Below are positions 1 through 64,000 of a stretch of DNA of 64,000 nucleotides, one piece after another; positions within the stretch are counted from its first letter, which is position 1, and the number at the start of each line of letters is the position of its first letter. The notes under the pieces were generated by a model. That model had not been told where the DNA came from. It saw only the letters and a program-made list of their open reading frames with translations, and ran no database searches. Position numbers and translations under genes: made by a program. The stretch is from Streptococcus mitis (GTDB lineage: Bacteria > Bacillota > Bacilli > Lactobacillales > Streptococcaceae). The stretch is from positions 868,001-932,000 of the forward strand of contig NZ_CABEHV010000004.1 in the NCBI RefSeq assembly GCF_901542415.1. The letters are read 5' to 3'.

Positions 1-836
1 AGAATCACGTCATAAAAATGAGGAAGAACCTTCTTTTTGGTCAGGTAAAGTAAGAAGACAGTTAGAGTTATCCAAGCGAGCAGACCCAGTATGGCTTCTG
101 TCGAAAAAGGCTCCACTGCTATTTTGTAAAAGAGATGAAGAGGATAAAGGAGAAATGGAATGTCTCTAACTTTGTCAACAATACTTCCAAAAGTCGACTG
201 TAGAAAGAGGACAAATATTAAAGGTATGAGAACTCCTATCCCAATCATCACATTCGCAAAAATAGACTGATACTTTCTGAAGACCCTAGTCTGAGCCAAG
301 AAATGTACTGCCACTACCATCACTAAAGTAACAGAGACAAATAATAGGGCCAAGGACAGCAGCATCAAAGGCAAGCCAAGCCAAAGAGAAGGTGCTAGCC
401 TAATGTAGAGGACTAGAAAATAAGCTAGGATTGGTACAATTCCAGGCAGAGCTGGCAAGAGGACAGACAGTCCTTTAGCAATTATAATCTCTGATTCTTT
501 AAAGGCATAAGGCCTATACGATACCAAGTCCTTACTCTCATAAAAGACATTGTAAAATGCAGTGAAAGAAGTTGAAAAGGCAAGCACTAGTAAAATAGCA
601 ACCATGCTACTAAAAAAACTTGGTATTTCCTCAAAAGGAAAACGAAAAGCTATATTTATAAACATGAAAAGCATCAAGAGACTAGAAAAAATGTAAGAAC
701 TTAGGACTCTAGCGGAAACATTTACTTTTTTCCCAGGATTCTTAGCCTGCTTCTTTCGTAGGTTAGCCAGATTAGCTTCTTGAGATGAATAGAGGATATT
801 GATATCAACTAATTTTTTAATGACCTTGAGACGCAT
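1..836 (-). CDS. ABC exporter permease, C-terminus cut off by window edge
   Basis: Reading from an ATG at 836 with a good AGGAGG site just upstream, the frame stays open to the window edge. It begins MRLKVIKKLVDINILYSS and contains several long hydrophobic stretches separated by short loops, as expected for a multi-span ABC-2 type permease. It overlaps the end of the ATPase gene by 20 bases, so the two are translationally coupled and probably form one exporter. The substrate cannot be read from the sequence. The C-terminal part lies outside the window. Confidence 0.8.
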   Translation of the reverse strand, partial: MRLKVIKKLVDINILYSSQEANLANLRKKQAKNPGKKVNVSARVLSSYIFSSLLMLFMFINIAFRFPFEEIPSFFSSMVAILLVLAFSTSFTAFYNVFYESKDLVSYRPYAFKESEIIIAKGLSVLLPALPGIVPILAYFLVLYIRLAPSLWLGLPLMLLSLALLFVSVTLVMVVAVHFLAQTRVFRKYQSIFANVMIGIGVLIPLIFVLFLQSTFGSIVDKVRDIPFLLYPLHLFYKIAVEPFSTEAILGLLAWITLTVFLLYLTKKKVLPHFYDVI

Positions 837-1566
837 CTGAAACCTCCTCTTTTCTACCGGCAAGGCTAAGGTAGATACTCTCCAAAGACTGGTCTGGATG
901 GTCTTTTCTCAAGTCCTCTACGCTACCACAATAAATCAAATGCCCCTTTTTCAAAATAGCAATCCGATCACAGACTTGCTCAGCTACCTCTAGGACATGA
1001 GTTGAAAACAAGACTGTCTTGCCTTTTTGTGCATGTTCCTTCATCATTTGCTTCAAATCAAAAGCAGCCTGGGGATCCAAACCAGTCAAGGGTTCGTCCA
1101 AGACCCAAATATCAGGATCAGACAAGAGTGCCCCAATGACAAAGACTTTCTGACGCATTCCGTGAGAAAGGGTTTCAATAACCTGATAGCGGTTTTCAGC
1201 AAAATCAAAAACACTCAATAGCCTAGCTAGACTAGCCTCCAAATCAGAGCTAGTCAGATCATAGGATGAAGCAATCAATTCCCAAAATTCATTGGCCGTT
1301 AAGCGTAAAAATAAGTCAGGCGAGTCTGCTACGTAGCCAATCTTTCGTTTAATAGCTAAACGATTTTCCGATAACTCCTGACCGTCTACTAAAATACGAC
1401 CACTGCTGGGCGAAATGATACTGACTAAGGATTTTATGGTGGTCGATTTCCCAGCCCCATTATGGCCAATCAAGCCCATAATCTCCCCATTTTCCATCTG
1501 CAAATTGAGATTGCTCAAAGCCTCTTTATTACCATACACCTTACTAACATTTTGAAATTCAATCAT
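817..1566 (-). CDS. ABC transporter ATP-binding protein
   Basis: A 249-residue ATPase starting MIEFQNVSKVYGNKEALS. Walker A (GHNGAGKST), an ABC signature in the divergent form LSHGMRQK, Walker B (DIWVLDEPLTGLD) and the switch histidine (STHVLE) are all visible. The frame is open upstream to 1623, but the ATG at 1566 fits the family N-terminus, so I chose it. The gene overlaps the permease start, making an exporter pair of the type often used for peptides, antibiotics or unknown cargo. Substrate unknown. Confidence 0.9.
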   Translation of the reverse strand: MIEFQNVSKVYGNKEALSNLNLQMENGEIMGLIGHNGAGKSTTIKSLVSIISPSSGRILVDGQELSENRLAIKRKIGYVADSPDLFLRLTANEFWELIASSYDLTSSDLEASLARLLSVFDFAENRYQVIETLSHGMRQKVFVIGALLSDPDIWVLDEPLTGLDPQAAFDLKQMMKEHAQKGKTVLFSTHVLEVAEQVCDRIAILKKGHLIYCGSVEDLRKDHPDQSLESIYLSLAGRKEEVSDASQGH

Positions 1567-1671
1567 GGGATGACTCCTATCTTTATCTATATTACATACT
1601 ATTATACTAGCACGTTGATACAAAAAATCAATACTTTATTTTAAGTAGTTAAAATAGTTTCCTTCTATCTT

Positions 1672-1710
1672 ATGCAAACGTTGGCGCTAACCAATACTTT
1701 ATGATAGAAT
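1672..1710 (+). promoter_or_regulatory. amylase promoter overlapped by a catabolite-responsive element
   Basis: ATGCAAACGTTGGCG at 1672-1686 matches the cre consensus at all but the last position or two. It overlaps a -35-like TTGGCG (1681-1686); TAGAAT (1705-1710) follows after 18 bases. CcpA bound here would block the promoter, which suits an alpha-amylase gene. The site is seen in the sequence; the regulation is inferred. Confidence 0.6.
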
Positions 1711-1743
1711 AAAGAACAAGATTGACAAGTAAGAGGAAACATC

Positions 1744-3198
1744 ATGCAAAATCAAACACTCATGCAATACTTTGAATGGTATCTGCCTCACGACGGCCAA
1801 CACTGGACGCGCCTAGCTGAAGATGCTCCACACCTAGCTCATCTGGGGATTAGCCACGTCTGGATGCCACCAGCTTTTAAGGCAACCAATGAAAAAGATG
1901 TCGGCTATGGGGTCTATGACTTATTCGACCTAGGAGAGTTTAACCAAAAAGGTACTATCCGCACCAAGTATGGTTTCAAAGAAGACTATCTTCAAGCTAT
2001 TCAAACCCTAAAAGCACAGGGAATCCAGCCTATGGCCGATGTGGTACTCAATCACAAGGCTGCAGCCGATCACATGGAAGCCTTTCAGGTTATTGAAGTG
2101 GATCCTGTAGACCGTACAGTTGAACTTGGGGAACCCTTCACCATCAATGGCTGGACTAGCTTTACCTTCGATGGTCGCCAAGATACTTACAATGACTTCC
2201 ACTGGCACTGGTATCACTTCACAGGTACAGACTACGATGCCAAACGCCGTAAGTCTGGTATTTATCTCATCCAAGGGGACAACAAGGGCTGGGCAAATGA
2301 GGAATTGGTCGATAACGAAAATGGTAACTACGACTACCTCATGTATGCCGACCTAGACTTTAAACATCCTGAAGTGATCAAAAATATCTATGACTGGGCT
2401 GACTGGTTCATGGAAACAACTGGTATTGCTGGTTTCCGCTTGGATGCCGTCAAACACATCGACTCCTTCTTTATGCGCAATTTCATCCGCGATATGAAGG
2501 AAAAATATGGTGAGGATTTCTATGTTTTTGGTGAATTTTGGAACCCAGACAAGGAAGCCAATCTGGACTATCTTGAAAAAACAGAAGAACGCTTTGACCT
2601 TGTCGATGTTCGACTCCACCAGAATCTCTTTGATGCTAGCCGAGCTGGTTCTAACTACGACCTTCGTGGCATTTTCACGGATAGCTTGGTTGAACTCAAG
2701 CCCGACAAGGCTGTAACCTTTGTCGACAACCATGATACTCAAAGAGGACAAGCCCTTGAGTCAACTGTTGAAGAATGGTTCAAACCAGCAGCCTATGCAC
2801 TCATTCTGCTACGCCAAAATGGACTGCCATGTGTCTTTTACGGAGACTACTATGGTATTTCAGGGCAGTATGCTCAACAAGATTTCAAAGAAGTCCTTGA
2901 CCTCCTCCTAGCCATCCGAAAAGATTTGGCCTATGGAGAACAAACAGACTACTTTGATGACGCAAACTGTATCGGTTGGGTACGTTCAGGTGCTGAAAAT
3001 CAATCCCCAATAGCAGTCTTGATTTCAAATGACCAAGAAAACAGCAAATCAATGTTTGTCGGCCAAGAATGGGCTAACCAAACCTTTGTAGATTTACTCG
3101 AAAACCACCAAGGTCAAGTTACAATTGATGAGGAAGGTTATGGACAATTTCCAGTCTCAACTGCTTCGGTAAGTGTCTGGGCAGCTAATACAATCTAA
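1744..3198 (+). CDS. cytoplasmic alpha-amylase (GH13)
   Basis: A 484-residue glycoside hydrolase family 13 enzyme hydrolysing alpha-1,4-glucan links. The classical regions are visible: the DVVLNHK region, GFRLDAVKHID with the nucleophile Asp, FGEFW with the acid/base Glu, and FVDNHDTQ with the transition-state Asp. There is no signal peptide, so it should act inside the cell on imported maltodextrins or stored glucan. Length and N-terminus (MQNQTLMQYFEWYLP) fit the intracellular amylase group. It is a single-gene unit with its own promoter and terminator; the cre site upstream suggests catabolite repression. Confidence 0.93.
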   Translation: MQNQTLMQYFEWYLPHDGQHWTRLAEDAPHLAHLGISHVWMPPAFKATNEKDVGYGVYDLFDLGEFNQKGTIRTKYGFKEDYLQAIQTLKAQGIQPMADVVLNHKAAADHMEAFQVIEVDPVDRTVELGEPFTINGWTSFTFDGRQDTYNDFHWHWYHFTGTDYDAKRRKSGIYLIQGDNKGWANEELVDNENGNYDYLMYADLDFKHPEVIKNIYDWADWFMETTGIAGFRLDAVKHIDSFFMRNFIRDMKEKYGEDFYVFGEFWNPDKEANLDYLEKTEERFDLVDVRLHQNLFDASRAGSNYDLRGIFTDSLVELKPDKAVTFVDNHDTQRGQALESTVEEWFKPAAYALILLRQNGLPCVFYGDYYGISGQYAQQDFKEVLDLLLAIRKDLAYGEQTDYFDDANCIGWVRSGAENQSPIAVLISNDQENSKSMFVGQEWANQTFVDLLENHQGQVTIDEEGYGQFPVSTASVSVWAANTI

Positions 3199-3213
3199 TA
3201 GCTAATGATAATC

Positions 3214-3245
3214 AAGCCAGATCCAATCGGATTTGGCTTTTTGGC
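3214..3245 (+). terminator. rho-independent terminator of the amylase gene
   Basis: AAGCCAGATCC at 3214-3224 pairs with GGATTTGGCTT at 3229-3239 (one G-U pair) around a 4-base loop, followed by a short T run. Confidence 0.8.
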
Positions 3246-3253
3246 ATTCACAT

Positions 3254-3281
3254 AAAGACCTACCCAAATGGATAGATCTTT
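3254..3281 (-). terminator. probable terminator of alaS
   Basis: An imperfect hairpin with G-U pairs lies just past the alaS stop: AAAGACCTACCC and GGATAGATCTTT around AAAT. Its T run on the minus strand is only three bases, so termination may be weak. Confidence 0.5.
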
Positions 3282-3287
3282 ATTTTC

Positions 3288-5906
3288 TTATAATTTACCT
3301 GCTACTGCATCCAACAATTCTTGGATCTTAGCTTGGTTGCTTCCTCCTGCCATGGCCATGTCTGGTTTACCACCACCACGTCCATCGACGATTGGTGCCA
3401 ATTCTTTGACAAGGTTTCCTGCATGAAGGTCTTTTGTCTTGCTTGCTACAAGGACATTGACTTTGTCACCGATAGCAGCAACAAGGACAAGAAGATCAGA
3501 GTAATCTTTTTGTTTCCAGTTATCCGCAAAGGTACGAAGAGCACCAGCATCAGATACAGATACTTGGCTAGCAATGTAACGGTGACCATTGACTTCCTGA
3601 ACATCCTTGAAGATATCGCCTGCGGCTGCAGCTGCGGCTTTTTCTTTCAACTCAGCATTTTCTTTTTGCAATTGACGAAGTTGTTCTTGAAGTCCTTCTA
3701 CCTTGTGAGGTACTTCCTTGACTTGAGGTGCTTTCAAGGTTGCTGCGACAGCTTTAAGAGCGTCTTCTTGTTCACGGTAGGCTTCAAAGGCTTCCTTACC
3801 AGTCACTGCCAAGATACGGCGAGTTCCTGAACCGATACCTTCTTCTTTGACAATCTTGAAGAGGCCAATTTCAGAAGTGTTGCCAACGTGGGTACCACCA
3901 CAAAGCTCGATAGAGTAGTCACCGATAGTAACAACACGGACTTCCTTGCCGTATTTCTCACCAAAGAGAGCCATAGCTCCCATTTCTTTAGCAGTGTCAA
4001 TATCCGTTTCAACTGTCTTCACTTCAAGAGCTTCCCAGATTTTCTCGTTGACTTGCTGCTCAATCGCACGCAATTCTTCAGCAGTTACAGCTTGGAAGTG
4101 GGTAAAGTCAAAGCGAAGGAATTCAACTTCATTAAGAGATCCTGCCTGAGTTGCATGGCTTCCAAGGATATTGTGAAGGGCAGCGTGAAGCAAGTGAGTC
4201 GCAGTGTGGTTTTTCATGACACGGTGACGACGATTTGTATCAATTGCCAAGGTATATTCTTGGTTCAAGGCAAGCGGTGCAAGAACTTCAACCGTGTGAA
4301 GTGCTTGTCCGTTTGGTGCTTTTTGAACATTGGTCACAGTAGCTACAACCTTGTCTGACCCATCCAAAATTTGTCCATGGTCAGCGACCTGTCCACCCAT
4401 TTCAGCATAGAATGGAGTCTCTGCAAAGATAAGTGAGGCAGTTCCTTCTGACACAGCTTCTACTCCTGCATTGTCAGCCACGATAGCCACCAATTTAGAA
4501 GATAATTGGCTAGCATTGTAGTTGAAGACACTTTCTACAGTGATGTTTTGAAGGGTTTCATTTTGCATACCCATTGAACCACCTTTAACAGCTGACGCAC
4601 GCGCGCGTTCTTGCTGTTCTTTCATGGCTGCTTCAAATCCTTCACGGTCAACAGTCATCCCAGCTTCTTCAGCGATTTCTTCAGTCAATTCAACTGGGAA
4701 TCCATAAGTGTCATAAAGTTTGAATACATCTTGACCAGCAATGACAGATTGACCTTTTTCTTTCAAGTCAGCTACAATGCCTTGGGCAAAGTGTTGACCT
4801 GAGTGAAGGGTACGAGCAAATGATTCTTCTTCGCTCTTAACGATTTTTTCGATAAAGTCACGTTTTTCAAGCACTTCTGGGTAGTAGCTTTCCATGATTT
4901 TTCCAACCGTTGGAACAAGTTTGTAAAGGAAAGGCTCGTTGATACCCAATTTTTGACCATGCATAGAAGCACGACGGAGTAAACGACGAAGGACATAACC
5001 ACGACCTTCATTTCCTGGAAGGGCACCATCACCGATAGCAAATGAAAGTGAACGGATGTGGTCAGCGATAACCTTAAAGCTCATGTTATCGCCATCTTGG
5101 TCATAAACCTTACCAGACAATTTCTCCACTTCACGGATGATCGGCATGAAGAGGTCCGTTTCAAAGTTGGTCTTAGCCCCTTGGATAACGGCCACCAAAC
5201 GCTCCAAACCAGCGCCCGTATCAATATTCTTGTGTGGCAATTCCTTGTATTCGCTACGAGGAACAGCAGGATCTGCGTTAAATTGTGACAAAACGATGTT
5301 CCAGATTTCGATGTAACGGTCGTTTTCAATATCTTCTGCAAGCAGGCGAAGTCCAATATTTTCTGGGTCAAAGGCTTCCCCACGGTCAAAGAAAATCTCT
5401 GTATCAGGTCCAGAAGGTCCTGCACCGATTTCCCAGAAGTTGTCCTCGATTGGAATCAAGTGACTTGGGTCCACTCCTACTGCAATCCAGCGGTTGTAAG
5501 AATCTTTATCGTCTGGATAGTAGGTCATGTAAAGTTTCTCAGCTGGGAAGTCAAACCATTCTGGGCTTGTCAAAAGCTCATAAGCCCAAGTGATAGCTTC
5601 GTCACGGAAGTAATCCCCGATAGAGAAGTTCCCCAACATTTCAAACATGGTATGGTGACGTGCAGTCTTCCCTACGTTTTCAATATCGTTGGTACGGATA
5701 GCCTTTTGGGCATTGGTAATACGTGGATTTTCAGGGATAATAGTCCCGTCAAAGTATTTCTTAAGGGTTGCTACCCCAGAATTAATCCACAAAAGTGTTG
5801 GATCATTTACAGGAACCAAGCTGACTGATGGTTCTACAGAGTGACCTTTGGTCGCCCAGAAATCAAGCCACATTTGGCGTACTTGTGCACTAGATAGTTG
5901 TTTCAT
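3288..5906 (-). CDS. alaS: alanyl-tRNA synthetase
   Basis: An 872-residue class II synthetase that charges tRNA-Ala. Motif 2-like sequence ([14 protein letters not shown]) lies near the N-terminus. The editing domain carries HTATHLLH and the CGGTH zinc-binding motif. An Ala-rich coiled coil (residues ~735-765) and a C-terminal DHHA1-type domain with [13 protein letters not shown] follow. Length is normal for the family. It is the second gene behind a T-box leader, so expression should rise when tRNA-Ala is uncharged. The gene appears intact. Confidence 0.98.
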
Positions 5907-5926
5907 ATTGTCTCCTTATTACTTGT

Positions 5927-6412
5927 TTAATTTGATTGGCTTTCCAGCATTTCCACATAGTCAATCGCGACACAGAGAGAAATGACTAGGTCTGCATAAG
6001 CGTCCTCAAGGACTGTTACGTTATAAGTAGAGGTCAGATGGAAGAGTTCTTTCCTGATTTCCGCGATCAACTGATCGCGATCATCCAGTAGTTTGAAATT
6101 CAAATCCCAGATATTGCCCTCGATACGAAGCCCCAGATTATCAAACTCATACTTATCTCGCCAGAAGGTCAACTTCTTACGAATGACAAAACTCGAGCCA
6201 TCCCGAATCTGAATCTCAAAACGAGGAAGCAAGGTCAAGATTTCTTTACTGATCCGACTGACCTGTTCACCATTAGCATCATAGATGGTAAAGGTTTTAG
6301 GAATCTTAAAAAATGATCCCTCTACCTGATAGGCGATTTCTCCCCTGTCATCCTTGATAGCGAAGCGTTCGCCTCCAAGACGAAACTTTTGTTTGACAAG
6401 AAATGTTTTCAT
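5927..6412 (-). CDS. LURP-one-related / tubby-like protein
   Basis: A 161-residue protein rich in short beta strands with alternating hydrophobic and charged residues, of the LURP-one/YxjI type found in Gram-positives; its function is unknown. The frame can start earlier (TTG at 6424), but the ATG at 6412 has GGAGG at the right distance, and that site overlaps the upstream candidate. It lies between the T-box and alaS with 20 bases to alaS, so it is co-transcribed with the synthetase. Why it shares tRNA-Ala control is not known. Confidence 0.8.
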   Translation of the reverse strand: MKTFLVKQKFRLGGERFAIKDDRGEIAYQVEGSFFKIPKTFTIYDANGEQVSRISKEILTLLPRFEIQIRDGSSFVIRKKLTFWRDKYEFDNLGLRIEGNIWDLNFKLLDDRDQLIAEIRKELFHLTSTYNVTVLEDAYADLVISLCVAIDYVEMLESQSN

Positions 6413-6424
6413 CAACACCTCCAA

Positions 6425-6640
6425 AAATCAAAAGACAAGCTCATATCACGAAGGGCGAAAAACCGCGGTACCACCTTCATTCAATGAACTTGTCATTCTC
6501 TTATTCTTATGCAATTGTATGATTGAGTAGCATGACTTCCTAGCTTAGATGGCTCGCAGCACCGCCATTTCTCTGGACTAAGACTACTGAAAATCAATTC
6601 TCAACTTTCTTATTATAACGTTTTTTTAAGCTTGCGTCAA
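6425..6640 (-). promoter_or_regulatory. T-box leader of the alaS operon with its promoter
   Basis: On the minus strand, TTGACG (6640-6635), 17 bases and TATAAT (6617-6612) form a strong promoter. The leader carries the T-box core GGTGGTACCGCG (around 6463-6474). GACAAGTTCAT (6494-6484) can pair with ATGAGCTTGTC (6444-6434) ahead of a T-rich run, making the terminator; the T-box core lies between these arms and would form the antiterminator. Stem I includes GGTGCTGCG, where GCT would suit an Ala specifier, though I did not fold the whole leader. Terminator and antiterminator both precede the 161-residue gene. Confidence 0.88.
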
Positions 6641-6771
6641 CTGGAAATCATCTCCAGTATGTGTCGTGATTTTTGAGAAATCCTAAATTTCCATATAAAT
6701 ACATGCAGATACACGAAAGGGCTAAACATTTTTGTATGCTCAGCCCTTGACAATGATTTTTTCTTATGCTA

Positions 6772-6834
6772 TCATTTTAGTTGACTGAGTAATACAAGTG
6801 AGGTTTGTGTTACTCTGCGGAGTTGGAGGCTCAT
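6772..6834 (-). CDS. possible 20-residue peptide overlapped by an antisense RNA
   Basis: The minus strand has TTGACA (6896-6891), 16 bases, TATAAT (6874-6869), then AAAAAAGGAG exactly six bases before an ATG at 6834. The frame reads MSLQLRRVTQTSLVLLSQLK and stops at 6772. A strong promoter plus an ideal ribosome site makes translation plausible. The peptide is too polar for a typical Fst-type membrane toxin and I do not recognise it. The whole frame is covered by an opposing transcript. It could instead be a non-coding RNA. Confidence 0.4.
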   Translation of the reverse strand: MSLQLRRVTQTSLVLLSQLK

Positions 6835-6850
6835 TTCCAACTCCTTTTTT
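6782..6850 (+). ncRNA. putative 69-nt small RNA, antisense to the peptide frame
   Basis: A plus-strand promoter has TTGACA (6747-6752), 17 bases, and an extended -10 TGCTATCAT (TATCAT 6770-6775), placing the start near 6782. The RNA would fold into an 11-bp hairpin (GAGTAATACAA with TTGTGTTACTC) followed by a terminator (GGAGTTGGA 6819-6827 with TCCAACTCC 6836-6844 and six T). The terminator loop exposes sequence complementary to the start codon region of the opposite frame. I looked for CiaR-type TTTAAG repeats and did not find a pair, so it is not a csRNA by that test. Confidence 0.6.
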
Positions 6851-6868
6851 CGTTGTTTTTATATCTCT

Positions 6869-6896
6869 ATTATACCAAAATCAGGATAAATGTCAA
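6869..6896 (-). promoter_or_regulatory. strong minus-strand promoter facing the small RNA
   Basis: Consensus TTGACA and TATAAT on the minus strand, 16 bases apart. It drives transcription through the 20-residue frame toward the hairpin at 6717-6748. Confidence 0.65.
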
Positions 6897-6979
6897 TTAT
6901 TCCACGCCAAAAAAGCCCAAATCTCACTAGAAATTTTTGCTTATTTATATTTGTGTTTTCGTTAAAATTAGCACTTAAA

Positions 6980-8302
6980 TTATTTCATCTTAAATATCTT
7001 TTCTATATTTTTATGTAAACGGGGAAGTTTGTAGTCTTTAGAGTCATTTTTAGGTCGAACACTATCCGCACTGATATGATCCAATGATGTATACTTATCA
7101 TAGTCCCTCTTCCATTCTCCAAAAAATAAATCTCTTAATTTTCCTTCACGTTCTAACAATATCATATTCGCTACGGCTATCCCACCTTCACTTGTCCAAT
7201 ACATCCCTCTATGTTTCATTCTATACGTTATTTTTCTATGCTGGCTCTCCATAATCCCAATACCTGACTTTGGAAGTCCTCTCATCTCCGCTGGTTTCGT
7301 ATACTGAAAATTTCTAATTAATCTACTCGAATAATATTCAAATTTTTCTTGTCCTTCTTCACTACTAACAAAAGATTCTATAGTATCTAGTGAACGACTT
7401 AATAATTTCTTATTATGCTCTCTAATAGCTTGAAATAAGTCTTCTCTCAACTCTCTCGGATAGGACTTTGTAAATTCTTTGATTTCTTTGTTCAAGTGAT
7501 ATTCGTCCCAAAAATGCTCATGCCTCTTAACATTAAATGATTTAGCAATTTCAGTAAATACATGTGGAGTATAGCCCTTGCCACAGTCAGAATTAGTAAC
7601 TAGTACAGTCTCATTTGTAATTTCATATTCATTTTCCAATAAATCTAACAATTCTCTACGAGCTAAGCGATTATCCAATCGGATAAGCTCTTTTTTATTT
7701 TCTAGCTCAAAACGATTTGGGCCAATCTGTTTAGAACCTGTATGAACTACAAAATGTGATAAATCCATATTCTTTTTTTCAGAACCATCTTCAGTTGTTT
7801 TCACATATACACCATCTCCCTCTATGTAGATGATATCTGCTTTAATTTTTTCAATCTTCTTCTCTTCTTTAAAAAATCGATAATCATCCTTTTCTTCTAG
7901 TAATTGATTGGCTAATTTGACAACCTTATTGACTGTATCTTTAGTGACAGTTACATTATAAACCATCTCAATTGTCTCTCCTACCTGACGATAGGGTAGT
8001 TTTGTAGCTAGAACCGCAGCTTGATACAATAGTTCCTGTGAATGACGTACATTCTTTTCTAAGCCTAACATTTCATCAACTGGTATTCTACATTCACCAT
8101 TCTTATACCAACGTTTTCTAGAAAAGGTCACTTCTCCAAATGTAAAAGCTACGGTACGTTCAGCTTGATTTTTACAACGATATCCTTTTGATCTCATACT
8201 AGAACTTATCGACTCATCATACTGTGCAATATGCTGTAAAAAATTTTGTTTTGTCTTTTCTTGTTCCTGACTACTAAATCTTAATTCATCAAATTGTTTC
8301 AT
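6980..8302 (-). CDS. ISLre2-family (UPF0236) transposase
   Basis: A 440-residue protein of the UPF0236/ISLre2 transposase family, recognisable from its N-terminal KGYRCKNQAERTVAFTFG segment, the acidic IKADIIYIEGDGVYVK strand and VTNSDCGKGYTP. It appears full length and uninterrupted. It sits at the left edge of the inserted element, next to the chromosomal small RNA locus. The ends of the insertion sequence could not be fixed: I found no convincing terminal inverted repeat pair between 6860-6980 and 8343-8500. The translational start lies inside a hairpin (see 8300-8343), which may keep transposase expression low. Confidence 0.85.
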   Translation of the reverse strand: MKQFDELRFSSQEQEKTKQNFLQHIAQYDESISSSMRSKGYRCKNQAERTVAFTFGEVTFSRKRWYKNGECRIPVDEMLGLEKNVRHSQELLYQAAVLATKLPYRQVGETIEMVYNVTVTKDTVNKVVKLANQLLEEKDDYRFFKEEKKIEKIKADIIYIEGDGVYVKTTEDGSEKKNMDLSHFVVHTGSKQIGPNRFELENKKELIRLDNRLARRELLDLLENEYEITNETVLVTNSDCGKGYTPHVFTEIAKSFNVKRHEHFWDEYHLNKEIKEFTKSYPRELREDLFQAIREHNKKLLSRSLDTIESFVSSEEGQEKFEYYSSRLIRNFQYTKPAEMRGLPKSGIGIMESQHRKITYRMKHRGMYWTSEGGIAVANMILLEREGKLRDLFFGEWKRDYDKYTSLDHISADSVRPKNDSKDYKLPRLHKNIEKIFKMK

Positions 8303-8343
8303 ACAATTTTCATTTCCCTTTCAATTCTTATGAAAATTGTATG
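8300..8343. repeat. 14-bp perfect inverted repeat over the transposase start codon
   Basis: CATACAATTTTCAT (8300-8313) and ATGAAAATTGTATG (8330-8343) are exact reverse complements around a 16-base loop. The transposase ATG (8302-8300) is inside one arm, so the mRNA hairpin would bury the start codon. Confidence 0.75.
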
Positions 8344-8378
8344 ATTTTTAAAACAAGTCATCAAATTTATTTTTGTTC

Positions 8379-8433
8379 CAATAATAAAATAGGCTGTTTC
8401 TTTAAATTAAAATCAACGCCCTATTTATTATTG
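8379..8433. repeat. inverted repeat between transposase and fic
   Basis: CAATAATAAAATAGG (8379-8393) pairs almost perfectly with CCTATTTATTATTG (8420-8433), with runs of A or T on both sides. It may act as a weak two-way terminator or be part of the insertion sequence end. Apart from this and the terminator at 8501, I see nothing in 8344-8570. Confidence 0.45.
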
Positions 8434-8492
8434 AAAAATACTAAAGTGATTTAGTTAAGTACCACAAGTTCAAATGTTTCTATTTCAAGGTA

Positions 8493-8522
8493 AAAATAAA
8501 AGCCTGATATAAGAACCAGGCT
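8493..8522 (-). terminator. terminator of the parA-rhh-fic cassette
   Basis: On the minus strand AGCCTG (8522-8517), a 10-base loop and CAGGCT (8506-8501) are followed by a T-rich run. It lies 90 bases past the fic stop codon. Confidence 0.75.
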
Positions 8523-8578
8523 CAGGACAGTTGTCAGAATCATCATCTCACAACTAATATAACAGTTTTTATAATTAT

Positions 8579-8600
8579 AATTATATTTACAAATATAATT
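8579..8600. repeat. AT-only palindrome downstream of fic
   Basis: AATTATATTT, AC, AAATATAATT: a perfect 10-bp inverted repeat. The same 10-mer recurs at 9691-9700, 9721-9730 (inverted) and 10580-10589, always at gene borders of this cassette. Likely a binding site of the small ribbon-helix-helix protein or of ParA complexes (inference). Confidence 0.6.
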
Positions 8601-8613
8601 ATTACACCTTTTC

Positions 8614-9390
8614 TTAGAATTTATCTGACTTTTTTATGAAGTCTCCCTCTTTTTCATCATTGATAGCTCCTTCAAATCCTTTATTTTTAAGATAATTCGT
8701 ATAAAAAAGTTGCTCCGATTGGAAATAATCAAATAATGGCTGTCTGTTATCGTGAACCTGAAAGGCTTCGAGTGCTGAATAGTAAGTTGCCTTATTCGTA
8801 TCATCCACAATAAAGGGGGTAATTCCTTCCTTCAAGCACTGTTTATACAAAAGTAATCGACCAATTCGACCATTGCCATCTGCGAAAGGATGAATCCTTT
8901 CAAATTGTGCATGAAATCTTGTTAAGTAGTTCAAATCTTTCTGCTGTTTTAAGCTATAGCCAATTATCAATGAAAGCATCTCATCTTCAGTCTGCTCAAC
9001 AGAAGCTGTCGCAATTTTTCCTACCTCATTTTGCAACACTTTATAACGACCAACTGGAGCTATCGGATTATACTCAGAACTGGTGCCACTTTTTAGAATA
9101 CGATGCAGGGTTTTAATATAGTCCTCTGTTAGTGGCTCATTAACGGTATCTAAAATATAATCAAAACATTTAAAATGATTATTCATTTCTACCAAATCAT
9201 CAATTTTGATTCCTTTTGCATCAATATTTGCGATAGTCTTTGTCTCATAAATTAAGCTAGTCTGCTCTTCTGTCAGACGACTTCCTTCAATTCGGTTAGA
9301 ATTATAAGCAAAGCGTTTCTGTGTAATATCATAAATACCACCGTGTACTTTTCCTTCTCTCTCTGCTAAGAGCCTTGTAATTAAATCCAT
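8614..9390 (-). CDS. Fic-domain AMP-transferase (Fic/DOC family)
   Basis: A 258-residue Fic enzyme. The catalytic motif HPFADGNGRIGR is complete at residues 167-178, so it should transfer AMP (or a related nucleotide moiety) to a protein hydroxyl. The N-terminal helix carries SNRIEG at residues 31-36, matching the S/TxxxE(G/N) inhibitory motif placed before the Fic core, which predicts an autoinhibited (class II) enzyme. It follows the parA and ribbon-helix-helix genes in one orientation and is flanked by AT palindromes. Whether it targets host proteins or acts as an addiction module is not shown; no separate antitoxin is obvious unless the 74-residue neighbour does this. Confidence 0.9.
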   Translation of the reverse strand: MDLITRLLAEREGKVHGGIYDITQKRFAYNSNRIEGSRLTEEQTSLIYETKTIANIDAKGIKIDDLVEMNNHFKCFDYILDTVNEPLTEDYIKTLHRILKSGTSSEYNPIAPVGRYKVLQNEVGKIATASVEQTEDEMLSLIIGYSLKQQKDLNYLTRFHAQFERIHPFADGNGRIGRLLLYKQCLKEGITPFIVDDTNKATYYSALEAFQVHDNRQPLFDYFQSEQLFYTNYLKNKGFEGAINDEKEGDFIKKSDKF

Positions 9391-9415
9391 TGTTTCTCCT
9401 TGTAGTAAGCAGTTG

Positions 9416-9457
9416 TAGTTATAGATATATTTATAGTTATAAATATATCTATAACTA
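9416..9457. repeat. 42-bp near-perfect AT palindrome between the rhh gene and fic
   Basis: TAGTTATAGATATATTTATA (9416-9435), GT, then its exact reverse complement (9438-9457). It begins inside the stop codon of the ribbon-helix-helix gene. No T run follows, so it looks more like an operator, centromere (parS-like) site or RNA processing hairpin than a terminator. Confidence 0.7.
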
Positions 9458-9679
9458 TAGTTCCTCGATTAATTTATCAAGATAATCTGATGCAGACTTT
9501 GCACCAGCTGCTTTTGCAACTTGATCTAACTTTTTCCGATTACTTGGCTTCAAAGTAAACTGGAATTGCTTCTTACGTTCAAAACTTTCAAAACTATCTA
9601 TATCTGGAAGCTGTTCAGGTTGATGAGTTGCTTCAATAATCTGTGAAATTTCTTTTTCTTTCGGTGTAAATGCCATCAT
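9455..9679 (-). CDS. small ribbon-helix-helix protein, probable partition partner of ParA
   Basis: A 74-residue protein. An acidic N-terminal half is followed by KKQFQFTLKPSNRKKLDQVA and SASDYLDKLIEEL, a short basic beta strand then two helices, as in MetJ/Arc/CopG-type DNA binders. It follows parA by 49 bases and is surrounded by AT palindromes. In many plasmids such a protein binds the centromere and also represses the par promoter. An antitoxin role toward the adjacent Fic enzyme is an alternative. The start could be the first or second Met. Confidence 0.7.
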   Translation of the reverse strand: MMAFTPKEKEISQIIEATHQPEQLPDIDSFESFERKKQFQFTLKPSNRKKLDQVAKAAGAKSASDYLDKLIEEL

Positions 9680-9690
9680 AATCTCCTTCT

Positions 9691-9730
9691 AATTATATTT
9701 ATAACTGTATTTATGTTTACAAATATAATT
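9691..9730. repeat. AT inverted repeat between parA and the rhh gene
   Basis: AATTATATTT (9691-9700) and AAATATAATT (9721-9730) flank a 20-base AT-rich spacer. It is the same 10-mer as at 8579 and 10580. Confidence 0.6.
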
Positions 9731-10535
9731 ATATTGTATCATAAATTCTTGAAAAAGTCTCCTCTAGCTCCATAAAAAACTTTTTATGTTTTTGATAAAG
9801 ATCAGAATTCTCCTTCATATCTGCAATAGAGACCTTATCAATCGTGGAATGATTGAATAGCTCTTTTGCTGGTACAATCCCTAGAAGGTTATCTGTTCCC
9901 TTTTCTTTGGCTTCAAGTCCAAGGGCTTCCAGTAATTCTCTTGATGATCCATAGTTTGGTCGAATCATATTTGCTAGAAAATATAACTCAGCAGTAATGT
10001 AAGACTCTCTGGTACGATAATCGATTACATCCTTCCTGAAAGCTTCTAATCGAGTTGATAGATTGAATTTAGCATTATAACCAAACTCTGAAGGAGTCAA
10101 GGGACTAATAATAGCGTGACTGACCGCAACAGCATTTTTTGTAGCTGTCGCAAAGTCTGGTCTACAATCAATCAAGATATAGTCAAACTGACCCAACTTC
10201 TTCTTTTCGTAGTTATCTTCTAACCAAAGATAAAGGAGCATATTTTTCTTATCGCTGTTCTCTAAATCTCGCTCCACTGTATCCAACCGAACCGAACCTG
10301 GAACGAGACTAACATTTTCCTTGATGTGCTTAATATCCACATCGCCTCCTTTGAAAGCATTCGCAATTGTATTCTGACTTTCGTAAATATTGTAGCATTG
10401 AGTCAAATTACACTGATGGTCTAAATCTATAAAGAGAACCTTATGCCCTTTTCTAGCCAACCATTCTCCATAATTAAATGTCAAAGTTGTTTTTCCAACA
10501 CCGCCTTTAATAGCAGCAAATGTGATAATCTTCAT
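9729..10535 (-). CDS. parA: ParA-family partition ATPase
   Basis: A 268-residue P-loop ATPase beginning MKIITFAAIKGGVGKTTLTF; the deviant Walker A motif KGGVGKTT (residues 10-17) has the signature lysine of Soj/ParA proteins. FIDLDHQCNLTQCY and DYILIDCRPDF (Walker B region) follow. ParA proteins space plasmids or nucleoids by cycling on DNA. Finding one beside a relaxase in the mobile region supports a plasmid-like replicating stage. The promoter at 10567-10594 contains one of the AT repeats, suggesting self-repression. Confidence 0.92.
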   Translation of the reverse strand: MKIITFAAIKGGVGKTTLTFNYGEWLARKGHKVLFIDLDHQCNLTQCYNIYESQNTIANAFKGGDVDIKHIKENVSLVPGSVRLDTVERDLENSDKKNMLLYLWLEDNYEKKKLGQFDYILIDCRPDFATATKNAVAVSHAIISPLTPSEFGYNAKFNLSTRLEAFRKDVIDYRTRESYITAELYFLANMIRPNYGSSRELLEALGLEAKEKGTDNLLGIVPAKELFNHSTIDKVSIADMKENSDLYQKHKKFFMELEETFSRIYDTI

Positions 10536-10566
10536 TCTATTTCTCCTTCTCTTTTTCTATACTTCT

Positions 10567-10620
10567 ATTATACCATTATAATTATATTTGTCAATATGTG
10601 TATGTTTATATTTATAATTA
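10567..10620 (-). promoter_or_regulatory. parA promoter containing AT repeats
   Basis: TTGACA (10594-10589), 16 bases and TATAAT (10572-10567) on the minus strand. The spacer is the repeat AATATAATTATAATGG, and a second AT-rich arm (TATTTATAATTA) lies just upstream at 10609-10620. The placement fits an operator for the adjacent ribbon-helix-helix protein or ParA. Confidence 0.65.
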
Positions 10621-10622
10621 TT

Positions 10623-12299
10623 TTACAAAAAAGATTCTCTTTCCTTTCGCTGTTCCACATTTTTCTCAATGTCTTGATGTAACTTATAATCTTTTGTAAT
10701 TGTTTCTACTCGTTGATATAAAGCTTGGCGCTCAAAAGTCACCTCCTTAACAAGTTTATCGATTTCAGATTTTCGAGTGCTAGGATCTACTCTCAGATCT
10801 TTCAGAATGGAAATAGCTAACTTCGATTCCTGAGGATCACTTGATTCCAATGCAAGAAATGCAGACTGAATTTTATTAAGCTCACCCAAGCGTTGATCTA
10901 ATTTATCAAGCAAGTTATCTACTTCTTCTAGTTCTTCTTCAAAACGATTTAACAATTCATCAAATTGCTGTCCTTCTGTCACTCCATGAGCAGATAGATA
11001 ATTGTATTCACGAACAAGCTGATCCAAACTGGAGATTTTCGGATTTTTTCGGACAATCATTTCTCCATTATCATATGACAACTGGGAAGCAACTGTTTCT
11101 CCCTTCATGTACCGATTCTTATCAGCGTGTTCAGGATTAACAAAATAGTAGAAATCATTTTTTCTGATAAAAATTTCATAAGATCCATCTTCTGCTTTTT
11201 CAATCTGATGAGCAGGAATCAGAATAGTTCCCTTATTTCTAATCCCAAATTCCATTTCAAGATAGATCCCATTCTTTGTTTCTTCCATCACCTGCCATTC
11301 TTCAACTGTGATTCTCATTTCAAAATCATCTTCTCGTTCCGCCACCATTTTTTCATATTCAGATTTAATTTCATCGACAGAGAAGGTCACCTCGTTAGCA
11401 ACCACTTTCTCAGAAATTTTCTCTAAAGAATAATTTCCTTTTTTGGACAGTGTACGATCCCTCACATTTCTTGTTTGATCCCGATCAGTCAGACGATATT
11501 TTATTTCCTTCCCTGAAGTATCAACTTCAAGATTTAAAGCTCGTGCCTTAATCTTAAAATCCTCTAAAGAGGTTGAATGTTTCAAAAGAAAATCTAAGCG
11601 TGATTTAATTTCATAGCGAAAAGAATTTTTTTTGCGATAGGCATGATAGGTTTTTCGATTAGTCCATAATCTCTCCTTGAGAATTTTAGCTCCAGCCAAA
11701 TCAGAATACTTGTTTGAAATATTAAATAAGCTTCTAGCAGTATTTTTCTGCCAACGAAACTTTTTTAATGTAACAGAATTAGTGGAATTGAAAATGATGT
11801 GATTGTGAATGTGCCCCTTATCCATGTGAGTCGCTATGACAAATTCATGTTGTCCACCAGTTAATTCTAAAATTGTTTTTCGACCAATCTCATGAATTTC
11901 TTGTGGAGTCAAATCATCTTCAGGAGAAAATGATTGGATGATGTGGTGAGCCAAAACCCGATTCGGATTGTGAATGTCAGATCGTTCTTTTGTCCCTGCT
12001 CGCTGAGCAGCATTCTTTTTTGTCAAAAGAAATTCTTCTGTCGCTGTGCTAGCGTCTGTAATTCCATAAGTAGATACCAGTTGCTTGACTACTCGGCCAT
12101 CTTTAACCACTGCTGGAAATTCAAACTGTTCATCTTGTTCTAAAAAACTCGTTTTAGATGGATTCTCGATATAGCGTAAAGCATTATTTAAACTTTTCGT
12201 ATCAGTCAGCTCGACCGTCTTAGCTTCATCCTCAATATATTTTGTAGATCGTCCTAAAGAAGCTACACCCTTTATTTGAAGAACCTTTGTTACAACCAT
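10623..12299 (-). CDS. MOBP-type relaxase (conjugative nickase)
   Basis: A 558-residue relaxase that would nick oriT and lead single-stranded DNA into the recipient. The metal-binding motif HIHNH is at residues 163-167 after HEFVIATHMDKG, and LRYIENPSKT (Tyr43) resembles motif I with the catalytic tyrosine. The C-terminal third is coiled coil (around residues 440-555). The gene overlaps MobC by 10 bases. The set resembles PcfG of pCF10 and the Tn5252 relaxase group (recognition from memory). It appears intact. Confidence 0.9.
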   Translation of the reverse strand: MVVTKVLQIKGVASLGRSTKYIEDEAKTVELTDTKSLNNALRYIENPSKTSFLEQDEQFEFPAVVKDGRVVKQLVSTYGITDASTATEEFLLTKKNAAQRAGTKERSDIHNPNRVLAHHIIQSFSPEDDLTPQEIHEIGRKTILELTGGQHEFVIATHMDKGHIHNHIIFNSTNSVTLKKFRWQKNTARSLFNISNKYSDLAGAKILKERLWTNRKTYHAYRKKNSFRYEIKSRLDFLLKHSTSLEDFKIKARALNLEVDTSGKEIKYRLTDRDQTRNVRDRTLSKKGNYSLEKISEKVVANEVTFSVDEIKSEYEKMVAEREDDFEMRITVEEWQVMEETKNGIYLEMEFGIRNKGTILIPAHQIEKAEDGSYEIFIRKNDFYYFVNPEHADKNRYMKGETVASQLSYDNGEMIVRKNPKISSLDQLVREYNYLSAHGVTEGQQFDELLNRFEEELEEVDNLLDKLDQRLGELNKIQSAFLALESSDPQESKLAISILKDLRVDPSTRKSEIDKLVKEVTFERQALYQRVETITKDYKLHQDIEKNVEQRKERESFL

Positions 12300-12658
12300 C
12301 GCTCTTGTTCCTTTGTTTGATTTTCCTGTTTTTGGATAAATTGACTGACTGTATCTTTCAAATATTTCTGCAATTCAATAATCTGACTCAATTCATTTAG
12401 GCTAGCCTGGTCATCTTCGTTTACCTTTTTTGCGACCTGATTAATATTGACCCCTATCCGATTTATTTCCTTACGTAACTCTTTCAACTCTTCAAATTTT
12501 AAAATTTTGACCTCGCCCATAATCAACATAATTCGGGCAAAGGCATTAAAATTTGGCATTCCAGATTCTGCAACCTTTGTTGAAATAAACCGTGCCTCTT
12601 CTTCCGTTAAACGAATTTTTTTCTGAATCATTCGTTTTCTTTTTTCTTTATTTTTCAA
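12290..12658 (-). CDS. mobC: MobC-like relaxosome accessory protein
   Basis: A 122-residue basic protein. KKIRLTEEEARFISTKV and FNAFARIMLI form a ribbon-helix-helix-like N-terminal part; LRKEINRIGVNINQVAKKVN is the typical MobC/PcfF C-terminal motif. It would bind oriT and help the relaxase. Overlap with the relaxase and position right after the candidate oriT support this. The start could also be Met9 (MIQKKIRL). Confidence 0.88.
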   Translation of the reverse strand: MKNKEKRKRMIQKKIRLTEEEARFISTKVAESGMPNFNAFARIMLIMGEVKILKFEELKELRKEINRIGVNINQVAKKVNEDDQASLNELSQIIELQKYLKDTVSQFIQKQENQTKEQERWL

Positions 12659-12692
12659 AAAATCTTCACCTCTATTCTGGCAATTTTACTTG

Positions 12693-12848
12693 AGGGGCTC
12701 AGAGCCCTTTTCTTCTGGCAAGATTAGCACTTGGGTACCCAAATGCTGTTTTTAAAAAGGTCAAAGTTAGTCAGGGTGTCATCCCTGACTATTCTTGACT
12801 TTTTAAATCTTTGGGGAAATCCCCAATCCCCTAATCCCTGCAAGCAGG
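12693..12848. other. candidate origin of transfer (oriT)
   Basis: The 221-base gap before mobC is full of inverted repeats. AGCACTTGGGTACCCAAATGCT (12726-12747) is palindromic but for one pair. AGTCAGGG/CCCTGACT (12769-12790) nests inside TTTAAAAAGGTCAA/TTGACTTTTTAAA (12751-12807). GGGGAAATCCCC (12813-12824) and CCTGCAAGCAGG (12837-12848) follow. In pCF10-like systems oriT lies at this place. I could not assign the nick site. Confidence 0.6.
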
Positions 12849-12879
12849 AATGTTGTTCTATAACGAGGGAAAAGTTTGA

Positions 12880-13188
12880 CTAAACTTTTAAGTCTTCCAG
12901 TAGAAGCTCCATTGTATCAACCATCTCCATTTTAAGAATTTCGTCTCTTAGTTGTTCAAATCGTTCATCACTCATCCCTTCAATTTCTTTAAGTGCAATG
13001 GGATACATTTCTACTTCTTCTAGCTCATAGTTTATTTTAATTCGCATATCTCTACGAAGAATGTAAAGACATTCCTTACGTGAAATGTGCTGGTTAACTT
13101 CATTCACTTTGGGCGAATCTGTAGCCTCATCCTCAAAAAATATCTCCATTAAAAGATCAAAAGTTTCTTGTTTTAGATGTTCAATCAT
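12880..13188 (-). CDS. small acidic protein of the transfer operon, function unknown
   Basis: A 102-residue acidic, mostly helical protein (MIEHLKQETFDLLMEIF...). I do not recognise the family. An AAAGGAG site precedes the ATG. An 18-codon frame starting at 13237 (MEALVRRKKNKKGETEDD) ends inside this gene's start, so translation may be coupled to the large gene upstream. It lies between the large polyvalent protein and the candidate oriT, the position of pcfE in pCF10, though no similarity can be claimed. Confidence 0.65.
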   Translation of the reverse strand: MIEHLKQETFDLLMEIFFEDEATDSPKVNEVNQHISRKECLYILRRDMRIKINYELEEVEMYPIALKEIEGMSDERFEQLRDEILKMEMVDTMELLLEDLKV

Positions 13189-13236
13189 CTTCCGTTTCTC
13201 CTTTTTTGTTTTTCTTCCTACGAACTAATGCCTCCA

Positions 13237-16200
13237 TTATCGAGGGTTGCTCAGGGACTTTTTTTCTTCCACCTGCTTTACAGCCTCCGCCTTTTGATTC
13301 CCCAACTGCTCAGATTTTTCTTTTGCCTGTTGGAGTTTATCAGCAAACTTATCTTTCGTCACAGTTTTATTTTTCACTAATTCTAACTTAGCATCCATCC
13401 GATCAATCAAACTTTTTGCTTCCTTCTGAACAACCTGCAGTTGTTCTACCATATCTTCAAAACCATTTTTATCTTTTGCCCAAATAGCCAAATAGCCAAA
13501 ACTGTAGCTACTCGTATCAAAACCAAAATGATTAGCCACGACATAAGCGACACTTTCAGCTTGTAATTCTTGCTTACGATATTGGTCATCCCCATATTGG
13601 GCATTGCTTCCTCTATGTAAATCTGCATGAGCCATTTCATGAAAAATGGTTTTTAAAATCTGTTCTTGACCCTTTAATCCTTTTGAAATAACAATTCGAT
13701 TTTCATCTGGAGAGTAATAACCATTTGTGCTCTCTCTTTTAATTTCTTCAAAACTGATAGGAACCTGATTATCCATTGAAACAGCTTTTGCTGCTCGGTA
13801 CAAATCTTCATAATCTTTAACATCTCCAGTCAATTCATGAATTGCTTTTGGCAATTCTTTTCCTTCTGTTTGAGATACATCAAAGACATTCCCTAACTTA
13901 AATCGAGTAACAGTGACTTCCTTCTCTCCCATTTCATTTTCAGCTGGGGTAAAATCTAACTCTTTTTGATGAACAGGGATGCTTGTTTTCACTTGGTAAG
14001 GAACCCAAATCTTCAGAGCTTTTGAACCCTTTTTAACTGTTCTATCAAAATCTGTTTTCCATTTATTGAAACTAGCAACTTGAGAAACATTAGGATTTTG
14101 CATCTTCAGCAAATGAATATTGTTGAGTGAGTAGTTGTGAAACTTACTCATCGTATCCAAGAATGATTTAAACTGTTCTGAATCTAAATAGTTCTTCATT
14201 CCCTCTTTCAAGTGTTCAGCTAAAGCTTTTGTATCTTTATTTGCGACTAACTGAGAAATGGTTTGTTCTGAACTTTTAGTAGCAATTGCATCGGTTATAA
14301 TAGCTCCAGTTTCAGCTTCAACATCTGTCCTTCTTTCTCTATCTTCCTGTTTTTTATGATGGTTAGAAGCACCGTTGTATGGATCTGTTCCCTGCAACAT
14401 CTCATCAGAATTGGAAATACCATCACCATCCAAATCACGATCCCTCTCATCTTTTCGGTTATACTGATAAATTTTTTCGTATCGATTATCTAGTGTCTCT
14501 TGCGAATCTTTGACTTGTAATTTTTCAAATTCTTCTCGAACATTGGCAATAGTTTGTTCAACTTTTTCTGATAAATCATTCACTTCTTTTTGCCATTTTT
14601 CTACAAGAACTACTTGTTCCATTGGAGAATCCTTAACTCCCAACTTCTCAAACCAAGTAGATAGATTTTCGACCTCAACACTATCCATTCCATCAAAAGA
14701 AATAAATCCTAGACGACTATCATGACTACTATCTGTAAATCCAATTGGACTATTTTCCAAATCTCCAAACGGGAGTTGGGATAGAAGTTGATCTGCATAA
14801 AGAGCATCTTCCAAAGCGTAACTGAACTGAGAAATATCTAACTCACTCGCCAATCTCTCCAGATGATACTGATTGAATAATGCCCCATCTATCTTCATCA
14901 ACTCTGGATGCTCTCGCATTTCTCGTGTTCCAAGTCTTTCTTTATGAGCGATTGGATTAATCTCCTCACCAATATTGTAACGGATGCTATCCTGAATCAG
15001 TTCACCGTCAGGACTGTATAAAGCAAATTGAACCTTTGTAATAGGTGTATAGGAAGCACCTTCTACCTGGTTCATTCGATCACTTACACTCACATGATGT
15101 TTGTCGTAATAGATATTATTCTGCTTATATAGCTCTGTTGCAAAAGACTGATAATCAACCAACTCTGCTTCACTAAAAGGTAAAATTGGCCCATCTTTAT
15201 GCTTTTCTGCCCATTGAAGTCGGACATTGTAGGTCGTCTTTTCTTTTGAGAGTTCTTCATACTGCTTATTTTTTAAGACAGATAACATTTTCTCGCCACC
15301 ATCTTGAACATATTCCTCATTAATTGAGAGTTGCTCAATGTGTCCATCCCTTTCTCTGTAAACACCGAGGATAATCTTTTCATCCAACGATTTAACATTA
15401 GTTGCAAGCTCTCCCTTGAGTTTCATAAGAGAGGCTGGAATTTTTTCGTTCCCAATATCTTTAAACAGTAGTAAGAAATCTTCATCTTTTGCTTTAATAG
15501 CTTCACTCATATTGAGATTGTGTAGCTTTTCAACACTACTCAAATCATCTAAAACAAAAGATTGTGGATCTAAAATATCTCGCAACATGGGAAGAACCTG
15601 CAATTTATCCTTAATTGAATTACTAACCAATATACCGTCAAAATGTCCCTGACCATTTGCAATATCATCTAGGAAATTTTCCGCTCCCTTTCCCTCTTCA
15701 TAAGGTCTAATCCCTGAAAGATGGATAAAGTTATCCTTTTGAAAAGTCACCTGAAGCACATTTTCCTCTCCATGATCCGCATAAATAAAGCTAATCTTAC
15801 TGTTAGCTACTTCATTTAAATACCAGAACGCTGTACTTTGTATAGACGGCGCATATTGATTTAATCGTCTTAAATCCGCTGGTGTAATCGGATGATAATT
15901 CGCTATTCTCCGTTGCACTTTATCATAATTTGTGCTAAACTGTAAGTAAGGATAGGATGATGTCGGGTGACTGGTAACAGTTTGCTCAAAGGTACTTGTT
16001 TCAAGTACAGGTAAGGTACTGCCTTCAGCTTTAGGCTGTAAAGAACCCGTGCCACCACTGGTCCTGTCATTCATTTGCTCCTGAGAACTTTCAGGAGCTT
16101 TTTCTTTACTCTGATTTTCTTCCTGCGCTTTATAAGTATCTCCAACAGGATCGGAAGGTTTTTCGTAGGTCACTGTTTTATCTGCATCAATGACCATCTG

Positions 16201-17634
16201 TTTTTTAGGTTCTACCGAGAAGCTAATATTATGCCAGTTCTGCTTCAGCCATTCCGCATCTTCTGGAGATAAATTGCTAGTATCTATGTTCAATACAGAA
16301 TTCTGATTATCTTCAAGAACTCCTTCATCTTGATTTTTTTGTTTGGACAGTAACTTATTTACTAAATCTTCTTCATGTTCACTGCTATTCTCATACAATT
16401 TCGACATACTATCTTTTCTCCCTCTTTCTTGATTAATGATTGTTTGATATTCTTGACGGACTTCTTCCTTTGTCAATTGTCTATCTGACACAAAGGCTTT
16501 TACATCCTGTGTAGTTAGCTCTTGCGCTTTTCCAAGAGCTAGTTTCTTCTCAAAAAAGCCCTGGTAATACCAAGACTTTTCATCTACTGTATAAACATGT
16601 GCTAACTCTTTAGGAGTGTTATTCCCTCCCTTCAGAAAGTCATTCCAATCTTCCTTCTCCTGGTATCTCTGAACGATAGGTGGAATCGCAATCTGTACTG
16701 GAATCCCCTTTTCCTGCAGACTAGTTATAAATTTATAGCCAGCCATATCATTATCTACAGCCAGCGTAATCATATCTTGATTCTGACCATCTTTAAAATA
16801 GTTCGTTGTTCTAGCGACAGTTTCTAGAGCTTTTCCAGTATTCTGATTGACTTGATAGGATTTATCATTTATCTCTGCATACAATTCCATAAACCGTCTA
16901 CTAATGATTCCTTCTTTTACTCCATCCATAGCTACTAAGCGGACATCCTGAAGCCTATCTTTATGAAGCTCATAGTAGCTCATTAGATCGATTGGAGCTT
17001 CCGCAAAGATCAAACGTTTTGGTGTTCCGATATCAATTGAAAATCCTAGTTGTCCGTCTGAATTTCTCATAATTTGTTTTAGTCGTCCACGTTCAGGATA
17101 GTGCTCCCGATTCTCTACTATTCCCTGAAGACTCGCTCCAGCTAAAAAGCCTGTGTTGTCCTTATACTTAAAGACAATCACAGGCTCAAAATAGTCTCCT
17201 TTTTTTCGGATTGCTTCCGCTATACTCCCTTGGCTAATAAAGAAGTTAATCGTATCATCTGAAAGGCCTCTCTGTGCCTTCAAATATCTTCTAGAGGCGC
17301 TGAAATCCTGACGCTCATATCTTTCCAAGTGATAGCTAAAAGGTTCTTTTGTGGCCGTCTGAGCTTCTACATCGACTGCCTTAAATTCTCCAGTTTCTAA
17401 AAAATGCATCGCTTCCTTGTAAGAAACACCTCGTATGGTTTGAACTAACTGAATGACATCTCCAAATTCAGTTCTTGAGTTCCAATAAAATTCATTTTTC
17501 TTTGTATCTATTACAAAGGAATCATGTTCTACCCAGTTATAGCTATGGCTCCCTGTACGCTTTAACTCCATACCTAGTTGTTCTGCAACAGAAATAATAG
17601 ATAATCTTTTGGCTTCTTCTTTGCTTAACACCAT
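13237..17634 (-). CDS. large polyvalent protein with Toprim and ArdC-like metalloprotease domains
   Basis: A 1465-residue cytoplasmic protein. Residues 1-85 resemble a primase-type zinc-finger region that lacks clear cysteines. A DUF3991-like segment (RYLKAQRGLSDDTINFF) and a Toprim fold follow (KRLIFAEAPIDLMSYY, then ITLAVDNDMAGYKFI). The middle is long, acidic and low complexity. At about 1065-1084 lies DRDLDGDGISNSDEMLQGTD, a calcium-loop repeat. The C-terminus carries an ArdC-N-like region and a zinc protease motif HEMAH near residue 1333. Such proteins accompany conjugative elements and probably protect or process incoming single-stranded DNA. It corresponds in position to pcfD. Confidence 0.85.
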   Translation of the reverse strand: MVLSKEEAKRLSIISVAEQLGMELKRTGSHSYNWVEHDSFVIDTKKNEFYWNSRTEFGDVIQLVQTIRGVSYKEAMHFLETGEFKAVDVEAQTATKEPFSYHLERYERQDFSASRRYLKAQRGLSDDTINFFISQGSIAEAIRKKGDYFEPVIVFKYKDNTGFLAGASLQGIVENREHYPERGRLKQIMRNSDGQLGFSIDIGTPKRLIFAEAPIDLMSYYELHKDRLQDVRLVAMDGVKEGIISRRFMELYAEINDKSYQVNQNTGKALETVARTTNYFKDGQNQDMITLAVDNDMAGYKFITSLQEKGIPVQIAIPPIVQRYQEKEDWNDFLKGGNNTPKELAHVYTVDEKSWYYQGFFEKKLALGKAQELTTQDVKAFVSDRQLTKEEVRQEYQTIINQERGRKDSMSKLYENSSEHEEDLVNKLLSKQKNQDEGVLEDNQNSVLNIDTSNLSPEDAEWLKQNWHNISFSVEPKKQMVIDADKTVTYEKPSDPVGDTYKAQEENQSKEKAPESSQEQMNDRTSGGTGSLQPKAEGSTLPVLETSTFEQTVTSHPTSSYPYLQFSTNYDKVQRRIANYHPITPADLRRLNQYAPSIQSTAFWYLNEVANSKISFIYADHGEENVLQVTFQKDNFIHLSGIRPYEEGKGAENFLDDIANGQGHFDGILVSNSIKDKLQVLPMLRDILDPQSFVLDDLSSVEKLHNLNMSEAIKAKDEDFLLLFKDIGNEKIPASLMKLKGELATNVKSLDEKIILGVYRERDGHIEQLSINEEYVQDGGEKMLSVLKNKQYEELSKEKTTYNVRLQWAEKHKDGPILPFSEAELVDYQSFATELYKQNNIYYDKHHVSVSDRMNQVEGASYTPITKVQFALYSPDGELIQDSIRYNIGEEINPIAHKERLGTREMREHPELMKIDGALFNQYHLERLASELDISQFSYALEDALYADQLLSQLPFGDLENSPIGFTDSSHDSRLGFISFDGMDSVEVENLSTWFEKLGVKDSPMEQVVLVEKWQKEVNDLSEKVEQTIANVREEFEKLQVKDSQETLDNRYEKIYQYNRKDERDRDLDGDGISNSDEMLQGTDPYNGASNHHKKQEDRERRTDVEAETGAIITDAIATKSSEQTISQLVANKDTKALAEHLKEGMKNYLDSEQFKSFLDTMSKFHNYSLNNIHLLKMQNPNVSQVASFNKWKTDFDRTVKKGSKALKIWVPYQVKTSIPVHQKELDFTPAENEMGEKEVTVTRFKLGNVFDVSQTEGKELPKAIHELTGDVKDYEDLYRAAKAVSMDNQVPISFEEIKRESTNGYYSPDENRIVISKGLKGQEQILKTIFHEMAHADLHRGSNAQYGDDQYRKQELQAESVAYVVANHFGFDTSSYSFGYLAIWAKDKNGFEDMVEQLQVVQKEAKSLIDRMDAKLELVKNKTVTKDKFADKLQQAKEKSEQLGNQKAEAVKQVEEKKSLSNPR

Positions 17635-17645
17635 TTGTTATCCCC

Positions 17646-18995
17646 CTACAATGAAAATTCTGGATCTTCTTTTTCTGCTACTATATCTTGTGTCTGTTCT
17701 CTCTCAAGTTCTTCTGCTTCTACAAAGCGTTTTAAATCAGGAATATGAAGCTGAGCTTGTTTTAGCTTATCATGAACTAACAAGTTCTCATCTATATGAT
17801 AGACCGCTTCCTGATGGCCATTAAATCCTTTATCTAAATCAATATCATCAAAGCGGATAACAGCCAACTCTGTCAAACTTCCCTTATACCAAGCTCCAAT
17901 CTCACTTTCAAGATAGAATCGAACGGATTCTCTATCTTCCGTCTTTGTATCCCGTAAATAAGCTAGTTCCCAGCTTTCTCCTTGAGAATAACCAACTACC
18001 TCTTGAATGATTAACTCCTTATTATTAGTGTCTAAAATCTGGTTAATATCTCCTAAACGTGGTACTAGAATTTCCTGAGCTAATGAAACGGCTTCTGTAC
18101 GATAGTTGAAAAACTCATATTGTTCCCTATCTTCTACATAGTTCCTAACAAAATCTGAATAATGAGGGAAATGTTCCTGAAAACTAGGTGAAATCATTCC
18201 ATAGATATAGGCTTGTTTTACTGTTTCAAACTGGGCTATTTGATAATATGAGGGGTCAAGCTTGCCCTCTTGATTCAATAGTTCCTTGATATTTTCTGGA
18301 AGTTGAATCGGTTCTGAATCTGGCCAAGTTTTCTTAGAATAGTTGATTACTTCTTCGTAAAGAATGGTATCGATCTCTGGATTCTCCATTTCAAGCAAAG
18401 TATCTACAATTTGAGCTGATTCTGAAAGATTGGAACGATAATCAGTAATCAAGCCATCTTTACGAACCTCCCACTCCTCAACCTGAGCATTTTCTGGAGT
18501 TCGTAGTAACAATACCTCCTCAGCTTCCGGATCAACTCCAATGACCTGATCGCCATTGGGTAGCTGATCCATCTCCAATTCTTTAATCTTAGCATCTAAT
18601 TGATTATTAACCTGAAGCAAGTCTTGTTTCAAGTGAAATAATTCTTCTGCATTGGCTTGTAATTCCTCAAAATACTCTCTGGAGATTTTCACTGGTTGAA
18701 CCAATAAATCTTTCTCTCGTTGCTCTCGAGGGTAAGAAAACAAGTAGGGAGCGACTTCTTTGAAGTCCTGGTAGTTCATCCATTTTATAGATTCTGTAAC
18801 AATCATATTTTGGACATCAACGACATCTGTATGAGGAGTAATCCAACCAGCTAAAGCCAACTCTTTTACTGCTTCAGATAGGGGGTATGAAGGGATATGT
18901 TCTAAAATCCCCTCAAAATAACCAATTCCTCGTGCAGTTTCTTCCTCAACTTCACGCTTCATTCGTTTAAATTGTTTTTGTGGTAATGTATTCAT
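17646..18995 (-). CDS. conjugation-operon protein of unknown function
   Basis: A 449-residue acidic soluble protein with no signal peptide or membrane span. A helical segment (EELFHLKQDLLQVNNQLDAKIKEL is part of it, residues ~115-145) looks coiled. The rest has repeated short motifs of the LPD kind, such as EEWEVRKDGLITDYRSN, but I cannot name a domain. It sits 11 bases ahead of the large polyvalent protein and 17 bases after the coupling protein, so it belongs to the DNA-processing part of the operon. Confidence 0.75.
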   Translation of the reverse strand: MNTLPQKQFKRMKREVEEETARGIGYFEGILEHIPSYPLSEAVKELALAGWITPHTDVVDVQNMIVTESIKWMNYQDFKEVAPYLFSYPREQREKDLLVQPVKISREYFEELQANAEELFHLKQDLLQVNNQLDAKIKELEMDQLPNGDQVIGVDPEAEEVLLLRTPENAQVEEWEVRKDGLITDYRSNLSESAQIVDTLLEMENPEIDTILYEEVINYSKKTWPDSEPIQLPENIKELLNQEGKLDPSYYQIAQFETVKQAYIYGMISPSFQEHFPHYSDFVRNYVEDREQYEFFNYRTEAVSLAQEILVPRLGDINQILDTNNKELIIQEVVGYSQGESWELAYLRDTKTEDRESVRFYLESEIGAWYKGSLTELAVIRFDDIDLDKGFNGHQEAVYHIDENLLVHDKLKQAQLHIPDLKRFVEAEELEREQTQDIVAEKEDPEFSL

Positions 18996-19012
18996 TCTAT
19001 TTCCTTTCTTTC

Positions 19013-20848
19013 CTAACTTACTTTAAGAGGCACTTCCTCAACTTCCTTAATCCCAATATGAATGACATTTTCTTCCCCAACCTGGTCTTTCCACTCATCA
19101 ATATCGCTCAGATAGCGCTTGTATCGATACCAGTTGTCATCATTCGGTCCATTACTTAAGAGATGGGCTCTTGGATGCGTGTCCAGGTTAAATTTTTGAT
19201 CCCGAAAAACATTTTGTTTGGATAGAAAGAGTAGGGCTTCTGTTGTTCCAATCGTGGCCACCTCATGCGGTGTTAACAATTCCCGACCAATTTTAGAGTT
19301 CTGCTTAGAACTGCTGGCATTTCTTCCTCTGCTCTCACTATAATTCTGATCATTCAAAGTTTGCTTCCCTGATCGCTCAGATAGGTACTTAAGCGTGTCT
19401 AAGTCATTGGAACCTAAATAAAGAATAGCACCACAGTTATTGATAATCGTCTTTGTATTTTCTTTACCATACAGCACTTCAATCTGACTTTGAGATTGTA
19501 CCATCATCTTGATAGAAATCTCTCGAGAACGAATCACTGAGATAATTGGTGGTAAATTAGGAATCTTCCCAATCTGACCAAACTCATCCGCCCACACCTG
19601 TAGATGCAATAAATCTTCCTTGGTCTTTGTTGGATGATCGCCTAAAATAACTGCATCTGCAGTTTTTATTAGCACATCAAAAATGGTACTAAAAAGAAGG
19701 GCAGATAAGAACTGATAAGCTGGATCCACTTCTGGAATATGAATAAAAACTGCTGTCTTCTCAATATTCCATTTTTCAATCTCGAGTGTATCCTTTTCAA
19801 TAATCTTTCTTAGTTGCTCATGATCAAATACTGAGAAGGTTGTTGCAAAGATAGCATAAACAGAAGCCCGTGTTTGGCCATCAAAGTTTTTATTGAATAG
19901 ATCCCACTGCCTACTAGCATAATTTCCTGGGCTCCTTCTTTCCAGGTCTTCAAACATCAATTCAACAGGACTCTCCGCTTCTGGATGATTCCGTCTCAAT
20001 TCTCGAATCATATCTGTAACCTGCCCTAAATTAGGCAGATAGTGATCGAGCTTACCATCAAAATAAAGATAGCCAATAAGAGAACGCATCAAGAGTTTAT
20101 TTGCTGCAGGCCAAAAAGGATCACTTTCATGACCATTTCTGTTGAGAGACTCTGTAATTGCCTCTGCCACTCGGTCTATATCCATTTCATTATGAATATA
20201 TCTAAAAACGTTGAAGCCATCTGAATTCAAGAAAGTAATCAGATCAAAAATCTTCATCTTATAACCCTTTTCTACAAGTGATTTCCCTGTTTCATGAATG
20301 AGAATTCCTTTGGTATCTGTAGTCACAAAACTAGAGTTTCCTTGTAAAATATTCGGCTTTACAGCACTACGTGTCTTTGAATCCCCTGTACCACCATACA
20401 CCAGAATATTTTTATTAATCTGATTTTCAAAGCTCAATCGGTTATTAAATAGTCCCATCTGACTATTTTGAGTAAAGATCATATTCTTTTCAGGTTCTTC
20501 GTCTCGGAATCTCATCAACTCTTCTCTTGTCGCAAAACGAGCTGATCCATGTTCTTCTCCATAGCGGTAAGTCCCCGTATCAGATACTCTCAAATACAGT
20601 AGAAAAGCAATCAAAAATCCGCCCATACCAATTAATAAAGAAGCTGGAGTAAATTGAAAATCGATCCAAGACTTATCGTTCAGATGATCGCTCATCCAGT
20701 TAAGCTTTCCAAATCCAAATACATCCGTTACTGAATCAGTATCTGGTGCCAACAGCCATAGTTTAAAGAACCAATGAAAGAGGTAGAATAGACCAATTCC
20801 TAACAACAAATACGGTCTAAGTCTCCGTTTCTTCTTTTCTGTAATCAC
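19013..20848 (-). CDS. VirD4-like type IV coupling protein
   Basis: A 611-residue membrane ATPase that links the relaxosome to the secretion channel. Two N-terminal spans (around residues 13-33 and 69-87) precede the motor domain. The P-loop reads GGTGDSKT at 152-159, with Ser where the motif normally has Gly before Lys. Walker B (LQVWADEFGQIG, 419-424 for WADEFG) is normal. It overlaps the DUF3801 gene by ATGA. It matches PcfC of pCF10 in size and position. Confidence 0.92.
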   Translation of the reverse strand: MITEKKKRRLRPYLLLGIGLFYLFHWFFKLWLLAPDTDSVTDVFGFGKLNWMSDHLNDKSWIDFQFTPASLLIGMGGFLIAFLLYLRVSDTGTYRYGEEHGSARFATREELMRFRDEEPEKNMIFTQNSQMGLFNNRLSFENQINKNILVYGGTGDSKTRSAVKPNILQGNSSFVTTDTKGILIHETGKSLVEKGYKMKIFDLITFLNSDGFNVFRYIHNEMDIDRVAEAITESLNRNGHESDPFWPAANKLLMRSLIGYLYFDGKLDHYLPNLGQVTDMIRELRRNHPEAESPVELMFEDLERRSPGNYASRQWDLFNKNFDGQTRASVYAIFATTFSVFDHEQLRKIIEKDTLEIEKWNIEKTAVFIHIPEVDPAYQFLSALLFSTIFDVLIKTADAVILGDHPTKTKEDLLHLQVWADEFGQIGKIPNLPPIISVIRSREISIKMMVQSQSQIEVLYGKENTKTIINNCGAILYLGSNDLDTLKYLSERSGKQTLNDQNYSESRGRNASSSKQNSKIGRELLTPHEVATIGTTEALLFLSKQNVFRDQKFNLDTHPRAHLLSNGPNDDNWYRYKRYLSDIDEWKDQVGEENVIHIGIKEVEEVPLKVS

Positions 20849-21393
20849 TTCATTTTTCCTCCAATCTGTGGTTCGATATTTTCTGGAAGAACAAACTCCT
20901 TCGTATGAATATTTACCTGGAGGGAAGAAATTTTCTCTTGTTCCACTGCTTTGAAATGTTGCAATTTCTCTTCAAAAGAAGTTGTTTTCCCATTTTTAAG
21001 GTTTCGCTCATTGAATCCTTTAGGATCTCTTGTGATACCTTCTAGGACATCCTTAAAGGCTTGTTCGACCACACCTTTATCTTTTGCATTAAAAGCAAGA
21101 GTTGTCTTTCCATCTGGATGAGTATAAAAAGAAAAGCCAATCCCGTATTGGCCTAGTTCTTTTCGAACTGCCTCGAGATTGACTTCATTATGTAGTAATT
21201 GCTGGACTTCTTTAGCATCTGCCGTTGCCATAAATTTATTCCAGTCTGTATCACCAGTAAAGACTACATTCTCCCCTCTGGCTTGATAAATTTCAACTGC
21301 CTTAGAGCTCACCAGGAAGAGTCCTTTTAAGATGATTTCTCCTGTCACAAGAGTTGCCCGTCCTAATTGGGCTACCACTTGTTCTTGTTCCAT
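20845..21393 (-). CDS. DUF3801 / PcfB-like protein
   Basis: A 182-residue protein (MEQEQVVAQLGRATLVTGEI...). The helix, then NVVFTGDTDWNKFM and FSFYTHPDGKTTLAFNAKD, match the DUF3801 family, which includes PcfB. In these systems it acts beside the coupling protein in substrate recruitment. The stop overlaps the start of the coupling protein by four bases, as expected for proteins made in equal amounts. Confidence 0.85.
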   Translation of the reverse strand: MEQEQVVAQLGRATLVTGEIILKGLFLVSSKAVEIYQARGENVVFTGDTDWNKFMATADAKEVQQLLHNEVNLEAVRKELGQYGIGFSFYTHPDGKTTLAFNAKDKGVVEQAFKDVLEGITRDPKGFNERNLKNGKTTSFEEKLQHFKAVEQEKISSLQVNIHTKEFVLPENIEPQIGGKMK

Positions 21394-21394
21394 T

Positions 21395-22288
21395 TTAGCT
21401 CACCTCTTCAATTTTAAAATAAAGATCCTTCAGTTGACTAGCTTGTTTCTCTTTGGCAAGAATCTGTTTTCGCAACTCATTGATTTTGTTTTGGCACTCA
21501 TTAATTTCCTCGTTTGCTTCCTTAATAAACTCTTCGTTAGACTGAATTTTATGTTTAATAGATTGCTTATAAGTAACCGTCTGAGCCTCAAAGCTATCAA
21601 TAACCTCTGAAGGTAAATTTACTGAAGTCACATGAGAAAGGGAGAAGGAAGGCTCAACATTACACTTATCTTCTTTAACAGAAAGAGGTCTTTTCTCTTC
21701 CTGAGTTGATTTTTCAACAATAGAAACTACTTCTTGTGTAGACATATCTTGTGAAGCTTCTACTAGTTCTTCCTCTTTTTTATCCAACCTACTGAAGTCT
21801 TCTGTAGTCCATTCACTGGAAGAATAGGTATTTTTATCTTCCAAAGGTACTTCCTCTCCAACCTCATCTTGAGGCTTCTGAGAAACCAGCTCCGCAATCC
21901 TTTGTCGATTCCTATCTGCTTCTTTCTTTACCGTTAGATCTTCTAGTTCAGGAGCTGGTTCTGGTTGGGGGTGGGGGTGAGGTTCTGGTGTACCTAGTGA
22001 AGAGTTCTTTTCTTTATGTTTTTCTAAAAAATGAAGCAAACCTTTCTTTTTCTTTCCAGCACTCGTACCAAAATTTTCCAGCAACTGATCAATAATTCCA
22101 ACAAAAGGTATTTCAAGTCTATCTTCTTGTAGGATCTCACCTTCAGAATTGAAAGAATAAAGTCGATAGATTCCGTTTATTTTATTACTCTTCATTCGCT
22201 CATTGATGATTTCTAGCCTTGAGAACAAGTCATCTCGGTGCTCAAATGTTTCCTCTTGATTAGTCAGTTGATTGATAATTTTATACAT
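21395..22288 (-). CDS. coiled-coil protein of the transfer operon
   Basis: A 297-residue soluble protein. The N-terminus (MYKIINQLTNQEETFEHRDD) looks like a compact beta-alpha fold; the middle is acidic and disordered, with a Pro-rich stretch EPHPHPQPEPAPE. The last 60 residues form a coiled coil (NEEINECQNKINELRKQILA). No known family recognised. It lies next to the DUF3801 gene with a one-base gap and overlaps the gene before it by eight bases. Confidence 0.7.
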   Translation of the reverse strand: MYKIINQLTNQEETFEHRDDLFSRLEIINERMKSNKINGIYRLYSFNSEGEILQEDRLEIPFVGIIDQLLENFGTSAGKKKKGLLHFLEKHKEKNSSLGTPEPHPHPQPEPAPELEDLTVKKEADRNRQRIAELVSQKPQDEVGEEVPLEDKNTYSSSEWTTEDFSRLDKKEEELVEASQDMSTQEVVSIVEKSTQEEKRPLSVKEDKCNVEPSFSLSHVTSVNLPSEVIDSFEAQTVTYKQSIKHKIQSNEEFIKEANEEINECQNKINELRKQILAKEKQASQLKDLYFKIEEVS

Positions 22289-22520
22289 GGTTCACTCCTT
22301 GGTTACTTGATTGTGCTGGAAGAATGAGTTCCTTCATTTCCTGATAGGATAAGCCACTTTCTTCTGATAGTGCCACAAAAAGCTGTGCTTCCAAATCTTT
22401 TTCTTGATTTATGTAATTCTTGATTTTGTTATCTGCTTCTTCTTTTTGTCGTTGCGCTTTTTCCTTATCTTTTCTCACTTTCTCAAGTTTACCTTCAAGT
22501 TGTTCTATTTTTTTATTCAT
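22281..22520 (-). CDS. small coiled-coil protein
   Basis: A 79-residue highly charged helix (MNKKIEQLEGKLEKVRKDKE...), heptad-like over residues 1-50, with a short C-terminal tail. It is 10 bases after the VirB8-like gene and overlaps the next by eight bases. In position and character it could be compared with PcfA of pCF10. Function unknown. Confidence 0.7.
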   Translation of the reverse strand: MNKKIEQLEGKLEKVRKDKEKAQRQKEEADNKIKNYINQEKDLEAQLFVALSEESGLSYQEMKELILPAQSSNQGVNHV

Positions 22521-22530
22521 TCAATTCTCC

Positions 22531-23211
22531 TTATTGGTTACTACTAGTTGCGGTTGTTGGTTCAGAAGATGTAGGTGTTGCCGTTGATGTAGAGGAAACT
22601 GTAGTCGAGCTTGAACTGCTAGTATCTGTATAAGTTCCTATACTTTGTCCTCTCGCTTCAGTCAATACGATGGGCTCTATTTTATTGATCAATAGTTTCC
22701 CTGCTTTTTCTACGTAGGTCAACCGAATTGTCGCCTTAGTGCTACCAGTGAGCCCCTTAGAAGCCCTATTGTCTTTCTCTGTTAAGGTGGTACTAGTATA
22801 TTGAACCTGAGCTAAAGCAATTTTATGTTGTTTATCAATGTATATAGATCCTGATTCAAAAGCTTGGTCAACCACATACCCCTTATAGGTCTGATTAACT
22901 GGTTTCTGTTCTTCTTGAATAGTTTCCTGATACATGGAATCCGTCATAAAAGGCTTATAGCGTGGTCGATTCTCTTCTAAATCCTTTTTGGTATAGTAAG
23001 CAATTAGGAAGTCCTCGACCTGCTGTTCAGTAAGAGATAGTTGTTCCTGCTGTTTCTCTTCTGGTTTTTGCTTCGCCTCTTCCTGAACTTGACTATTCTG
23101 TCTCAAATTCTGTTGTACTTGAGAAATAGAATAACCCAATACAATACATAAAACGGCAATGAATCCCATAAAAAATCCCTTTACCATTTTGATTAACTTT
23201 TGATTATACAT
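22531..23211 (-). CDS. VirB8-like transfer protein (PrgL-type)
   Basis: A 226-residue bitopic protein with one N-terminal span (residues ~12-31) and an outside domain whose QVEDFLIAYYTKKDLEENRPRY and GSTKATIRLTYVEKAGKLLI segments fit the NTF2-like fold of VirB8/TcpC scaffolds. The C-terminal 35 residues are almost only Ser and Thr. It is 12 bases after the wall hydrolase gene. It would be part of the channel scaffold. Confidence 0.75.
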   Translation of the reverse strand: MYNQKLIKMVKGFFMGFIAVLCIVLGYSISQVQQNLRQNSQVQEEAKQKPEEKQQEQLSLTEQQVEDFLIAYYTKKDLEENRPRYKPFMTDSMYQETIQEEQKPVNQTYKGYVVDQAFESGSIYIDKQHKIALAQVQYTSTTLTEKDNRASKGLTGSTKATIRLTYVEKAGKLLINKIEPIVLTEARGQSIGTYTDTSSSSSTTVSSTSTATPTSSEPTTATSSNQ

Positions 23212-23223
23212 TCTTTTCCTTTC

Positions 23224-26055
23224 TTATTTAGGGGTAACAAAATAGATACCTGATTGTGGTTTCAAAGTACGCCAACTTGATACATATAAACCACCAAAGT
23301 TCATTTCTGAAACTAAGAAGCTACCATCGCTATTAACGTACTCACAGAAAGCAACGTGACCATAGATTGGCGATGCCCCAGCCACACCATTCATGAATAC
23401 AGCTGCAGAACCTGGTTTAGGAGTCGTTGAGATGTCATATCCTTGCGCTTGGCCACTATCAACCCATTGATTGGCATTACCTAGATAGGGATGAATGCCA
23501 ACTCCAATTTGAGCAAAGCGATTATAGACATACCAAGTACAATTCCCTAGTTCATAAGCGTTACCTGAATAGCCTTGTCCTTCTAAAAGTGCTTGATCGG
23601 TAGGTAGTCCATAAGGTAGCTTATCTTTATATTCTGCTGGAACTTGCTTGCTAGAAACACCTGTCGAACCTCCTCCTTTATTTTTTAAGAAATTCAACCA
23701 TTGACGGGCTGCATTTTGTCGTTCTAGAAGCTTATTACCTGGTACTCCCAACCAAGCGTTCAAGAAGTCCTCCGCAAGAGCTTCTACGGATCCAGTAGAT
23801 GTTACAATTCTTCTGAATGCTGCACGTCTAGTTGGATCATCTTCCTCCAGAAGAAATTTTGTTTGGACTTCCGCAGACCAAATATCTCCATTCACAGATT
23901 TTGCAAAATTCCACAATGCAAGAGCACGAGGGCCAGTAAATTGACCAATCCCAATTCCGATATAGTGCAAACCATTGACTTGATAACCTCTTTCATTTAA
24001 AGGCAAGGTAGGGTACATAGCTTGAAAGGCTCCCCAGTTGCCAACTAGATTTTCTGCAGTTGGTTCTTTAGCAACTTTATCAAACTGATTATTGGTTAGA
24101 AAGTCTGTTTCATAGCGTTTAAAGGTGATGGAACTCTCAATATCAAATCCTCCCAAAACGGCTGCGATTCCTTCATCTGTTGCTTCTGGTATATTTTTTT
24201 TAATTGCATCTGCAAAAGCCCTTGCACGTCTTCCTTTATCTCCAGATGTTTCAATGTTACTGACAACAGATGTTGCTTGGGTATATTCTACACGCTGGAA
24301 GTAAAAACCGACATTGACATAAGTCCAGCTCTTCTTGATATTCCCATCTTTATCTTTCTTGTTTGATCGATCTGGTTCTAGCTTTTGATAATAAACAGTT
24401 TGATTTCCTTCAGATGCTACTTTCCCGATGATATCTCCAGATTTAACATGATCACCTGTTTTATAGCGAATCGTATCTACATTCTTATACAGAAACTTAG
24501 AATCCTGATCACTAATTTCTATGTCACTCCCCTTAACTTCAACTTTCCCATCTAAAACAGCTAACAGAGACTGACCTCCTGAGGCCTGCAAAACAGAGCC
24601 ATTAAAAACTTCCGTCTTCGATTTATATCCAAAACGCTCAATAATCTGAAGAGGTGCTTGTGATTCAGGTTGTTCTTCTGTATAAAATGGATTATCTAGT
24701 TCTTGAAGCAACATATATTTTCCACTATCTCTAGCGATTTCTAAGAGTTGTTTATACTCCTCTAACTCGTCCTTGTCAAGCTTATAGAGATTATTTTTGG
24801 TATAAAGCTCTTCCATCGTTTTAAGATTGTCTTTATCCCCATTCAAATTCTTCCATAAGGTATCTAAGTAAAGTTTTCCACGATTCTGTTGTGAAAAATA
24901 TTTATTCCCGTCTATACGAAGCTTATCTGAAATATCATCATACTTATAATTCAAGTACAAAAGTGGATCGTCAATTTTTGTCCAATAATCTACCTTGTCA
25001 TTCGATTTTTCACGATCCAATTTTGAAAGATACAACCAGGTATCATTCAAATCAAATTCATCTTGACGGGTAATTCCTGAACTACCAATACCAAGTATAG
25101 CCAGAAACAAAAGCAGACCAAAAGCAATCAGATAAGCCTTTAAGCTAAATGGATTTTTGATAATAGCTTTAAGCGGTTTAGAACCTACACGGTAAAACTT
25201 CCTCGCTTTCTTAGCCACTTTTCCTGTTTTAGAAGCAGCCAAGCGTTTCTTATAATCCTGAATACGACGAGAGAGTTTTCCTTCCCAAGAAAATTCTCTT
25301 GGAGTTCGAGTGAAGCCTCTACCCTTAGCCTTATTGTAGACTCTATTTCCAAGGCTATAGCTCGATTTAACCATTCCTTGGCCAAGTTTACCACTATATT
25401 TCCCAATCGTTTTGATCCGTTTCCCTTGAATCTGAATATCCTGATACTGATTCTTAGTTCGGGCTATATCTGAAAGGGTATCATCCTGATGAGCTGTAGA
25501 ACTAGCTTGTTGATTAGCAACTCGTTCTACTGATTGTTTAGTAGCACGAAGAAACTTCTTCTTGCGTGAACCACCATTAGCCTCTTGAGCGACTTTAAAA
25601 GTTCTTTTAGAAGTTTTTTTCTCCAGTTTCGCCTTATCTAATTCCTGCTTAAGGGATGTCTGTTTTTTATTGTTCCTATCTAATTCCTGCTTAAGGAAAA
25701 CCTGCTTTTTATTGTTCCTATCTAATTCCTGCTTAAGGAAGACCTGCTTTTTAATTTCCTCTGGACGAAGTGCCTTTCCTTCTTTTCCAAGATTTCTTCC
25801 TTGTTTCTGGATATTCTTGTACTCTTTTTGGATTCTCTTATACTCTTTTTGTATTTTCTTGACCTTGTTCTTAGAAGCTCGAAATTGGCTTCGACTCTTC
25901 TTTACCAACTGACGTTTAGAGTGAGTCTTAGATTGTAACTTCGTAAGTTGTTTTGCGCTATCTTGTTGAACCGTTCGGTAATTCTTACGAACTTTTTCTA
26001 GCTTTCGATCCAACCTATGACCGATTGTTTTTGGTCTGGCTTTCTCCTGATCCAT
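23224..26055 (-). CDS. PrgK-like cell-wall hydrolase of the secretion channel
   Basis: A 943-residue membrane protein. Residues 1-300 are very basic and coiled, with three 14-residue repeats at 102-143. One span lies at ~304-326. Outside follow a degenerate M23/LytM-like beta domain lacking the zinc histidines, a phage-tail-type lysozyme domain (GIAAVLGGFDIESS with a likely catalytic Glu) and a C-terminal CHAP domain with Cys in GNCTWYVYNR and His in YGHVAFCE. It would open peptidoglycan for the channel. The three-domain layout is that of PrgK. Confidence 0.9.
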   Translation of the reverse strand: MDQEKARPKTIGHRLDRKLEKVRKNYRTVQQDSAKQLTKLQSKTHSKRQLVKKSRSQFRASKNKVKKIQKEYKRIQKEYKNIQKQGRNLGKEGKALRPEEIKKQVFLKQELDRNNKKQVFLKQELDRNNKKQTSLKQELDKAKLEKKTSKRTFKVAQEANGGSRKKKFLRATKQSVERVANQQASSTAHQDDTLSDIARTKNQYQDIQIQGKRIKTIGKYSGKLGQGMVKSSYSLGNRVYNKAKGRGFTRTPREFSWEGKLSRRIQDYKKRLAASKTGKVAKKARKFYRVGSKPLKAIIKNPFSLKAYLIAFGLLLFLAILGIGSSGITRQDEFDLNDTWLYLSKLDREKSNDKVDYWTKIDDPLLYLNYKYDDISDKLRIDGNKYFSQQNRGKLYLDTLWKNLNGDKDNLKTMEELYTKNNLYKLDKDELEEYKQLLEIARDSGKYMLLQELDNPFYTEEQPESQAPLQIIERFGYKSKTEVFNGSVLQASGGQSLLAVLDGKVEVKGSDIEISDQDSKFLYKNVDTIRYKTGDHVKSGDIIGKVASEGNQTVYYQKLEPDRSNKKDKDGNIKKSWTYVNVGFYFQRVEYTQATSVVSNIETSGDKGRRARAFADAIKKNIPEATDEGIAAVLGGFDIESSITFKRYETDFLTNNQFDKVAKEPTAENLVGNWGAFQAMYPTLPLNERGYQVNGLHYIGIGIGQFTGPRALALWNFAKSVNGDIWSAEVQTKFLLEEDDPTRRAAFRRIVTSTGSVEALAEDFLNAWLGVPGNKLLERQNAARQWLNFLKNKGGGSTGVSSKQVPAEYKDKLPYGLPTDQALLEGQGYSGNAYELGNCTWYVYNRFAQIGVGIHPYLGNANQWVDSGQAQGYDISTTPKPGSAAVFMNGVAGASPIYGHVAFCEYVNSDGSFLVSEMNFGGLYVSSWRTLKPQSGIYFVTPK
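25627..25752 (-). repeat. three tandem 42-bp repeats in the hydrolase gene
   Basis: Three in-frame copies of a 42-base unit encode KKQVFLKQELDRNN, KKQVFLKQELDRNN and KKQTSLKQELDKAK. The first two are nearly identical at DNA level; copy number could change by slippage without breaking the frame. Confidence 0.85.
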
Positions 26056-26065
26056 AGTGAGACTC

Positions 26066-28429
26066 CTAAGCGTCTGTTGCGACTAAGTTATACAACTTAG
26101 TATTCTTTGGTATTGGATTTTCAAATGGCACCACAACTGGCCCAGCTACGATTAAGCCAGTACCTTTAGCTTTTGGCCGTGCCAAGTAGCGAATCTGTTT
26201 ATCAGTCAGATTGACAATCTCTTTTAGGATAGCCAAATCTTGGGGTTTTTGTTTGAGTAAAATCATAAACTCACTATTTGAGAGCAATTTCCGACCTTCT
26301 TCAACAGCAGCTAGCGTTTCTACGTTCTGGGTGATTCCTGTTGGAATCGCACCATATTTCCGAATCCGTGAATACAACGTAGTAAAGAAGTCTGCTTGAG
26401 CCTTATTTTTAAATAGAATCTGCATCTCATCAAAGTAAACCCATGTAGTACATTTCCCTTGATTCTCTACAATTTGATTCCAGATATAATCCTGAATAAC
26501 CATTAAAGCAAACGGCTTCAACTTATGAGACAACTTCTTCAGATTAAAGATAACAAAGCGATGATTGAGATCCACGTTGGTATTGTGAGCAAAAATATCT
26601 TGAGAACCAGTTGTATAGGTTTCCACTGCCAAAGCTAAATCTTGAGCTTCTGGCTCTGGTTGTTCCTTCAATACCTGGTGCCACTCTTTTAATGTTGGGG
26701 TAAAATTCTCCGTCAAATAGCGTTCATAAGTCACACCTGTCACTCGGTCAATAATCCCAATCTGTGCATCTGTCACCTCTGACAGAATCGATTCAAACAA
26801 TCCCATCAACAAGTTTGCTTTATCCCCTATTGGATCGTCATCCTCATCATCCAAACGATCCAGATCTGGTAGATCCAAAAGATTGATATGTGTTTTAGAA
26901 CCAATCGAAATATCCACCATCTGAGCACCGAAAGCACGGCCAATATCAGAATATTCATCTTCGGGATCCACGATGATAACTCTGTCTTCTGGATATTTCA
27001 GTAAAGTTGGAATAACTTCTCCACCCTTTATTGTTGTAGATTTACCAGATCCTGAAGAACCTAACACAACACCTGAACCCGTGTTCAAATCACGTTTTCG
27101 ATCTAGTGTAATGATATTGTTTGATAACTGATTTTGACCATAGTAGCGAGCGAGTGAGCTTTCAGACTTCAAGTCCACATTGGTAAAAGGGACTTGCGTA
27201 GCAATATTAGCTGTTGTCATCTTTCTCATGAAATTCTTCTTCACATTCAAGAAGCACTCACCGATAGGTAGAATCGTATTCAAAGCCTCCTCTTGATAAT
27301 AATAAAGATCTTCAAACTCTACCCCTAATTTACGGCCAGCACGCTTAATCTTTTGTTCATTACGTTGTAGTTCCTCTTGGCTCTCTGCCTTAAAATACAC
27401 TGCAATCAAACCAGAGAAGATTTTCTGATCATACTCAGTAATCTCGTCTCGCCACTTCTTGGTAGCTTCTGAGATTTCTTGGTCACGACCAGCCACAACC
27501 GCATCATCAAAGATACCAGATTGAGCTGCCTTGCGTTTAGAACGAAGTTTCCCAATTTCAGCATCTGTTTCTGCATCGTCAATCTTCTCTAAGATTTCAA
27601 CATTCTCATAAGGTTCCGCATGGATAGTAATAGCTAGTTCAAATCCTAGTGTTGTTAAATCACGAATGAGACGATCGGACATCCAGTTAGGGTAGCGGTG
27701 TGCATAGAGTACCTTGACCCAACTATCATCTATAATCATGCGTTTTTCTTGAAATTCAATCCTTTTTGGCGCAATAAATGATTTAGTGGATAAACCTGTC
27801 AAAGCAATTTCTTTGTAATCGAAATTGACATACGGGTTACCTCGTAGTAGCTCAGAAAAGACTTTTAGACGATCCAAACCATTCATATCCCTAAAATTAA
27901 TATCAGATTCCTGGAACTGAGTCCCAAGGGAAACTCCAATATCTTGTAGTAACAACTGCGCCTGTTTTCGATCATCAGCGTTCGTTGAAATGGTCACATA
28001 CTTATGTACCTCGAAGTTGTTAGCGTGTGTTGTAAATCGCTCCTTGATCATCTCATTTAGCTCCTCACGATAGTCATCGTAGCCATCGTTTGTTTCTTCA
28101 AACAAAATATTCTGCAAGGAGTTATCCGATACTCTACGGTTAATTACTAAGAGTTGATAGTTACTGCCCTCATCCAGTGAATTGAGAGCATCCATCGTTG
28201 TATCGATGATGCTCTCTTTTTCATCTTGTTGAGCAGTTGAGTAAGAAGCATCTCCCAACATAAAGCTACGAGAATACTTCTCACGAGCAATGTGCATTAA
28301 TCCATCTTCGTGCAGTAGTGTATAATTGATTGTATTTTGCGTCGTAGGTTTCATCTGACGACGCAAGCGCTCAATTCTTTTCTTTTCTGCGTTTTCTAGT
28401 TTTTCTCTTTTGCTTTTGAATAAACTCAT
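26066..28429 (-). CDS. VirB4-like conjugation ATPase (PrgJ-type)
   Basis: A 787-residue ATPase that powers the secretion channel. Walker A GSSGSGKST is at about 457-465, VIIVDPEDEYSDIGRAFG follows, and Walker B is WVYFDEMQ. The N-terminal half fits the TraE/VirB4 family. The start overlaps the VirB3-like gene by 59 bases and has only a weak ribosome site (GAAAG); Met26 is a less likely start. The gene is intact. Confidence 0.93.
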   Translation of the reverse strand: MSLFKSKREKLENAEKKRIERLRRQMKPTTQNTINYTLLHEDGLMHIAREKYSRSFMLGDASYSTAQQDEKESIIDTTMDALNSLDEGSNYQLLVINRRVSDNSLQNILFEETNDGYDDYREELNEMIKERFTTHANNFEVHKYVTISTNADDRKQAQLLLQDIGVSLGTQFQESDINFRDMNGLDRLKVFSELLRGNPYVNFDYKEIALTGLSTKSFIAPKRIEFQEKRMIIDDSWVKVLYAHRYPNWMSDRLIRDLTTLGFELAITIHAEPYENVEILEKIDDAETDAEIGKLRSKRKAAQSGIFDDAVVAGRDQEISEATKKWRDEITEYDQKIFSGLIAVYFKAESQEELQRNEQKIKRAGRKLGVEFEDLYYYQEEALNTILPIGECFLNVKKNFMRKMTTANIATQVPFTNVDLKSESSLARYYGQNQLSNNIITLDRKRDLNTGSGVVLGSSGSGKSTTIKGGEVIPTLLKYPEDRVIIVDPEDEYSDIGRAFGAQMVDISIGSKTHINLLDLPDLDRLDDEDDDPIGDKANLLMGLFESILSEVTDAQIGIIDRVTGVTYERYLTENFTPTLKEWHQVLKEQPEPEAQDLALAVETYTTGSQDIFAHNTNVDLNHRFVIFNLKKLSHKLKPFALMVIQDYIWNQIVENQGKCTTWVYFDEMQILFKNKAQADFFTTLYSRIRKYGAIPTGITQNVETLAAVEEGRKLLSNSEFMILLKQKPQDLAILKEIVNLTDKQIRYLARPKAKGTGLIVAGPVVVPFENPIPKNTKLYNLVATDA

Positions 28430-28745
28430 CTTTCGTATACATTCCTACCTTTCCAAATTCTGTCTCATAAGTTCTTTGTTGGATTCGGAAAAAGAAATTA
28501 ATTTTTTCTTTAATCCGCATTCGCTTAGTCATTCCCGTACCGTACATTCCTCCAGGAACAACAAATAGAGCATCCCAAAGATAGATGTACCAATCAGGTA
28601 AACCAAAGAAGTATATAGCAATTGTCCCTGAGACAGCTATTAGCAAACATACATAGAGAACAATCATTCTACCTGTTAATCCAAATAAAATCGGTCTGTC
28701 CTCTGTTTCAAATTCTCTTAAAAATTCTGATCCAATTTTTTTCAA
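28371..28745 (-). CDS. PrgI-family (VirB3-like) membrane protein
   Basis: A 124-residue protein with two close membrane spans (residues ~27-49 and ~54-70) and a basic C-terminus (RKTRKRRKEKN). The FETEDRPILFGLTGRM start and KERMRI-like turn are typical of PrgI proteins, which partner VirB4. The long overlap with the ATPase gene supports coupling. Confidence 0.85.
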   Translation of the reverse strand: MKKIGSEFLREFETEDRPILFGLTGRMIVLYVCLLIAVSGTIAIYFFGLPDWYIYLWDALFVVPGGMYGTGMTKRMRIKEKINFFFRIQQRTYETEFGKVGMYTKDEFIQKQKRKTRKRRKEKN

Positions 28746-28801
28746 TTAGTTTCCTCTCATACAAACTCACATCGATTAATTCTAATTTTTCTACACATGG
28801 A

Positions 28802-29551
28802 TTACACTCCTAAAAGTTGCTTAGCTTTTCGACTAGTTCCAACAAGTGTAAAGATGTATATAACACCTTTAGCGATTGAAGCAAATGCTGTTCCCCAACT
28901 TCCACTAGATCCTGCCGCAACTTTTAACATATCTGTAGTGACTAAACCACTATATACAACAGATACCACAATTAGAATAACTCCTATAAAGGCTGACGCT
29001 GCAAAATATTTTAGGAAGTTAATCGTAACAGAGCGCAACGAATCCATCATAAAGAAGGCTACTAACAATGGAGCTAGTGCTTTAAGCATATACAAATCCA
29101 AGTAACGTAAGAAAACAATAATCCCTAGAATAATGTTAGAAACTTTACCAACAATAAAGCCAACAAATCCAATAATTTGTTTTTCAAACCAACCTTTTCC
29201 ACCAGAGATGTTTGAATCAATGGTCGTTTTAACAGTAGGTGTTACATGAGCAATTACCTTTACAATAATATTAAGTAATTCCAGAATGGCATCACAAATT
29301 TGGGATGAAGCAGAGATCATAATGAAAGCAAATAAATATTTCATGAAAGCCTCTAACCAAATCTTCTGTGTTAATGCTCCCCCTCTCGACTTGACCATTT
29401 GTGACCACGATGCCATTTCAAACCAGAAAAAAAGACCTAAAAGGATATACCCAATAGGTCTGACTGCATCAGCCATTATATTTACAGCTTGGTTTGTCGC
29501 AGAGCTGTAACTGGAAAGAGAACTAGTTAGCTCTCTAATATCTAAATTCAT
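28802..29551 (-). CDS. VirB6/TrbL-like polytopic channel protein (PrgH-type)
   Basis: A 249-residue protein with about five to six membrane spans and a short polar N-terminus (MNLDIRELTSSLSSYSS). Place and size agree with PrgH/TrbL, the polytopic channel subunit. It lies 56 bases ahead of the PrgI-type gene and nine bases after the small pilin-like gene. Confidence 0.85.
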   Translation of the reverse strand: MNLDIRELTSSLSSYSSATNQAVNIMADAVRPIGYILLGLFFWFEMASWSQMVKSRGGALTQKIWLEAFMKYLFAFIMISASSQICDAILELLNIIVKVIAHVTPTVKTTIDSNISGGKGWFEKQIIGFVGFIVGKVSNIILGIIVFLRYLDLYMLKALAPLLVAFFMMDSLRSVTINFLKYFAASAFIGVILIVVSVVYSGLVTTDMLKVAAGSSGSWGTAFASIAKGVIYIFTLVGTSRKAKQLLGV

Positions 29552-29560
29552 AGGCTACTC

Positions 29561-29788
29561 CTAAAATTTTAGCTGAGACAGTGATGCAACGACTGCAGCC
29601 GCAATCCCAGCAGAAGCAACAGCCAAGAATGCACCATTAATCATAGAATCAGACCCATCATCTTGTCTTTGCTTATCTTTATTCTTTCTTCCTTGAATAT
29701 AATCAACCGCACCATTCCAGATCCAGATAAGACCTGTGATTGTTCCAACTACACCTAGACCAGTAATAATTTTTGTAATAATTTCCAT
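29561..29788 (-). CDS. small two-span membrane protein, VirB2/PrgF-like
   Basis: A 75-residue protein with an N-terminal span (VVGTITGLIWIWNG region), a basic polar loop (GRKNKDKQRQDDG) and a C-terminal span rich in Ala (GAFLAVASAGIAAAVVASL). This is the layout of VirB2-like pilins and PrgF. It is the first gene past the internal terminator at 29821. Confidence 0.7.
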   Translation of the reverse strand: MEIITKIITGLGVVGTITGLIWIWNGAVDYIQGRKNKDKQRQDDGSDSMINGAFLAVASAGIAAAVVASLSQLKF

Positions 29789-29820
29789 TTTGTTTTACCT
29801 CTTTTAATTTCATTTCTTAT

Positions 29821-29853
29821 AACAAAAGGCACTGCAGAGATTTCTACAGTGCC
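29821..29853 (-). terminator. internal terminator or attenuator ahead of the secretion genes
   Basis: GGCACTG and CAGTGCC form the base of an almost perfect 26-base hairpin (29853-29828), followed by TTTTGTT on the minus strand. It stands between the 139-residue gene and the pilin-like gene, in the middle of the operon. Confidence 0.8.
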
Positions 29854-29869
29854 AAACACAATACTATTT

Positions 29870-30289
29870 TTATAATTCATCAAATTCTTCACGATAAATC
29901 GTCCGAACAGTAGCTACTAGAAGAGTAAGTACTATCATAATGGTAGCTTCAATATGTGGATATGGGAAAAAACTAACTGCCCCTTTGGGAGCTTCAAACA
30001 CTTGACCAGAAGTCATCCATGGTTCAGTGGACCACCCCATAATATTAGGATAGTACCATCCAAGAATAGCTGATAAAAATTTTTCACTGGATTCTTTAAA
30101 AAGATAGTGTATGCCAGCTAACAACGCAATTAACACAAGTGTCAGGCATATCTTTCCTATAATCCAGAATAAAAACATACCGACAGCTGATTTCACAACA
30201 TTAATACACCAAAGAACGATATAAAAGGGAGCTGTAAAAATCCTAATAATAGCCACCCATAACCAGGAAAAATCACTCCCTAATTTCAT
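29870..30289 (-). CDS. membrane protein of the transfer region, unknown function
   Basis: A 139-residue protein with an amphipathic N-terminus, two or three spans (residues ~13-33, ~35-62 and ~112-128) and a Trp-rich outer loop. I do not recognise a family. It is the first gene after the promoter at 30317-30345 and is followed by a terminator, so it can be made alone. An immunity, entry-control or channel role is possible. Confidence 0.65.
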   Translation of the reverse strand: MKLGSDFSWLWVAIIRIFTAPFYIVLWCINVVKSAVGMFLFWIIGKICLTLVLIALLAGIHYLFKESSEKFLSAILGWYYPNIMGWSTEPWMTSGQVFEAPKGAVSFFPYPHIEATIMIVLTLLVATVRTIYREEFDEL

Positions 30290-30304
30290 AACTCTACTCC
30301 TCCA

Positions 30305-30345
30305 CGATTTATCGTTATTATAGCATAAATCGACAACCTTAACAA
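30305..30345 (-). promoter_or_regulatory. promoter with operator-like inverted repeat ahead of the secretion operon
   Basis: TTGTTA (30345-30340), 17 bases and an extended -10 TGCTATAAT (TATAAT 30322-30317) on the minus strand. CGATTTAT (30305-30312) and ATAAATCG (30325-30332) are exact reverse complements placed on both sides of the -10, as for a repressor site. Confidence 0.65.
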
Positions 30346-30377
30346 TATTTTTTATATTGTTTTTACATTATATTTTA

Positions 30378-32945
30378 CTACTTTTTATTTAATTTCCTAT
30401 AGATTATTACAGAGATTCCTAATGCTATTCCAATAATTCCTGTCAAAGTCAAGAAATTGGATAAACTAGTTCCCGTATTAGGTAATACTTTTTCAACTTG
30501 GGTGCCTACTTCGATAATTTCATTTACAGGATCTACTTTTTCAAGAGTCGGTTTGTTTTCTTTTACCTCTCCAGTATCTGGGTCAAGATAATAAGTTGTC
30601 GTAATTGTTTCTCTACCTTTAACACCAGCTTGAATAATTTTTTCTTCACCTTTCTTTAAATCTTTATTTTCTCGTTTTTCAGTTTTAAATTCCGTTTCCA
30701 TAATTTCAACTTTGGGCTTAGTCCCTACTGAAATAACTTCGTCTACAGATTCAGTTTTTTCAACCTTTGGTTCATCCGCGGTCACTTCTCCTGTTTCAGA
30801 ATTAAAACTATAGGTAATCGTGGTTGTTTCATGACCTTTGCTACCTTTTGTAACAACTGTCTTTTTACCTGCTTCTGATTCCTTATCCTCAACATATTTT
30901 GTTTTGTAATCCAAATCTTTAGTTGTGACAATAGGCTTTGTTCCCACAGAAATCACTTCGTCTACAGATTCAGTTTTTTCAACCTTTGGTTCATTTGCGG
31001 TCACTTCTCCTGTTTCAGAATTAAAACTATGAGTAACAGTGCTTGTTTCATGACCTTTGCTACCTTTTGTAACAACTGTCTTTTTACCTGCTTCTGACTC
31101 TTTATCCTCAACATATGTTGTTTTGTAATCTAGTTCCTTAGTCGCAACAGCTGATTTGCTTCCTCTAGCCACTACTTTATCAACAGCTTCTTTAAGGACT
31201 TCCTCTTTTATAGATGGTTCATCTTTCGTTCGAACTCCTTTTTGAGTTACATAAGTTTTGGTAGTTCTTTTAACACCTACAACACCTTCAGTTAGAATTT
31301 TTTCTTGTCCAAACTCTAACTCAGGATCCTCTGTATAAACAGTTTTAAAAGCTATATCAGACTCTGCAACATCCACATCTTGCCCTTTTGTACCTTTTGC
31401 AATTACTTTATCCACGGCTTTTTTAAGGATTTTTTCTGTGGTGACTGGTTCCCCTACACGTTTACCTGATTGAGTAACATAAGTCTTTGTTATTTCTTTT
31501 TGACCTATAGCACCTTCAGTTACAACTTTGGTCTGTCCAATTTCTAACTCAGGATCCTCTGTATAAGTTGTGTTAAAAGGAATATCTTCTGTCTTCACCT
31601 CAACGTCTGATCCTTTAGTTCCTCTAAGAACAATGCGATCAACTTTAGGTTTTGTAATAGTAGTTGAAATAACCTTACCATCTTTTAGAGAAACCAATTG
31701 TGAACCCTCACTACCAGCTTGCTTTTCTTTCTCTTGACCAGCAGCCAGCGATGAATCCTCTTCATATTTGGTTTCAAAAGCAATTTTTTCAGGTCTGAGA
31801 GTATTGATTTTTTCATCTACTTTTTTACCATCTACTGTTACAGAACTGCGAATACTACGTTCTACAGACGGTGTACCAGTAAAAGTATAATTAACAGTAT
31901 AGGAACCATTATCCAAATCACCTGACCAAGAAACGGTATTATTGGTGATAGTTAGAGGAGTTTTTTGACCATTAGGAGAAACTAATTCTGCTGAAGTTAA
32001 TGTCAAATCTGCTTCCGGACTAATAGAGACGGTTCCTTTTTGTTTAATAGTTTTATTAACAACTACTAGCGCTGTTGACTCAAATAATTTAGCAATATCT
32101 TCTTGACGATTAGGTGTGTCTAACTTAGTGAAAACCTTAATATTCGGATGACCGGCTTTTTTAAGCTGACTTACAGATAACGCATCATTCCCAACAACAC
32201 TATCTACAACCGTCATAAAAGTTTTAGCATTCGACTTTGCCCAATCTGCAAAACTAGTATCAATATTCTCATTAGTACCTGAAATACTAGTCCAATCATC
32301 TGTGAATTGAAGAACTGAAACTTGTTTATTTTTATTAGTTTGTGCTTTGTACACATCCTCAAAACCTGTTCCTATTGGAAAATTCTTTGAAACAGAATAT
32401 TTCTTTGATTCTAGCAACGGTGAAACATATGAACTAATTAAAGAGCTTGACAATGACATACTATGTACTTCTTCGTTCGAATTTAACTCTTTTAATAAAT
32501 CGATAGCTTCTTTTTTTGTCAATAGACGTGTTATATCAGAACCTTCTCTATCACCAATTTTATATGAATCTTCAGTATTTGTACCATAAAAAGCTACCAT
32601 CACATGATCTTCATCAGTCAATTTATTCTCAATAACATAAATCATGTCATTAATTTGTTGTTTACGACCACCAGCAACACCATTAGCTCTTTCAAATTCA
32701 GAATCAGACAAAGACCCTGATAAATCAATAATTTGAATCAAGTCCATCGGATCATGATAAGTTACTTGTGATTTACTAGTTGTTGTTGTACCCGAAAACT
32801 TTAAACTGTTACTATAGCCATCCTCTTTCTCCTGTGCATAAACCTTTGTGATTTCTACAAACGGTGTTACAACTTCAACTAAATTCGGAAATCCTAGAAC
32901 TGCCAGTCCTAAGATTACACTAAAACGCTTTTTCCATTTTTTCAT
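30378..32945 (-). CDS. LPNTG-anchored surface protein with VWA domain and six G5/E-like repeats
   Basis: An 855-residue cell-wall protein. Signal peptide 1-37 (ends VYA), von Willebrand A domain from ~65 to 290 with the metal site DLSGS (74-78), a beta domain (300-390), then six G5/E-type repeats of 65-73 residues, and a sorting signal LPNTG (821-825) with membrane anchor and basic tail. Repeats four and five are almost identical. It lies 11 bases after the antigen I/II gene and probably helps mating-pair contact, as PrgC does in pCF10 (position only). Confidence 0.88.
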   Translation of the reverse strand: MKKWKKRFSVILGLAVLGFPNLVEVVTPFVEITKVYAQEKEDGYSNSLKFSGTTTTSKSQVTYHDPMDLIQIIDLSGSLSDSEFERANGVAGGRKQQINDMIYVIENKLTDEDHVMVAFYGTNTEDSYKIGDREGSDITRLLTKKEAIDLLKELNSNEEVHSMSLSSSLISSYVSPLLESKKYSVSKNFPIGTGFEDVYKAQTNKNKQVSVLQFTDDWTSISGTNENIDTSFADWAKSNAKTFMTVVDSVVGNDALSVSQLKKAGHPNIKVFTKLDTPNRQEDIAKLFESTALVVVNKTIKQKGTVSISPEADLTLTSAELVSPNGQKTPLTITNNTVSWSGDLDNGSYTVNYTFTGTPSVERSIRSSVTVDGKKVDEKINTLRPEKIAFETKYEEDSSLAAGQEKEKQAGSEGSQLVSLKDGKVISTTITKPKVDRIVLRGTKGSDVEVKTEDIPFNTTYTEDPELEIGQTKVVTEGAIGQKEITKTYVTQSGKRVGEPVTTEKILKKAVDKVIAKGTKGQDVDVAESDIAFKTVYTEDPELEFGQEKILTEGVVGVKRTTKTYVTQKGVRTKDEPSIKEEVLKEAVDKVVARGSKSAVATKELDYKTTYVEDKESEAGKKTVVTKGSKGHETSTVTHSFNSETGEVTANEPKVEKTESVDEVISVGTKPIVTTKDLDYKTKYVEDKESEAGKKTVVTKGSKGHETTTITYSFNSETGEVTADEPKVEKTESVDEVISVGTKPKVEIMETEFKTEKRENKDLKKGEEKIIQAGVKGRETITTTYYLDPDTGEVKENKPTLEKVDPVNEIIEVGTQVEKVLPNTGTSLSNFLTLTGIIGIALGISVIIYRKLNKK
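30742..31179 (-). repeat. two tandem 219-bp repeats in the VWA/G5 gene
   Basis: Copies begin at 30742 and 30961 with the same TCTACAGATTCAG and differ at few positions. Each encodes a 73-residue G5/E unit. Confidence 0.85.
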
Positions 32946-32956
32946 AAATTTTTAAC

Positions 32957-35900
32957 CTATTCTTTTTTCTTTCGCATAGATAAAGCTAAAGCGATTGTTC
33001 CCATAACCATTCCAAGAAGAGCTAAATTGTTGGAACTACTCATACCAGTATTAGGTAATTCCACTTTTGAAACTTCTTCTTTGGGTTCCTCGTGTTTCGG
33101 TTCTTCTGGTTTTGGTTCTTCCTTTTTCGGTTCTTCTGGTTTTACCTCTTCTGGAGTATGAGTCACAACCGTATTGGAAACAACTTCCACACCATTAACT
33201 GCATGAGAGTAAGTATTTTCTACTGTTCCTGATTGAATGCGTGTCATTTGTAGGTAAGCTTCTGCTTGAAATTCTGATGTTTCTAAAATAGACTTCAAGA
33301 AAGCATCATCAAAGCTAATATCTACTTTTCCTTTTTCTTTGTCTACTACCTGACTAGTATACTTAGTTAATTCATCTCCAGCTTTAAATTTTTGACCGTC
33401 ACTTGTTTCAAAGTCTACAGTCGCAAACACTTGATATACACCTTGATACTCATCATGTGTTTCATCATAATCATCGCTAAACTTATACTCAAACAACTGC
33501 TCTGAGCGATCTCTTGGTATCAAGGAACCAACTAATTTATAATTAAATGTTTGATTCAGTTTGACCTCTTTTCCATCCAAGCTTTCTTTGCTTAGATGGT
33601 CGATTACAACATCTTTCTTTGGTTCAATCTTTGGAACATTATTGACTACTGTTTCAGTTACATAGGCCATACCAAAATCAATTTGATAAGCTGTATTTTC
33701 GTACTTACCACCTGTTTGACCCAATTCCTTCTTGACAGTCATTGGGTTGGTAATCGTCAGAACTTCTCCAGTTTGCACGTAGGTCTTGTAGAACTCCTCT
33801 GGATTCTCTGCCTCGAATACTTGAATCGCTCCTTTCGGAGTGAAATTGCTAGACTTCAGGGCTTCTTGGACACCTGATGGTGCCTTATCTAGACTCTCAT
33901 AAAGAGCCATTTTCAAACCTTTAACTACTTGACCTTTAGAATCCGTTACTTGAACACCATCTTGATTGATTGTAACAGCTTCTTCTGGGTAATCATCAAC
34001 GATATAGAACCCTTTACCAATACGGTCTTTATCTGCTTCAATGCCCTTGTATTGGCTATAATCTGCCGTTACCTTGTAGTAGTTGACAGAGCCTGCCAAG
34101 ACCTGTTTCCCATCGATGTTAACACCTGCTTTATTCAGATTCTTCTTGGTAGGTTTCGCAGTAGGAACATTATTTACAACTGTATCTGTGATATAAGCTG
34201 AACCAAAATCAAGCTGATAAGCTGTATTTTCGTACTTACCACCTGTTTGACCCAATTCCTTCTTAACAGTCATTGGGTTGGTAATCGTCAGAACTTCTCC
34301 AGCTTGCACGTAGGTCTTGTAGAACTCCTCTGGATTCTCTGCCTCGAATACTTGAATCGCTCCTTTCGGAGTGAAATTGCTAGACTTCAGGGCTTCTTGG
34401 ACACCTGATGGTGCCTTATCTAGACTCTCATAAAGAGCCATTTTCAAACCTTTAACTACTTGCCCTTTAGAATCTGTCACTTGAACACCGTCTTGATTGA
34501 TTGTAACAGCTTCTTCTGGGTAATCATCAACGATATAGAATCCTTTACCAATACGGTCTTTATCTGCTTCAATGCCCTTGTATTGGCTATAATCTGCCGT
34601 TACCTTGTAGTAGTTGACAGAACCTGCCAAGACCTGTTTCCCATCGATGTTAACACCTGCTTTATTCAGATTCTTCTTGGTAGGTTTAACAGTAGGAACA
34701 TTATTTACAACTGTATCTGTTTGATAACCGTTACCAAAATCAACTTGATAAGCTGTATTTTCAAATGATTTCCCTGTATTTCGCAGTTCTTCCTTAGTTA
34801 CCATTGGATCAATAATTGTAACCGATTTCCCTGCTTTGATATACTGGTTAAAATAGGCTTCTGGATCATCCACTAAAAATACTTGGAAAGCACCCTTGGG
34901 CTTAATTTCAGAACTAGCAAGAAAAGCTTTTACCTTATCATTATCAACGGCATCTATAGAATCATACTGATACACTGAGATACCAGCAACTTCTTGTCCT
35001 TCACTGTCAATATAACGAATATCCGATTGATTAATCGTAACAGCCTCTTCTGGATAATCATCAATCGCACCAAATCCTTTTAGAATAGTAGATGAATCTG
35101 CCTTCATCCCCTTATATTGATCATAATCCAAGGTTATATGATAGTAATTCGTTGAACCAGCTAGAACTGTTTTACCATCAATAATAACACCATCCTTATT
35201 ATGATTGTGTTTGAGAGGTGTGATCAAGTTGTTATTCGGATTGTCTGGATCGTTCGGTTTACCTGGGGTTGAAACCTGAACAATATTTGAATAACTTTCG
35301 TACTTATTATTAATTTTTAATTGGAAATTATTCTTGTAGGTTGCACCATCATTTATAACTTTTCCTACTAAAACTGGAGCTGGTACTTGTACTTCCTTAC
35401 TTAAATCTTGATTAAGCTTAGATTTCAAACTTTCTAAGCCTTTCATTCGAACAACATGACTCGACTCGTCATAAGTTAATTCAAAATCTGAGCTAGCGTT
35501 CTTTGAAGCTTCTACATCTAGTACAAAACCTGAAGGCAAGGCATCTACAATCTCAAAGTCTGTAATAGCTTCACGATTAGCTGGAAGAGGCTTAGTTGTT
35601 AATTCCCACTGTACTGTTGAAAGCTTAGGCACATAGCTTTTATCAATAGATTCACCTGTAGAATTCTTTACAAACTTTTCAAGATCAGGTGTAGCCTGTA
35701 AACGTGCATATCTAACTCTAACTGTTGGAGCTGACAACAAAGATGGAATTTCTTTCTCCTTTGGCTCCTCTGGTTTTGGTGGTAGTGCTTCCTCTTCTTT
35801 CCCTTTTGGAGAACTTGGTGGAGTAGTTTCCTTCTCATAGGTTGGCTCAAATGGTTTTGTTAAGAAAGGTGCCTTTTTCAATTCTGCACCAGATCCCAAA

Positions 35901-37429
35901 ATTGTAAACACGACATTTTGAGCATTTCCACTCGCATTCTCTGCATCCCATTCAGCACGAGTTCTTCCCTCTGTCGAACCAGGAGATGAGGTGTGAAGGT
36001 ACGTTAGACTAGAGCCATATCCTACTGAAGCAAAAGAACCCTTAGGGATATCCGAGGTATCATTAACACCATATTCTACTCCCTTCATAACACGACCATC
36101 AAAATTTAAACCAGAGCCACTTGGATTAATAACCATTCCACGACCAGATGAACCATAACTCAAATTTGAGCCTTGCCCCCAATCGACATCTGTAATCACT
36201 GTACCAATTAATAAAGAAGCTGGTGTTGTCGTACCTTCAATATAAAAATCAAAAACCATTTCCAAACGGGTATGATTATTATAGACAAAGTAGAAACTTC
36301 CTCCATCTCCTCCCTTAAGATAAATATCCGGATCTGTCACAGGAACACCATTTTGAACTTCTCCTTGGTAGTCTCCTAAATCAGAAACCATGACTTTTGC
36401 CATAATCTTTCTACCATCTGTCAACGTTCCAATATTATGAATATAAAATGTATCTCCAACTTTTGGAGCTTTAATTACATCGTAGACTCCTGTACGATCT
36501 TTGCCAACTTGAGTTCCTTCACTCCCTGTTACATAAGTATCTGCATGATAGCCTAAAAATCCGTCCATGCTCTCGACTTGGAGATCATCATCTGGTACAA
36601 CTGTAAAGTCAACATAATACTCCATCCCTTGACCAAATGTATTAAATTCTCCATAGACTTTAAAACCTGTATCAGATCCAAATAAAGGCTTGCTTGTTTG
36701 AATTGCCTCTCGCTCAGCTTTAATAGTTGCTAGCTTCTTTGTATAGTCTGTCAAAGAGTTTTCATAAGCTACTTTCTTAGCTGCATTTCGTTTTCGGATT
36801 TCTGCGTTCTCTTGATTAATACGATCTGTTTCTGCCTGATTCTCTCGTTGATTTTTTTCATTCTCTGCACGAATACTAGTATTCTTCTGATTAATTCGAT
36901 TAACTTCAGCCTTATAAGAATCTAAATCCTTTTGATATTTTTCTTTCTTTGAAGCATTTTCTTCTTGGATTTTCTTTCGTTCTGCTTGATTCTGTTTCTT
37001 TTCTTCTATATATTTTTCAGTAACTTTCTCAACACTATCTGCTTGTGTGCGATAATCACTTTCGACTTCCTTTTGCTTTTTGTCCAACTCAGAGGCTGTA
37101 CTTGCGATTCCTTTATCTACTACAGAATCAAATTCCACCTTCAATCCAGCTTCTTGTGCCTTTTTAACAGTTTCATCTAAACTAGAATGAGAAATAGAAA
37201 CTTCTAACGTTCCTGTTTTTTCTTCACTCTTTCCTTGATTTTCAGTAGAAATACTGCTTGGACTCGTCTGGGCATAAGGCGCATTTGTGGCTGGATTTTC
37301 AGTTCGTTCATCTGCCATAACTGGACTTATCATACTTAAAGCTGCTAAACCTAGTATCACTCCACAAGTTCCATAAATTTTTGATTTCCGAATAGAGCCA
37401 TATGTTTTTGTTTCTCTTACTTTGTGCAT
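32957..37429 (-). CDS. antigen I/II-family adhesin (aggregation-substance type)
   Basis: A 1490-residue wall-anchored protein. An YSIRK-like signal peptide ends near residue 39 (PVMA). Residues ~85-245 are a charged coiled coil, the stalk A-region. A GbpC/V-type lectin-like domain follows (~250-540), a short Pro-rich stretch, then C-terminal isopeptide-forming domains: one diverged copy and two almost identical 177-residue copies. The sorting signal LPNTG is at 1458-1462. In conjugative plasmids such adhesins (PrgB) clump donors with recipients. No RGD motif is present. Confidence 0.92.
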   Translation of the reverse strand: MHKVRETKTYGSIRKSKIYGTCGVILGLAALSMISPVMADERTENPATNAPYAQTSPSSISTENQGKSEEKTGTLEVSISHSSLDETVKKAQEAGLKVEFDSVVDKGIASTASELDKKQKEVESDYRTQADSVEKVTEKYIEEKKQNQAERKKIQEENASKKEKYQKDLDSYKAEVNRINQKNTSIRAENEKNQRENQAETDRINQENAEIRKRNAAKKVAYENSLTDYTKKLATIKAEREAIQTSKPLFGSDTGFKVYGEFNTFGQGMEYYVDFTVVPDDDLQVESMDGFLGYHADTYVTGSEGTQVGKDRTGVYDVIKAPKVGDTFYIHNIGTLTDGRKIMAKVMVSDLGDYQGEVQNGVPVTDPDIYLKGGDGGSFYFVYNNHTRLEMVFDFYIEGTTTPASLLIGTVITDVDWGQGSNLSYGSSGRGMVINPSGSGLNFDGRVMKGVEYGVNDTSDIPKGSFASVGYGSSLTYLHTSSPGSTEGRTRAEWDAENASGNAQNVVFTILGSGAELKKAPFLTKPFEPTYEKETTPPSSPKGKEEEALPPKPEEPKEKEIPSLLSAPTVRVRYARLQATPDLEKFVKNSTGESIDKSYVPKLSTVQWELTTKPLPANREAITDFEIVDALPSGFVLDVEASKNASSDFELTYDESSHVVRMKGLESLKSKLNQDLSKEVQVPAPVLVGKVINDGATYKNNFQLKINNKYESYSNIVQVSTPGKPNDPDNPNNNLITPLKHNHNKDGVIIDGKTVLAGSTNYYHITLDYDQYKGMKADSSTILKGFGAIDDYPEEAVTINQSDIRYIDSEGQEVAGISVYQYDSIDAVDNDKVKAFLASSEIKPKGAFQVFLVDDPEAYFNQYIKAGKSVTIIDPMVTKEELRNTGKSFENTAYQVDFGNGYQTDTVVNNVPTVKPTKKNLNKAGVNIDGKQVLAGSVNYYKVTADYSQYKGIEADKDRIGKGFYIVDDYPEEAVTINQDGVQVTDSKGQVVKGLKMALYESLDKAPSGVQEALKSSNFTPKGAIQVFEAENPEEFYKTYVQAGEVLTITNPMTVKKELGQTGGKYENTAYQLDFGSAYITDTVVNNVPTAKPTKKNLNKAGVNIDGKQVLAGSVNYYKVTADYSQYKGIEADKDRIGKGFYIVDDYPEEAVTINQDGVQVTDSKGQVVKGLKMALYESLDKAPSGVQEALKSSNFTPKGAIQVFEAENPEEFYKTYVQTGEVLTITNPMTVKKELGQTGGKYENTAYQIDFGMAYVTETVVNNVPKIEPKKDVVIDHLSKESLDGKEVKLNQTFNYKLVGSLIPRDRSEQLFEYKFSDDYDETHDEYQGVYQVFATVDFETSDGQKFKAGDELTKYTSQVVDKEKGKVDISFDDAFLKSILETSEFQAEAYLQMTRIQSGTVENTYSHAVNGVEVVSNTVVTHTPEEVKPEEPKKEEPKPEEPKHEEPKEEVSKVELPNTGMSSSNNLALLGMVMGTIALALSMRKKKE
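33672..34733 (-). repeat. two tandem 531-bp repeats in the antigen I/II gene
   Basis: The same sequence restarts exactly 531 bases later (for example AAGCTGTATTTTCG at 33688 and 34219). Differences are scattered single bases. A third, clearly older copy lies at about 34740-35270. The near identity points to recent duplication or conversion. Confidence 0.9.
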
Positions 37430-37459
37430 TCTATCTCCTCATATAAAATATAAATTAAT

Positions 37460-37540
37460 ATAAAATCTCAAATGTTATAAAACCTCAAATGTTGGCGCTC
37501 GAGGCCTCTTATAATATAAAATCATCTCTTTCCTTTCCAA
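37460..37540 (-). promoter_or_regulatory. adhesin operon promoter and tandem 17-bp leader repeats
   Basis: TTGGAA (37540-37535), 18 bases and TATTAT (37516-37511) form a possible promoter. Downstream, in the leader, ATAAAATCTCAAATGTT (37460-37476) and ATAAAACCTCAAATGTT (37477-37493) are directly abutting repeats with one difference. They could bind a regulator or form part of a leader switch. Confidence 0.45.
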
Positions 37541-37542
37541 AA

Positions 37543-37566
37543 GAAAAAAGCCAGTTTTCACTGACT
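37543..37566 (-). terminator. terminator of the exclusion-protein gene
   Basis: On the minus strand AGTCAGT, GAAA, ACTGGCT followed by TTTTTTC. It separates the exclusion gene from the adhesin operon. Confidence 0.85.
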
Positions 37567-37591
37567 TTTCTATACAATATTGTAATGAATT

Positions 37592-39256
37592 TTAAGAAAT
37601 CCACTTACCAGAATAATCTAAACGATAACCACCAATCGTCTCATTTTGTGCCATCTTACCATCTGCTTTCAAATAATACCAAGCACTTCCGTCTTTGAAC
37701 CATTGATCTCTCAGATAACTTCCATCTGATTTGAGATAGTACCAAGCTTTATAACTAGAATCGTATAACCACTCACTTTGTGCCATTTTCCCATCTGACT
37801 TAAGGTAGTAGCTTCCTTGCCAGCTATTTTGTGCATAGCTTCCATCTGATTTGAGATAGTACCACGCTTCATAGCTGGAATCGTATAACCACTCACTTTG
37901 TGCCATTTTCCCATCTGACTTAAGGTAGTAGCTTCCTTGCCAACTATTTTGTGCATAGCTTCCATCTGATTTGAGGTAGTACCAAGCTTTATAGTTTGTA
38001 TCATAAACCCATTCATTACGTGCCATCACACCATTTGATTTGAGATAATAGTTCCCTTTCCAACCACTGACAAGAGCTTTTCCTGCATGATCAAAATAAT
38101 ACCAATGACTTCCCTCTTGTTTCCATTTGTCGCGCCAATCAGATGTGTTTTCAATCGGTTTAATAGGTTCTGCTTTCTTAGAATTATTTTCTTCTACAGT
38201 ACTTTTACCTGTCTGGTTCTCCAACTTACTTTTTAAATCTTGATAAATTCTCTCTTTATTTTTGTAATCATTTTCTAATTTTTTTACAACCTGATAACGA
38301 TTTGAAGATCTTGGATCCGTTACTGAAGCTGTACTAAAATTAGATTTCGTTGCTCGATTAATATTTTCCTGAGAAATAGTGATGAAATGAGCAGAGCTTA
38401 CTGAGGAAAGACTAGAAAATGATAAGCCAAAATAATCTTTACTTGATGGATTCCCCCAGTTCAATCCTGCAATTGCTTGAGCATGTCCCCATTCAGTATC
38501 GTTTAACATAAATTCAACCATACCAGTATAAATAGCTTCTTTTAGCTGAGATTTGGTAGCTTCTCTTAACGCTACAGGTCGAAAGAATAAATTCTCATAC
38601 AGTTGACCTCCTCTTTTTTCAGATTCAGCATCTGAGGTAGGCAAGCCATAGATTTTTGCAACTCGGTTGATACCTCCGGCATTGTGACCTGATACACCTA
38701 ATGTGCTCAATTTAGATAATCCCCAATCATCTTTTACATACTCCTTTGCCACCTTATCTGCGAAGTCAAGTGCCGAAATTGAAACAGTTACACTACCAGT
38801 CCCAACTTGTGAGCGTACTTGATTTATTAAATCTTGAGCAAAAAATGATAGCTCTGTTCTAACCTCTAGCGATAAATTATTAACAACCAGACGTTCTCCC
38901 TCATCAGCAACATCTTTATGGAAACTATTTTGATTCTTTAATCTCAAACTTTCTGACTGCAAGATAGACTTCGCTCTATCACGTTCAGTCTGACTAATAT
39001 TAAAATCAGAAAAAGCCGTCTTCAAAGCCTTTATATACTTATCGCTCAGTGTAATCGTATTGCTAGGTGAAGATGATAAAGCATTGTCATAGATATTTTT
39101 AGCTTGTTCATATTCTCTCTTAGCTTTAATCAATTCACTTTTTAAACTTTCTACTTGACTGCTCGTTGTACTATTCGCATACACAGGTTGACTATTTACT
39201 AACCCAAGCAACGTTACGCTGGCAGTTGTTGCCAAGATAGTTGTTCTCAATTTCAT
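37592..39256 (-). CDS. surface-exclusion (SEC10/PgrA-type) protein with choline-binding modules
   Basis: A 554-residue exported protein. Signal peptide 1-27 (ends VYA). A coiled coil (30-75) leads into a CAP-like domain of the SEC10/PgrA kind (~120-300; GHNAGGINRVAKIYGL, EWGHAQAIAGL). A second coiled coil (~330-365) leads to about nine choline-binding modules (385-554; WYYLKSDGSYAQN and SWQGSYYLKSDGKMA types). Relatives on enterococcal plasmids block mating between donors and are LPXTG-anchored; here the anchor is binding to choline on teichoic acid. It has its own promoter and terminator. Confidence 0.85.
   Translation of the reverse strand: MKLRTTILATTASVTLLGLVNSQPVYANSTTSSQVESLKSELIKAKREYEQAKNIYDNALSSSPSNTITLSDKYIKALKTAFSDFNISQTERDRAKSILQSESLRLKNQNSFHKDVADEGERLVVNNLSLEVRTELSFFAQDLINQVRSQVGTGSVTVSISALDFADKVAKEYVKDDWGLSKLSTLGVSGHNAGGINRVAKIYGLPTSDAESEKRGGQLYENLFFRPVALREATKSQLKEAIYTGMVEFMLNDTEWGHAQAIAGLNWGNPSSKDYFGLSFSSLSSVSSAHFITISQENINRATKSNFSTASVTDPRSSNRYQVVKKLENDYKNKERIYQDLKSKLENQTGKSTVEENNSKKAEPIKPIENTSDWRDKWKQEGSHWYYFDHAGKALVSGWKGNYYLKSNGVMARNEWVYDTNYKAWYYLKSDGSYAQNSWQGSYYLKSDGKMAQSEWLYDSSYEAWYYLKSDGSYAQNSWQGSYYLKSDGKMAQSEWLYDSSYKAWYYLKSDGSYLRDQWFKDGSAWYYLKADGKMAQNETIGGYRLDYSGKWIS
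37721..38040 (-). repeat. 120-bp tandem repeats encoding choline-binding modules
   Basis: TCCATCTGATTTGAG recurs at 37721, 37841 and 37961, a period of 120 bases equal to two modules. Copies are nearly identical. Confidence 0.85.
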
Positions 39257-39311
39257 AATCTTATCTCCTTTTTGTTTAAAAACGTTCTTAAAATATTTAT
39301 TTTATGCTTTT

Positions 39312-39340
39312 ATTTTACCATTTTTAGAGTTTTTTCTCAA
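39312..39340 (-). promoter_or_regulatory. promoter of the exclusion-protein gene
   Basis: TTGAGA (39340-39335), 17 bases, TAAAAT (39317-39312); the start codon follows 56 bases on, after AAAAGGAG. Confidence 0.6.
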
Positions 39341-39446
39341 TTTTTTCTTGATTTCCATTCATCTATCCGCTTAATCAAAGATAGGACGTTTAGAACAGCT
39401 AAAATCTCCTCTCCTTGATGAAACAGATAGATGAGGTTCTATCTGT

Positions 39447-39761
39447 TTAATGCTTCGTTGGACGATGATATCCTTTACCAGTCAGCAGTAAACGATTGGT
39501 ATTTCCTTGTTTAATGCGTCTAGCCACTAGAACATCACCTCGTTTGATGGTGCGAATCTCTTTATAAATTTTTGAATATTCTACAATCATCCAAACTGTC
39601 TCTAGTTTACCTGCTAGATATCCTTTTTTAGATACCAAACCATATCTGCTGGTTAATTTGATTTCATCTCCATTATCAAGTCTTGCGGTTGCATTCCCTT
39701 GATTTCCTAAGCATCTAAGGTCAGCTAAAGTGACCTCTGTAACTAATTTTGATTGATTCAT
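39447..39761 (-). CDS. small protein of the replication region, unknown function
   Basis: A 104-residue basic protein predicted mostly beta (VTLADLRCLGNQGNATARLD...). No family recognised. AAGGAGG lies at the right distance from the ATG. The upstream 300 bases are non-coding and highly structured, so its expression may depend on that RNA. A hairpin AAACAGATAGA/TCTATCTGTTT follows the stop without a strong T run. Confidence 0.7.
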   Translation of the reverse strand: MNQSKLVTEVTLADLRCLGNQGNATARLDNGDEIKLTSRYGLVSKKGYLAGKLETVWMIVEYSKIYKEIRTIKRGDVLVARRIKQGNTNRLLLTGKGYHRPTKH

Positions 39762-39789
39762 CTTGTCTCCTCCTTACTGAATCAAGGCT

Positions 39790-39945
39790 GATTTACAGCC
39801 ATGCCGAGGTATGACGTACATACCTGCTGTATTTTTTACACACGGTTTTAAGTCTAGAAACCGCAAACTCCTTCAGCTTAGGCTTTGCCTGCTTTTACGT
39901 GGTGGAACAGCACTAGATATCCTTTTCTAGCCTACACACCGCCCT
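39790..39945 (-). ncRNA. candidate structured RNA between repA and the 104-residue gene
   Basis: The segment 39762-40037 has no reading frame but many consecutive hairpins on the minus strand: CTAGA/TCTAG (39926-39917 region), AGGC-AAA-GCCT (39890-39880), CGGTTT/AAACCG (39863-39843), and AGGTATG/CATACCT (39825-39807) nested in ACAGC/GCTGT (39830-39795). GGTG/CACC closes the first hairpin. This density is not expected by chance in AT-rich DNA. It could be a leader of the 104-residue gene, a copy-control RNA or part of an origin. I cannot match it to a named family. Confidence 0.5.
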
Positions 39946-40037
39946 TGTTCTTCTTTTTATGCTTAGTTCCGCTAATCAGGACAGTGGGGGTATTTAATTT
40001 TCAAAGATCAAAAGTAGTTTTATGACTTGCTCAGGTC

Positions 40038-40073
40038 AAAAAAGCTAGATTTAATCTCATGTCATCTATAGCT
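40038..40073 (-). terminator. terminator of repA
   Basis: AGCTATAGAT (40073-40064) pairs with ATCTAGCT (40050-40043) with a 2-base bulge, followed by six T on the minus strand. It begins at the repA stop codon. Confidence 0.7.
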
Positions 40074-41218
40074 TAGTTACTCAGATACCTATACTCTGCT
40101 TCTCTATGAGCTTGCATCTTGGCCTCGCTCTTACGTTCGCCAATCAAATTTTCAATAGATTGAATCAAGTAAGCAAAAGGACTATCACATTCAGGAATCC
40201 GTTCGATACAGTGAAGAACCTCACTACTTGTTATCCATCCTGTCTGAATGTATTGGCCAACAATCATCTTTTGGCGGTGAGTCATATTATAATGCTGGTA
40301 CCACGGTAAATGATCTCGGTAGCTATCTGCAATTTCCTGCAAGAGAGAATAGACTTGAGGTTTGATAAATTTCTTCCCACTTGTTTTTTGAGAAGGAGTG
40401 TCACAAGTTCCAGCAGTCTGATCCAATTCCTTAGAATTGGAAGCAGGCTTTCTAGAACTATGTCTAGTACTATTATTCTCAGTATGACTCTTCTCAGTCT
40501 TAATAGGGTTAAAATTTTTTACCTCCGGAGGTAAAGATTTTTGACTTCCAAAATTCGTTGATTTAACAGCTTTTTTTGGAGGTAAAGATTTTTGACTTCC
40601 ATAATTTATTGATTTGATAGGCTTTTCTAAAACAGAGTTTTCATCTTTCAAAATAGAAGATTCTTCTTCACTGCCTGGACGTTCAATTTCAAATAAGACA
40701 CAACCTTTGTAATCTAAAGTTTTTACATGGTGGTAGACTACAGTTCCTTTGTCACGTCCTTTTTCTACGATTTTAGCATCATAGTGTTCATATTCTTGTA
40801 ATTCAGCATTCACATTTTGAAGATACAAACGATTCGGACGATTCTTCCCTTGTTTCACTTCACGAAGCAATCCAAGCTCTTTCAATTCTTTCTTGATTTT
40901 CAATACAGTTGGCTTACTGCGATCTAAAATTTCCATTAAGTCCTCAACCGTATAGACAAGAAATACTGAACCATTCTCATCAACATAAGTCAGTTCACCG
41001 TTTCTGTAAGAATGAATACTCAACATACATCGATCATAGAGTACTCCATAAGCAATCTTGCCATCATTTGATAATTTCTTGGCATAGAGACTCGTCATCT
41101 TGATTTTCCCAGTAGGTTTCCCTTCAGCAGAAAATTTCTTCTTAACATTTACCATGAAAATTTGTGGGATTTGATAGAAGGTCTGTGTTGCTACTTGATT
41201 TACTGTAATATCAGCCAT
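40073..41218 (-). CDS. repA: RepA_N-like replication initiator
   Basis: A 381-residue protein. The N-terminal 120 residues (FYQIPQIFMVNVKKKF, GKIKMTSLYAKKLSNDGKIAYGVLYDR, VYTVEDLMEILDRSKPTVLKIKKEL) match the RepA_N winged-helix domain of theta-replicating Gram-positive plasmids. The middle (200-275) is low complexity with a 17-residue repeat, and a helical domain ends the protein. In this family the origin often lies inside the gene. Its presence argues for a plasmid origin of the element. It follows four small genes with an overlapping or very close start. Confidence 0.88.
   Translation of the reverse strand: MADITVNQVATQTFYQIPQIFMVNVKKKFSAEGKPTGKIKMTSLYAKKLSNDGKIAYGVLYDRCMLSIHSYRNGELTYVDENGSVFLVYTVEDLMEILDRSKPTVLKIKKELKELGLLREVKQGKNRPNRLYLQNVNAELQEYEHYDAKIVEKGRDKGTVVYHHVKTLDYKGCVLFEIERPGSEEESSILKDENSVLEKPIKSINYGSQKSLPPKKAVKSTNFGSQKSLPPEVKNFNPIKTEKSHTENNSTRHSSRKPASNSKELDQTAGTCDTPSQKTSGKKFIKPQVYSLLQEIADSYRDHLPWYQHYNMTHRQKMIVGQYIQTGWITSSEVLHCIERIPECDSPFAYLIQSIENLIGERKSEAKMQAHREAEYRYLSN
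40527..40615. repeat. two iteron-like direct repeats inside repA
   Basis: A 38-base unit beginning GGAGGTAAAGATTTTTGACT at 40527 recurs at 40578 (51-base spacing) with a few changes. TACCTCCGGAGGTA at 40520-40533 is a perfect palindrome at its edge. The location in the variable middle of repA is where RepA_N plasmids carry their origin. Confidence 0.65.
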
Positions 41219-41222
41219 GTTA

Positions 41223-41387
41223 TCACACCCCCATCATCACAGTACCATTTCCCATAGAGAACAGAACTCCCTCTCTCTCTAATTCTTCAACAGCCTTAAC
41301 AGCCCGTTTTTTACTCATTCCTGTTTTTCTCATCACTTCGTTAACAGCTGCTTTTTTTGAAAATTGCACAAACATTTCTTTAGTCAT
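41223..41387 (-). CDS. 54-residue helix-turn-helix-like protein
   Basis: MTKEMFVQFSKKAAVNEVMR starts a 54-residue basic protein; AVNEVMRKTGMSKKRAVKAVEELEREG resembles a winged-helix recognition segment. AGGAGA is seven bases before the ATG. The start overlaps the zinc-ribbon gene by ATGA, and repA begins five bases past its stop, so all three are coupled. It may help control repA. Confidence 0.65.
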   Translation of the reverse strand: MTKEMFVQFSKKAAVNEVMRKTGMSKKRAVKAVEELEREGVLFSMGNGTVMMGV

Positions 41388-41662
41388 TCTACTATCTCCT
41401 TTATCTGTCTCACTAATTTAAGTTCCTTTGAAAAGCAACTTGGACATTCAGATAGACCAAGCTGAAAATCCAAATGGTCAAATAAAAAGTTACATCGCTC
41501 ACACTGCACTGTGCTTCTAAGTATTGTTTCACCTAACCAATCTCTTTCTACAACATCTAATACATCTCCACATTCAGGACAATGAATAGGCTTGAAAATA
41601 TCATCTTCTTCCCATTTTTCCTCATAATCACAATCAAAACAAACGATTGTTTCCAACCACAT
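41384..41662 (-). CDS. zinc-ribbon protein
   Basis: A 92-residue acidic protein with four CxxC knuckles (CFDC, CPEC, CERC, CPSC), enough for two zinc ribbons. No wider family recognised. It lies in a tight run of small genes leading into repA. Confidence 0.75.
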   Translation of the reverse strand: MWLETIVCFDCDYEEKWEEDDIFKPIHCPECGDVLDVVERDWLGETILRSTVQCERCNFLFDHLDFQLGLSECPSCFSKELKLVRQIKEIVE

Positions 41663-41665
41663 GGA

Positions 41666-41866
41666 TTAACTCCCTTCCAATGTTCCTTCTAATTCGCCTA
41701 TCTTGAACTTAAATTCCTTGATTTTCTTTCTCACAAGATCACGTTCTGCACTCATTAGTTGTACCTCACTTTTTTTGTAAGGTTTTCTTAAGACTTCTAG
41801 TCTTGCCTCATATAGCTCCAGTGAACGCTTATAATAATTCAACATTTCTCTTTCTAGTCTTGTCAT
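41666..41866 (-). CDS. small charged helical protein
   Basis: A 66-residue, mostly helical protein (MTRLEREMLNYYKRSLELYE...). Function unknown. Three bases separate it from the zinc-ribbon gene. The ATG overlaps the stop of a 27-codon frame upstream. Confidence 0.6.
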   Translation of the reverse strand: MTRLEREMLNYYKRSLELYEARLEVLRKPYKKSEVQLMSAERDLVRKKIKEFKFKIGELEGTLEGS

Positions 41867-41946
41867 GCTATCTCGGCCTCTCTCGTTTCAAACAGAATCA
41901 AGTAACTCAGGAGTAAATTCCATCGTCGTCTACAGGGCTTCATCAT
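41863..41946 (-). CDS. possible 27-residue coupled peptide
   Basis: An ATG at 41946 overlaps the stop of the 105-residue gene, and its own stop overlaps the next ATG (ATGA). It reads MMKPCRRRWNLLLSYLILFE then seven more residues. There is no ribosome site of its own, so it depends on coupling; it could also be a remnant. Confidence 0.35.
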   Translation of the reverse strand: MMKPCRRRWNLLLSYLILFETREAEIA

Positions 41947-42260
41947 AAGTCAGTTGGCTGGTTTGTCCCCATTCCCCATGTTCCATCTCTAGCTCTTCTG
42001 AAATACGGATAAGTGCCAAGCTTAATTCTAAGATATAATTCATGAATAACATCATCTTTTATGACTTTCCAGAAAATACTAGCGAGCTTATAATAATCGT
42101 TTCCAAGCCAAACTCTAGCAAGGTCATTGTCTGGAGATACTTTTTCATCAGAATTTCCTTCAGAAATACAATCAACCATATTTTCATTCTTATCAAGATA
42201 TATTACATCGAAAATTTCTAGCGAATCAATATCCATAACAATTTCAATATTATCTGACAT
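41943..42260 (-). CDS. acidic protein of unknown function
   Basis: A 105-residue acidic protein (MSDNIEIVMDIDSLEIFDVI...), likely alpha/beta. AAGGAG four to five bases before the ATG makes translation likely. It heads the small-gene run into repA. No family recognised. Confidence 0.6.
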   Translation of the reverse strand: MSDNIEIVMDIDSLEIFDVIYLDKNENMVDCISEGNSDEKVSPDNDLARVWLGNDYYKLASIFWKVIKDDVIHELYLRIKLGTYPYFRRARDGTWGMGTNQPTDL

Positions 42261-42284
42261 TTTTTCTCCTTAATTTTTGGCAAC

Positions 42285-42313
42285 GAAAAAGAGAACGAAT
42301 TTCCTCGTTCTCT
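42285..42313 (-). terminator. terminator upstream of the small-gene run
   Basis: On the minus strand AGAGAACGA (42313-42305), a 6-base loop, TCGTTCTCT (42298-42290) and TTTTTCG. It ends any transcript coming from the right element edge. Confidence 0.85.
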
Positions 42314-42400
42314 ACATATATTTATATATTTCTTGAATTTCTCAAAACTCTAGACACTTACTCATCTCCATTGAATCAGACCAATTCCCTACATCTCCGA

Positions 42401-42652
42401 TTACTTTTTCAGGATATATTTTTTCTTACTGCCATTTTTCTTTTTATCCCAACTTTTATCCCACATTTTCGAATTGCTAAAAATAGCTACGAAAATATTC
42501 CAAAATATAAAGTTTCCTATCACCAAATATATAGACTCAGTTGTTAGGTATTTTCGATCCAAACCATCCTTTAGATAGAATAGTATATATGTTTCGTTAA
42601 CAATCAAAAAGGTTGGCCAATAACTTTTTTTGAAAAAAGTACACATTTTCAT
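42401..42652 (-). CDS. possible small membrane protein at the element edge
   Basis: An 83-residue frame with one clear span (SIYLVIGNFIFWNIFVAIFS) and a Lys-rich tail. The ribosome site is weak, and the codon use is very AT-rich. A terminator follows at 42285. It may be a real membrane protein or a chance frame near the junction with the chromosome. Confidence 0.35.
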   Translation of the reverse strand: MKMCTFFKKSYWPTFLIVNETYILFYLKDGLDRKYLTTESIYLVIGNFIFWNIFVAIFSNSKMWDKSWDKKKNGSKKKYILKK

Positions 42653-42754
42653 GATTTGTTACCGCTTTCTGTAAGGTTAAGCTTAGTATACTACTAGGCA
42701 AGAAAATAAGCAACTAGAATAGAAAAAGATACCATTACTAAAATTGCCTTTTAC

Positions 42755-42787
42755 ATAAAAAAACGAACCAGCTGACTGATTCGTTTT
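42755..42787 (-). terminator. terminator of the pot operon
   Basis: On the minus strand AACGAATC and GGTTCGTT around AGTCAGCT, followed by TTTTT; just past the potD stop. Confidence 0.85.
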
Positions 42788-42801
42788 CTTAAGTTCTACT
42801 C

Positions 42802-43872
42802 CTACTTCCGATACATTTTAAACTGTAGGAAGAGGTCGCTATATTTTCCTGTCCATTTATGGTCAAATTTCTCATAAACTTCTAGGTGTTTCATAGTTTC
42901 AGCGTCTGGATAGAAGGCTTTGTCTTCTTTTTTCTCCTCTGGGAGCAATTCCTTAGCTGGTAGGTTTGGTGTTGAGTAGCCGACATACTCTGCATTTTTG
43001 AGAGCATTTTCAGGTTTCAACATAAAGTTGATAAAGGCATAGGCGGCATCTTGGTTTTTGACTGTTTTGGGAATGACCATATTGTCAAACCAAAGGTTGC
43101 TGGCCTCAGTCGGTACCACATAGCGTAAATTTTCGTTTTTTTCTAGCATTTGGCTGGCTTCCCCTGAAAAGGTCACGCCGATAGCAGCGTTGTTCTGGAT
43201 CATGTAGCCCTTCATCTCATCCGCCACAATAGCCTTGATATTTGGAGTCAGTTTGTAGAGCTTATCAACTGTCTCTTCCAACTGCTGGGTATCCTTGGAG
43301 TTGAGGCTGTAGCCGAGGGAATTTAGTCCGAGTCCCAGCACCTCACGCGCCCCATCAAAGAGCATGATAGAGTTCTTATACTCTGGCTTCCAGAGGTCAT
43401 CCCAATGCTCAGGCACCTCATCTACCATGGTTTCATTGTAAACAATTCCCAAGGTTCCCCAGAAGTAAGGGATGGAGAATTTATTGCCTGGGTCAAAAGA
43501 CTGGTTTAGAAACTCTGGTCCGATATTTTCGATTCCTTCAAGTTTTGAATAATCAAGCGGAACTAAGAGGTCTTCGTCCTTCATCTTGTTAATCATGTAT
43601 TCACTAGGAATGGCAATGTCGTAGGTTGTTCCACCCTGCTTAATCTTAGTATACATGGCTTCGTTGGAGTCAAAGGTCTCGTACTGAACTTGGATTCCTG
43701 TTTCTTCAGTGAAATGCTCCAAGAGTTCTGGATCGATATAGTCACCCCAGTTGTAAATGACCAGTTTTTGACTATCTCGACTATTGATTTTACTGTCTAG
43801 ATGAGTCGCAATTCCCCACAAGACCAGGATAATGGCTACGATTCCTGCTAAAAATGAATAGAGTTTTTTCAT
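42802..43872 (-). CDS. potD: spermidine/putrescine-binding protein
   Basis: A 356-residue extracytoplasmic solute-binding protein (KLVIYNWGDYIDPELLEHF...). The N-terminal hydrophobic segment (residues 5-24) lacks a lipobox Cys, so it is anchored or secreted by this signal. YNWGDY, the YDIAIPSEYMI region and WFDNMVIPK are typical of PotD. It overlaps potC by ATGA and is the last gene of murB-potABCD. Confidence 0.95.
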   Translation of the reverse strand: MKKLYSFLAGIVAIILVLWGIATHLDSKINSRDSQKLVIYNWGDYIDPELLEHFTEETGIQVQYETFDSNEAMYTKIKQGGTTYDIAIPSEYMINKMKDEDLLVPLDYSKLEGIENIGPEFLNQSFDPGNKFSIPYFWGTLGIVYNETMVDEVPEHWDDLWKPEYKNSIMLFDGAREVLGLGLNSLGYSLNSKDTQQLEETVDKLYKLTPNIKAIVADEMKGYMIQNNAAIGVTFSGEASQMLEKNENLRYVVPTEASNLWFDNMVIPKTVKNQDAAYAFINFMLKPENALKNAEYVGYSTPNLPAKELLPEEKKEDKAFYPDAETMKHLEVYEKFDHKWTGKYSDLFLQFKMYRK

Positions 43873-44642
43873 GCTTGCTCCTCCTTCTCACGTGAGATAA
43901 AGTAATATCCAACCACTAGGATAATACTAAAGAGAAAAACAAGGGCAGACAGAGCATTGATTTCTAGCGAAATCCCCTTGCGAGCACGAGAATAAATCTC
44001 AACTGATAGGGTTGAGAAGCCATTTCCCGTCACAAAGAAGGTCACGGCAAAGTCATCTAGCGAATAGGTGAAGGCCATGAAATAACCTGCAATAATAGAC
44101 GGAGTCAGGTAAGGAAGCATGATTTCCTTGAACATCTGAAATTGACTGGCTCCCAAATCATAGGCCGCATGAATCATGTCGCCGTTCATTTCCTTGAGAC
44201 GAGGTAAGACCATCAAGACAACGATAGGGATGGAAAAGGCCACGTGACTAGATAGAACGGTCAAAAAGCCAAGTGAAAACTTGAGTTGAGTAAAAAGAAT
44301 CAAGAAGCTGGCACCAATCATAACATCAGGCGCAACCATGAGGATATTATTGAGTGATAGAAAGGCTTCTTGGTATTTCTTACGAGACTGGTAGATATAA
44401 ATAGCTCCAAAAGTTCCGATAATGGTCGCTATCAAGGCTGACAGGAAGGCCAAGAAAAAGGTCTGAGTCACAATCAACATGAGACGACCATCGCCAAACA
44501 TGGTTTTAAAATGGCTCAAGCTAAAGCCTGTAAAGCTGTTCATGTCGTTTCCTGCATTAAAGGCGTAGCCAATCAAGTAAAAGATAGGCAGGTAGAGGAC
44601 AAGAAAGACCAGTCCCAGATATAGATTGGCAAATTTTTTCAT
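43869..44642 (-). CDS. potC: polyamine ABC transporter permease
   Basis: A 257-residue permease with six spans and the EAA loop (AAYDLGASQFQMFKEIMLP). I chose ATG 44642, which has AAAGGAG upstream and overlaps the potB stop by ATGA, rather than the track start at 44669. Confidence 0.95.
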   Translation of the reverse strand: MKKFANLYLGLVFLVLYLPIFYLIGYAFNAGNDMNSFTGFSLSHFKTMFGDGRLMLIVTQTFFLAFLSALIATIIGTFGAIYIYQSRKKYQEAFLSLNNILMVAPDVMIGASFLILFTQLKFSLGFLTVLSSHVAFSIPIVVLMVLPRLKEMNGDMIHAAYDLGASQFQMFKEIMLPYLTPSIIAGYFMAFTYSLDDFAVTFFVTGNGFSTLSVEIYSRARKGISLEINALSALVFLFSIILVVGYYFISREKEEQA

Positions 44643-45445
44643 CGTTCTCTCCTTTCCTTGGTCACCCACATGGTGATGAACATGGTCAGGATGAGAATCA
44701 CACCGATGGTAGAACCCATACCATAGTTGTCATTGGTCAGGAAGTTCTGCTCAATGGCTGTACCTAGTGTGATAACGCGGTTTCCACCAATCAAACGGGT
44801 CAGCATGAAGAGACTCAAACTTGGGATAAAGACCGATTGGACCCCACTTCTCACTCCGTTCATAGATAGAGGGAAGATGACATGACGGAAGGTTTCCCAC
44901 TTGGTCGCACCAAGGTCGTAGCTGGCATTGATGAGATTGTTATCCATATCGTCCAAGACATTGAAAATCGGCAAAATCATAAAGGGAAGCTCGATGTAGC
45001 TTGCGACAAAAATAAAGGAGAAATCGGTAAAGAGCAACTGTTGTGAACCGATTCCGATAAATTCAAGGAATTGGTTAATAGAGCCATTTTGACCAAAAAT
45101 CCCAATAAAGGCATAAGCTTTGAGGAGCAAATTGATCCAGGTAGGCAGGATAATCAGCATAAGCCAGAGTTGACGGTGTTTGAGACGGGTCAAAAAGAGG
45201 GCTGTCGGATAACTGATAAGCAGGGTCACAAATGTCACAATCCCTGCATAAAGCACTGAGTTGAAACTCATTTTGAGGTAGGTCAAGTTTTGTGACGCAA
45301 AGTAAGATTTATAGTTTTCTAAACTGAATTGTCCTTCGATATTGAAAAAGGATTGACCGAAAATCAAGACCAAGGGTGCCAGAACAAAGAGTGCAATCCA
45401 GAGCATGTAGGGCACTACAAAGAGTTTAGAGCTTGTTTTCTTCAT
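44639..45445 (-). CDS. potB: polyamine ABC transporter permease
   Basis: A 268-residue permease with six spans; the EAA loop reads [19 protein letters not shown]. The ATG at 45445 (MKKTSSKLF) follows GAGGAAAG and is preferred to 45466. It overlaps potA by 20 bases. Confidence 0.94.
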
Positions 45446-46583
45446 CTCTTTCCTCCTCGATTGCATTGATCAGACCTGCTTCTTGCTCTTCGATTTCCAC
45501 GTATTCTTCGATACGGGCATCAAACTCTTCTTCTGTTTCATTGAGACGCATGATGTGGATGTCTTCTGGTTCAAAGTCCAAACCGATTTCCTCACCCACA
45601 ATGGCCTTACGTGTTGAGTGGATCATCCATTCATTCCCAAGTTCGTCATAGGCGATAATTTCATAGTGAACTCCACGGAAGAGCTGGGTATCGACCTTAA
45701 CTTGGAGCTTGCCTTCTTCAGGAAGGGTAATGCGCAAGTCCTCTGGACGAATCACGACCTCAACAGGTTCATTCGGCTTCATCCCCCCATCGACCGCTTC
45801 GAATCGTTTGCCGTTAAACTCAACCAAGTAGTCCTCAATCATGGTTCCTGGCAAGATATTTGACTCACCGATAAAAGTGGCAACAAAGTGATTGATCGGC
45901 TCATCGTAGATATCCACAGGTGTTCCAGACTGGACAATCTCGCCATCATTCATAACGAAAATCCAGTCACTCATAGCCAGGGCTTCTTCCTGATCGTGAG
46001 TGACAAAGACAAAGGTAATGCCCAATCGTTGTTGCAGTTCACGCAGTTCGTACTGCATATCTGTTCGTAATTTTAAGTCCAACGCTGACAAAGGCTCGTC
46101 CAACAAAACCACACGGGGTTGGTTGATAATGGCACGGGCAATAGCCACACGCTGACGTTGTCCTCCAGAGAGTTTACGGATGGAACGTTTTTCATACCCT
46201 TCCAACTGAACCATCTTGAGAACTTCCGCTACGCGTTTCTCGATTTCTTTCTTGTCAATCTTGCGCAAGCGGAGTGGAAAAGCAACATTTTCAAACACAT
46301 TCATATGTGGAAACAAGGCATAGGATTGGAAGACCGTATGGACGTCTCGCTTGTTGGTTGGGATGTCATTGATACGGACACCATCCAGCAAAATATCTCC
46401 TGTCGTCGCATCCAGTAAACCTGCAATGATGTTAAGGATAGTTGATTTCCCTGAACCAGATGCGCCTAGAAGGGTATAGAATTTCCCTTCTTCCAACTCA
46501 AAGTTGATATCTTTGAGAACCTTGGTGTTGCTGTCTTCAAAAACTTTAGAGACGTTTTTGAATTCAATAATTGGTTTTTTCAA
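45426..46583 (-). CDS. potA: polyamine ABC transporter ATPase
   Basis: A 385-residue importer ATPase: Walker [10 protein letters not shown], signature LSGGQRQR, Walker [14 protein letters not shown], switch His VTHDQEEA and a C-terminal TOBE-like regulatory domain ([12 protein letters not shown]). An acidic tail ends the protein. First pot gene, after a structured 159-base spacer from murB. Confidence 0.96.
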
Positions 46584-46742
46584 TTGTCATTTATTCCTTC
46601 TTTTTCATAGATTAACAGATCAGGGCTCTGTCAGGCCACTACTACCTCGTGTAGGAGATTGAACTGCCTACATTCTTCTGCACTGACGATAGGCTTTCAC
46701 CCCCTTTCCATGACATAGCAGCAGCTTTTTAACTAAAACTTC
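46584..46742 (-). promoter_or_regulatory. structured spacer between murB and potA
   Basis: The minus strand shows TGTAGG/CCTACA and CTAC/GTAG pairings and a run AAAGGGGGTGAAAGCC. A 24-codon frame (MSWKGGESLSSVQKNVGSSI and on) crosses it without a ribosome site. It may be a leader controlling polyamine uptake; no known riboswitch could be matched. Confidence 0.35.
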
Positions 46743-47648
46743 CTACTTGCTTTCACCCAAGATACGGACTTCTCTCTCAAGAGTGACGCCAGAGTGTTCC
46801 TTGACTTTTTCGATAACAGACTCAATCAAGTCCTCGTAGTCTTTAGCCGTTCCGTCAGCAACATTGATCATAAATCCTGCGTGCTTTTCAGACACTTCAA
46901 CACCACCGATACGATAGCCTTTCAAGCCAGCTTCTGAAATTAATTGACCTGCAAAATGACCTACTGGACGCTTAAAGACCGAACCACAAGATGGATATTC
47001 TAAAGGTTGCTTGAGTTCACGTAGATGCGTCAAACGATCCATTTCTTGCTTGATAACCTGATGGCTTCCTGGAGCAAGGGCAAATTTAGCTGACAAGACA
47101 ACTGCACCAGACTCTTGAATAGCTGAATGGCGGTAACCAAAAGCCAAGTCCTTGACAGACAGGGTCTCGATTTCTCCGTCCTTAGTCAAAATCTTACAAG
47201 ACTGTAAGATGTGGGCAATCTCGCCACCATAGGCACCTGCATTCATAAAGACAGCACCGCCGACGCTCCCCGGAATGCCACAAGCAAACTCAAAACCAGT
47301 CAAACTATGACGAAGGGCAATGCGTGTTGTTTCAATCAAGTTAGCACCAGCTTCAGCTTCGATGGTATAGCCATCAACAGAAACATTATTGAGCTTGTCA
47401 CACAAGATGACAAATCCACGAATTCCACCATCACGAACGATGATATTGCTGGCATTTCCAAGAACCATCCAAGGGATATTTTCTTGATTGGCAAATTTGA
47501 CAACGCGAGCCAACTCAAAACGATTTCGTGGAAAGACCAAATAATCGGCCTCTCCACCTACTTTTGTATAACTATAGCTATGCAAGGGTTCCTTGAAACG
47601 GATATCAATCCCTTCTAAGATTTCAAGCATTTTTTCTTTTACTGACAT
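46743..47648 (-). CDS. murB: UDP-N-acetylenolpyruvoylglucosamine reductase
   Basis: A 301-residue FAD enzyme reducing UDP-GlcNAc-enolpyruvate to UDP-MurNAc in wall synthesis. FAD-binding [17 protein letters not shown] and [40 protein letters not shown] and the catalytic [10 protein letters not shown] (Ser) are present. It heads the murB-pot gene set. Confidence 0.96.
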
Positions 47649-47805
47649 GACACTCTTCCTTTTACAAAATTCATTCCATTATACCATTTTTAAGACCATT
47701 TGACGACCCTAAAAAAATCTTGGACTTATTTTAAATAAAAAGCTAATTTCTCAAAGTAACTTCCACTTGCCCAACCAAAGTGGAAATTAGTCTAAAACGG
47801 ATTTT

Positions 47806-49068
47806 TATGGTGGAATTAAGTGTGAGACGTTTGAGTTAGAAATGAGGTCTACTATGACAAAACATAAACACCTTACCCTTTCAGACCGTAATGATATCCA
47901 ATTAGGCTTAGAGCGCGGTGAAACCTTCAAAGCTATCGGACAATCCATTCTAAAAGACCCAACTACTGTTTCCAAAGAAGTCAAACGAAACAGACAAGTC
48001 CGAGAGTCTACATGCGATAACCTTCCTTGCCCTTTACTCGATAAGGCTCCCTTTGTCTGTAATGGATGCCCTAAAAGAAGACAAAATTGTGGATTTAAAA
48101 AAATCTTCTACCTTGCTAAACAAGCTCAAAAACAGTACGAACAAACTCTTGTCGAAGCTCGTGAAGGAACTCCCCTTAATTCCAAGGCCTTCTGGGACAT
48201 GGACAAAGTCATTTCTGATGGTGTTAAAAAGGGACAACACATCTATCATATCCTCAAAACTCATAACCTTGATGTCAGTTCCTCAACCGTCTATCGACAC
48301 ATCCGAAAAGGATACCTATCTATCGCTCATATTGACCTAGCCAGAGCCGTTAAATTCAAAGAAAGACGGAAAAGGAAACTACCTTCCATCCCTAAAGAAG
48401 CTAAAAAAGGCCGTTCCTATGAGGATTTCCAAAACTATTTAGTCCTTAATCAACTAGACTCTTGGCTGGAAATGGACACAGTTCTGGGGAGGATGGGAGG
48501 TAAAGTCCTACTTACCTTCAACCTGTCTTTCTGTAACTTTATCTTCGCTAGGCTTCTGGATAATAAAACTGCCCTTGAGGTTACCAAACACCTCTATACC
48601 ATCAAGACACTCTTCATGAAGCTGATAAAGATTTCTTCCAACTCTTTCCTGTCATTCTTACCGATAATGGTGGAGAGTTTGCCAGGGTTGATGATATCGA
48701 AATGGATGTGCGAGGAGAGAGTAAACTCTTCTTTTGTGACCCTAATCGCTCTGACCAGAAAGGGAGAATTGAGAAAAACCACACACTGATTCGAGACATT
48801 CTACCTAAGGGAACTGCTTTTGACAACTTAACTCAAGAGGACATCAATCTCGTCTGCTCTCATGTCAACAGTGTCAAACGTGCTGCTTTGAATGGAAAGT
48901 CAGCCTATGAGCTCTTTGCCTTTACCTATGGAGAAGAGATTCCTAAGCTTCTAGGTATTTCTAAAATACCTGCAGAAGACGTCTGTCAGTCTTCGAAATT
49001 ACTCCAACATAAGTTCTAAAAACTAACCTTTAACCGCATTCAAACGTCTCACACTAACTTCCACCATA
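47806..49068 (+). mobile_element. IS30-family element with disrupted transposase
   Basis: Terminal inverted repeats of 27 bases with two mismatches: TGGTGGAATTAAGTGTGAGA (start 47808) against the reverse complement of ACACTAACTTCCACCA (ending 49066). The flanks carry related but degenerate sequences (47781, 49071, 49172, 49247), so the element sits among older IS ends. Target duplication could not be fixed. Confidence 0.8.
47854..49019 (+). pseudogene. IS30-family transposase, frameshifted
   Basis: N-terminal helix-turn-helix (KHKHLTLSDRNDIQLGLERG), Cys-rich segment (CDNLPCPLLDKAPFVCNGC) and the first catalytic region (WLEMDTVLGRMGGK) are intact. At about 48610-48613 a CT is duplicated (ACACTCTTCATGAAG where ACACTTCATGAAG is expected), shifting the frame; translation in the other frame then continues with the DNGGEF, DQKGRIEKNH and C-terminal parts to 49019. 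Inactive unless rescued by slippage. Confidence 0.85.
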
Positions 49069-49165
49069 GCGGAACTTAATCTGAAACGCTTTCAGATGAG
49101 GGGATTTTGTGCGCTCTTTTTTTCGATTCCTTTTGGTTACAAAAGCGATGAAATCAAGCATTAGT

Positions 49166-49208
49166 AAAACCAGTGGAACTTACCCTGACACGGATTTCCA
49201 CTGGTTTT
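49166..49208. repeat. 13-bp perfect inverted repeat, IS-end relic
   Basis: AAAACCAGTGGAA and TTCCACTGGTTTT flank CTTACCCTGACACGGAT, a motif like the IS30 end flanks at 47781 and 49247. The gap 49069-49280 holds only such relics. Confidence 0.6.
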
Positions 49209-49280
49209 TAGGATTTTTATCAGACTAACTTCCACTTCTACTAGCGGTGGAACTTAGTTTGCGAATTTACCTTTTAAATA

Positions 49281-49304
49281 AAAAAAGAGGTTTCCCCTCT
49301 TTTT
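49281..49304. terminator. two-way terminator after the YhfC-like gene
   Basis: AAAAAGAGG, TTTC, CCCTCTTTTT: a hairpin with A and T runs on both sides, at the end of the 49303 gene. Confidence 0.75.
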
Positions 49305-50055
49305 ATGATTTTTTGCAAAAGATTGCCTTGGTTCCATAGGCAAGCAGAACAAGTTCAAGTGCTAGGACAACTTCAACCAAGACTGGATTGGTCAACCAGC
49401 CAACTTGGGCAAGAGATGGTGCCAGGTCAAAGAAGGCATGTAGTCCATAGGCCGCTAGGAGATAAATCCATTTCTTCTGGCGAACAGCTTGGTAAACCCA
49501 AACAGTCAAGAGTAATTGGAAACCTAGCGCCAAGATTCGCTCAAAACCAAGCAAATAAATCTGCCAGACTGATAGCGACTGAATAGTTTTCAACATATTT
49601 TCAGACAGCAATTGCATAACCTGTGGATTTTGCGTTTGAACTGCTGAGAGAACGAAGTAGAGATTAAGCAAACTAGTAAGACCTAGGAAAATCAACTCCA
49701 AGCCACCATGACCTAACCCATAAGCCAAGGCGTCTGCCTTGTCCAAACTTCTCTTTTTCTCCAACCATTTGAAGAAAACAAGGCGAGCAGTTTCCTCAAA
49801 AAGGGCTGCCATGGCTAGACCATAGATGATGTAGACAAGCGGATGGTCTTGCAAGAGGGCAATACTACCGTCTTTTTGAGGGTGCAAAACCAAGATATGC
49901 ACCAGTTTTTCTAAAATCTGTGAAGAGACAAAGAAGGCAACAGCCCCCAAGCCCAAGACAGCTAGATTAATCTGGTGTTTCTTTTTGGCATACCAAACGC
50001 TTCCTAGCAAGAAAGCTAGTAATAGCACCATGGTAATGATAATATGAATGGTCAT
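49303..50055 (-). CDS. YhfC-family intramembrane glutamic-type protease
   Basis: A 250-residue protein with seven to eight spans. EETARLVFFKWL (EExxR) and GLGHGGLELIFLG (His) are the conserved groups of the YhfC/PrsW-like family, thought to cleave or modify within membranes. It is nine bases after the acetolactate decarboxylase gene and co-oriented with it. Confidence 0.82.
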   Translation of the reverse strand: MTIHIIITMVLLLAFLLGSVWYAKKKHQINLAVLGLGAVAFFVSSQILEKLVHILVLHPQKDGSIALLQDHPLVYIIYGLAMAALFEETARLVFFKWLEKKRSLDKADALAYGLGHGGLELIFLGLTSLLNLYFVLSAVQTQNPQVMQLLSENMLKTIQSLSVWQIYLLGFERILALGFQLLLTVWVYQAVRQKKWIYLLAAYGLHAFFDLAPSLAQVGWLTNPVLVEVVLALELVLLAYGTKAIFCKKS

Positions 50056-50064
50056 TTTCTTCTC

Positions 50065-50796
50065 CTATTCCGCCTTTTCAATATCTTTTTTCATCTCGTC
50101 AACATTGAACTTAGCAAACAAGTATTGACGATCTTGGACTGGAAAACGTTGATCCAACTGGTCAACAGCTCCCACCTCAATAATGCCTTCCTTGATGACA
50201 AAGTCCATGACATGCCCACCAAAGGTCAAATCATCTGAGATGAAGTGCAGATGGTAGCCTGCCACACTAACCCCATGGAAAATCTCTGGGGTCCAGAAAC
50301 CAACGATGGTTCCTGCCACATTGTCGCGACTATATTCAGGCTGATGGGTTGCGACCTCAGCAAACTTGGTATCTGGTGTCGACTTGGGAATCATGCGCAC
50401 ATGCATATGTGAAAATTCCCCACGAATCTTGATCGAGCGGAAAAGATTTTCCCCATCATAATAAGACTCAATTCGTTCTTCCAATTCCTTGTCTGTCATC
50501 TCAAAGCGCTGGCGGAAAATGACCTCTGCCTGATGTGGTACTACTGCTGCGTAAGGAATAAGGGCATCTGGTGATACTTCCACAATTTCTGGCTGCTCTC
50601 CTGATCCCTTGGCCTGATAAGCCTTGCCATCCAAGACAATCAATTCCCCATCAATAGAATCCAAGGTTCCCAAACCAAGGTCACCATGCTCTAGCAATTC
50701 TCCTACTGTCATGGTCCCACCATAAAGGCCAGCCATCAAGGCTCCAAGGGTATTGTATTGAAATAATTTCACTGGTTCCTGCACGTTCTTATCCAT
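50065..50796 (-). CDS. budA: alpha-acetolactate decarboxylase
   Basis: A 243-residue enzyme converting alpha-acetolactate to acetoin, which relieves pyruvate and branched-chain precursor overflow. LGALMAGLYGGTMTVGELL, the zinc histidines in GYHLHFISDD and FGGHVMDF are present. Divergent from a MocR-type regulator, with both promoters in the 141-base gap. Confidence 0.95.
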   Translation of the reverse strand: MDKNVQEPVKLFQYNTLGALMAGLYGGTMTVGELLEHGDLGLGTLDSIDGELIVLDGKAYQAKGSGEQPEIVEVSPDALIPYAAVVPHQAEVIFRQRFEMTDKELEERIESYYDGENLFRSIKIRGEFSHMHVRMIPKSTPDTKFAEVATHQPEYSRDNVAGTIVGFWTPEIFHGVSVAGYHLHFISDDLTFGGHVMDFVIKEGIIEVGAVDQLDQRFPVQDRQYLFAKFNVDEMKKDIEKAE

Positions 50797-50834
50797 TCTC
50801 TTTCTTGTCTGTTATTCTATAAATGTTACTCCTA

Positions 50835-50912
50835 AGTATACCACATTTGCCCCTAGATGTGAACGAGAGAAACACTCTAGACATTGCCAAGAAGGAAAAA
50901 AAAAGGTACAAT
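50835..50912. promoter_or_regulatory. divergent promoters between budA and the MocR-type gene
   Basis: Minus strand: TTCACA (50863-50858), 17 bases, TATACT (50840-50835) with TGG before it. Plus strand: TTGCCA (50884-50889), 17 bases, TACAAT (50907-50912). Confidence 0.65.
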
Positions 50913-50937
50913 GTAACAAAATCAAGGGAGGTCTGGA

Positions 50938-52209
50938 ATGAAGAAACAAAGCAAGTACCAAGAGGTTGTTTCCTATCTAAAAAAAGGTATCGAGTCTGGA
51001 CGTTTTCCAACGGGTAGCCGCCTACCTTCTATCCGTCAACTGAGCCTTGACTTTCACTGTAGCAAGGACACTGTCCAACGAGCCCTGCTGGAATTACGGC
51101 ACGAACAATACCTCTATTCCAAGCCCCAGAGTGGCTACTATGTCCTAGAACAAGGGCAACACCAGGATTTAGAAATCGAAGTCACTGACGAACATGCCAA
51201 TGCCTATGACGATTTCCGGCTCTGTGTCAATGAAACCTTGATTGGCCGAGAAAACTACCTCTTCAACTACTATGACAACCAAGAAGGTTTAGAAGACCTA
51301 AGACAGTCCATTCACAAACTCCTCTTTGACCAAGCCCTCTACTGCAAGGCTGACCAACTGGTACTGACTTCTGGGACCCAACAAGCCCTTTTTATCCTCT
51401 CTCAAATTTCCTTTCCTAGCCAAGCCAAGGAAATCTTGGTGGAACAGCCGACCTATCATCGAATGAACCGTCTCTTGATTGCTCAGGGTCTGGACTATCA
51501 AACGATTGAACGAGGCATTGATGGAATTGACTTGGACCAGCTGGAAGGTCACTTCAAAACAGGACAAATTAAGTTTTTCTATACCATTCCTCGTTTTCAC
51601 TATCCTCTGGGGCATTCCTATTCTGAGCAGGACAAACGGGCTATCCTTGACTTAGCTGCCAAGTACGGTGTCTATATCGTAGAGGACGATTATCTGGGGG
51701 ATTTGGACTCTAAAAAGGGCCAGACCTTCCACTATCTGGATACAGAAGAGCGCGTTATTTATATCAAGTCCTTCTCAACCAGCCTCTTTCCAGCCCTGCG
51801 GATTACGGCTCTCATTCTGCCAAATGCTATCAAAAAAGCCTTTGTGGCCTACAAAAATATCCTAGACTACGACAGCAACCTTATCATGCAAAAGGCCCTG
51901 TCACTCTATATTGACAGTCAACTGTTTGAGAAAAATCGTCTGGCTCGCTTGGCCAATCAGGAAGCTTACCAAAAACAAATCGAGGAAAGACTAGCTAAAA
52001 CACCTTGTCCCCTTCCTCATTTTCCCCTACACGATGGTTTATTGCTAGACCTGAGACAGTATCCTAAAATCGCCAGTCTCAAACACAGTCAACTGGGCTT
52101 AGACTTCTTTGAAGAGGCATATTTAAGCACCTGCCCTTATCAATTTGCCAAGGTGTCCTTAGACATTCTGGAAAAGGTTTTAAACTATTTAAAAGCAGAA
52201 TTGGAATGA
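50938..52209 (+). CDS. GntR/MocR-type regulator lacking the PLP lysine
   Basis: A 423-residue protein. Residues 1-70 are a GntR winged helix (QEVVSYLKKGIESGRFPTGS, RLPSIRQLSLDFHCSKDTVQ), joined to a class I aminotransferase-like domain. The usual lysine in the SFSKSL motif is replaced: IKSFSTSLFPALR, Thr at residue 281. VEDDYLGDL is kept. It may sense a ligand without forming a Schiff base. Divergent from budA, a likely target. Confidence 0.85.
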   Translation: MKKQSKYQEVVSYLKKGIESGRFPTGSRLPSIRQLSLDFHCSKDTVQRALLELRHEQYLYSKPQSGYYVLEQGQHQDLEIEVTDEHANAYDDFRLCVNETLIGRENYLFNYYDNQEGLEDLRQSIHKLLFDQALYCKADQLVLTSGTQQALFILSQISFPSQAKEILVEQPTYHRMNRLLIAQGLDYQTIERGIDGIDLDQLEGHFKTGQIKFFYTIPRFHYPLGHSYSEQDKRAILDLAAKYGVYIVEDDYLGDLDSKKGQTFHYLDTEERVIYIKSFSTSLFPALRITALILPNAIKKAFVAYKNILDYDSNLIMQKALSLYIDSQLFEKNRLARLANQEAYQKQIEERLAKTPCPLPHFPLHDGLLLDLRQYPKIASLKHSQLGLDFFEEAYLSTCPYQFAKVSLDILEKVLNYLKAELE

Positions 52210-52231
52210 CTTCCAACTCTGCTTTTTTCTT

Positions 52232-52335
52232 ATACTCTTCGAAAATCTCTTCAAACCACGTCAGCGTCGCCTTACCGTACTCAAGTACAGCTTGCGGCTA
52301 GCTTCCTAGTTTGCTCTTTGATTTTCATTGAGTAT
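52232..52335. repeat. BOX element (boxA-boxC, no boxB)
   Basis: ATACTC at 52232 begins a pneumococcal boxA with CCACGTCAGCGTCGCCTTACCG; CTTGCGGCTAGCTTCCTAG and TTTGATTTTCATTGAGTAT form boxC to 52335. Ends are inverted. The last base touches the stop codon of the next gene. BOX elements are characteristic of S. pneumoniae and relatives. Confidence 0.88.
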
Positions 52336-53150
52336 TATTCTTCAACTTCTGTTAGGGTTGCTGCTTTTTCAAGATATTTTTGGTAGGTACCGTCATCCTT
52401 GAGTTTTTGGATGACCTTGTCCACCACTTCTTTCAAATCAGCACTATTTTTTCTAAGGGCAACGGCATTGGCTTCGCCGTCCTTCATCTTCAAGCTGACA
52501 GTTGCGACAGCTAGGTCCGCATTTTTAGCAGCATAGCTAAGAGCAACAGGCTCATCCATGTGAACAGCATCTACTTTTCCAGCCTGTAATTCATTGACTG
52601 CTTCACCCATATTGGTTAGGGAAGTCAATTGAGCTTTTGGCAATTGTTCCTTGACCATCGACTCTGGAACAGTCCCTTTTTGAGCTGCAATATTAGCACT
52701 TTCTAGGCTAGTTAAATCCTTGTATTTTTCTACATCAGTCTTACGAACCAAGAAACTAATCTTGTTTTCATAATAAGGAATTGAAAAATCAAAGACTTCT
52801 TTTCTCTCCTCAGTAGCGCTAATTCCCGCAACTGCTAGATCAGCCTTACCTGTCTGAAGACTAGTCAAGACATTGTCAAAACTCATGCTTGAGATTTCCA
52901 ACTTAACTCCAAGTTCATCAGCAATAGCCTGTGCCATATCAATATCCGCACCGACTACCTGGTTTTTTCCGTCAACCAAGGATTGAAATTCAAAGGGTGC
53001 ATAGTCAGGACTGGTCGCCACAACTAATTTTCCCTTTTGCTTAATGGCCTCAACAGCTGACTGAGAGCCGTTAGAGCCCGACTGGCAAGCCACTAAGAAG
53101 AAGCTTGCAAGAAAACTACATAAAACAAATATCCATTTTTTTGATTTCAT
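52335..53150 (-). CDS. amino-acid ABC transporter binding lipoprotein
   Basis: A 271-residue family 3 solute-binding protein. Lipobox LVAC (Cys near residue 22), then KLVVATSPDYAPFEFQ, DIDMAQAIADELGVKL and GKADLAVAGISATEERKEVFDFS. No transporter partners lie beside it, so it must serve a permease encoded elsewhere. Ligand not determined. Confidence 0.9.
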   Translation of the reverse strand: MKSKKWIFVLCSFLASFFLVACQSGSNGSQSAVEAIKQKGKLVVATSPDYAPFEFQSLVDGKNQVVGADIDMAQAIADELGVKLEISSMSFDNVLTSLQTGKADLAVAGISATEERKEVFDFSIPYYENKISFLVRKTDVEKYKDLTSLESANIAAQKGTVPESMVKEQLPKAQLTSLTNMGEAVNELQAGKVDAVHMDEPVALSYAAKNADLAVATVSLKMKDGEANAVALRKNSADLKEVVDKVIQKLKDDGTYQKYLEKAATLTEVEE

Positions 53151-53256
53151 AAATAAACAACCTCTCTGTTAATTTTGTATAATTATAACGCTATCCAAGA
53201 TACTTGTCAAGTGTTTTTTGAATTTTTATCTTAAAAATATTTTTTTCATTCAATAA

Positions 53257-53289
53257 AAGGAGCTTTCGGTTGATTTCAAGCTCCTTTTT
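53257..53289. terminator. terminator of the pst operon, probably two-way
   Basis: AAGGAGCTT and AAGCTCCTT with A and T runs outside, between phoU and the binding-protein gene. Confidence 0.75.
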
Positions 53290-53307
53290 ATACATAATTA
53301 TCCTATT

Positions 53308-53964
53308 TTATAGTTCGACAATCTTACCTGTTTCAAAGTAAACAACCCATTCACAGATATTTTTTGCATAGTCTCCAATACGTTCCAAAAAGGCAATCAC
53401 TTGGAAGTAATCGCGTCCTGTAACGATAGCATCTGGATTTTTCTTGATTTCTTCCGTAGCCAACTCACGAATGCTATCAAAGTAATGGTTGATTTTTTCG
53501 TCCATGGCTGCTACTTCATAGGCTTGGTCCACTGAACCATTCAGATAGAGTTCAAGGGCTGCTTCGACGAAATTCTTGACATCGCGACCCATTCTCTTGA
53601 TTTCTTCTTCAACAGCTGGGATACGTTGTTCCCCCTTCATACGAATGGCTGCTTTTGCAATGGAAACAGCATGGTCTCCCATACGTTCCAAGTCAGATAC
53701 GGCTTTTAAGACTGTCAAAACAGTACGCAAGTCTTGAGAAACAGGTTGTTGAAGGGCAATCATTTCAAATGATTTCTTCTCCAATTTTACTTCGTATTCG
53801 TTTACTTCTGCATCGTCTTCGATGACTTCCTTAGCCAAATCACGGTCATGCGTAACAAAGGCACGCACTGTACGATTGATTTGGGATAGCACTTCTTGTC
53901 CCATGGCATAGAACTGGTTGTGCAATTTCTCTAAATCTTCTTCAAATTGAGAACGTAACATCAT
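53308..53964 (-). CDS. phoU: PhoU phosphate regulator
   Basis: A 218-residue all-helical protein with the two PhoU repeats (VKLEKKSFEMIALQQPVSQD, LERMGDHAVSIAK and LERIGDYAKNICEW). It restrains phosphate uptake and signalling and is the last pst gene. Confidence 0.95.
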   Translation of the reverse strand: MMLRSQFEEDLEKLHNQFYAMGQEVLSQINRTVRAFVTHDRDLAKEVIEDDAEVNEYEVKLEKKSFEMIALQQPVSQDLRTVLTVLKAVSDLERMGDHAVSIAKAAIRMKGEQRIPAVEEEIKRMGRDVKNFVEAALELYLNGSVDQAYEVAAMDEKINHYFDSIRELATEEIKKNPDAIVTGRDYFQVIAFLERIGDYAKNICEWVVYFETGKIVEL

Positions 53965-53972
53965 TTATCTCC

Positions 53973-54731
53973 TTATCCAAATTTTCCTGAAATATAATCT
54001 TCTGTTTCCTTGTGTTGTGGGTTGAGGAACATCTTCTTGGTATCGTTAAACTCAATCAAATCTCCATCTAAGAAAAATCCTGTCTTGTCAGAGATACGAG
54101 AGGCTTGTTGCATAGAACGCGTAACCAAGAGCATGGTGTATTTATCTTTTAGGCCATACAAGGTTTCCTCAATCTTACCGGCCGAGATAGGGTCCAAGGC
54201 TGAAGTAGGTTCATCCAAGAGAATGATTTTAGGACTGGTTGCTAAGACACGAGCAACACAGACACGTTGCTGTTGTCCACCTGAAAGCCCGATAGCTGAA
54301 TCATGCAGGCGGTCCTTGACCTCGTCCCAGATAGAAGCTCGTTGTAGGGCTTTTTCTACCGCTTCATCCAGAACCTGCTTGTCCTTCACTCCATTGATAC
54401 GAAGCCCGTAAACAACATTTTCGTAGATAGACATAGGGAAAGGGTTTGGTTGTTGGAAAACCATACCGATTTCCTTCCGCAATTCAACTGTATCTGTACG
54501 TGGACTGTAGATGTTATGGCCATTATAAACTACCGAACCAGTTGTGGTCACCTCTGGATTAAGATCCCCCATGCGGTTGATAGCCTTTAGGAGGGTTGAC
54601 TTCCCTGATCCAGATGGACCAATCAAAGCTGTAATTTCCTTAGGTTGGAAAGATAGGGAAACACTATTCAAGGCCTTTTTTTGATTGTAGTAAACGGACA
54701 GGTCTGACACCTGTAAAATCGCTTCTGTCAT
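53973..54731 (-). CDS. pstB: phosphate ABC transporter ATPase (second copy)
   Basis: A 252-residue ATPase: [37 protein letters not shown]. The switch histidine is replaced by Arg ([11 protein letters not shown]), unlike the sister copy. It may work as the impaired half of a heterodimer. 12 bases from the first pstB. Confidence 0.94.
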
Positions 54732-54743
54732 ACTGTTTCCTTT

Positions 54744-55547
54744 CTATCCAAAGTGTCCTGTTACGTAGTCATTGGTTGACTGTAGTTTGGCATTTTGGAA
54801 AATATTAGAGGTCTTATCGTACTCGATCAAGTCACCCAAGTAGAAAAATCCTGTGTAATCACTGGCACGCGCAGCCTGCTGCATACTGTGGGTCACGATG
54901 ATGATGGTAAAGTCCTTCTTCAATTCCAACATGGTTTCTTCCAGTTGGGCTGTCGCAATCGGATCCAAGGCAGACGCTGGTTCATCCATCAAGAGGATAT
55001 CTGGTTTAACAGAAATAGCACGAGCGATACAGAGACGTTGCTGCTGACCACCTGATAGGGTCAAGGCTGACTTGTGCAAATCGTCTTTGACCTGATCCCA
55101 AAGGACAGCTTGACGAAGAGAGGTTTCCACAATTTCATCCAAGACTTGCTTGTCCTTAACCCCTGCACGTTCATGGGCAAAAGTGATATTGCGGTAGATA
55201 GACTTGGCAAAAGGATTTGGTCGTTGGAAGACCATTCCGATGTGCTTACGCATCTCATAGACATTAATTTCTGGACGGTTGACATCAATCCCTTGGTAGA
55301 GGATTTGACCTGTGACCTTGGCAATATCAATGGTATCATTCATACGATTGAGACTGCGGAGGTAGGTTGATTTCCCAGATCCAGATGGGCCAATTAAGGC
55401 TGTGATTTTATTTTTTTCAAATTGCATATCGATGCCCTTGATGGATTCTTTTTTACCGTAGTAAACATGTAAATCCTTGGTAGAGAGGACCACTTTCTCT
55501 TCAGGAAAGGTGATGATATGCTTTTCATCCCAATTATATTTTGACAT
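54744..55547 (-). CDS. pstB: phosphate ABC transporter ATPase (first copy)
   Basis: A 267-residue ATPase with [37 protein letters not shown] and a normal switch His (IVTHSMQQAARASD). N-terminal extension MSKYNWDEKHIITFPEEK. Confidence 0.95.
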   Translation of the reverse strand: MSKYNWDEKHIITFPEEKVVLSTKDLHVYYGKKESIKGIDMQFEKNKITALIGPSGSGKSTYLRSLNRMNDTIDIAKVTGQILYQGIDVNRPEINVYEMRKHIGMVFQRPNPFAKSIYRNITFAHERAGVKDKQVLDEIVETSLRQAVLWDQVKDDLHKSALTLSGGQQQRLCIARAISVKPDILLMDEPASALDPIATAQLEETMLELKKDFTIIIVTHSMQQAARASDYTGFFYLGDLIEYDKTSNIFQNAKLQSTNDYVTGHFG

Positions 55548-55557
55548 GGCTTCTCCT

Positions 55558-56442
55558 TTAGGCAGCGGTTAATTTCTTATGTAGGTAGCTTCCGAGTTTG
55601 CGGGCTCCAAAGTTAAAGATGAGGATAAAGATGAGGAGCACTGCGGCAGAACCTGCTGATACGATGGTTCCATCTGGAATTGTTCCTTCGCTATTGACTT
55701 TCCAGATGTGGACAGCCAAGGTTTCTGCTTGACGGAAGATAGAGATTGGGCTAGTCACACTGAGAATATTCCAGTTAGACCAGTCTAGGGCTGGAGCGGA
55801 TTGTCCTGCTGTATAAATCAAAGCAGCAGCCTCACCAAAGATACGACCAGAGGCTAAGACGACCCCAGTCACAATACCTGGAAGGGCTTCTGGAATGACC
55901 ACATGGACCACTGTCTCCCAGCGAGAAATTCCAAGGGCCAAGCCAGCCTCACGTTGCGTATGGTGAACGTGTTTCAAACTGTCTTCAACATTACGAGTCA
56001 TCTGAGGTAAGTTAAAGACTGTCAAGGCCAAGGCACCTGAGATGATTGAAAATCCATACTCAAACTGAACTACAAAGATCAAGTAACCAAAGAGACCTAC
56101 AACCACTGATGGCAATGAAGACAAGATTTCAATACAGGTTCTGACAAAATTGGTCACAGGACCTTTTTTGGCATATTCAGCTAGGAAAATCCCAGCCCCC
56201 ATAGACAAGGGCACAGAGATAATCAAGGTAATAACCAGAAGGAAGAAGGAATTATAGAGCTGAATTCCAATCCCTCCGCCTGCTTGGTAAGAAGATGATT
56301 TGCCAGTCAAGAAAGACCAAGAGATGTGGGGCAAACCACGAACCAAGATATAAAGAATCAAGGATGCCAAGATGGCAACGATAATTCCTGCAATTGAGTA
56401 GAGGACAGCTGTTGCAATTTTATCTAATTTCTTAGCGTGCAT
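55558..56442 (-). CDS. pstA: phosphate ABC transporter permease PstA
   Basis: A 294-residue permease with six spans and the EAA-like loop REAGLALGISRWETVVHVVIP. It overlaps pstC by 11 bases. Confidence 0.94.
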   Translation of the reverse strand: MHAKKLDKIATAVLYSIAGIIVAILASLILYILVRGLPHISWSFLTGKSSSYQAGGGIGIQLYNSFFLLVITLIISVPLSMGAGIFLAEYAKKGPVTNFVRTCIEILSSLPSVVVGLFGYLIFVVQFEYGFSIISGALALTVFNLPQMTRNVEDSLKHVHHTQREAGLALGISRWETVVHVVIPEALPGIVTGVVLASGRIFGEAAALIYTAGQSAPALDWSNWNILSVTSPISIFRQAETLAVHIWKVNSEGTIPDGTIVSAGSAAVLLIFILIFNFGARKLGSYLHKKLTAA

Positions 56443-57349
56443 AGTTTTTCTTTCCTCTTTCTTTCGTAATCAATTTAATCACACTGTTGAAGGCCAAACT
56501 CATCAAGAGCAAGACTAAGGCCAGTGACCAGAGAACGTTATTGTCAACTGTTCCCATAACAGTATTTCCGATACCCATGGTCAAGACAGAGGTCAAGGTC
56601 GCAGCAGGTGTTGTCAATGAAGTTGGGACAACGGCTGAGTTTCCGACCACCATCTGAATGGCCAAAGCCTCACCAAAGGAACGCGCCATCCCAAAGACCA
56701 CTGCTGTGAAAATCCCTGAACGCGCTGCCTTCAAGGTCACGCGCCAGATGGTTTGCCAGCGGGTGGCCCCCATAGCCAAACTAGCTTCGCGGTAGTGACG
56801 AGGTACCGCACGCAAGCTATCGGTTGTCATAAAGGTTACCGTCGGTAAAATCATGACAAAGAGTACGAAAATCCCTGACAGAATCCCAAAACCAGTTCCA
56901 CCAAAGACACTACGTACAAAGGGAACTACGACCTGCAAACCGATAAATCCATACACAACGGAAGGAATCCCGACCAGCAATTCAATGGCTGGTTGCAAGA
57001 TTCTAGCACCTTTTGGTGAGACTTCAGTCATAAAGACTGCCGCACCGATGGCAAAAGGAGTTGCGATAAGAGCTGATAGGATTGTGACAATGAAGGAACC
57101 CAAAATCATGGGAAGGGCACCAAATTGTTTACCTGAAGGATTCCAAGTTTGTCCAAAAAGGAAATCAAAGATATTAACCCCATTGACAAAGAAGGTCGAC
57201 AAACCTTTTTGGGCAACGAAAATCAAAATCATAGCCACAATGATGACAATCAAAGACAGACAGGCAAAGGTCAAACCTTTCCCTAATTTCTCTAGACGAG
57301 AGTTCTTTGAGGGAGAAAGTAATTTTTTAGCTAATTCTTCTTGATTCAT
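56432..57349 (-). CDS. pstC: phosphate ABC transporter permease PstC
   Basis: A 305-residue permease with six spans; REASLAMGATRWQTIWRVTL is the cytoplasmic loop. Its start shares one base with the pstS stop. Confidence 0.94.
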   Translation of the reverse strand: MNQEELAKKLLSPSKNSRLEKLGKGLTFACLSLIVIIVAMILIFVAQKGLSTFFVNGVNIFDFLFGQTWNPSGKQFGALPMILGSFIVTILSALIATPFAIGAAVFMTEVSPKGARILQPAIELLVGIPSVVYGFIGLQVVVPFVRSVFGGTGFGILSGIFVLFVMILPTVTFMTTDSLRAVPRHYREASLAMGATRWQTIWRVTLKAARSGIFTAVVFGMARSFGEALAIQMVVGNSAVVPTSLTTPAATLTSVLTMGIGNTVMGTVDNNVLWSLALVLLLMSLAFNSVIKLITKERGKKNYAR

Positions 57350-58227
57350 TATTGACTCCCTTCTAGTGCTGTCACCGTTCCTACAGCATCTTTTTCAACT
57401 TTCATTTCCTTGACAGAAATATAGCCCATTCCCTTAACGATTCCACTTTGCGCTTCATCTGAGAGGACAAAGTTAAGAAATTCTGCAACCAATTCGTTTG
57501 GTTGGCCTAAGGTGTACATGTGCTCATAAGACCACAAAGGCCAGTTATTGGTCGTAACATTTTCTGCAATCGGCTCATAGCCATTCAACTTCATACGTTT
57601 AACTGAGTCATCCACATAGGCAAAGGCTAGGTAAGAAATGGCTCCTGGTGTCTGAGAAACAATGTTTTTAACCATCCCATTTGAATCCTGTTCTTGACTC
57701 TGCACGGCAGATTGACCATCCATGATAACACTATCAAAGGTTGCACGCGAACCAGAACTTGCCGCGCGGTTGATAATGGAAATGGCTAGGTCTTTCCCAC
57801 CGACTTCTTTCCAGTTGGTCACTTGACCTGTGAAGATGCTACGGAGTTGTTCAGTTGTCAGATTTTCAACATCAACTTCCTTGTTCACAATAACTGCCAA
57901 GCCCGCTACAGCAACCTTATGGTCCACTAGAGCGGATGCGTTGATACCGTCTTTTTCCTCGGCAAATACGTCTGAATTTCCTACATCAACAGCTCCAGAC
58001 TGAACCTGAGACAAACCTGTACCAGATCCTCCACCTTGGACGTTGACTGTTTTTCCAACGTGCATAGAGCCAAATTCATCTGCTGCTGCTTCGACCAAGG
58101 GCTGAAGAGCCGTTGAGCCAACAGCTGTCATGGATTCTCCACGATCAATCCAGCTAGCACATCCCGCCAAAGAACCTGCCAGCAAAAGAGCTGCAAGGGA
58201 TAAAGCGAGTTTTTTCCTTTTTTTCAC
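57349..58227 (-). CDS. pstS: phosphate-binding lipoprotein PstS
   Basis: A 292-residue lipoprotein (LAGC lipobox near residue 23). [23 protein letters not shown] and [14 protein letters not shown] are phosphate-binding loops. The start codon is GTG after AAGGAG. Confidence 0.95.
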
Positions 58228-58277
58228 TGTTTTTCTCCTTGAAAATAATGGTGAATGCTGTGAATTTTTTCAACTAT

Positions 58278-58406
58278 TTATTTATGTTTTTCTTTTGAAA
58301 ATTGGGAGCCAACTGAAGTTCTTTGCTTAGTTTTACTAGTCATTTGCTCAGTTACCTTGCCCACCAATTTCGACTTAAAATGAAAGACAATTTGAAAAAA
58401 ATCCAT
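58278..58406 (-). CDS. possible 42-residue peptide ahead of pstS
   Basis: A frame from ATG 58406 (MDFFQIVFHFKSKLVGKVTE...) to 58278, basic, no family. An extended -10 (TGTTATAGT) lies only a few bases upstream, so it would be almost leaderless. It occupies most of the pst leader. Confidence 0.4.
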   Translation of the reverse strand: MDFFQIVFHFKSKLVGKVTEQMTSKTKQRTSVGSQFSKEKHK

Positions 58407-58447
58407 ACTTCCACTATAACATAGACAAGCTACTTTGACTAGCATTT

Positions 58448-59752
58448 TCACTTGAATCTAAGGCCTTTTGGAAAATAATTTTTCAAAACATTTCCAGTCA
58501 CCTTAGCAAAGCCCAAACCATTGCCCTGAACCAAAACTTGGTACCAACCATTTGGCAGACTTTCCTCAAGCTGAACAGTCTCTCCAGCCACATACTTTAC
58601 AAACGCTTCTTGGGCAATTTCAACCGACTGCTTGACCTGACTCGGTTTCAAGGCTAGGCCAAGAGCGAAACTGGGCTCAAAGCGTTTCTTCTTAAAGGTA
58701 CCCAGATGCAGGCCATTGCGAGCAATCTTGAGTTTCCCTAAATCTGGCAAAAATTCTGGCAGGAGATAGAGTTGGTCACCAAAAGTCTGCAAGATTCCCC
58801 TTAGATTGATTTTCAGGTGTTTTTGGGCAAATTCCTGCCACAAAGTAACTTGTTCGCGGCTGAGATTGCTCTTACTTGCCTTAAATTTAGGAGCTGGATT
58901 GTCACCTCTAAATTGTAAATGAGCTACAAACTGCCCCTCTCCCTTAAACTGATGAGGGTACATCCGAGCTGTTTCTGGCAGGTCAATACCAGCTACCATT
59001 CCATTGATATGTTCAACTGGCAGCAAATCAAAATCATACTCTTCCAGTAGCCAATTGACAATCTCTTCGTTTTCCTCGGGGGCCCAGGTACAAGTTGAAT
59101 AAACCAGACGACCACCTTGAGCTAACATGGTCACGGCATCTGCTAGAATTTCTCTTTGCAAGCTAGCACATTGACTCGGATAATCTAAGCTCCAATAGTC
59201 CATAGCATCTGGTTGCTTACGAAACATCCCTTCACCAGAGCAAGGAGCATCAAGGACAATGAGGTCAAAATAGCCTTTAAAAACCTTGGCCAAGCGGTCA
59301 GCAGATTCATTGGTCACCACGACATTTGTCGCTCCAAAGCGCTCCATGTTTTCTACTAAAATCTTAGCCCGTTTGCTTGAAATTTCATTGGAAACAAGGA
59401 GACCCTCCCCTGCTAGATAGGCTGCCAGCTGAGTTGATTTGCCACCCGGTGCAGCAGCCAAATCCAAGACTTTCATACCAGGACTGGGCTGGGCTACCTG
59501 AGCAACCATCTGAGCAGCAGGTTCTTGCGAATAAACTAAACCAGTAGCATGCTCAGGCGATTTCCCAGACACCTTCCCGTAGTGGCCCCAAGGAGTTTGA
59601 GGAATGGCATCAGAAAAGGAAACTGGCGCTTCTTTTAAAGGATTGATCCGAAAAGCCGAAACCGCTTCCTCCTCAAAAGAGGCAAGAAAATCTCTTGCCT
59701 CATCTCCTAGTATCTCTTCATATTTTTCAACAAATCCTTCTGGAAATTGCAT
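58448..59752 (-). CDS. rsmF: RsmF-like 16S rRNA (cytosine-C5) methyltransferase
   Basis: A 434-residue NOL1/NOP2/Sun enzyme. SAM site LDLAAAPGGKSTQLA, DLIVLDAPCSGEGMFRK and the second catalytic Cys in YSTCTWAPEENE are present; the C-terminus has a PUA-like part. Confidence 0.92.
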   Translation of the reverse strand: MQFPEGFVEKYEEILGDEARDFLASFEEEAVSAFRINPLKEAPVSFSDAIPQTPWGHYGKVSGKSPEHATGLVYSQEPAAQMVAQVAQPSPGMKVLDLAAAPGGKSTQLAAYLAGEGLLVSNEISSKRAKILVENMERFGATNVVVTNESADRLAKVFKGYFDLIVLDAPCSGEGMFRKQPDAMDYWSLDYPSQCASLQREILADAVTMLAQGGRLVYSTCTWAPEENEEIVNWLLEEYDFDLLPVEHINGMVAGIDLPETARMYPHQFKGEGQFVAHLQFRGDNPAPKFKASKSNLSREQVTLWQEFAQKHLKINLRGILQTFGDQLYLLPEFLPDLGKLKIARNGLHLGTFKKKRFEPSFALGLALKPSQVKQSVEIAQEAFVKYVAGETVQLEESLPNGWYQVLVQGNGLGFAKVTGNVLKNYFPKGLRFK

Positions 59753-60526
59753 TTAAGTTCTTTTCCTTTCGTAAATATAGGACTGAATTTCCTCCTGCAT
59801 CTCAAGAGGTAGCATCATGACCGGCTGTCTGGTTTGAAAATTAGGAGTTTCACCAGAAAGGGTCACCACCCGATAGCCCAGACTTTCCCCTAAAATATTA
59901 GCGGCAGCATAATCCCATGGTTGCAGATAAGTGACATAGGTCAATAAATGCCCTGACAAAATCTTGGCAAAACTAATGGCCGCACTCCCATAGACACGAA
60001 CACCGAGGACCGCTCGACTCAAATCAGCCAAGCCCCATTCATTGGTTTCCAGCATGCCACTATTCCCTGCAATAAGGAAATCTCCAAGTGGTTTTGGTTT
60101 AAAAGGAGCTAGAGGCTTATCATTTAGACAAACTGGAAAGGCTCCGCCACCGTGGTAACAATCCCCTTTGACCACATCATAAATGAGACCAAACTGACCT
60201 TGACCATTCTCAAAATAAGCCATCATAACAGCAAAATCTTCCTGCTGGGCTACAAAGTTATTGGTCCCATCAATGGGATCAATAACCCAAACCCTGCCCT
60301 CTTGAACCGAGGCTCGCAGACAACCTTCTTCAGCACAAATCTTATCCTCAGGATAACGGGATAAAATCTCACCAACCAAGAGTTCCTGAACTTCCTTGTC
60401 CAGTCTGGTCACCAAATCTGTTGGAGAGGACTTGGTCTCAACACACAAGTCTTCCTGCATGTGGTCAAGGATGTACTGGCCCGCTCTCTTAATAAGCTCT
60501 TTAGCAAATTCAAATTTACTTTCCAA
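59753..60526 (-). CDS. inositol monophosphatase-family phosphatase
   Basis: A 257-residue Mg-dependent phosphatase. [18 protein letters not shown] and the distal [14 protein letters not shown] motifs are complete. The frame opens at 60601, but that overlaps the UPF0223 gene by 86 bases; the TTG at 60526 after AGGGGAAGG gives the usual N-terminus [11 protein letters not shown]. Substrate not certain. Confidence 0.85.
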
Positions 60527-60794
60527 GAGAAATCTTCCCTTCCCCTTTTTCCTTGGCAGTCTGAACTGCTCGATAAAGCGAATAGCCACTAACTGTTTCA
60601 AATTCTCGGCCCAAACGTTTTTCTTCGCTCTTGCTTGGCACGACCGCTTTGAATTCCTTATAGGATTCCAGTAACTTTTTAGCCTCTACCTTGCCCTCAT
60701 AGGCAGCTTCAACATCATTAAAAAAAGAAAGCACTGAAGCAAGTTCTTCAGTGCTCCACGACAAATCTAGTGGGTAACTATACTGTTTGTTCAT
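60516..60794 (-). CDS. UPF0223 family protein
   Basis: A 92-residue protein ([20 protein letters not shown]...) of the UPF0223 family, typical of Firmicutes; function unknown. Its start overlaps the spx stop by one base (TAATG) and its end overlaps the phosphatase. Confidence 0.9.
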
Positions 60795-61195
60795 TAACTA
60801 ATACCAGCTCTCATTCTTGCTTCTTTTAGTTCTTGCTTACGATAACTACGAGGGAGAAAAGCACGAATCTCATCTTCATTAAAACCGATTTGCATGCGTT
60901 TAGCATCGATAATAATTGGACGACGCAAAAGACTAGGATACTGCTCAATCAAATGAAGCAATTCCGATACCGAAATACTCTCTACATCAATATTCAATTT
61001 TTGAAAAATTTTTGAACGAGTTGAAATGATGTCATCAGTACCATTTTCGGTCAAGGAAAGGATGTGTTGCAATTCTTTTCTTGTTAAAGGACTGGTCATA
61101 ATATTGTGTTCCACAAAGGGAACCTTATGTTTTTCTAACCAGGCCTTAGCCTTACGACATGATGTACAGCTCGGTGATAGAAATAGTGTAATCAT
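60794..61195 (-). CDS. spx: Spx/ArsC-family transcription regulator
   Basis: A 133-residue Spx protein. The redox switch CTSC is at residues 10-13, and [14 protein letters not shown] and [20 protein letters not shown] are typical. It binds RNA polymerase alpha under thiol stress. Which Spx paralogue this is cannot be told here. Confidence 0.92.
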
Positions 61196-61403
61196 GCTTT
61201 TCTCTTCTTATCTATACTTTGCTATTTCTATTATACACAAAAATAAAGCGCTTGACTAGCGATTTTTTAAAAAAAGCCTATTTTTCAAGAAAAATAGACT
61301 GTTTGCGAACGATTGATATATTCTGGATTTAGTTAATTCACTCTTAACGATGGTTTTAAATTATATGATTTTTTATATATACAAATTAAAAACGTCTTTC
61401 GTT

Positions 61404-62021
61404 TTACTTCCTACGACTTTTCAGGTACAGAAAACCAAAGAAGCTTTCATAGAGGGTGAAAAAGAGGAGGAAGGCATGAAGGAAGAAGGTCTCTGGCAAA
61501 ATCAGAATCACTGGATCCTTAGCTGGGTCAAAAAGCCAGGTATCATCTCCCACAAAGAGAATTTGATGGAAAAGAGTAAAGAATTGGTCAAAACCAATCA
61601 AAACTCCCCCAAGACCAATCAATACAGGCAAGACAACTAAAGCCAGAAAATTTTTACGATAGAGAGACAAGAATCCCTTTTTCACAATTCCTTTGATAAA
61701 GAAATAGAAACTTGGCAGTGTCACTAAGGCTACTAGCTGAACCAAGTGAAAGAGGTTTTTGACCACCGCAAAATGGTGTAGCCCAGCTGCTGACGAACGA
61801 AAATCAGGCATCTGCAAGACCTGACTAAAAGGGTTGGTCAGGTAATTCATCAAGATATGAAAGTTGTACTGAATGGTTTCCGGTTTTAGATAGACTCGAT
61901 TTGTTAAGTTCAACCACTGAATTTCCATAGGATAAAAGATCCAAGCCAGATAGATAGTCAGAAGGATTGAGAGGGAGAGGAGAAAGAACATAGAGCTCCA
62001 AAAGATCAATTTAGTTTTCAT
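61404..62021 (-). CDS. membrane protein of the TIGR01906 type
   Basis: A 205-residue protein with a first span right after MKTKLIFW and about four spans. [11 protein letters not shown] and [20 protein letters not shown] recall the TIGR01906 integral membrane family. It overlaps the phosphatase gene by 11 bases. Confidence 0.75.
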
Positions 62022-62784
62022 CAAAGTTCCACTCCGCAAGGCTAGAAACTACATGAGTCGGTGCGATTGGCAGGTCTGCTACTTCTTCTGCCTTGGTAAA
62101 ACCTGTCGTCACCAAGAGCGTTGGAATGCTATTGTCAATTCCTGCTCGAATATCAGTCAAGTAATTATCCCCAACCATGATTAACTCTTCACGTTCCAAA
62201 CCTAAGTGCTCAACCGCCTTGTCCATAATAATAGCATTTGGTTTCCCGATATAAACAGGCTTCACTCGTGTTGCTACTTCAAGAAGCGTAATCAGTGAAC
62301 CAGCACCTGGCAAAAGACCCCGTTCTGTCGGGATATTGAGGTCAGGATTGGTTCCGATAAAGTGAGCTCCCTTTTGAATCGCAAGAGTTGCTGTCGCAAA
62401 TTTTTCATAGTCGACTTGCCAGTCCAGGCCTACTACTACATAGGCAGGATTCTCCTTGTCTTCGACATAGCCCGCCGCCTTAATGGCATCTTTGAGTCCT
62501 GCTTCTCCGATGACATAGACGGTCTTTTCAAGCCCCAAATCATTCATATAATCGATAGTCGCCAAAGTTGCTGTGTAAACAGTCGATAGAGCTGTATCGA
62601 TATTAAAATTCTGAGCCAACATCTGCTGAACACTCTCAGGAGTGCGGGTTGTATTGTTGGTCACAAAAAGATAAGGAATGTCCCGCTTTTTCAATTCATG
62701 GACAAAAGCCTCTCCTGCTGGAATTCGATCCTTCCCCTTATAAATGGTTCCGTCTAAATCAATTAAATAGCCTTTATATTTCAT
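62011..62784 (-). CDS. NagD-like HAD phosphatase
   Basis: A 257-residue HAD hydrolase: DLDGTIYKG (nucleophile Asp), [21 protein letters not shown] and [17 protein letters not shown]01457-like family. Substrate unknown; cap type C2. Confidence 0.92.
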
Positions 62785-62794
62785 CTATTTCTTC

Positions 62795-63535
62795 CTAATC
62801 CTTTTTTATTTCTTGCCAAGTGATGATAGCTTGGGCATTGGTAGCCCCGTCGCTTGTGATCTCATGCTTGCTTTCCAGTCCAGTCCGTTCAACAGCCGAT
62901 GTAATCACCCCACCTGGTCGAACTTCCTTGACATACTTGAGATTGATTTTCTTGGGAATATATTGGGTCAAAAAATCCGCTCCCATGACCTCAAAAATCC
63001 AATCCAGATACTTACTGTTATTGACATGACCATTCATATCCAAGTCGTAAAAACGAACATGGTAATCCTTGCTGACTGGCTCGTTCAAGGACTCATACTT
63101 TGGTCCACGGATGAGCTTTTTATCAAAATCAGACTGGTAAGGAGCCACAATCTCAGGTTCGACAGCATGGACTTTTCGACTATCTCGGTCCATGAGAACA
63201 AAGGTCGCCATCATGTGAATGAGCTCCTGCCCCGCTTCATCATAAATGGTAAAGCGACGGTAGCAAAAAAGTCGATTATAGCTCAGGGCTTCCGTTTCGA
63301 TAGTGATTTCCTCTGCAAAACGAGGCAAACGAACCACCTCAATATCATAATCTGTGATAATCCAGACCAGATTATGCTCTTCCAAAATAGTCTTATCACT
63401 AACCCCCAACTCAATAGACTGCATCCCTGAAACTTGCAGGGATAGCAAAATCACATCTGGAAGCTTGATATGACCGTTCATATCAGCCATATCAAAAGGA
63501 ATTTTCATATTCATTTGATAAGTTAAGCCCATCAT
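62795..63535 (-). CDS. acyl-ACP thioesterase
   Basis: A 246-residue two-hotdog thioesterase (FatA/B type). VRFYDLDMNGHVNNSKYLDW holds the catalytic Asn-His group. Sets fatty-acid release. Directly follows hemW. Confidence 0.9.
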   Translation of the reverse strand: MMGLTYQMNMKIPFDMADMNGHIKLPDVILLSLQVSGMQSIELGVSDKTILEEHNLVWIITDYDIEVVRLPRFAEEITIETEALSYNRLFCYRRFTIYDEAGQELIHMMATFVLMDRDSRKVHAVEPEIVAPYQSDFDKKLIRGPKYESLNEPVSKDYHVRFYDLDMNGHVNNSKYLDWIFEVMGADFLTQYIPKKINLKYVKEVRPGGVITSAVERTGLESKHEITSDGATNAQAIITWQEIKKD

Positions 63536-63536
63536 C

Positions 63537-64000
63537 CTACTCCAAAATAAATCGTTCTGCTACAGTGTCTCCTAAAAAGAGACCTCTTTTTGTCATGCGC
63601 ACGCGATCACCGTCTATTTGCATGAGACCTTGTTGAACCAAATCTCTGACAATTTCTCCATAAAGTCCATCGAAGGACCGTCCAAATTTTTCCTCAAATC
63701 GCGCCATGGAGACTCCTGATTTCTTGCGGAGGCCCAAGAACATTTCTTCTTCCATCTGCTCCTTTTGACTCAAGTGCTCTTCTGTGATGCGAGCATTACC
63801 TTCCTCAACAGCACTGAGATAATGACGAATCGGACCATGATTTTTATAGCGGACACCATTGACATAACCAGATGCCCCAGCACCGATGCCATAGTATTCA
63901 GCGTTGTCCCAGTACATGAGATTGTGGCGACTTTCAAAACCAGGCTTGGAGAAATTAGAAATCTCATAATGCTCAAAACCAACTCGCTCAAGCTCTACGA
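63537..64000 (-). CDS. hemW: HemW-type radical SAM protein, N-terminus outside window
   Basis: The frame runs through the window edge (VELERVGFEHYEISNFSKPG then NLMYWDNAEYYGIGAGASGY). This is the HemW C-terminal half with its winged-helix end. The radical SAM part is outside. Confidence 0.9.
   Translation of the reverse strand, partial: VELERVGFEHYEISNFSKPGFESRHNLMYWDNAEYYGIGAGASGYVNGVRYKNHGPIRHYLSAVEEGNARITEEHLSQKEQMEEEMFLGLRKKSGVSMARFEEKFGRSFDGLYGEIVRDLVQQGLMQIDGDRVRMTKRGLFLGDTVAERFILE

Follow-up and report, generated by a model that had tools for sequence, protein, structure and literature searches.

Surface exclusion restricts how far conjugative elements spread and, to our knowledge, has been little studied in streptococci. 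PrgA, the surface exclusion protein of the Enterococcus faecalis plasmid pCF10, is attached to the wall by an LPXTG anchor, and the corresponding pCF10 genes are arranged in the order prgA-prgB-prgC. In the window (the whole stretch of 64,000 nucleotides of Streptococcus mitis DNA analysed here), one gene, designated SEC10-CBD, joins a PrgA-type domain to a series of choline-binding modules (Table 1), which raises the question of what kind of element carries this protein, how its anchor arose and what it does there.

The SEC10/PgrA assignment of the N-terminal half, proposed in an earlier sequence-only reading, was confirmed by TIGR04320 (Surf_Exclu_PgrA), which matched residues 44–360 at E = 1e-53 with 182.9 bits (curated cut-off 70). 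The estimate of about nine choline-binding modules also held: nine consecutive modules were counted by eye in the translation, and the C-terminal part was matched above the cut-offs by PF19085 (1.6e-28, 99.1 bits, cut-off 27, five stretches), PF01473 (8.5e-18, 64.1 bits, cut-off 20.5, five stretches) and PF19127 (2.5e-09, 37.4 bits, cut-off 27, four stretches). The LPXTG motif is absent from SEC10-CBD, whose C-terminal end is a choline-binding repeat. In the predicted structure (mean pLDDT 76, pTM 0.57), a CAP-like domain is located between two helices (residues 32–61 and 316–351; predicted stalk helices of 30 and 36 residues), and the repeats follow a linker of low confidence (351–374). PDB matches included PrgA, whose CAP fold between flanking helices is present in the prediction, and the choline-binding domain of CbpL (4cnl), to which the anchor repeats are 63% identical. 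CbpL, LytC and LytB of S. pneumoniae share the anchor repeats and their fold but carry other N-terminal domains. PrgA (SEC10, Sea1) is a cell-wall-anchored protein with a protease-like domain on a stalk of ~40 nm (PMC10588982), whereas SEC10-CBD has a short predicted stalk and choline-binding modules and is borne on an ICE. The choline-anchored forms are 514–706 aa in length, compared with 829–1072 aa in 36 LPXTG rows, and a short stalk would be acceptable if teichoic acids keep the protein close to the surface. Promoter-like sites, including the one upstream of the gene, numbered 10 in the region against 8.8 expected.

Table 1. Positions of the features of the SEC10-CBD locus and its carrier element in the window
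Feature	Position	Strand	Remarks
SEC10/PgrA-CAP domain fused to nine choline-binding modules (Cbp14-like)	37592..39256	-	554 aa, ATG start
SEC10/PgrA region	38156..39127	-	residues ~44–367; CAP domain between two helices, then start of linker
Hypervariable CAP patch	38555..38734	-	residues 175–234, around H191, E211, E213, Y220-E221-N222
Choline-binding domain	37592..38137	-	residues 374–554; nearest solved relative CbpL
Promoter-like site upstream of SEC10-CBD gene	39312..39340	-	TTGAGA-17-TAAAAT with TG; consensus match only
Small TraE-like protein, adjoining SEC10 in TnGBS-type elements	39447..39761	-	NF041439, far below cut-off
RepA_N replication initiator of element	40073..41218	-	PF06970 1.5e-16
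LPXTG antigen I/II adhesin, next gene downstream of SEC10-CBD	32957..37429	-	1490 aa; PrgB-like position
LPXTG protein with six G5 domains	30378..32945	-	PrgC-like position; PF07501 2.4e-70; TIGR01167 20.2 bits
VirB4 ATPase, CD1110 family	26066..28429	-	NF045971 953.6 bits, cut-off 325
VirD4 coupling protein, CD1115 family	19013..20848	-	NF045973 486.6 bits, cut-off 250
MobA/VirD2-type relaxase	10623..12299	-	PF03432 2.1e-29; NF040665 SAG1250 family 292.5 bits, below cut-off 575
ISLre2-family DDE transposase (integration module)	6980..8302	-	NF033529 216 bits, cut-off 200; UPF0236
Left direct repeat TCATCTCCA	6648..6656		element begins at 6657 with inverted repeat GTATGTGTCGTGATTTTTGAGAAAT
Right direct repeat TCATCTCCA	42362..42370		last base of element 42361, with inverted repeat

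The carrier is a TnGBS-family ICE of ~35.7 kb and not the plasmid system suggested in the sequence-only reading. This identification is based on the ISLre2-family transposase, the conjugation array, the inverted and direct repeats and the insertion near a sigmaA promoter. The element contains the TnGBS-family set (MobP-type relaxase, VirD4, T4SS and a plasmid-type replication gene), and one array also holds a CHAP/lysozyme protein and a ParA-type ATPase. The inverted repeats at its ends are identical at 21 of 25 bases. Automated scoring gave a direct repeat of 7 bp and a spacing of 15 bases to the -35 box; the 9-bp direct repeat was read from the sequence of the ends. Sixteen bases separate the left edge from the -35 box (TTGACG, starting at 6640) of a promoter, TTGACG-17-TATAAT, that faces the 5927–6424/alaS genes. 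The 9-bp repeat and 16-base spacing agree with the pattern described for TnGBS and related elements, namely direct repeats of 8–9 bp and insertion 15–17 bp upstream of the -35 box of sigmaA promoters (PMC3942029). A plasmid origin was rejected, as tblastn against 72,556 plasmid records found no site at which 80% of the query was covered; the 14 records that matched (10 from Ligilactobacillus, 3 from Streptococcus and 1 from Collinsella; 13 annotated as SEC10/PgrA) reached a coverage of at most 53%. A phage origin was also rejected: the best 15 of the 28 phage records matched align to the repeat part only, and IMG/VR contigs contained three pattern stretches and no relative.

Several further features of the element and its surroundings were observed. 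Between the window element and the SK667 element, SEC10, antigen I/II and the G5 protein are 94–97% identical, but the two RepA proteins (L006:7782-8960 in SK667) share only 36% identity: the replication gene has been exchanged. AT-rich inverted repeats surround a ParA-like gene and lie beside a Fic-domain gene (8614-9390) in the segment 8555-10625. Two ORFs that overlap in different frames at 47842-49019 resemble, by eye, one broken IS30-type transposase.

On the - strand, the genes follow the order RepA, TraE-like protein, SEC10-CBD, antigen I/II (LPXTG), G5 protein (LPXTG) and T4SS, and the succession of SEC10-CBD, antigen I/II and G5 protein parallels prgA-prgB-prgC of pCF10. The antigen I/II adhesin matched NF033804 (1324 bits, below the cut-off of 1500), the aggregation substance family NF033875 (1.1e-47, below cut-off) and TIGR01167 (30 bits, cut-off 15.9), and its C-terminal part is related to PrgB (8beg, E = 1.4e-55). 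Antigen I/II lengths vary among the elements (1490 aa in the window, 1667 aa in L006:11819-16819 and 1318 aa in L007:11737-15690) at >92% identity, which looks like variation in how many repeated C2-type domains are present. The N-terminal ~300 residues of the G5 protein had no Pfam match and resemble, by eye, a von Willebrand A-type domain. The TraE-like protein is kept beside SEC10 in TnGBS-type elements, either before or after it, and is possibly a regulator. Its sole NCBIfam match was a weak one to NF041439, which 7 of 9 relatives matched at E <= 0.01, and a profile of the nine relatives, examined for kinship to PrgU, matched no relevant PDB chain.

PrgA, PrgB and PrgC are named as pCF10 proteins in PMC10588982, which reports that PrgA confers surface exclusion, and PrgA has been linked to PrgB cleavage (PMC7726212). 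SEC10-CBD is probably a PrgA-type surface-exclusion and adhesin-control protein of this TnGBS-family ICE, anchored non-covalently to choline. The observations behind this reading are the domain content, the predicted folds, the anchor type, the element, the gene order and, as described below, the co-inheritance with the adhesin and the single origin of the anchor. After secretion, the protein would be held non-covalently by the phosphorylcholine of teichoic acids, with its nine modules docking it to the wall and the flanking helices forming a short stalk that carries the CAP domain. Because both partners are homologous to PrgA and PrgB, we infer that SEC10-CBD, like PrgA on PrgB, probably cleaves or masks the co-encoded LPXTG antigen I/II. 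On donors, this would limit aggregation; on element-carrying cells, it would disable the adhesin of an incoming donor and so produce exclusion. If choline-anchored, this PrgA-like protein should come off with free choline, without genetic change, which would provide a direct test of exclusion.

Alternatively, SEC10-CBD may be an adhesin sheddase without an exclusion role, which trims antigen I/II and thereby controls how carrier cells aggregate, form biofilm and adhere to the host, any effect on incoming DNA being incidental; we consider this rather unlikely. The conserved residues of the CAP domain bear on this choice. Among 22 close relatives (the window protein and P0001–P0021), H191, E211, E213 and Y220-E221-N222 inside the hypervariable patch and H258 just outside it are invariant, and in a set of 32 sequences the same holds for all of them except E213. 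In the HMMER alignment to PrgA, H191 and Y220-E221-N222 match, whereas E211 is aligned to a gap and H258 to a Tyr, with the PrgA His two residues on. Some of the conserved CAP residues are thus not common to SEC10-CBD and PrgA, which slightly lowers our confidence in the PrgA-type exclusion function and raises that in the sheddase.

Among the 22 close relatives, the mean pairwise difference is 0.315 in residues 175–234 and 0.093 in the rest of residues 29–374, a contrast reached by 0 of 2000 column shuffles. Constant His and Glu residues amid variable positions would be consistent with diversified recognition by the CAP domain. By eye, about four patch types and mixtures of them were distinguished; types reappear between flanks that are nearly identical, and P0020 resembles a mixture of two types, which suggests exchange through recombination. 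A speculative extension, to which we give little credence, is that exclusion is shareable and coded: a shed CAP protein would rebind choline-coated neighbours and close element-free kin, and the patch would set which adhesin alleles are recognised, creating exclusion groups that move with the adhesin across unrelated machineries. CAP patches could be compared with antigen I/II alleles at only four distinct TnGBS-type loci, three of which share one patch type.

The module fusion, which the sequence-only reading contrasted with the LPXTG anchors of other SEC10/PgrA proteins, is recurrent and not unique to the window strain. Of the two findings which that reading named as refuting it, a missing SEC10/PgrA score of the N-terminal half did not occur, whereas a common module fusion was borne out to the extent that the fusion recurs. 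A search over ~5.8 billion proteins, in which scores were computed for the 7,997 candidates with the most words in common and within a limited length range, yielded 63 homologues: 25 with choline-binding repeats (one of them named Cbp14), 37 with LPXTG and 1 with neither; since only those candidates were scored, 25/63 is not a prevalence. Four homologues (P0005, P0006, P0018 and P0020) are from S. pneumoniae by source name, of which NCBI names one Cbp14 and one SEC10/PgrA; the former, P0005, is 94% identical to the SEC10 part of the window protein. Several homologue lengths step by 40 aa (514, 554 and 594), as expected from repeat gain or loss. In the genus, a match was found in 135 of 284 genomes. 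After nine duplicate loci, L041 (= L040), L003 (no match) and rows aligning over <200 residues were left out, 50 SEC10 rows were classified as choline-anchored (10), LPXTG (36) or neither (4, excluded from the count of anchor changes); weaker listed matches fall outside this classification, and the fusions thus number at least 10 and further ones may exist. The 10 choline-anchored rows form one clade (support 99/97), corresponding to one anchor change on the SEC10 tree, in which, as in the 17-locus trees below, long branches were flagged. The number of choline-binding genes in S. mitis B6 (22 listed; PMC2828477) might suggest that SEC10 and choline-binding genes recombined by accident, locally in the window strain, but this is refuted by the spread of the fusion and its single clade, and we attach almost no probability to it.

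The fusion is found on two kinds of mobile element. TnGBS-type elements carry 4 of the 10 fusions (the window, S. mitis SK667, Streptococcus sp. k-402 and genome G139). Those of L044, L046, L052 and L054 are located upstream of genes for an FtsK-type coupling protein, relaxase, TcpC, TcpE, VirB4 and CHAP, which make up a Tn916-superfamily module. This gene order was read by phmmer with gene names taken from L085 and L054, in which FtsK_SpoIIIE, Rep_trans, TpcC, TcpE, AAA_10 and CHAP scored above Pfam cut-offs, whereas MobT and TcpF fell short of the NCBIfam ones. The L044 and L046 relaxases are only distantly related to the L085 relaxase (50–81 bits). L050, labelled Tn916-type from its kin as no conjugation genes were seen in its 16.8 kb, contains the SEC10-antigen I/II pair, in which the adhesin is shortened, and an integrase of phage type. 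In L043 the fusion stands alone, antigen I/II being absent from the 16.8 kb and from a further 12.1 kb to one side, and this counts against the PrgA-type reading. Non-choline pairs also occur on both machineries: TnGBS-type in L055, L056, L057, L060 and L064, and Tn916-type in L059, L070 and L078, with no LPXTG found by pattern in the SEC10 of L064 and L078.

CAP proteins have varied roles, which would suit a third possibility, that SEC10-CBD is cargo of the element: an accessory choline-binding surface protein, serving as an adhesin or in immune interaction, that plays no role in conjugation. The listing of a cbp14 as a choline-binding protein in S. mitis B6 and in S. pseudopneumoniae (PMC2828477, PMC3686770) also speaks for it. 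Cbp14 of S. mitis B6 is a choline-binding protein of 498 aa with 40-mer repeats (PMC2828477 Table 4) and is similar in size to SEC10-CBD, a likeness drawn from name, size and P0005. However, the order RepA, TraE-like, SEC10-CBD, antigen I/II, G5 and VirB6 is identical in five TnGBS-type fusion copies (window, L006, L007, L040 and L041), and an LPXTG SEC10 is present at or beside the same place in L055, L056, L057 and L060; a cargo role therefore appears improbable.

Over 17 loci with the pair on either machinery, the fewest changes required were one for the anchor and four for the machinery, in both the SEC10 and the antigen I/II trees, several rows of which are long-branched. SEC10 and antigen I/II distances were correlated over all pairs (r = 0.76) and between machineries (r = 0.74; 0/5000 permutations each), within the eight non-choline loci (r = 0.66; 23/5000) and within the nine choline loci (r = 0.98; 14/5000), whereas SEC10 distance and machinery difference gave an r of only 0.17 (226/5000). 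Because SEC10 tracks antigen I/II far more than machinery, the pair seems to travel as a unit, although co-inheritance could arise from adjacency alone. This preference for the adhesin, like the link of PrgA to PrgB cleavage, would also be expected of a sheddase; set against a sheddase are the location of both partners inside the conjugation modules of two ICE families and the exclusion conferred by PrgA itself. With SEC10-CBD taken as an exclusion protein, the data suggest an exclusion-adhesin pair that moves as a unit between conjugation machineries, its anchor following the host cell wall. Genome G139 carries the element twice (L040 and L041), at separate places on the chromosome and with 15,884 bp identical in both copies. 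If exclusion is real, it did not keep out the second copy, which either arose by internal transposition or entered because exclusion failed.

Domain, anchor and element each belong to known kinds, and the fusion is deposited in databases as Cbp14 or SEC10/PgrA. TnGBS1 and TnGBS2, of the same family as the window ICE, encode surface-exclusion-like proteins with LPXTG, whereas the window protein has a choline-binding domain. The consulted sections of PMC2828477 and PMC3686770 list Cbp14 as a choline-binding protein only and draw no link to exclusion, PrgA or an ICE; SEC10-CBD may be among the 19 new choline-binding proteins with predicted domains that PMC6593409 reports from S. pseudopneumoniae. 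In the portions of the literature searched, we found no description of the fusion as an exclusion protein, nor of a choline-anchored exclusion role, the single origin, the two machineries or the co-inheritance with antigen I/II. The interest of the locus lies in an anchor whose exchange appears to have happened once, in hosts coated with choline, and in a gene now present on two kinds of mobile element.

The proposal that the anchor was exchanged in adaptation to the host was borne out in part. LicA-type choline kinase matches at E <= 1e-20 were found in 114 of the 284 genus genomes, 100 of them at 1e-100 or better, and all 10 fusion genomes are among these 100 (the LicA matches of G169, G206 and G122 each read through one TAG). 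In the window genome, the LicA match lies <=5 kb from two of three LicD matches, one LicD match reading through a TAA. By contrast, the six genomes in which the pair lacks choline modules on either machinery (G044, G133, G050, G052, G256 and G028) all fall outside the 100; G133 and G256 have distant LicA matches (32–33% identity) and the other four are not among the 114. On both machineries, the pair thus has a choline-anchored SEC10 in LicA genomes, and its SEC10 is LPXTG-anchored or anchorless where a close LicA is missing, an association and not an independent test, because the genomes are related to each other. A strict rule that a choline host means a choline anchor was rejected, since LPXTG SEC10 proteins are also present in LicA genomes, two of them in the window genome itself. 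The choline anchor is confined to LicA-positive genomes in this sample, yet LicA does not force it; nor was the swap needed for anchoring, as the neighbouring antigen I/II keeps its LPXTG and LPXTG SEC10 occurs in LicA genomes. An LPXTG SEC10 lies beside antigen I/II in L068 (G122), L071 (G233) and L074 (G225), all in LicA genomes, and in L075 (G134, no LicA match); no conjugation genes were seen in the ~12.8 kb of L074 or L075. In L068 and L071 the order of the pair is reversed, with antigen I/II followed by the LPXTG SEC10, a weakly VirD4-like frame of 1046 aa and, further downstream, a match to a TnGBS-type transposase.
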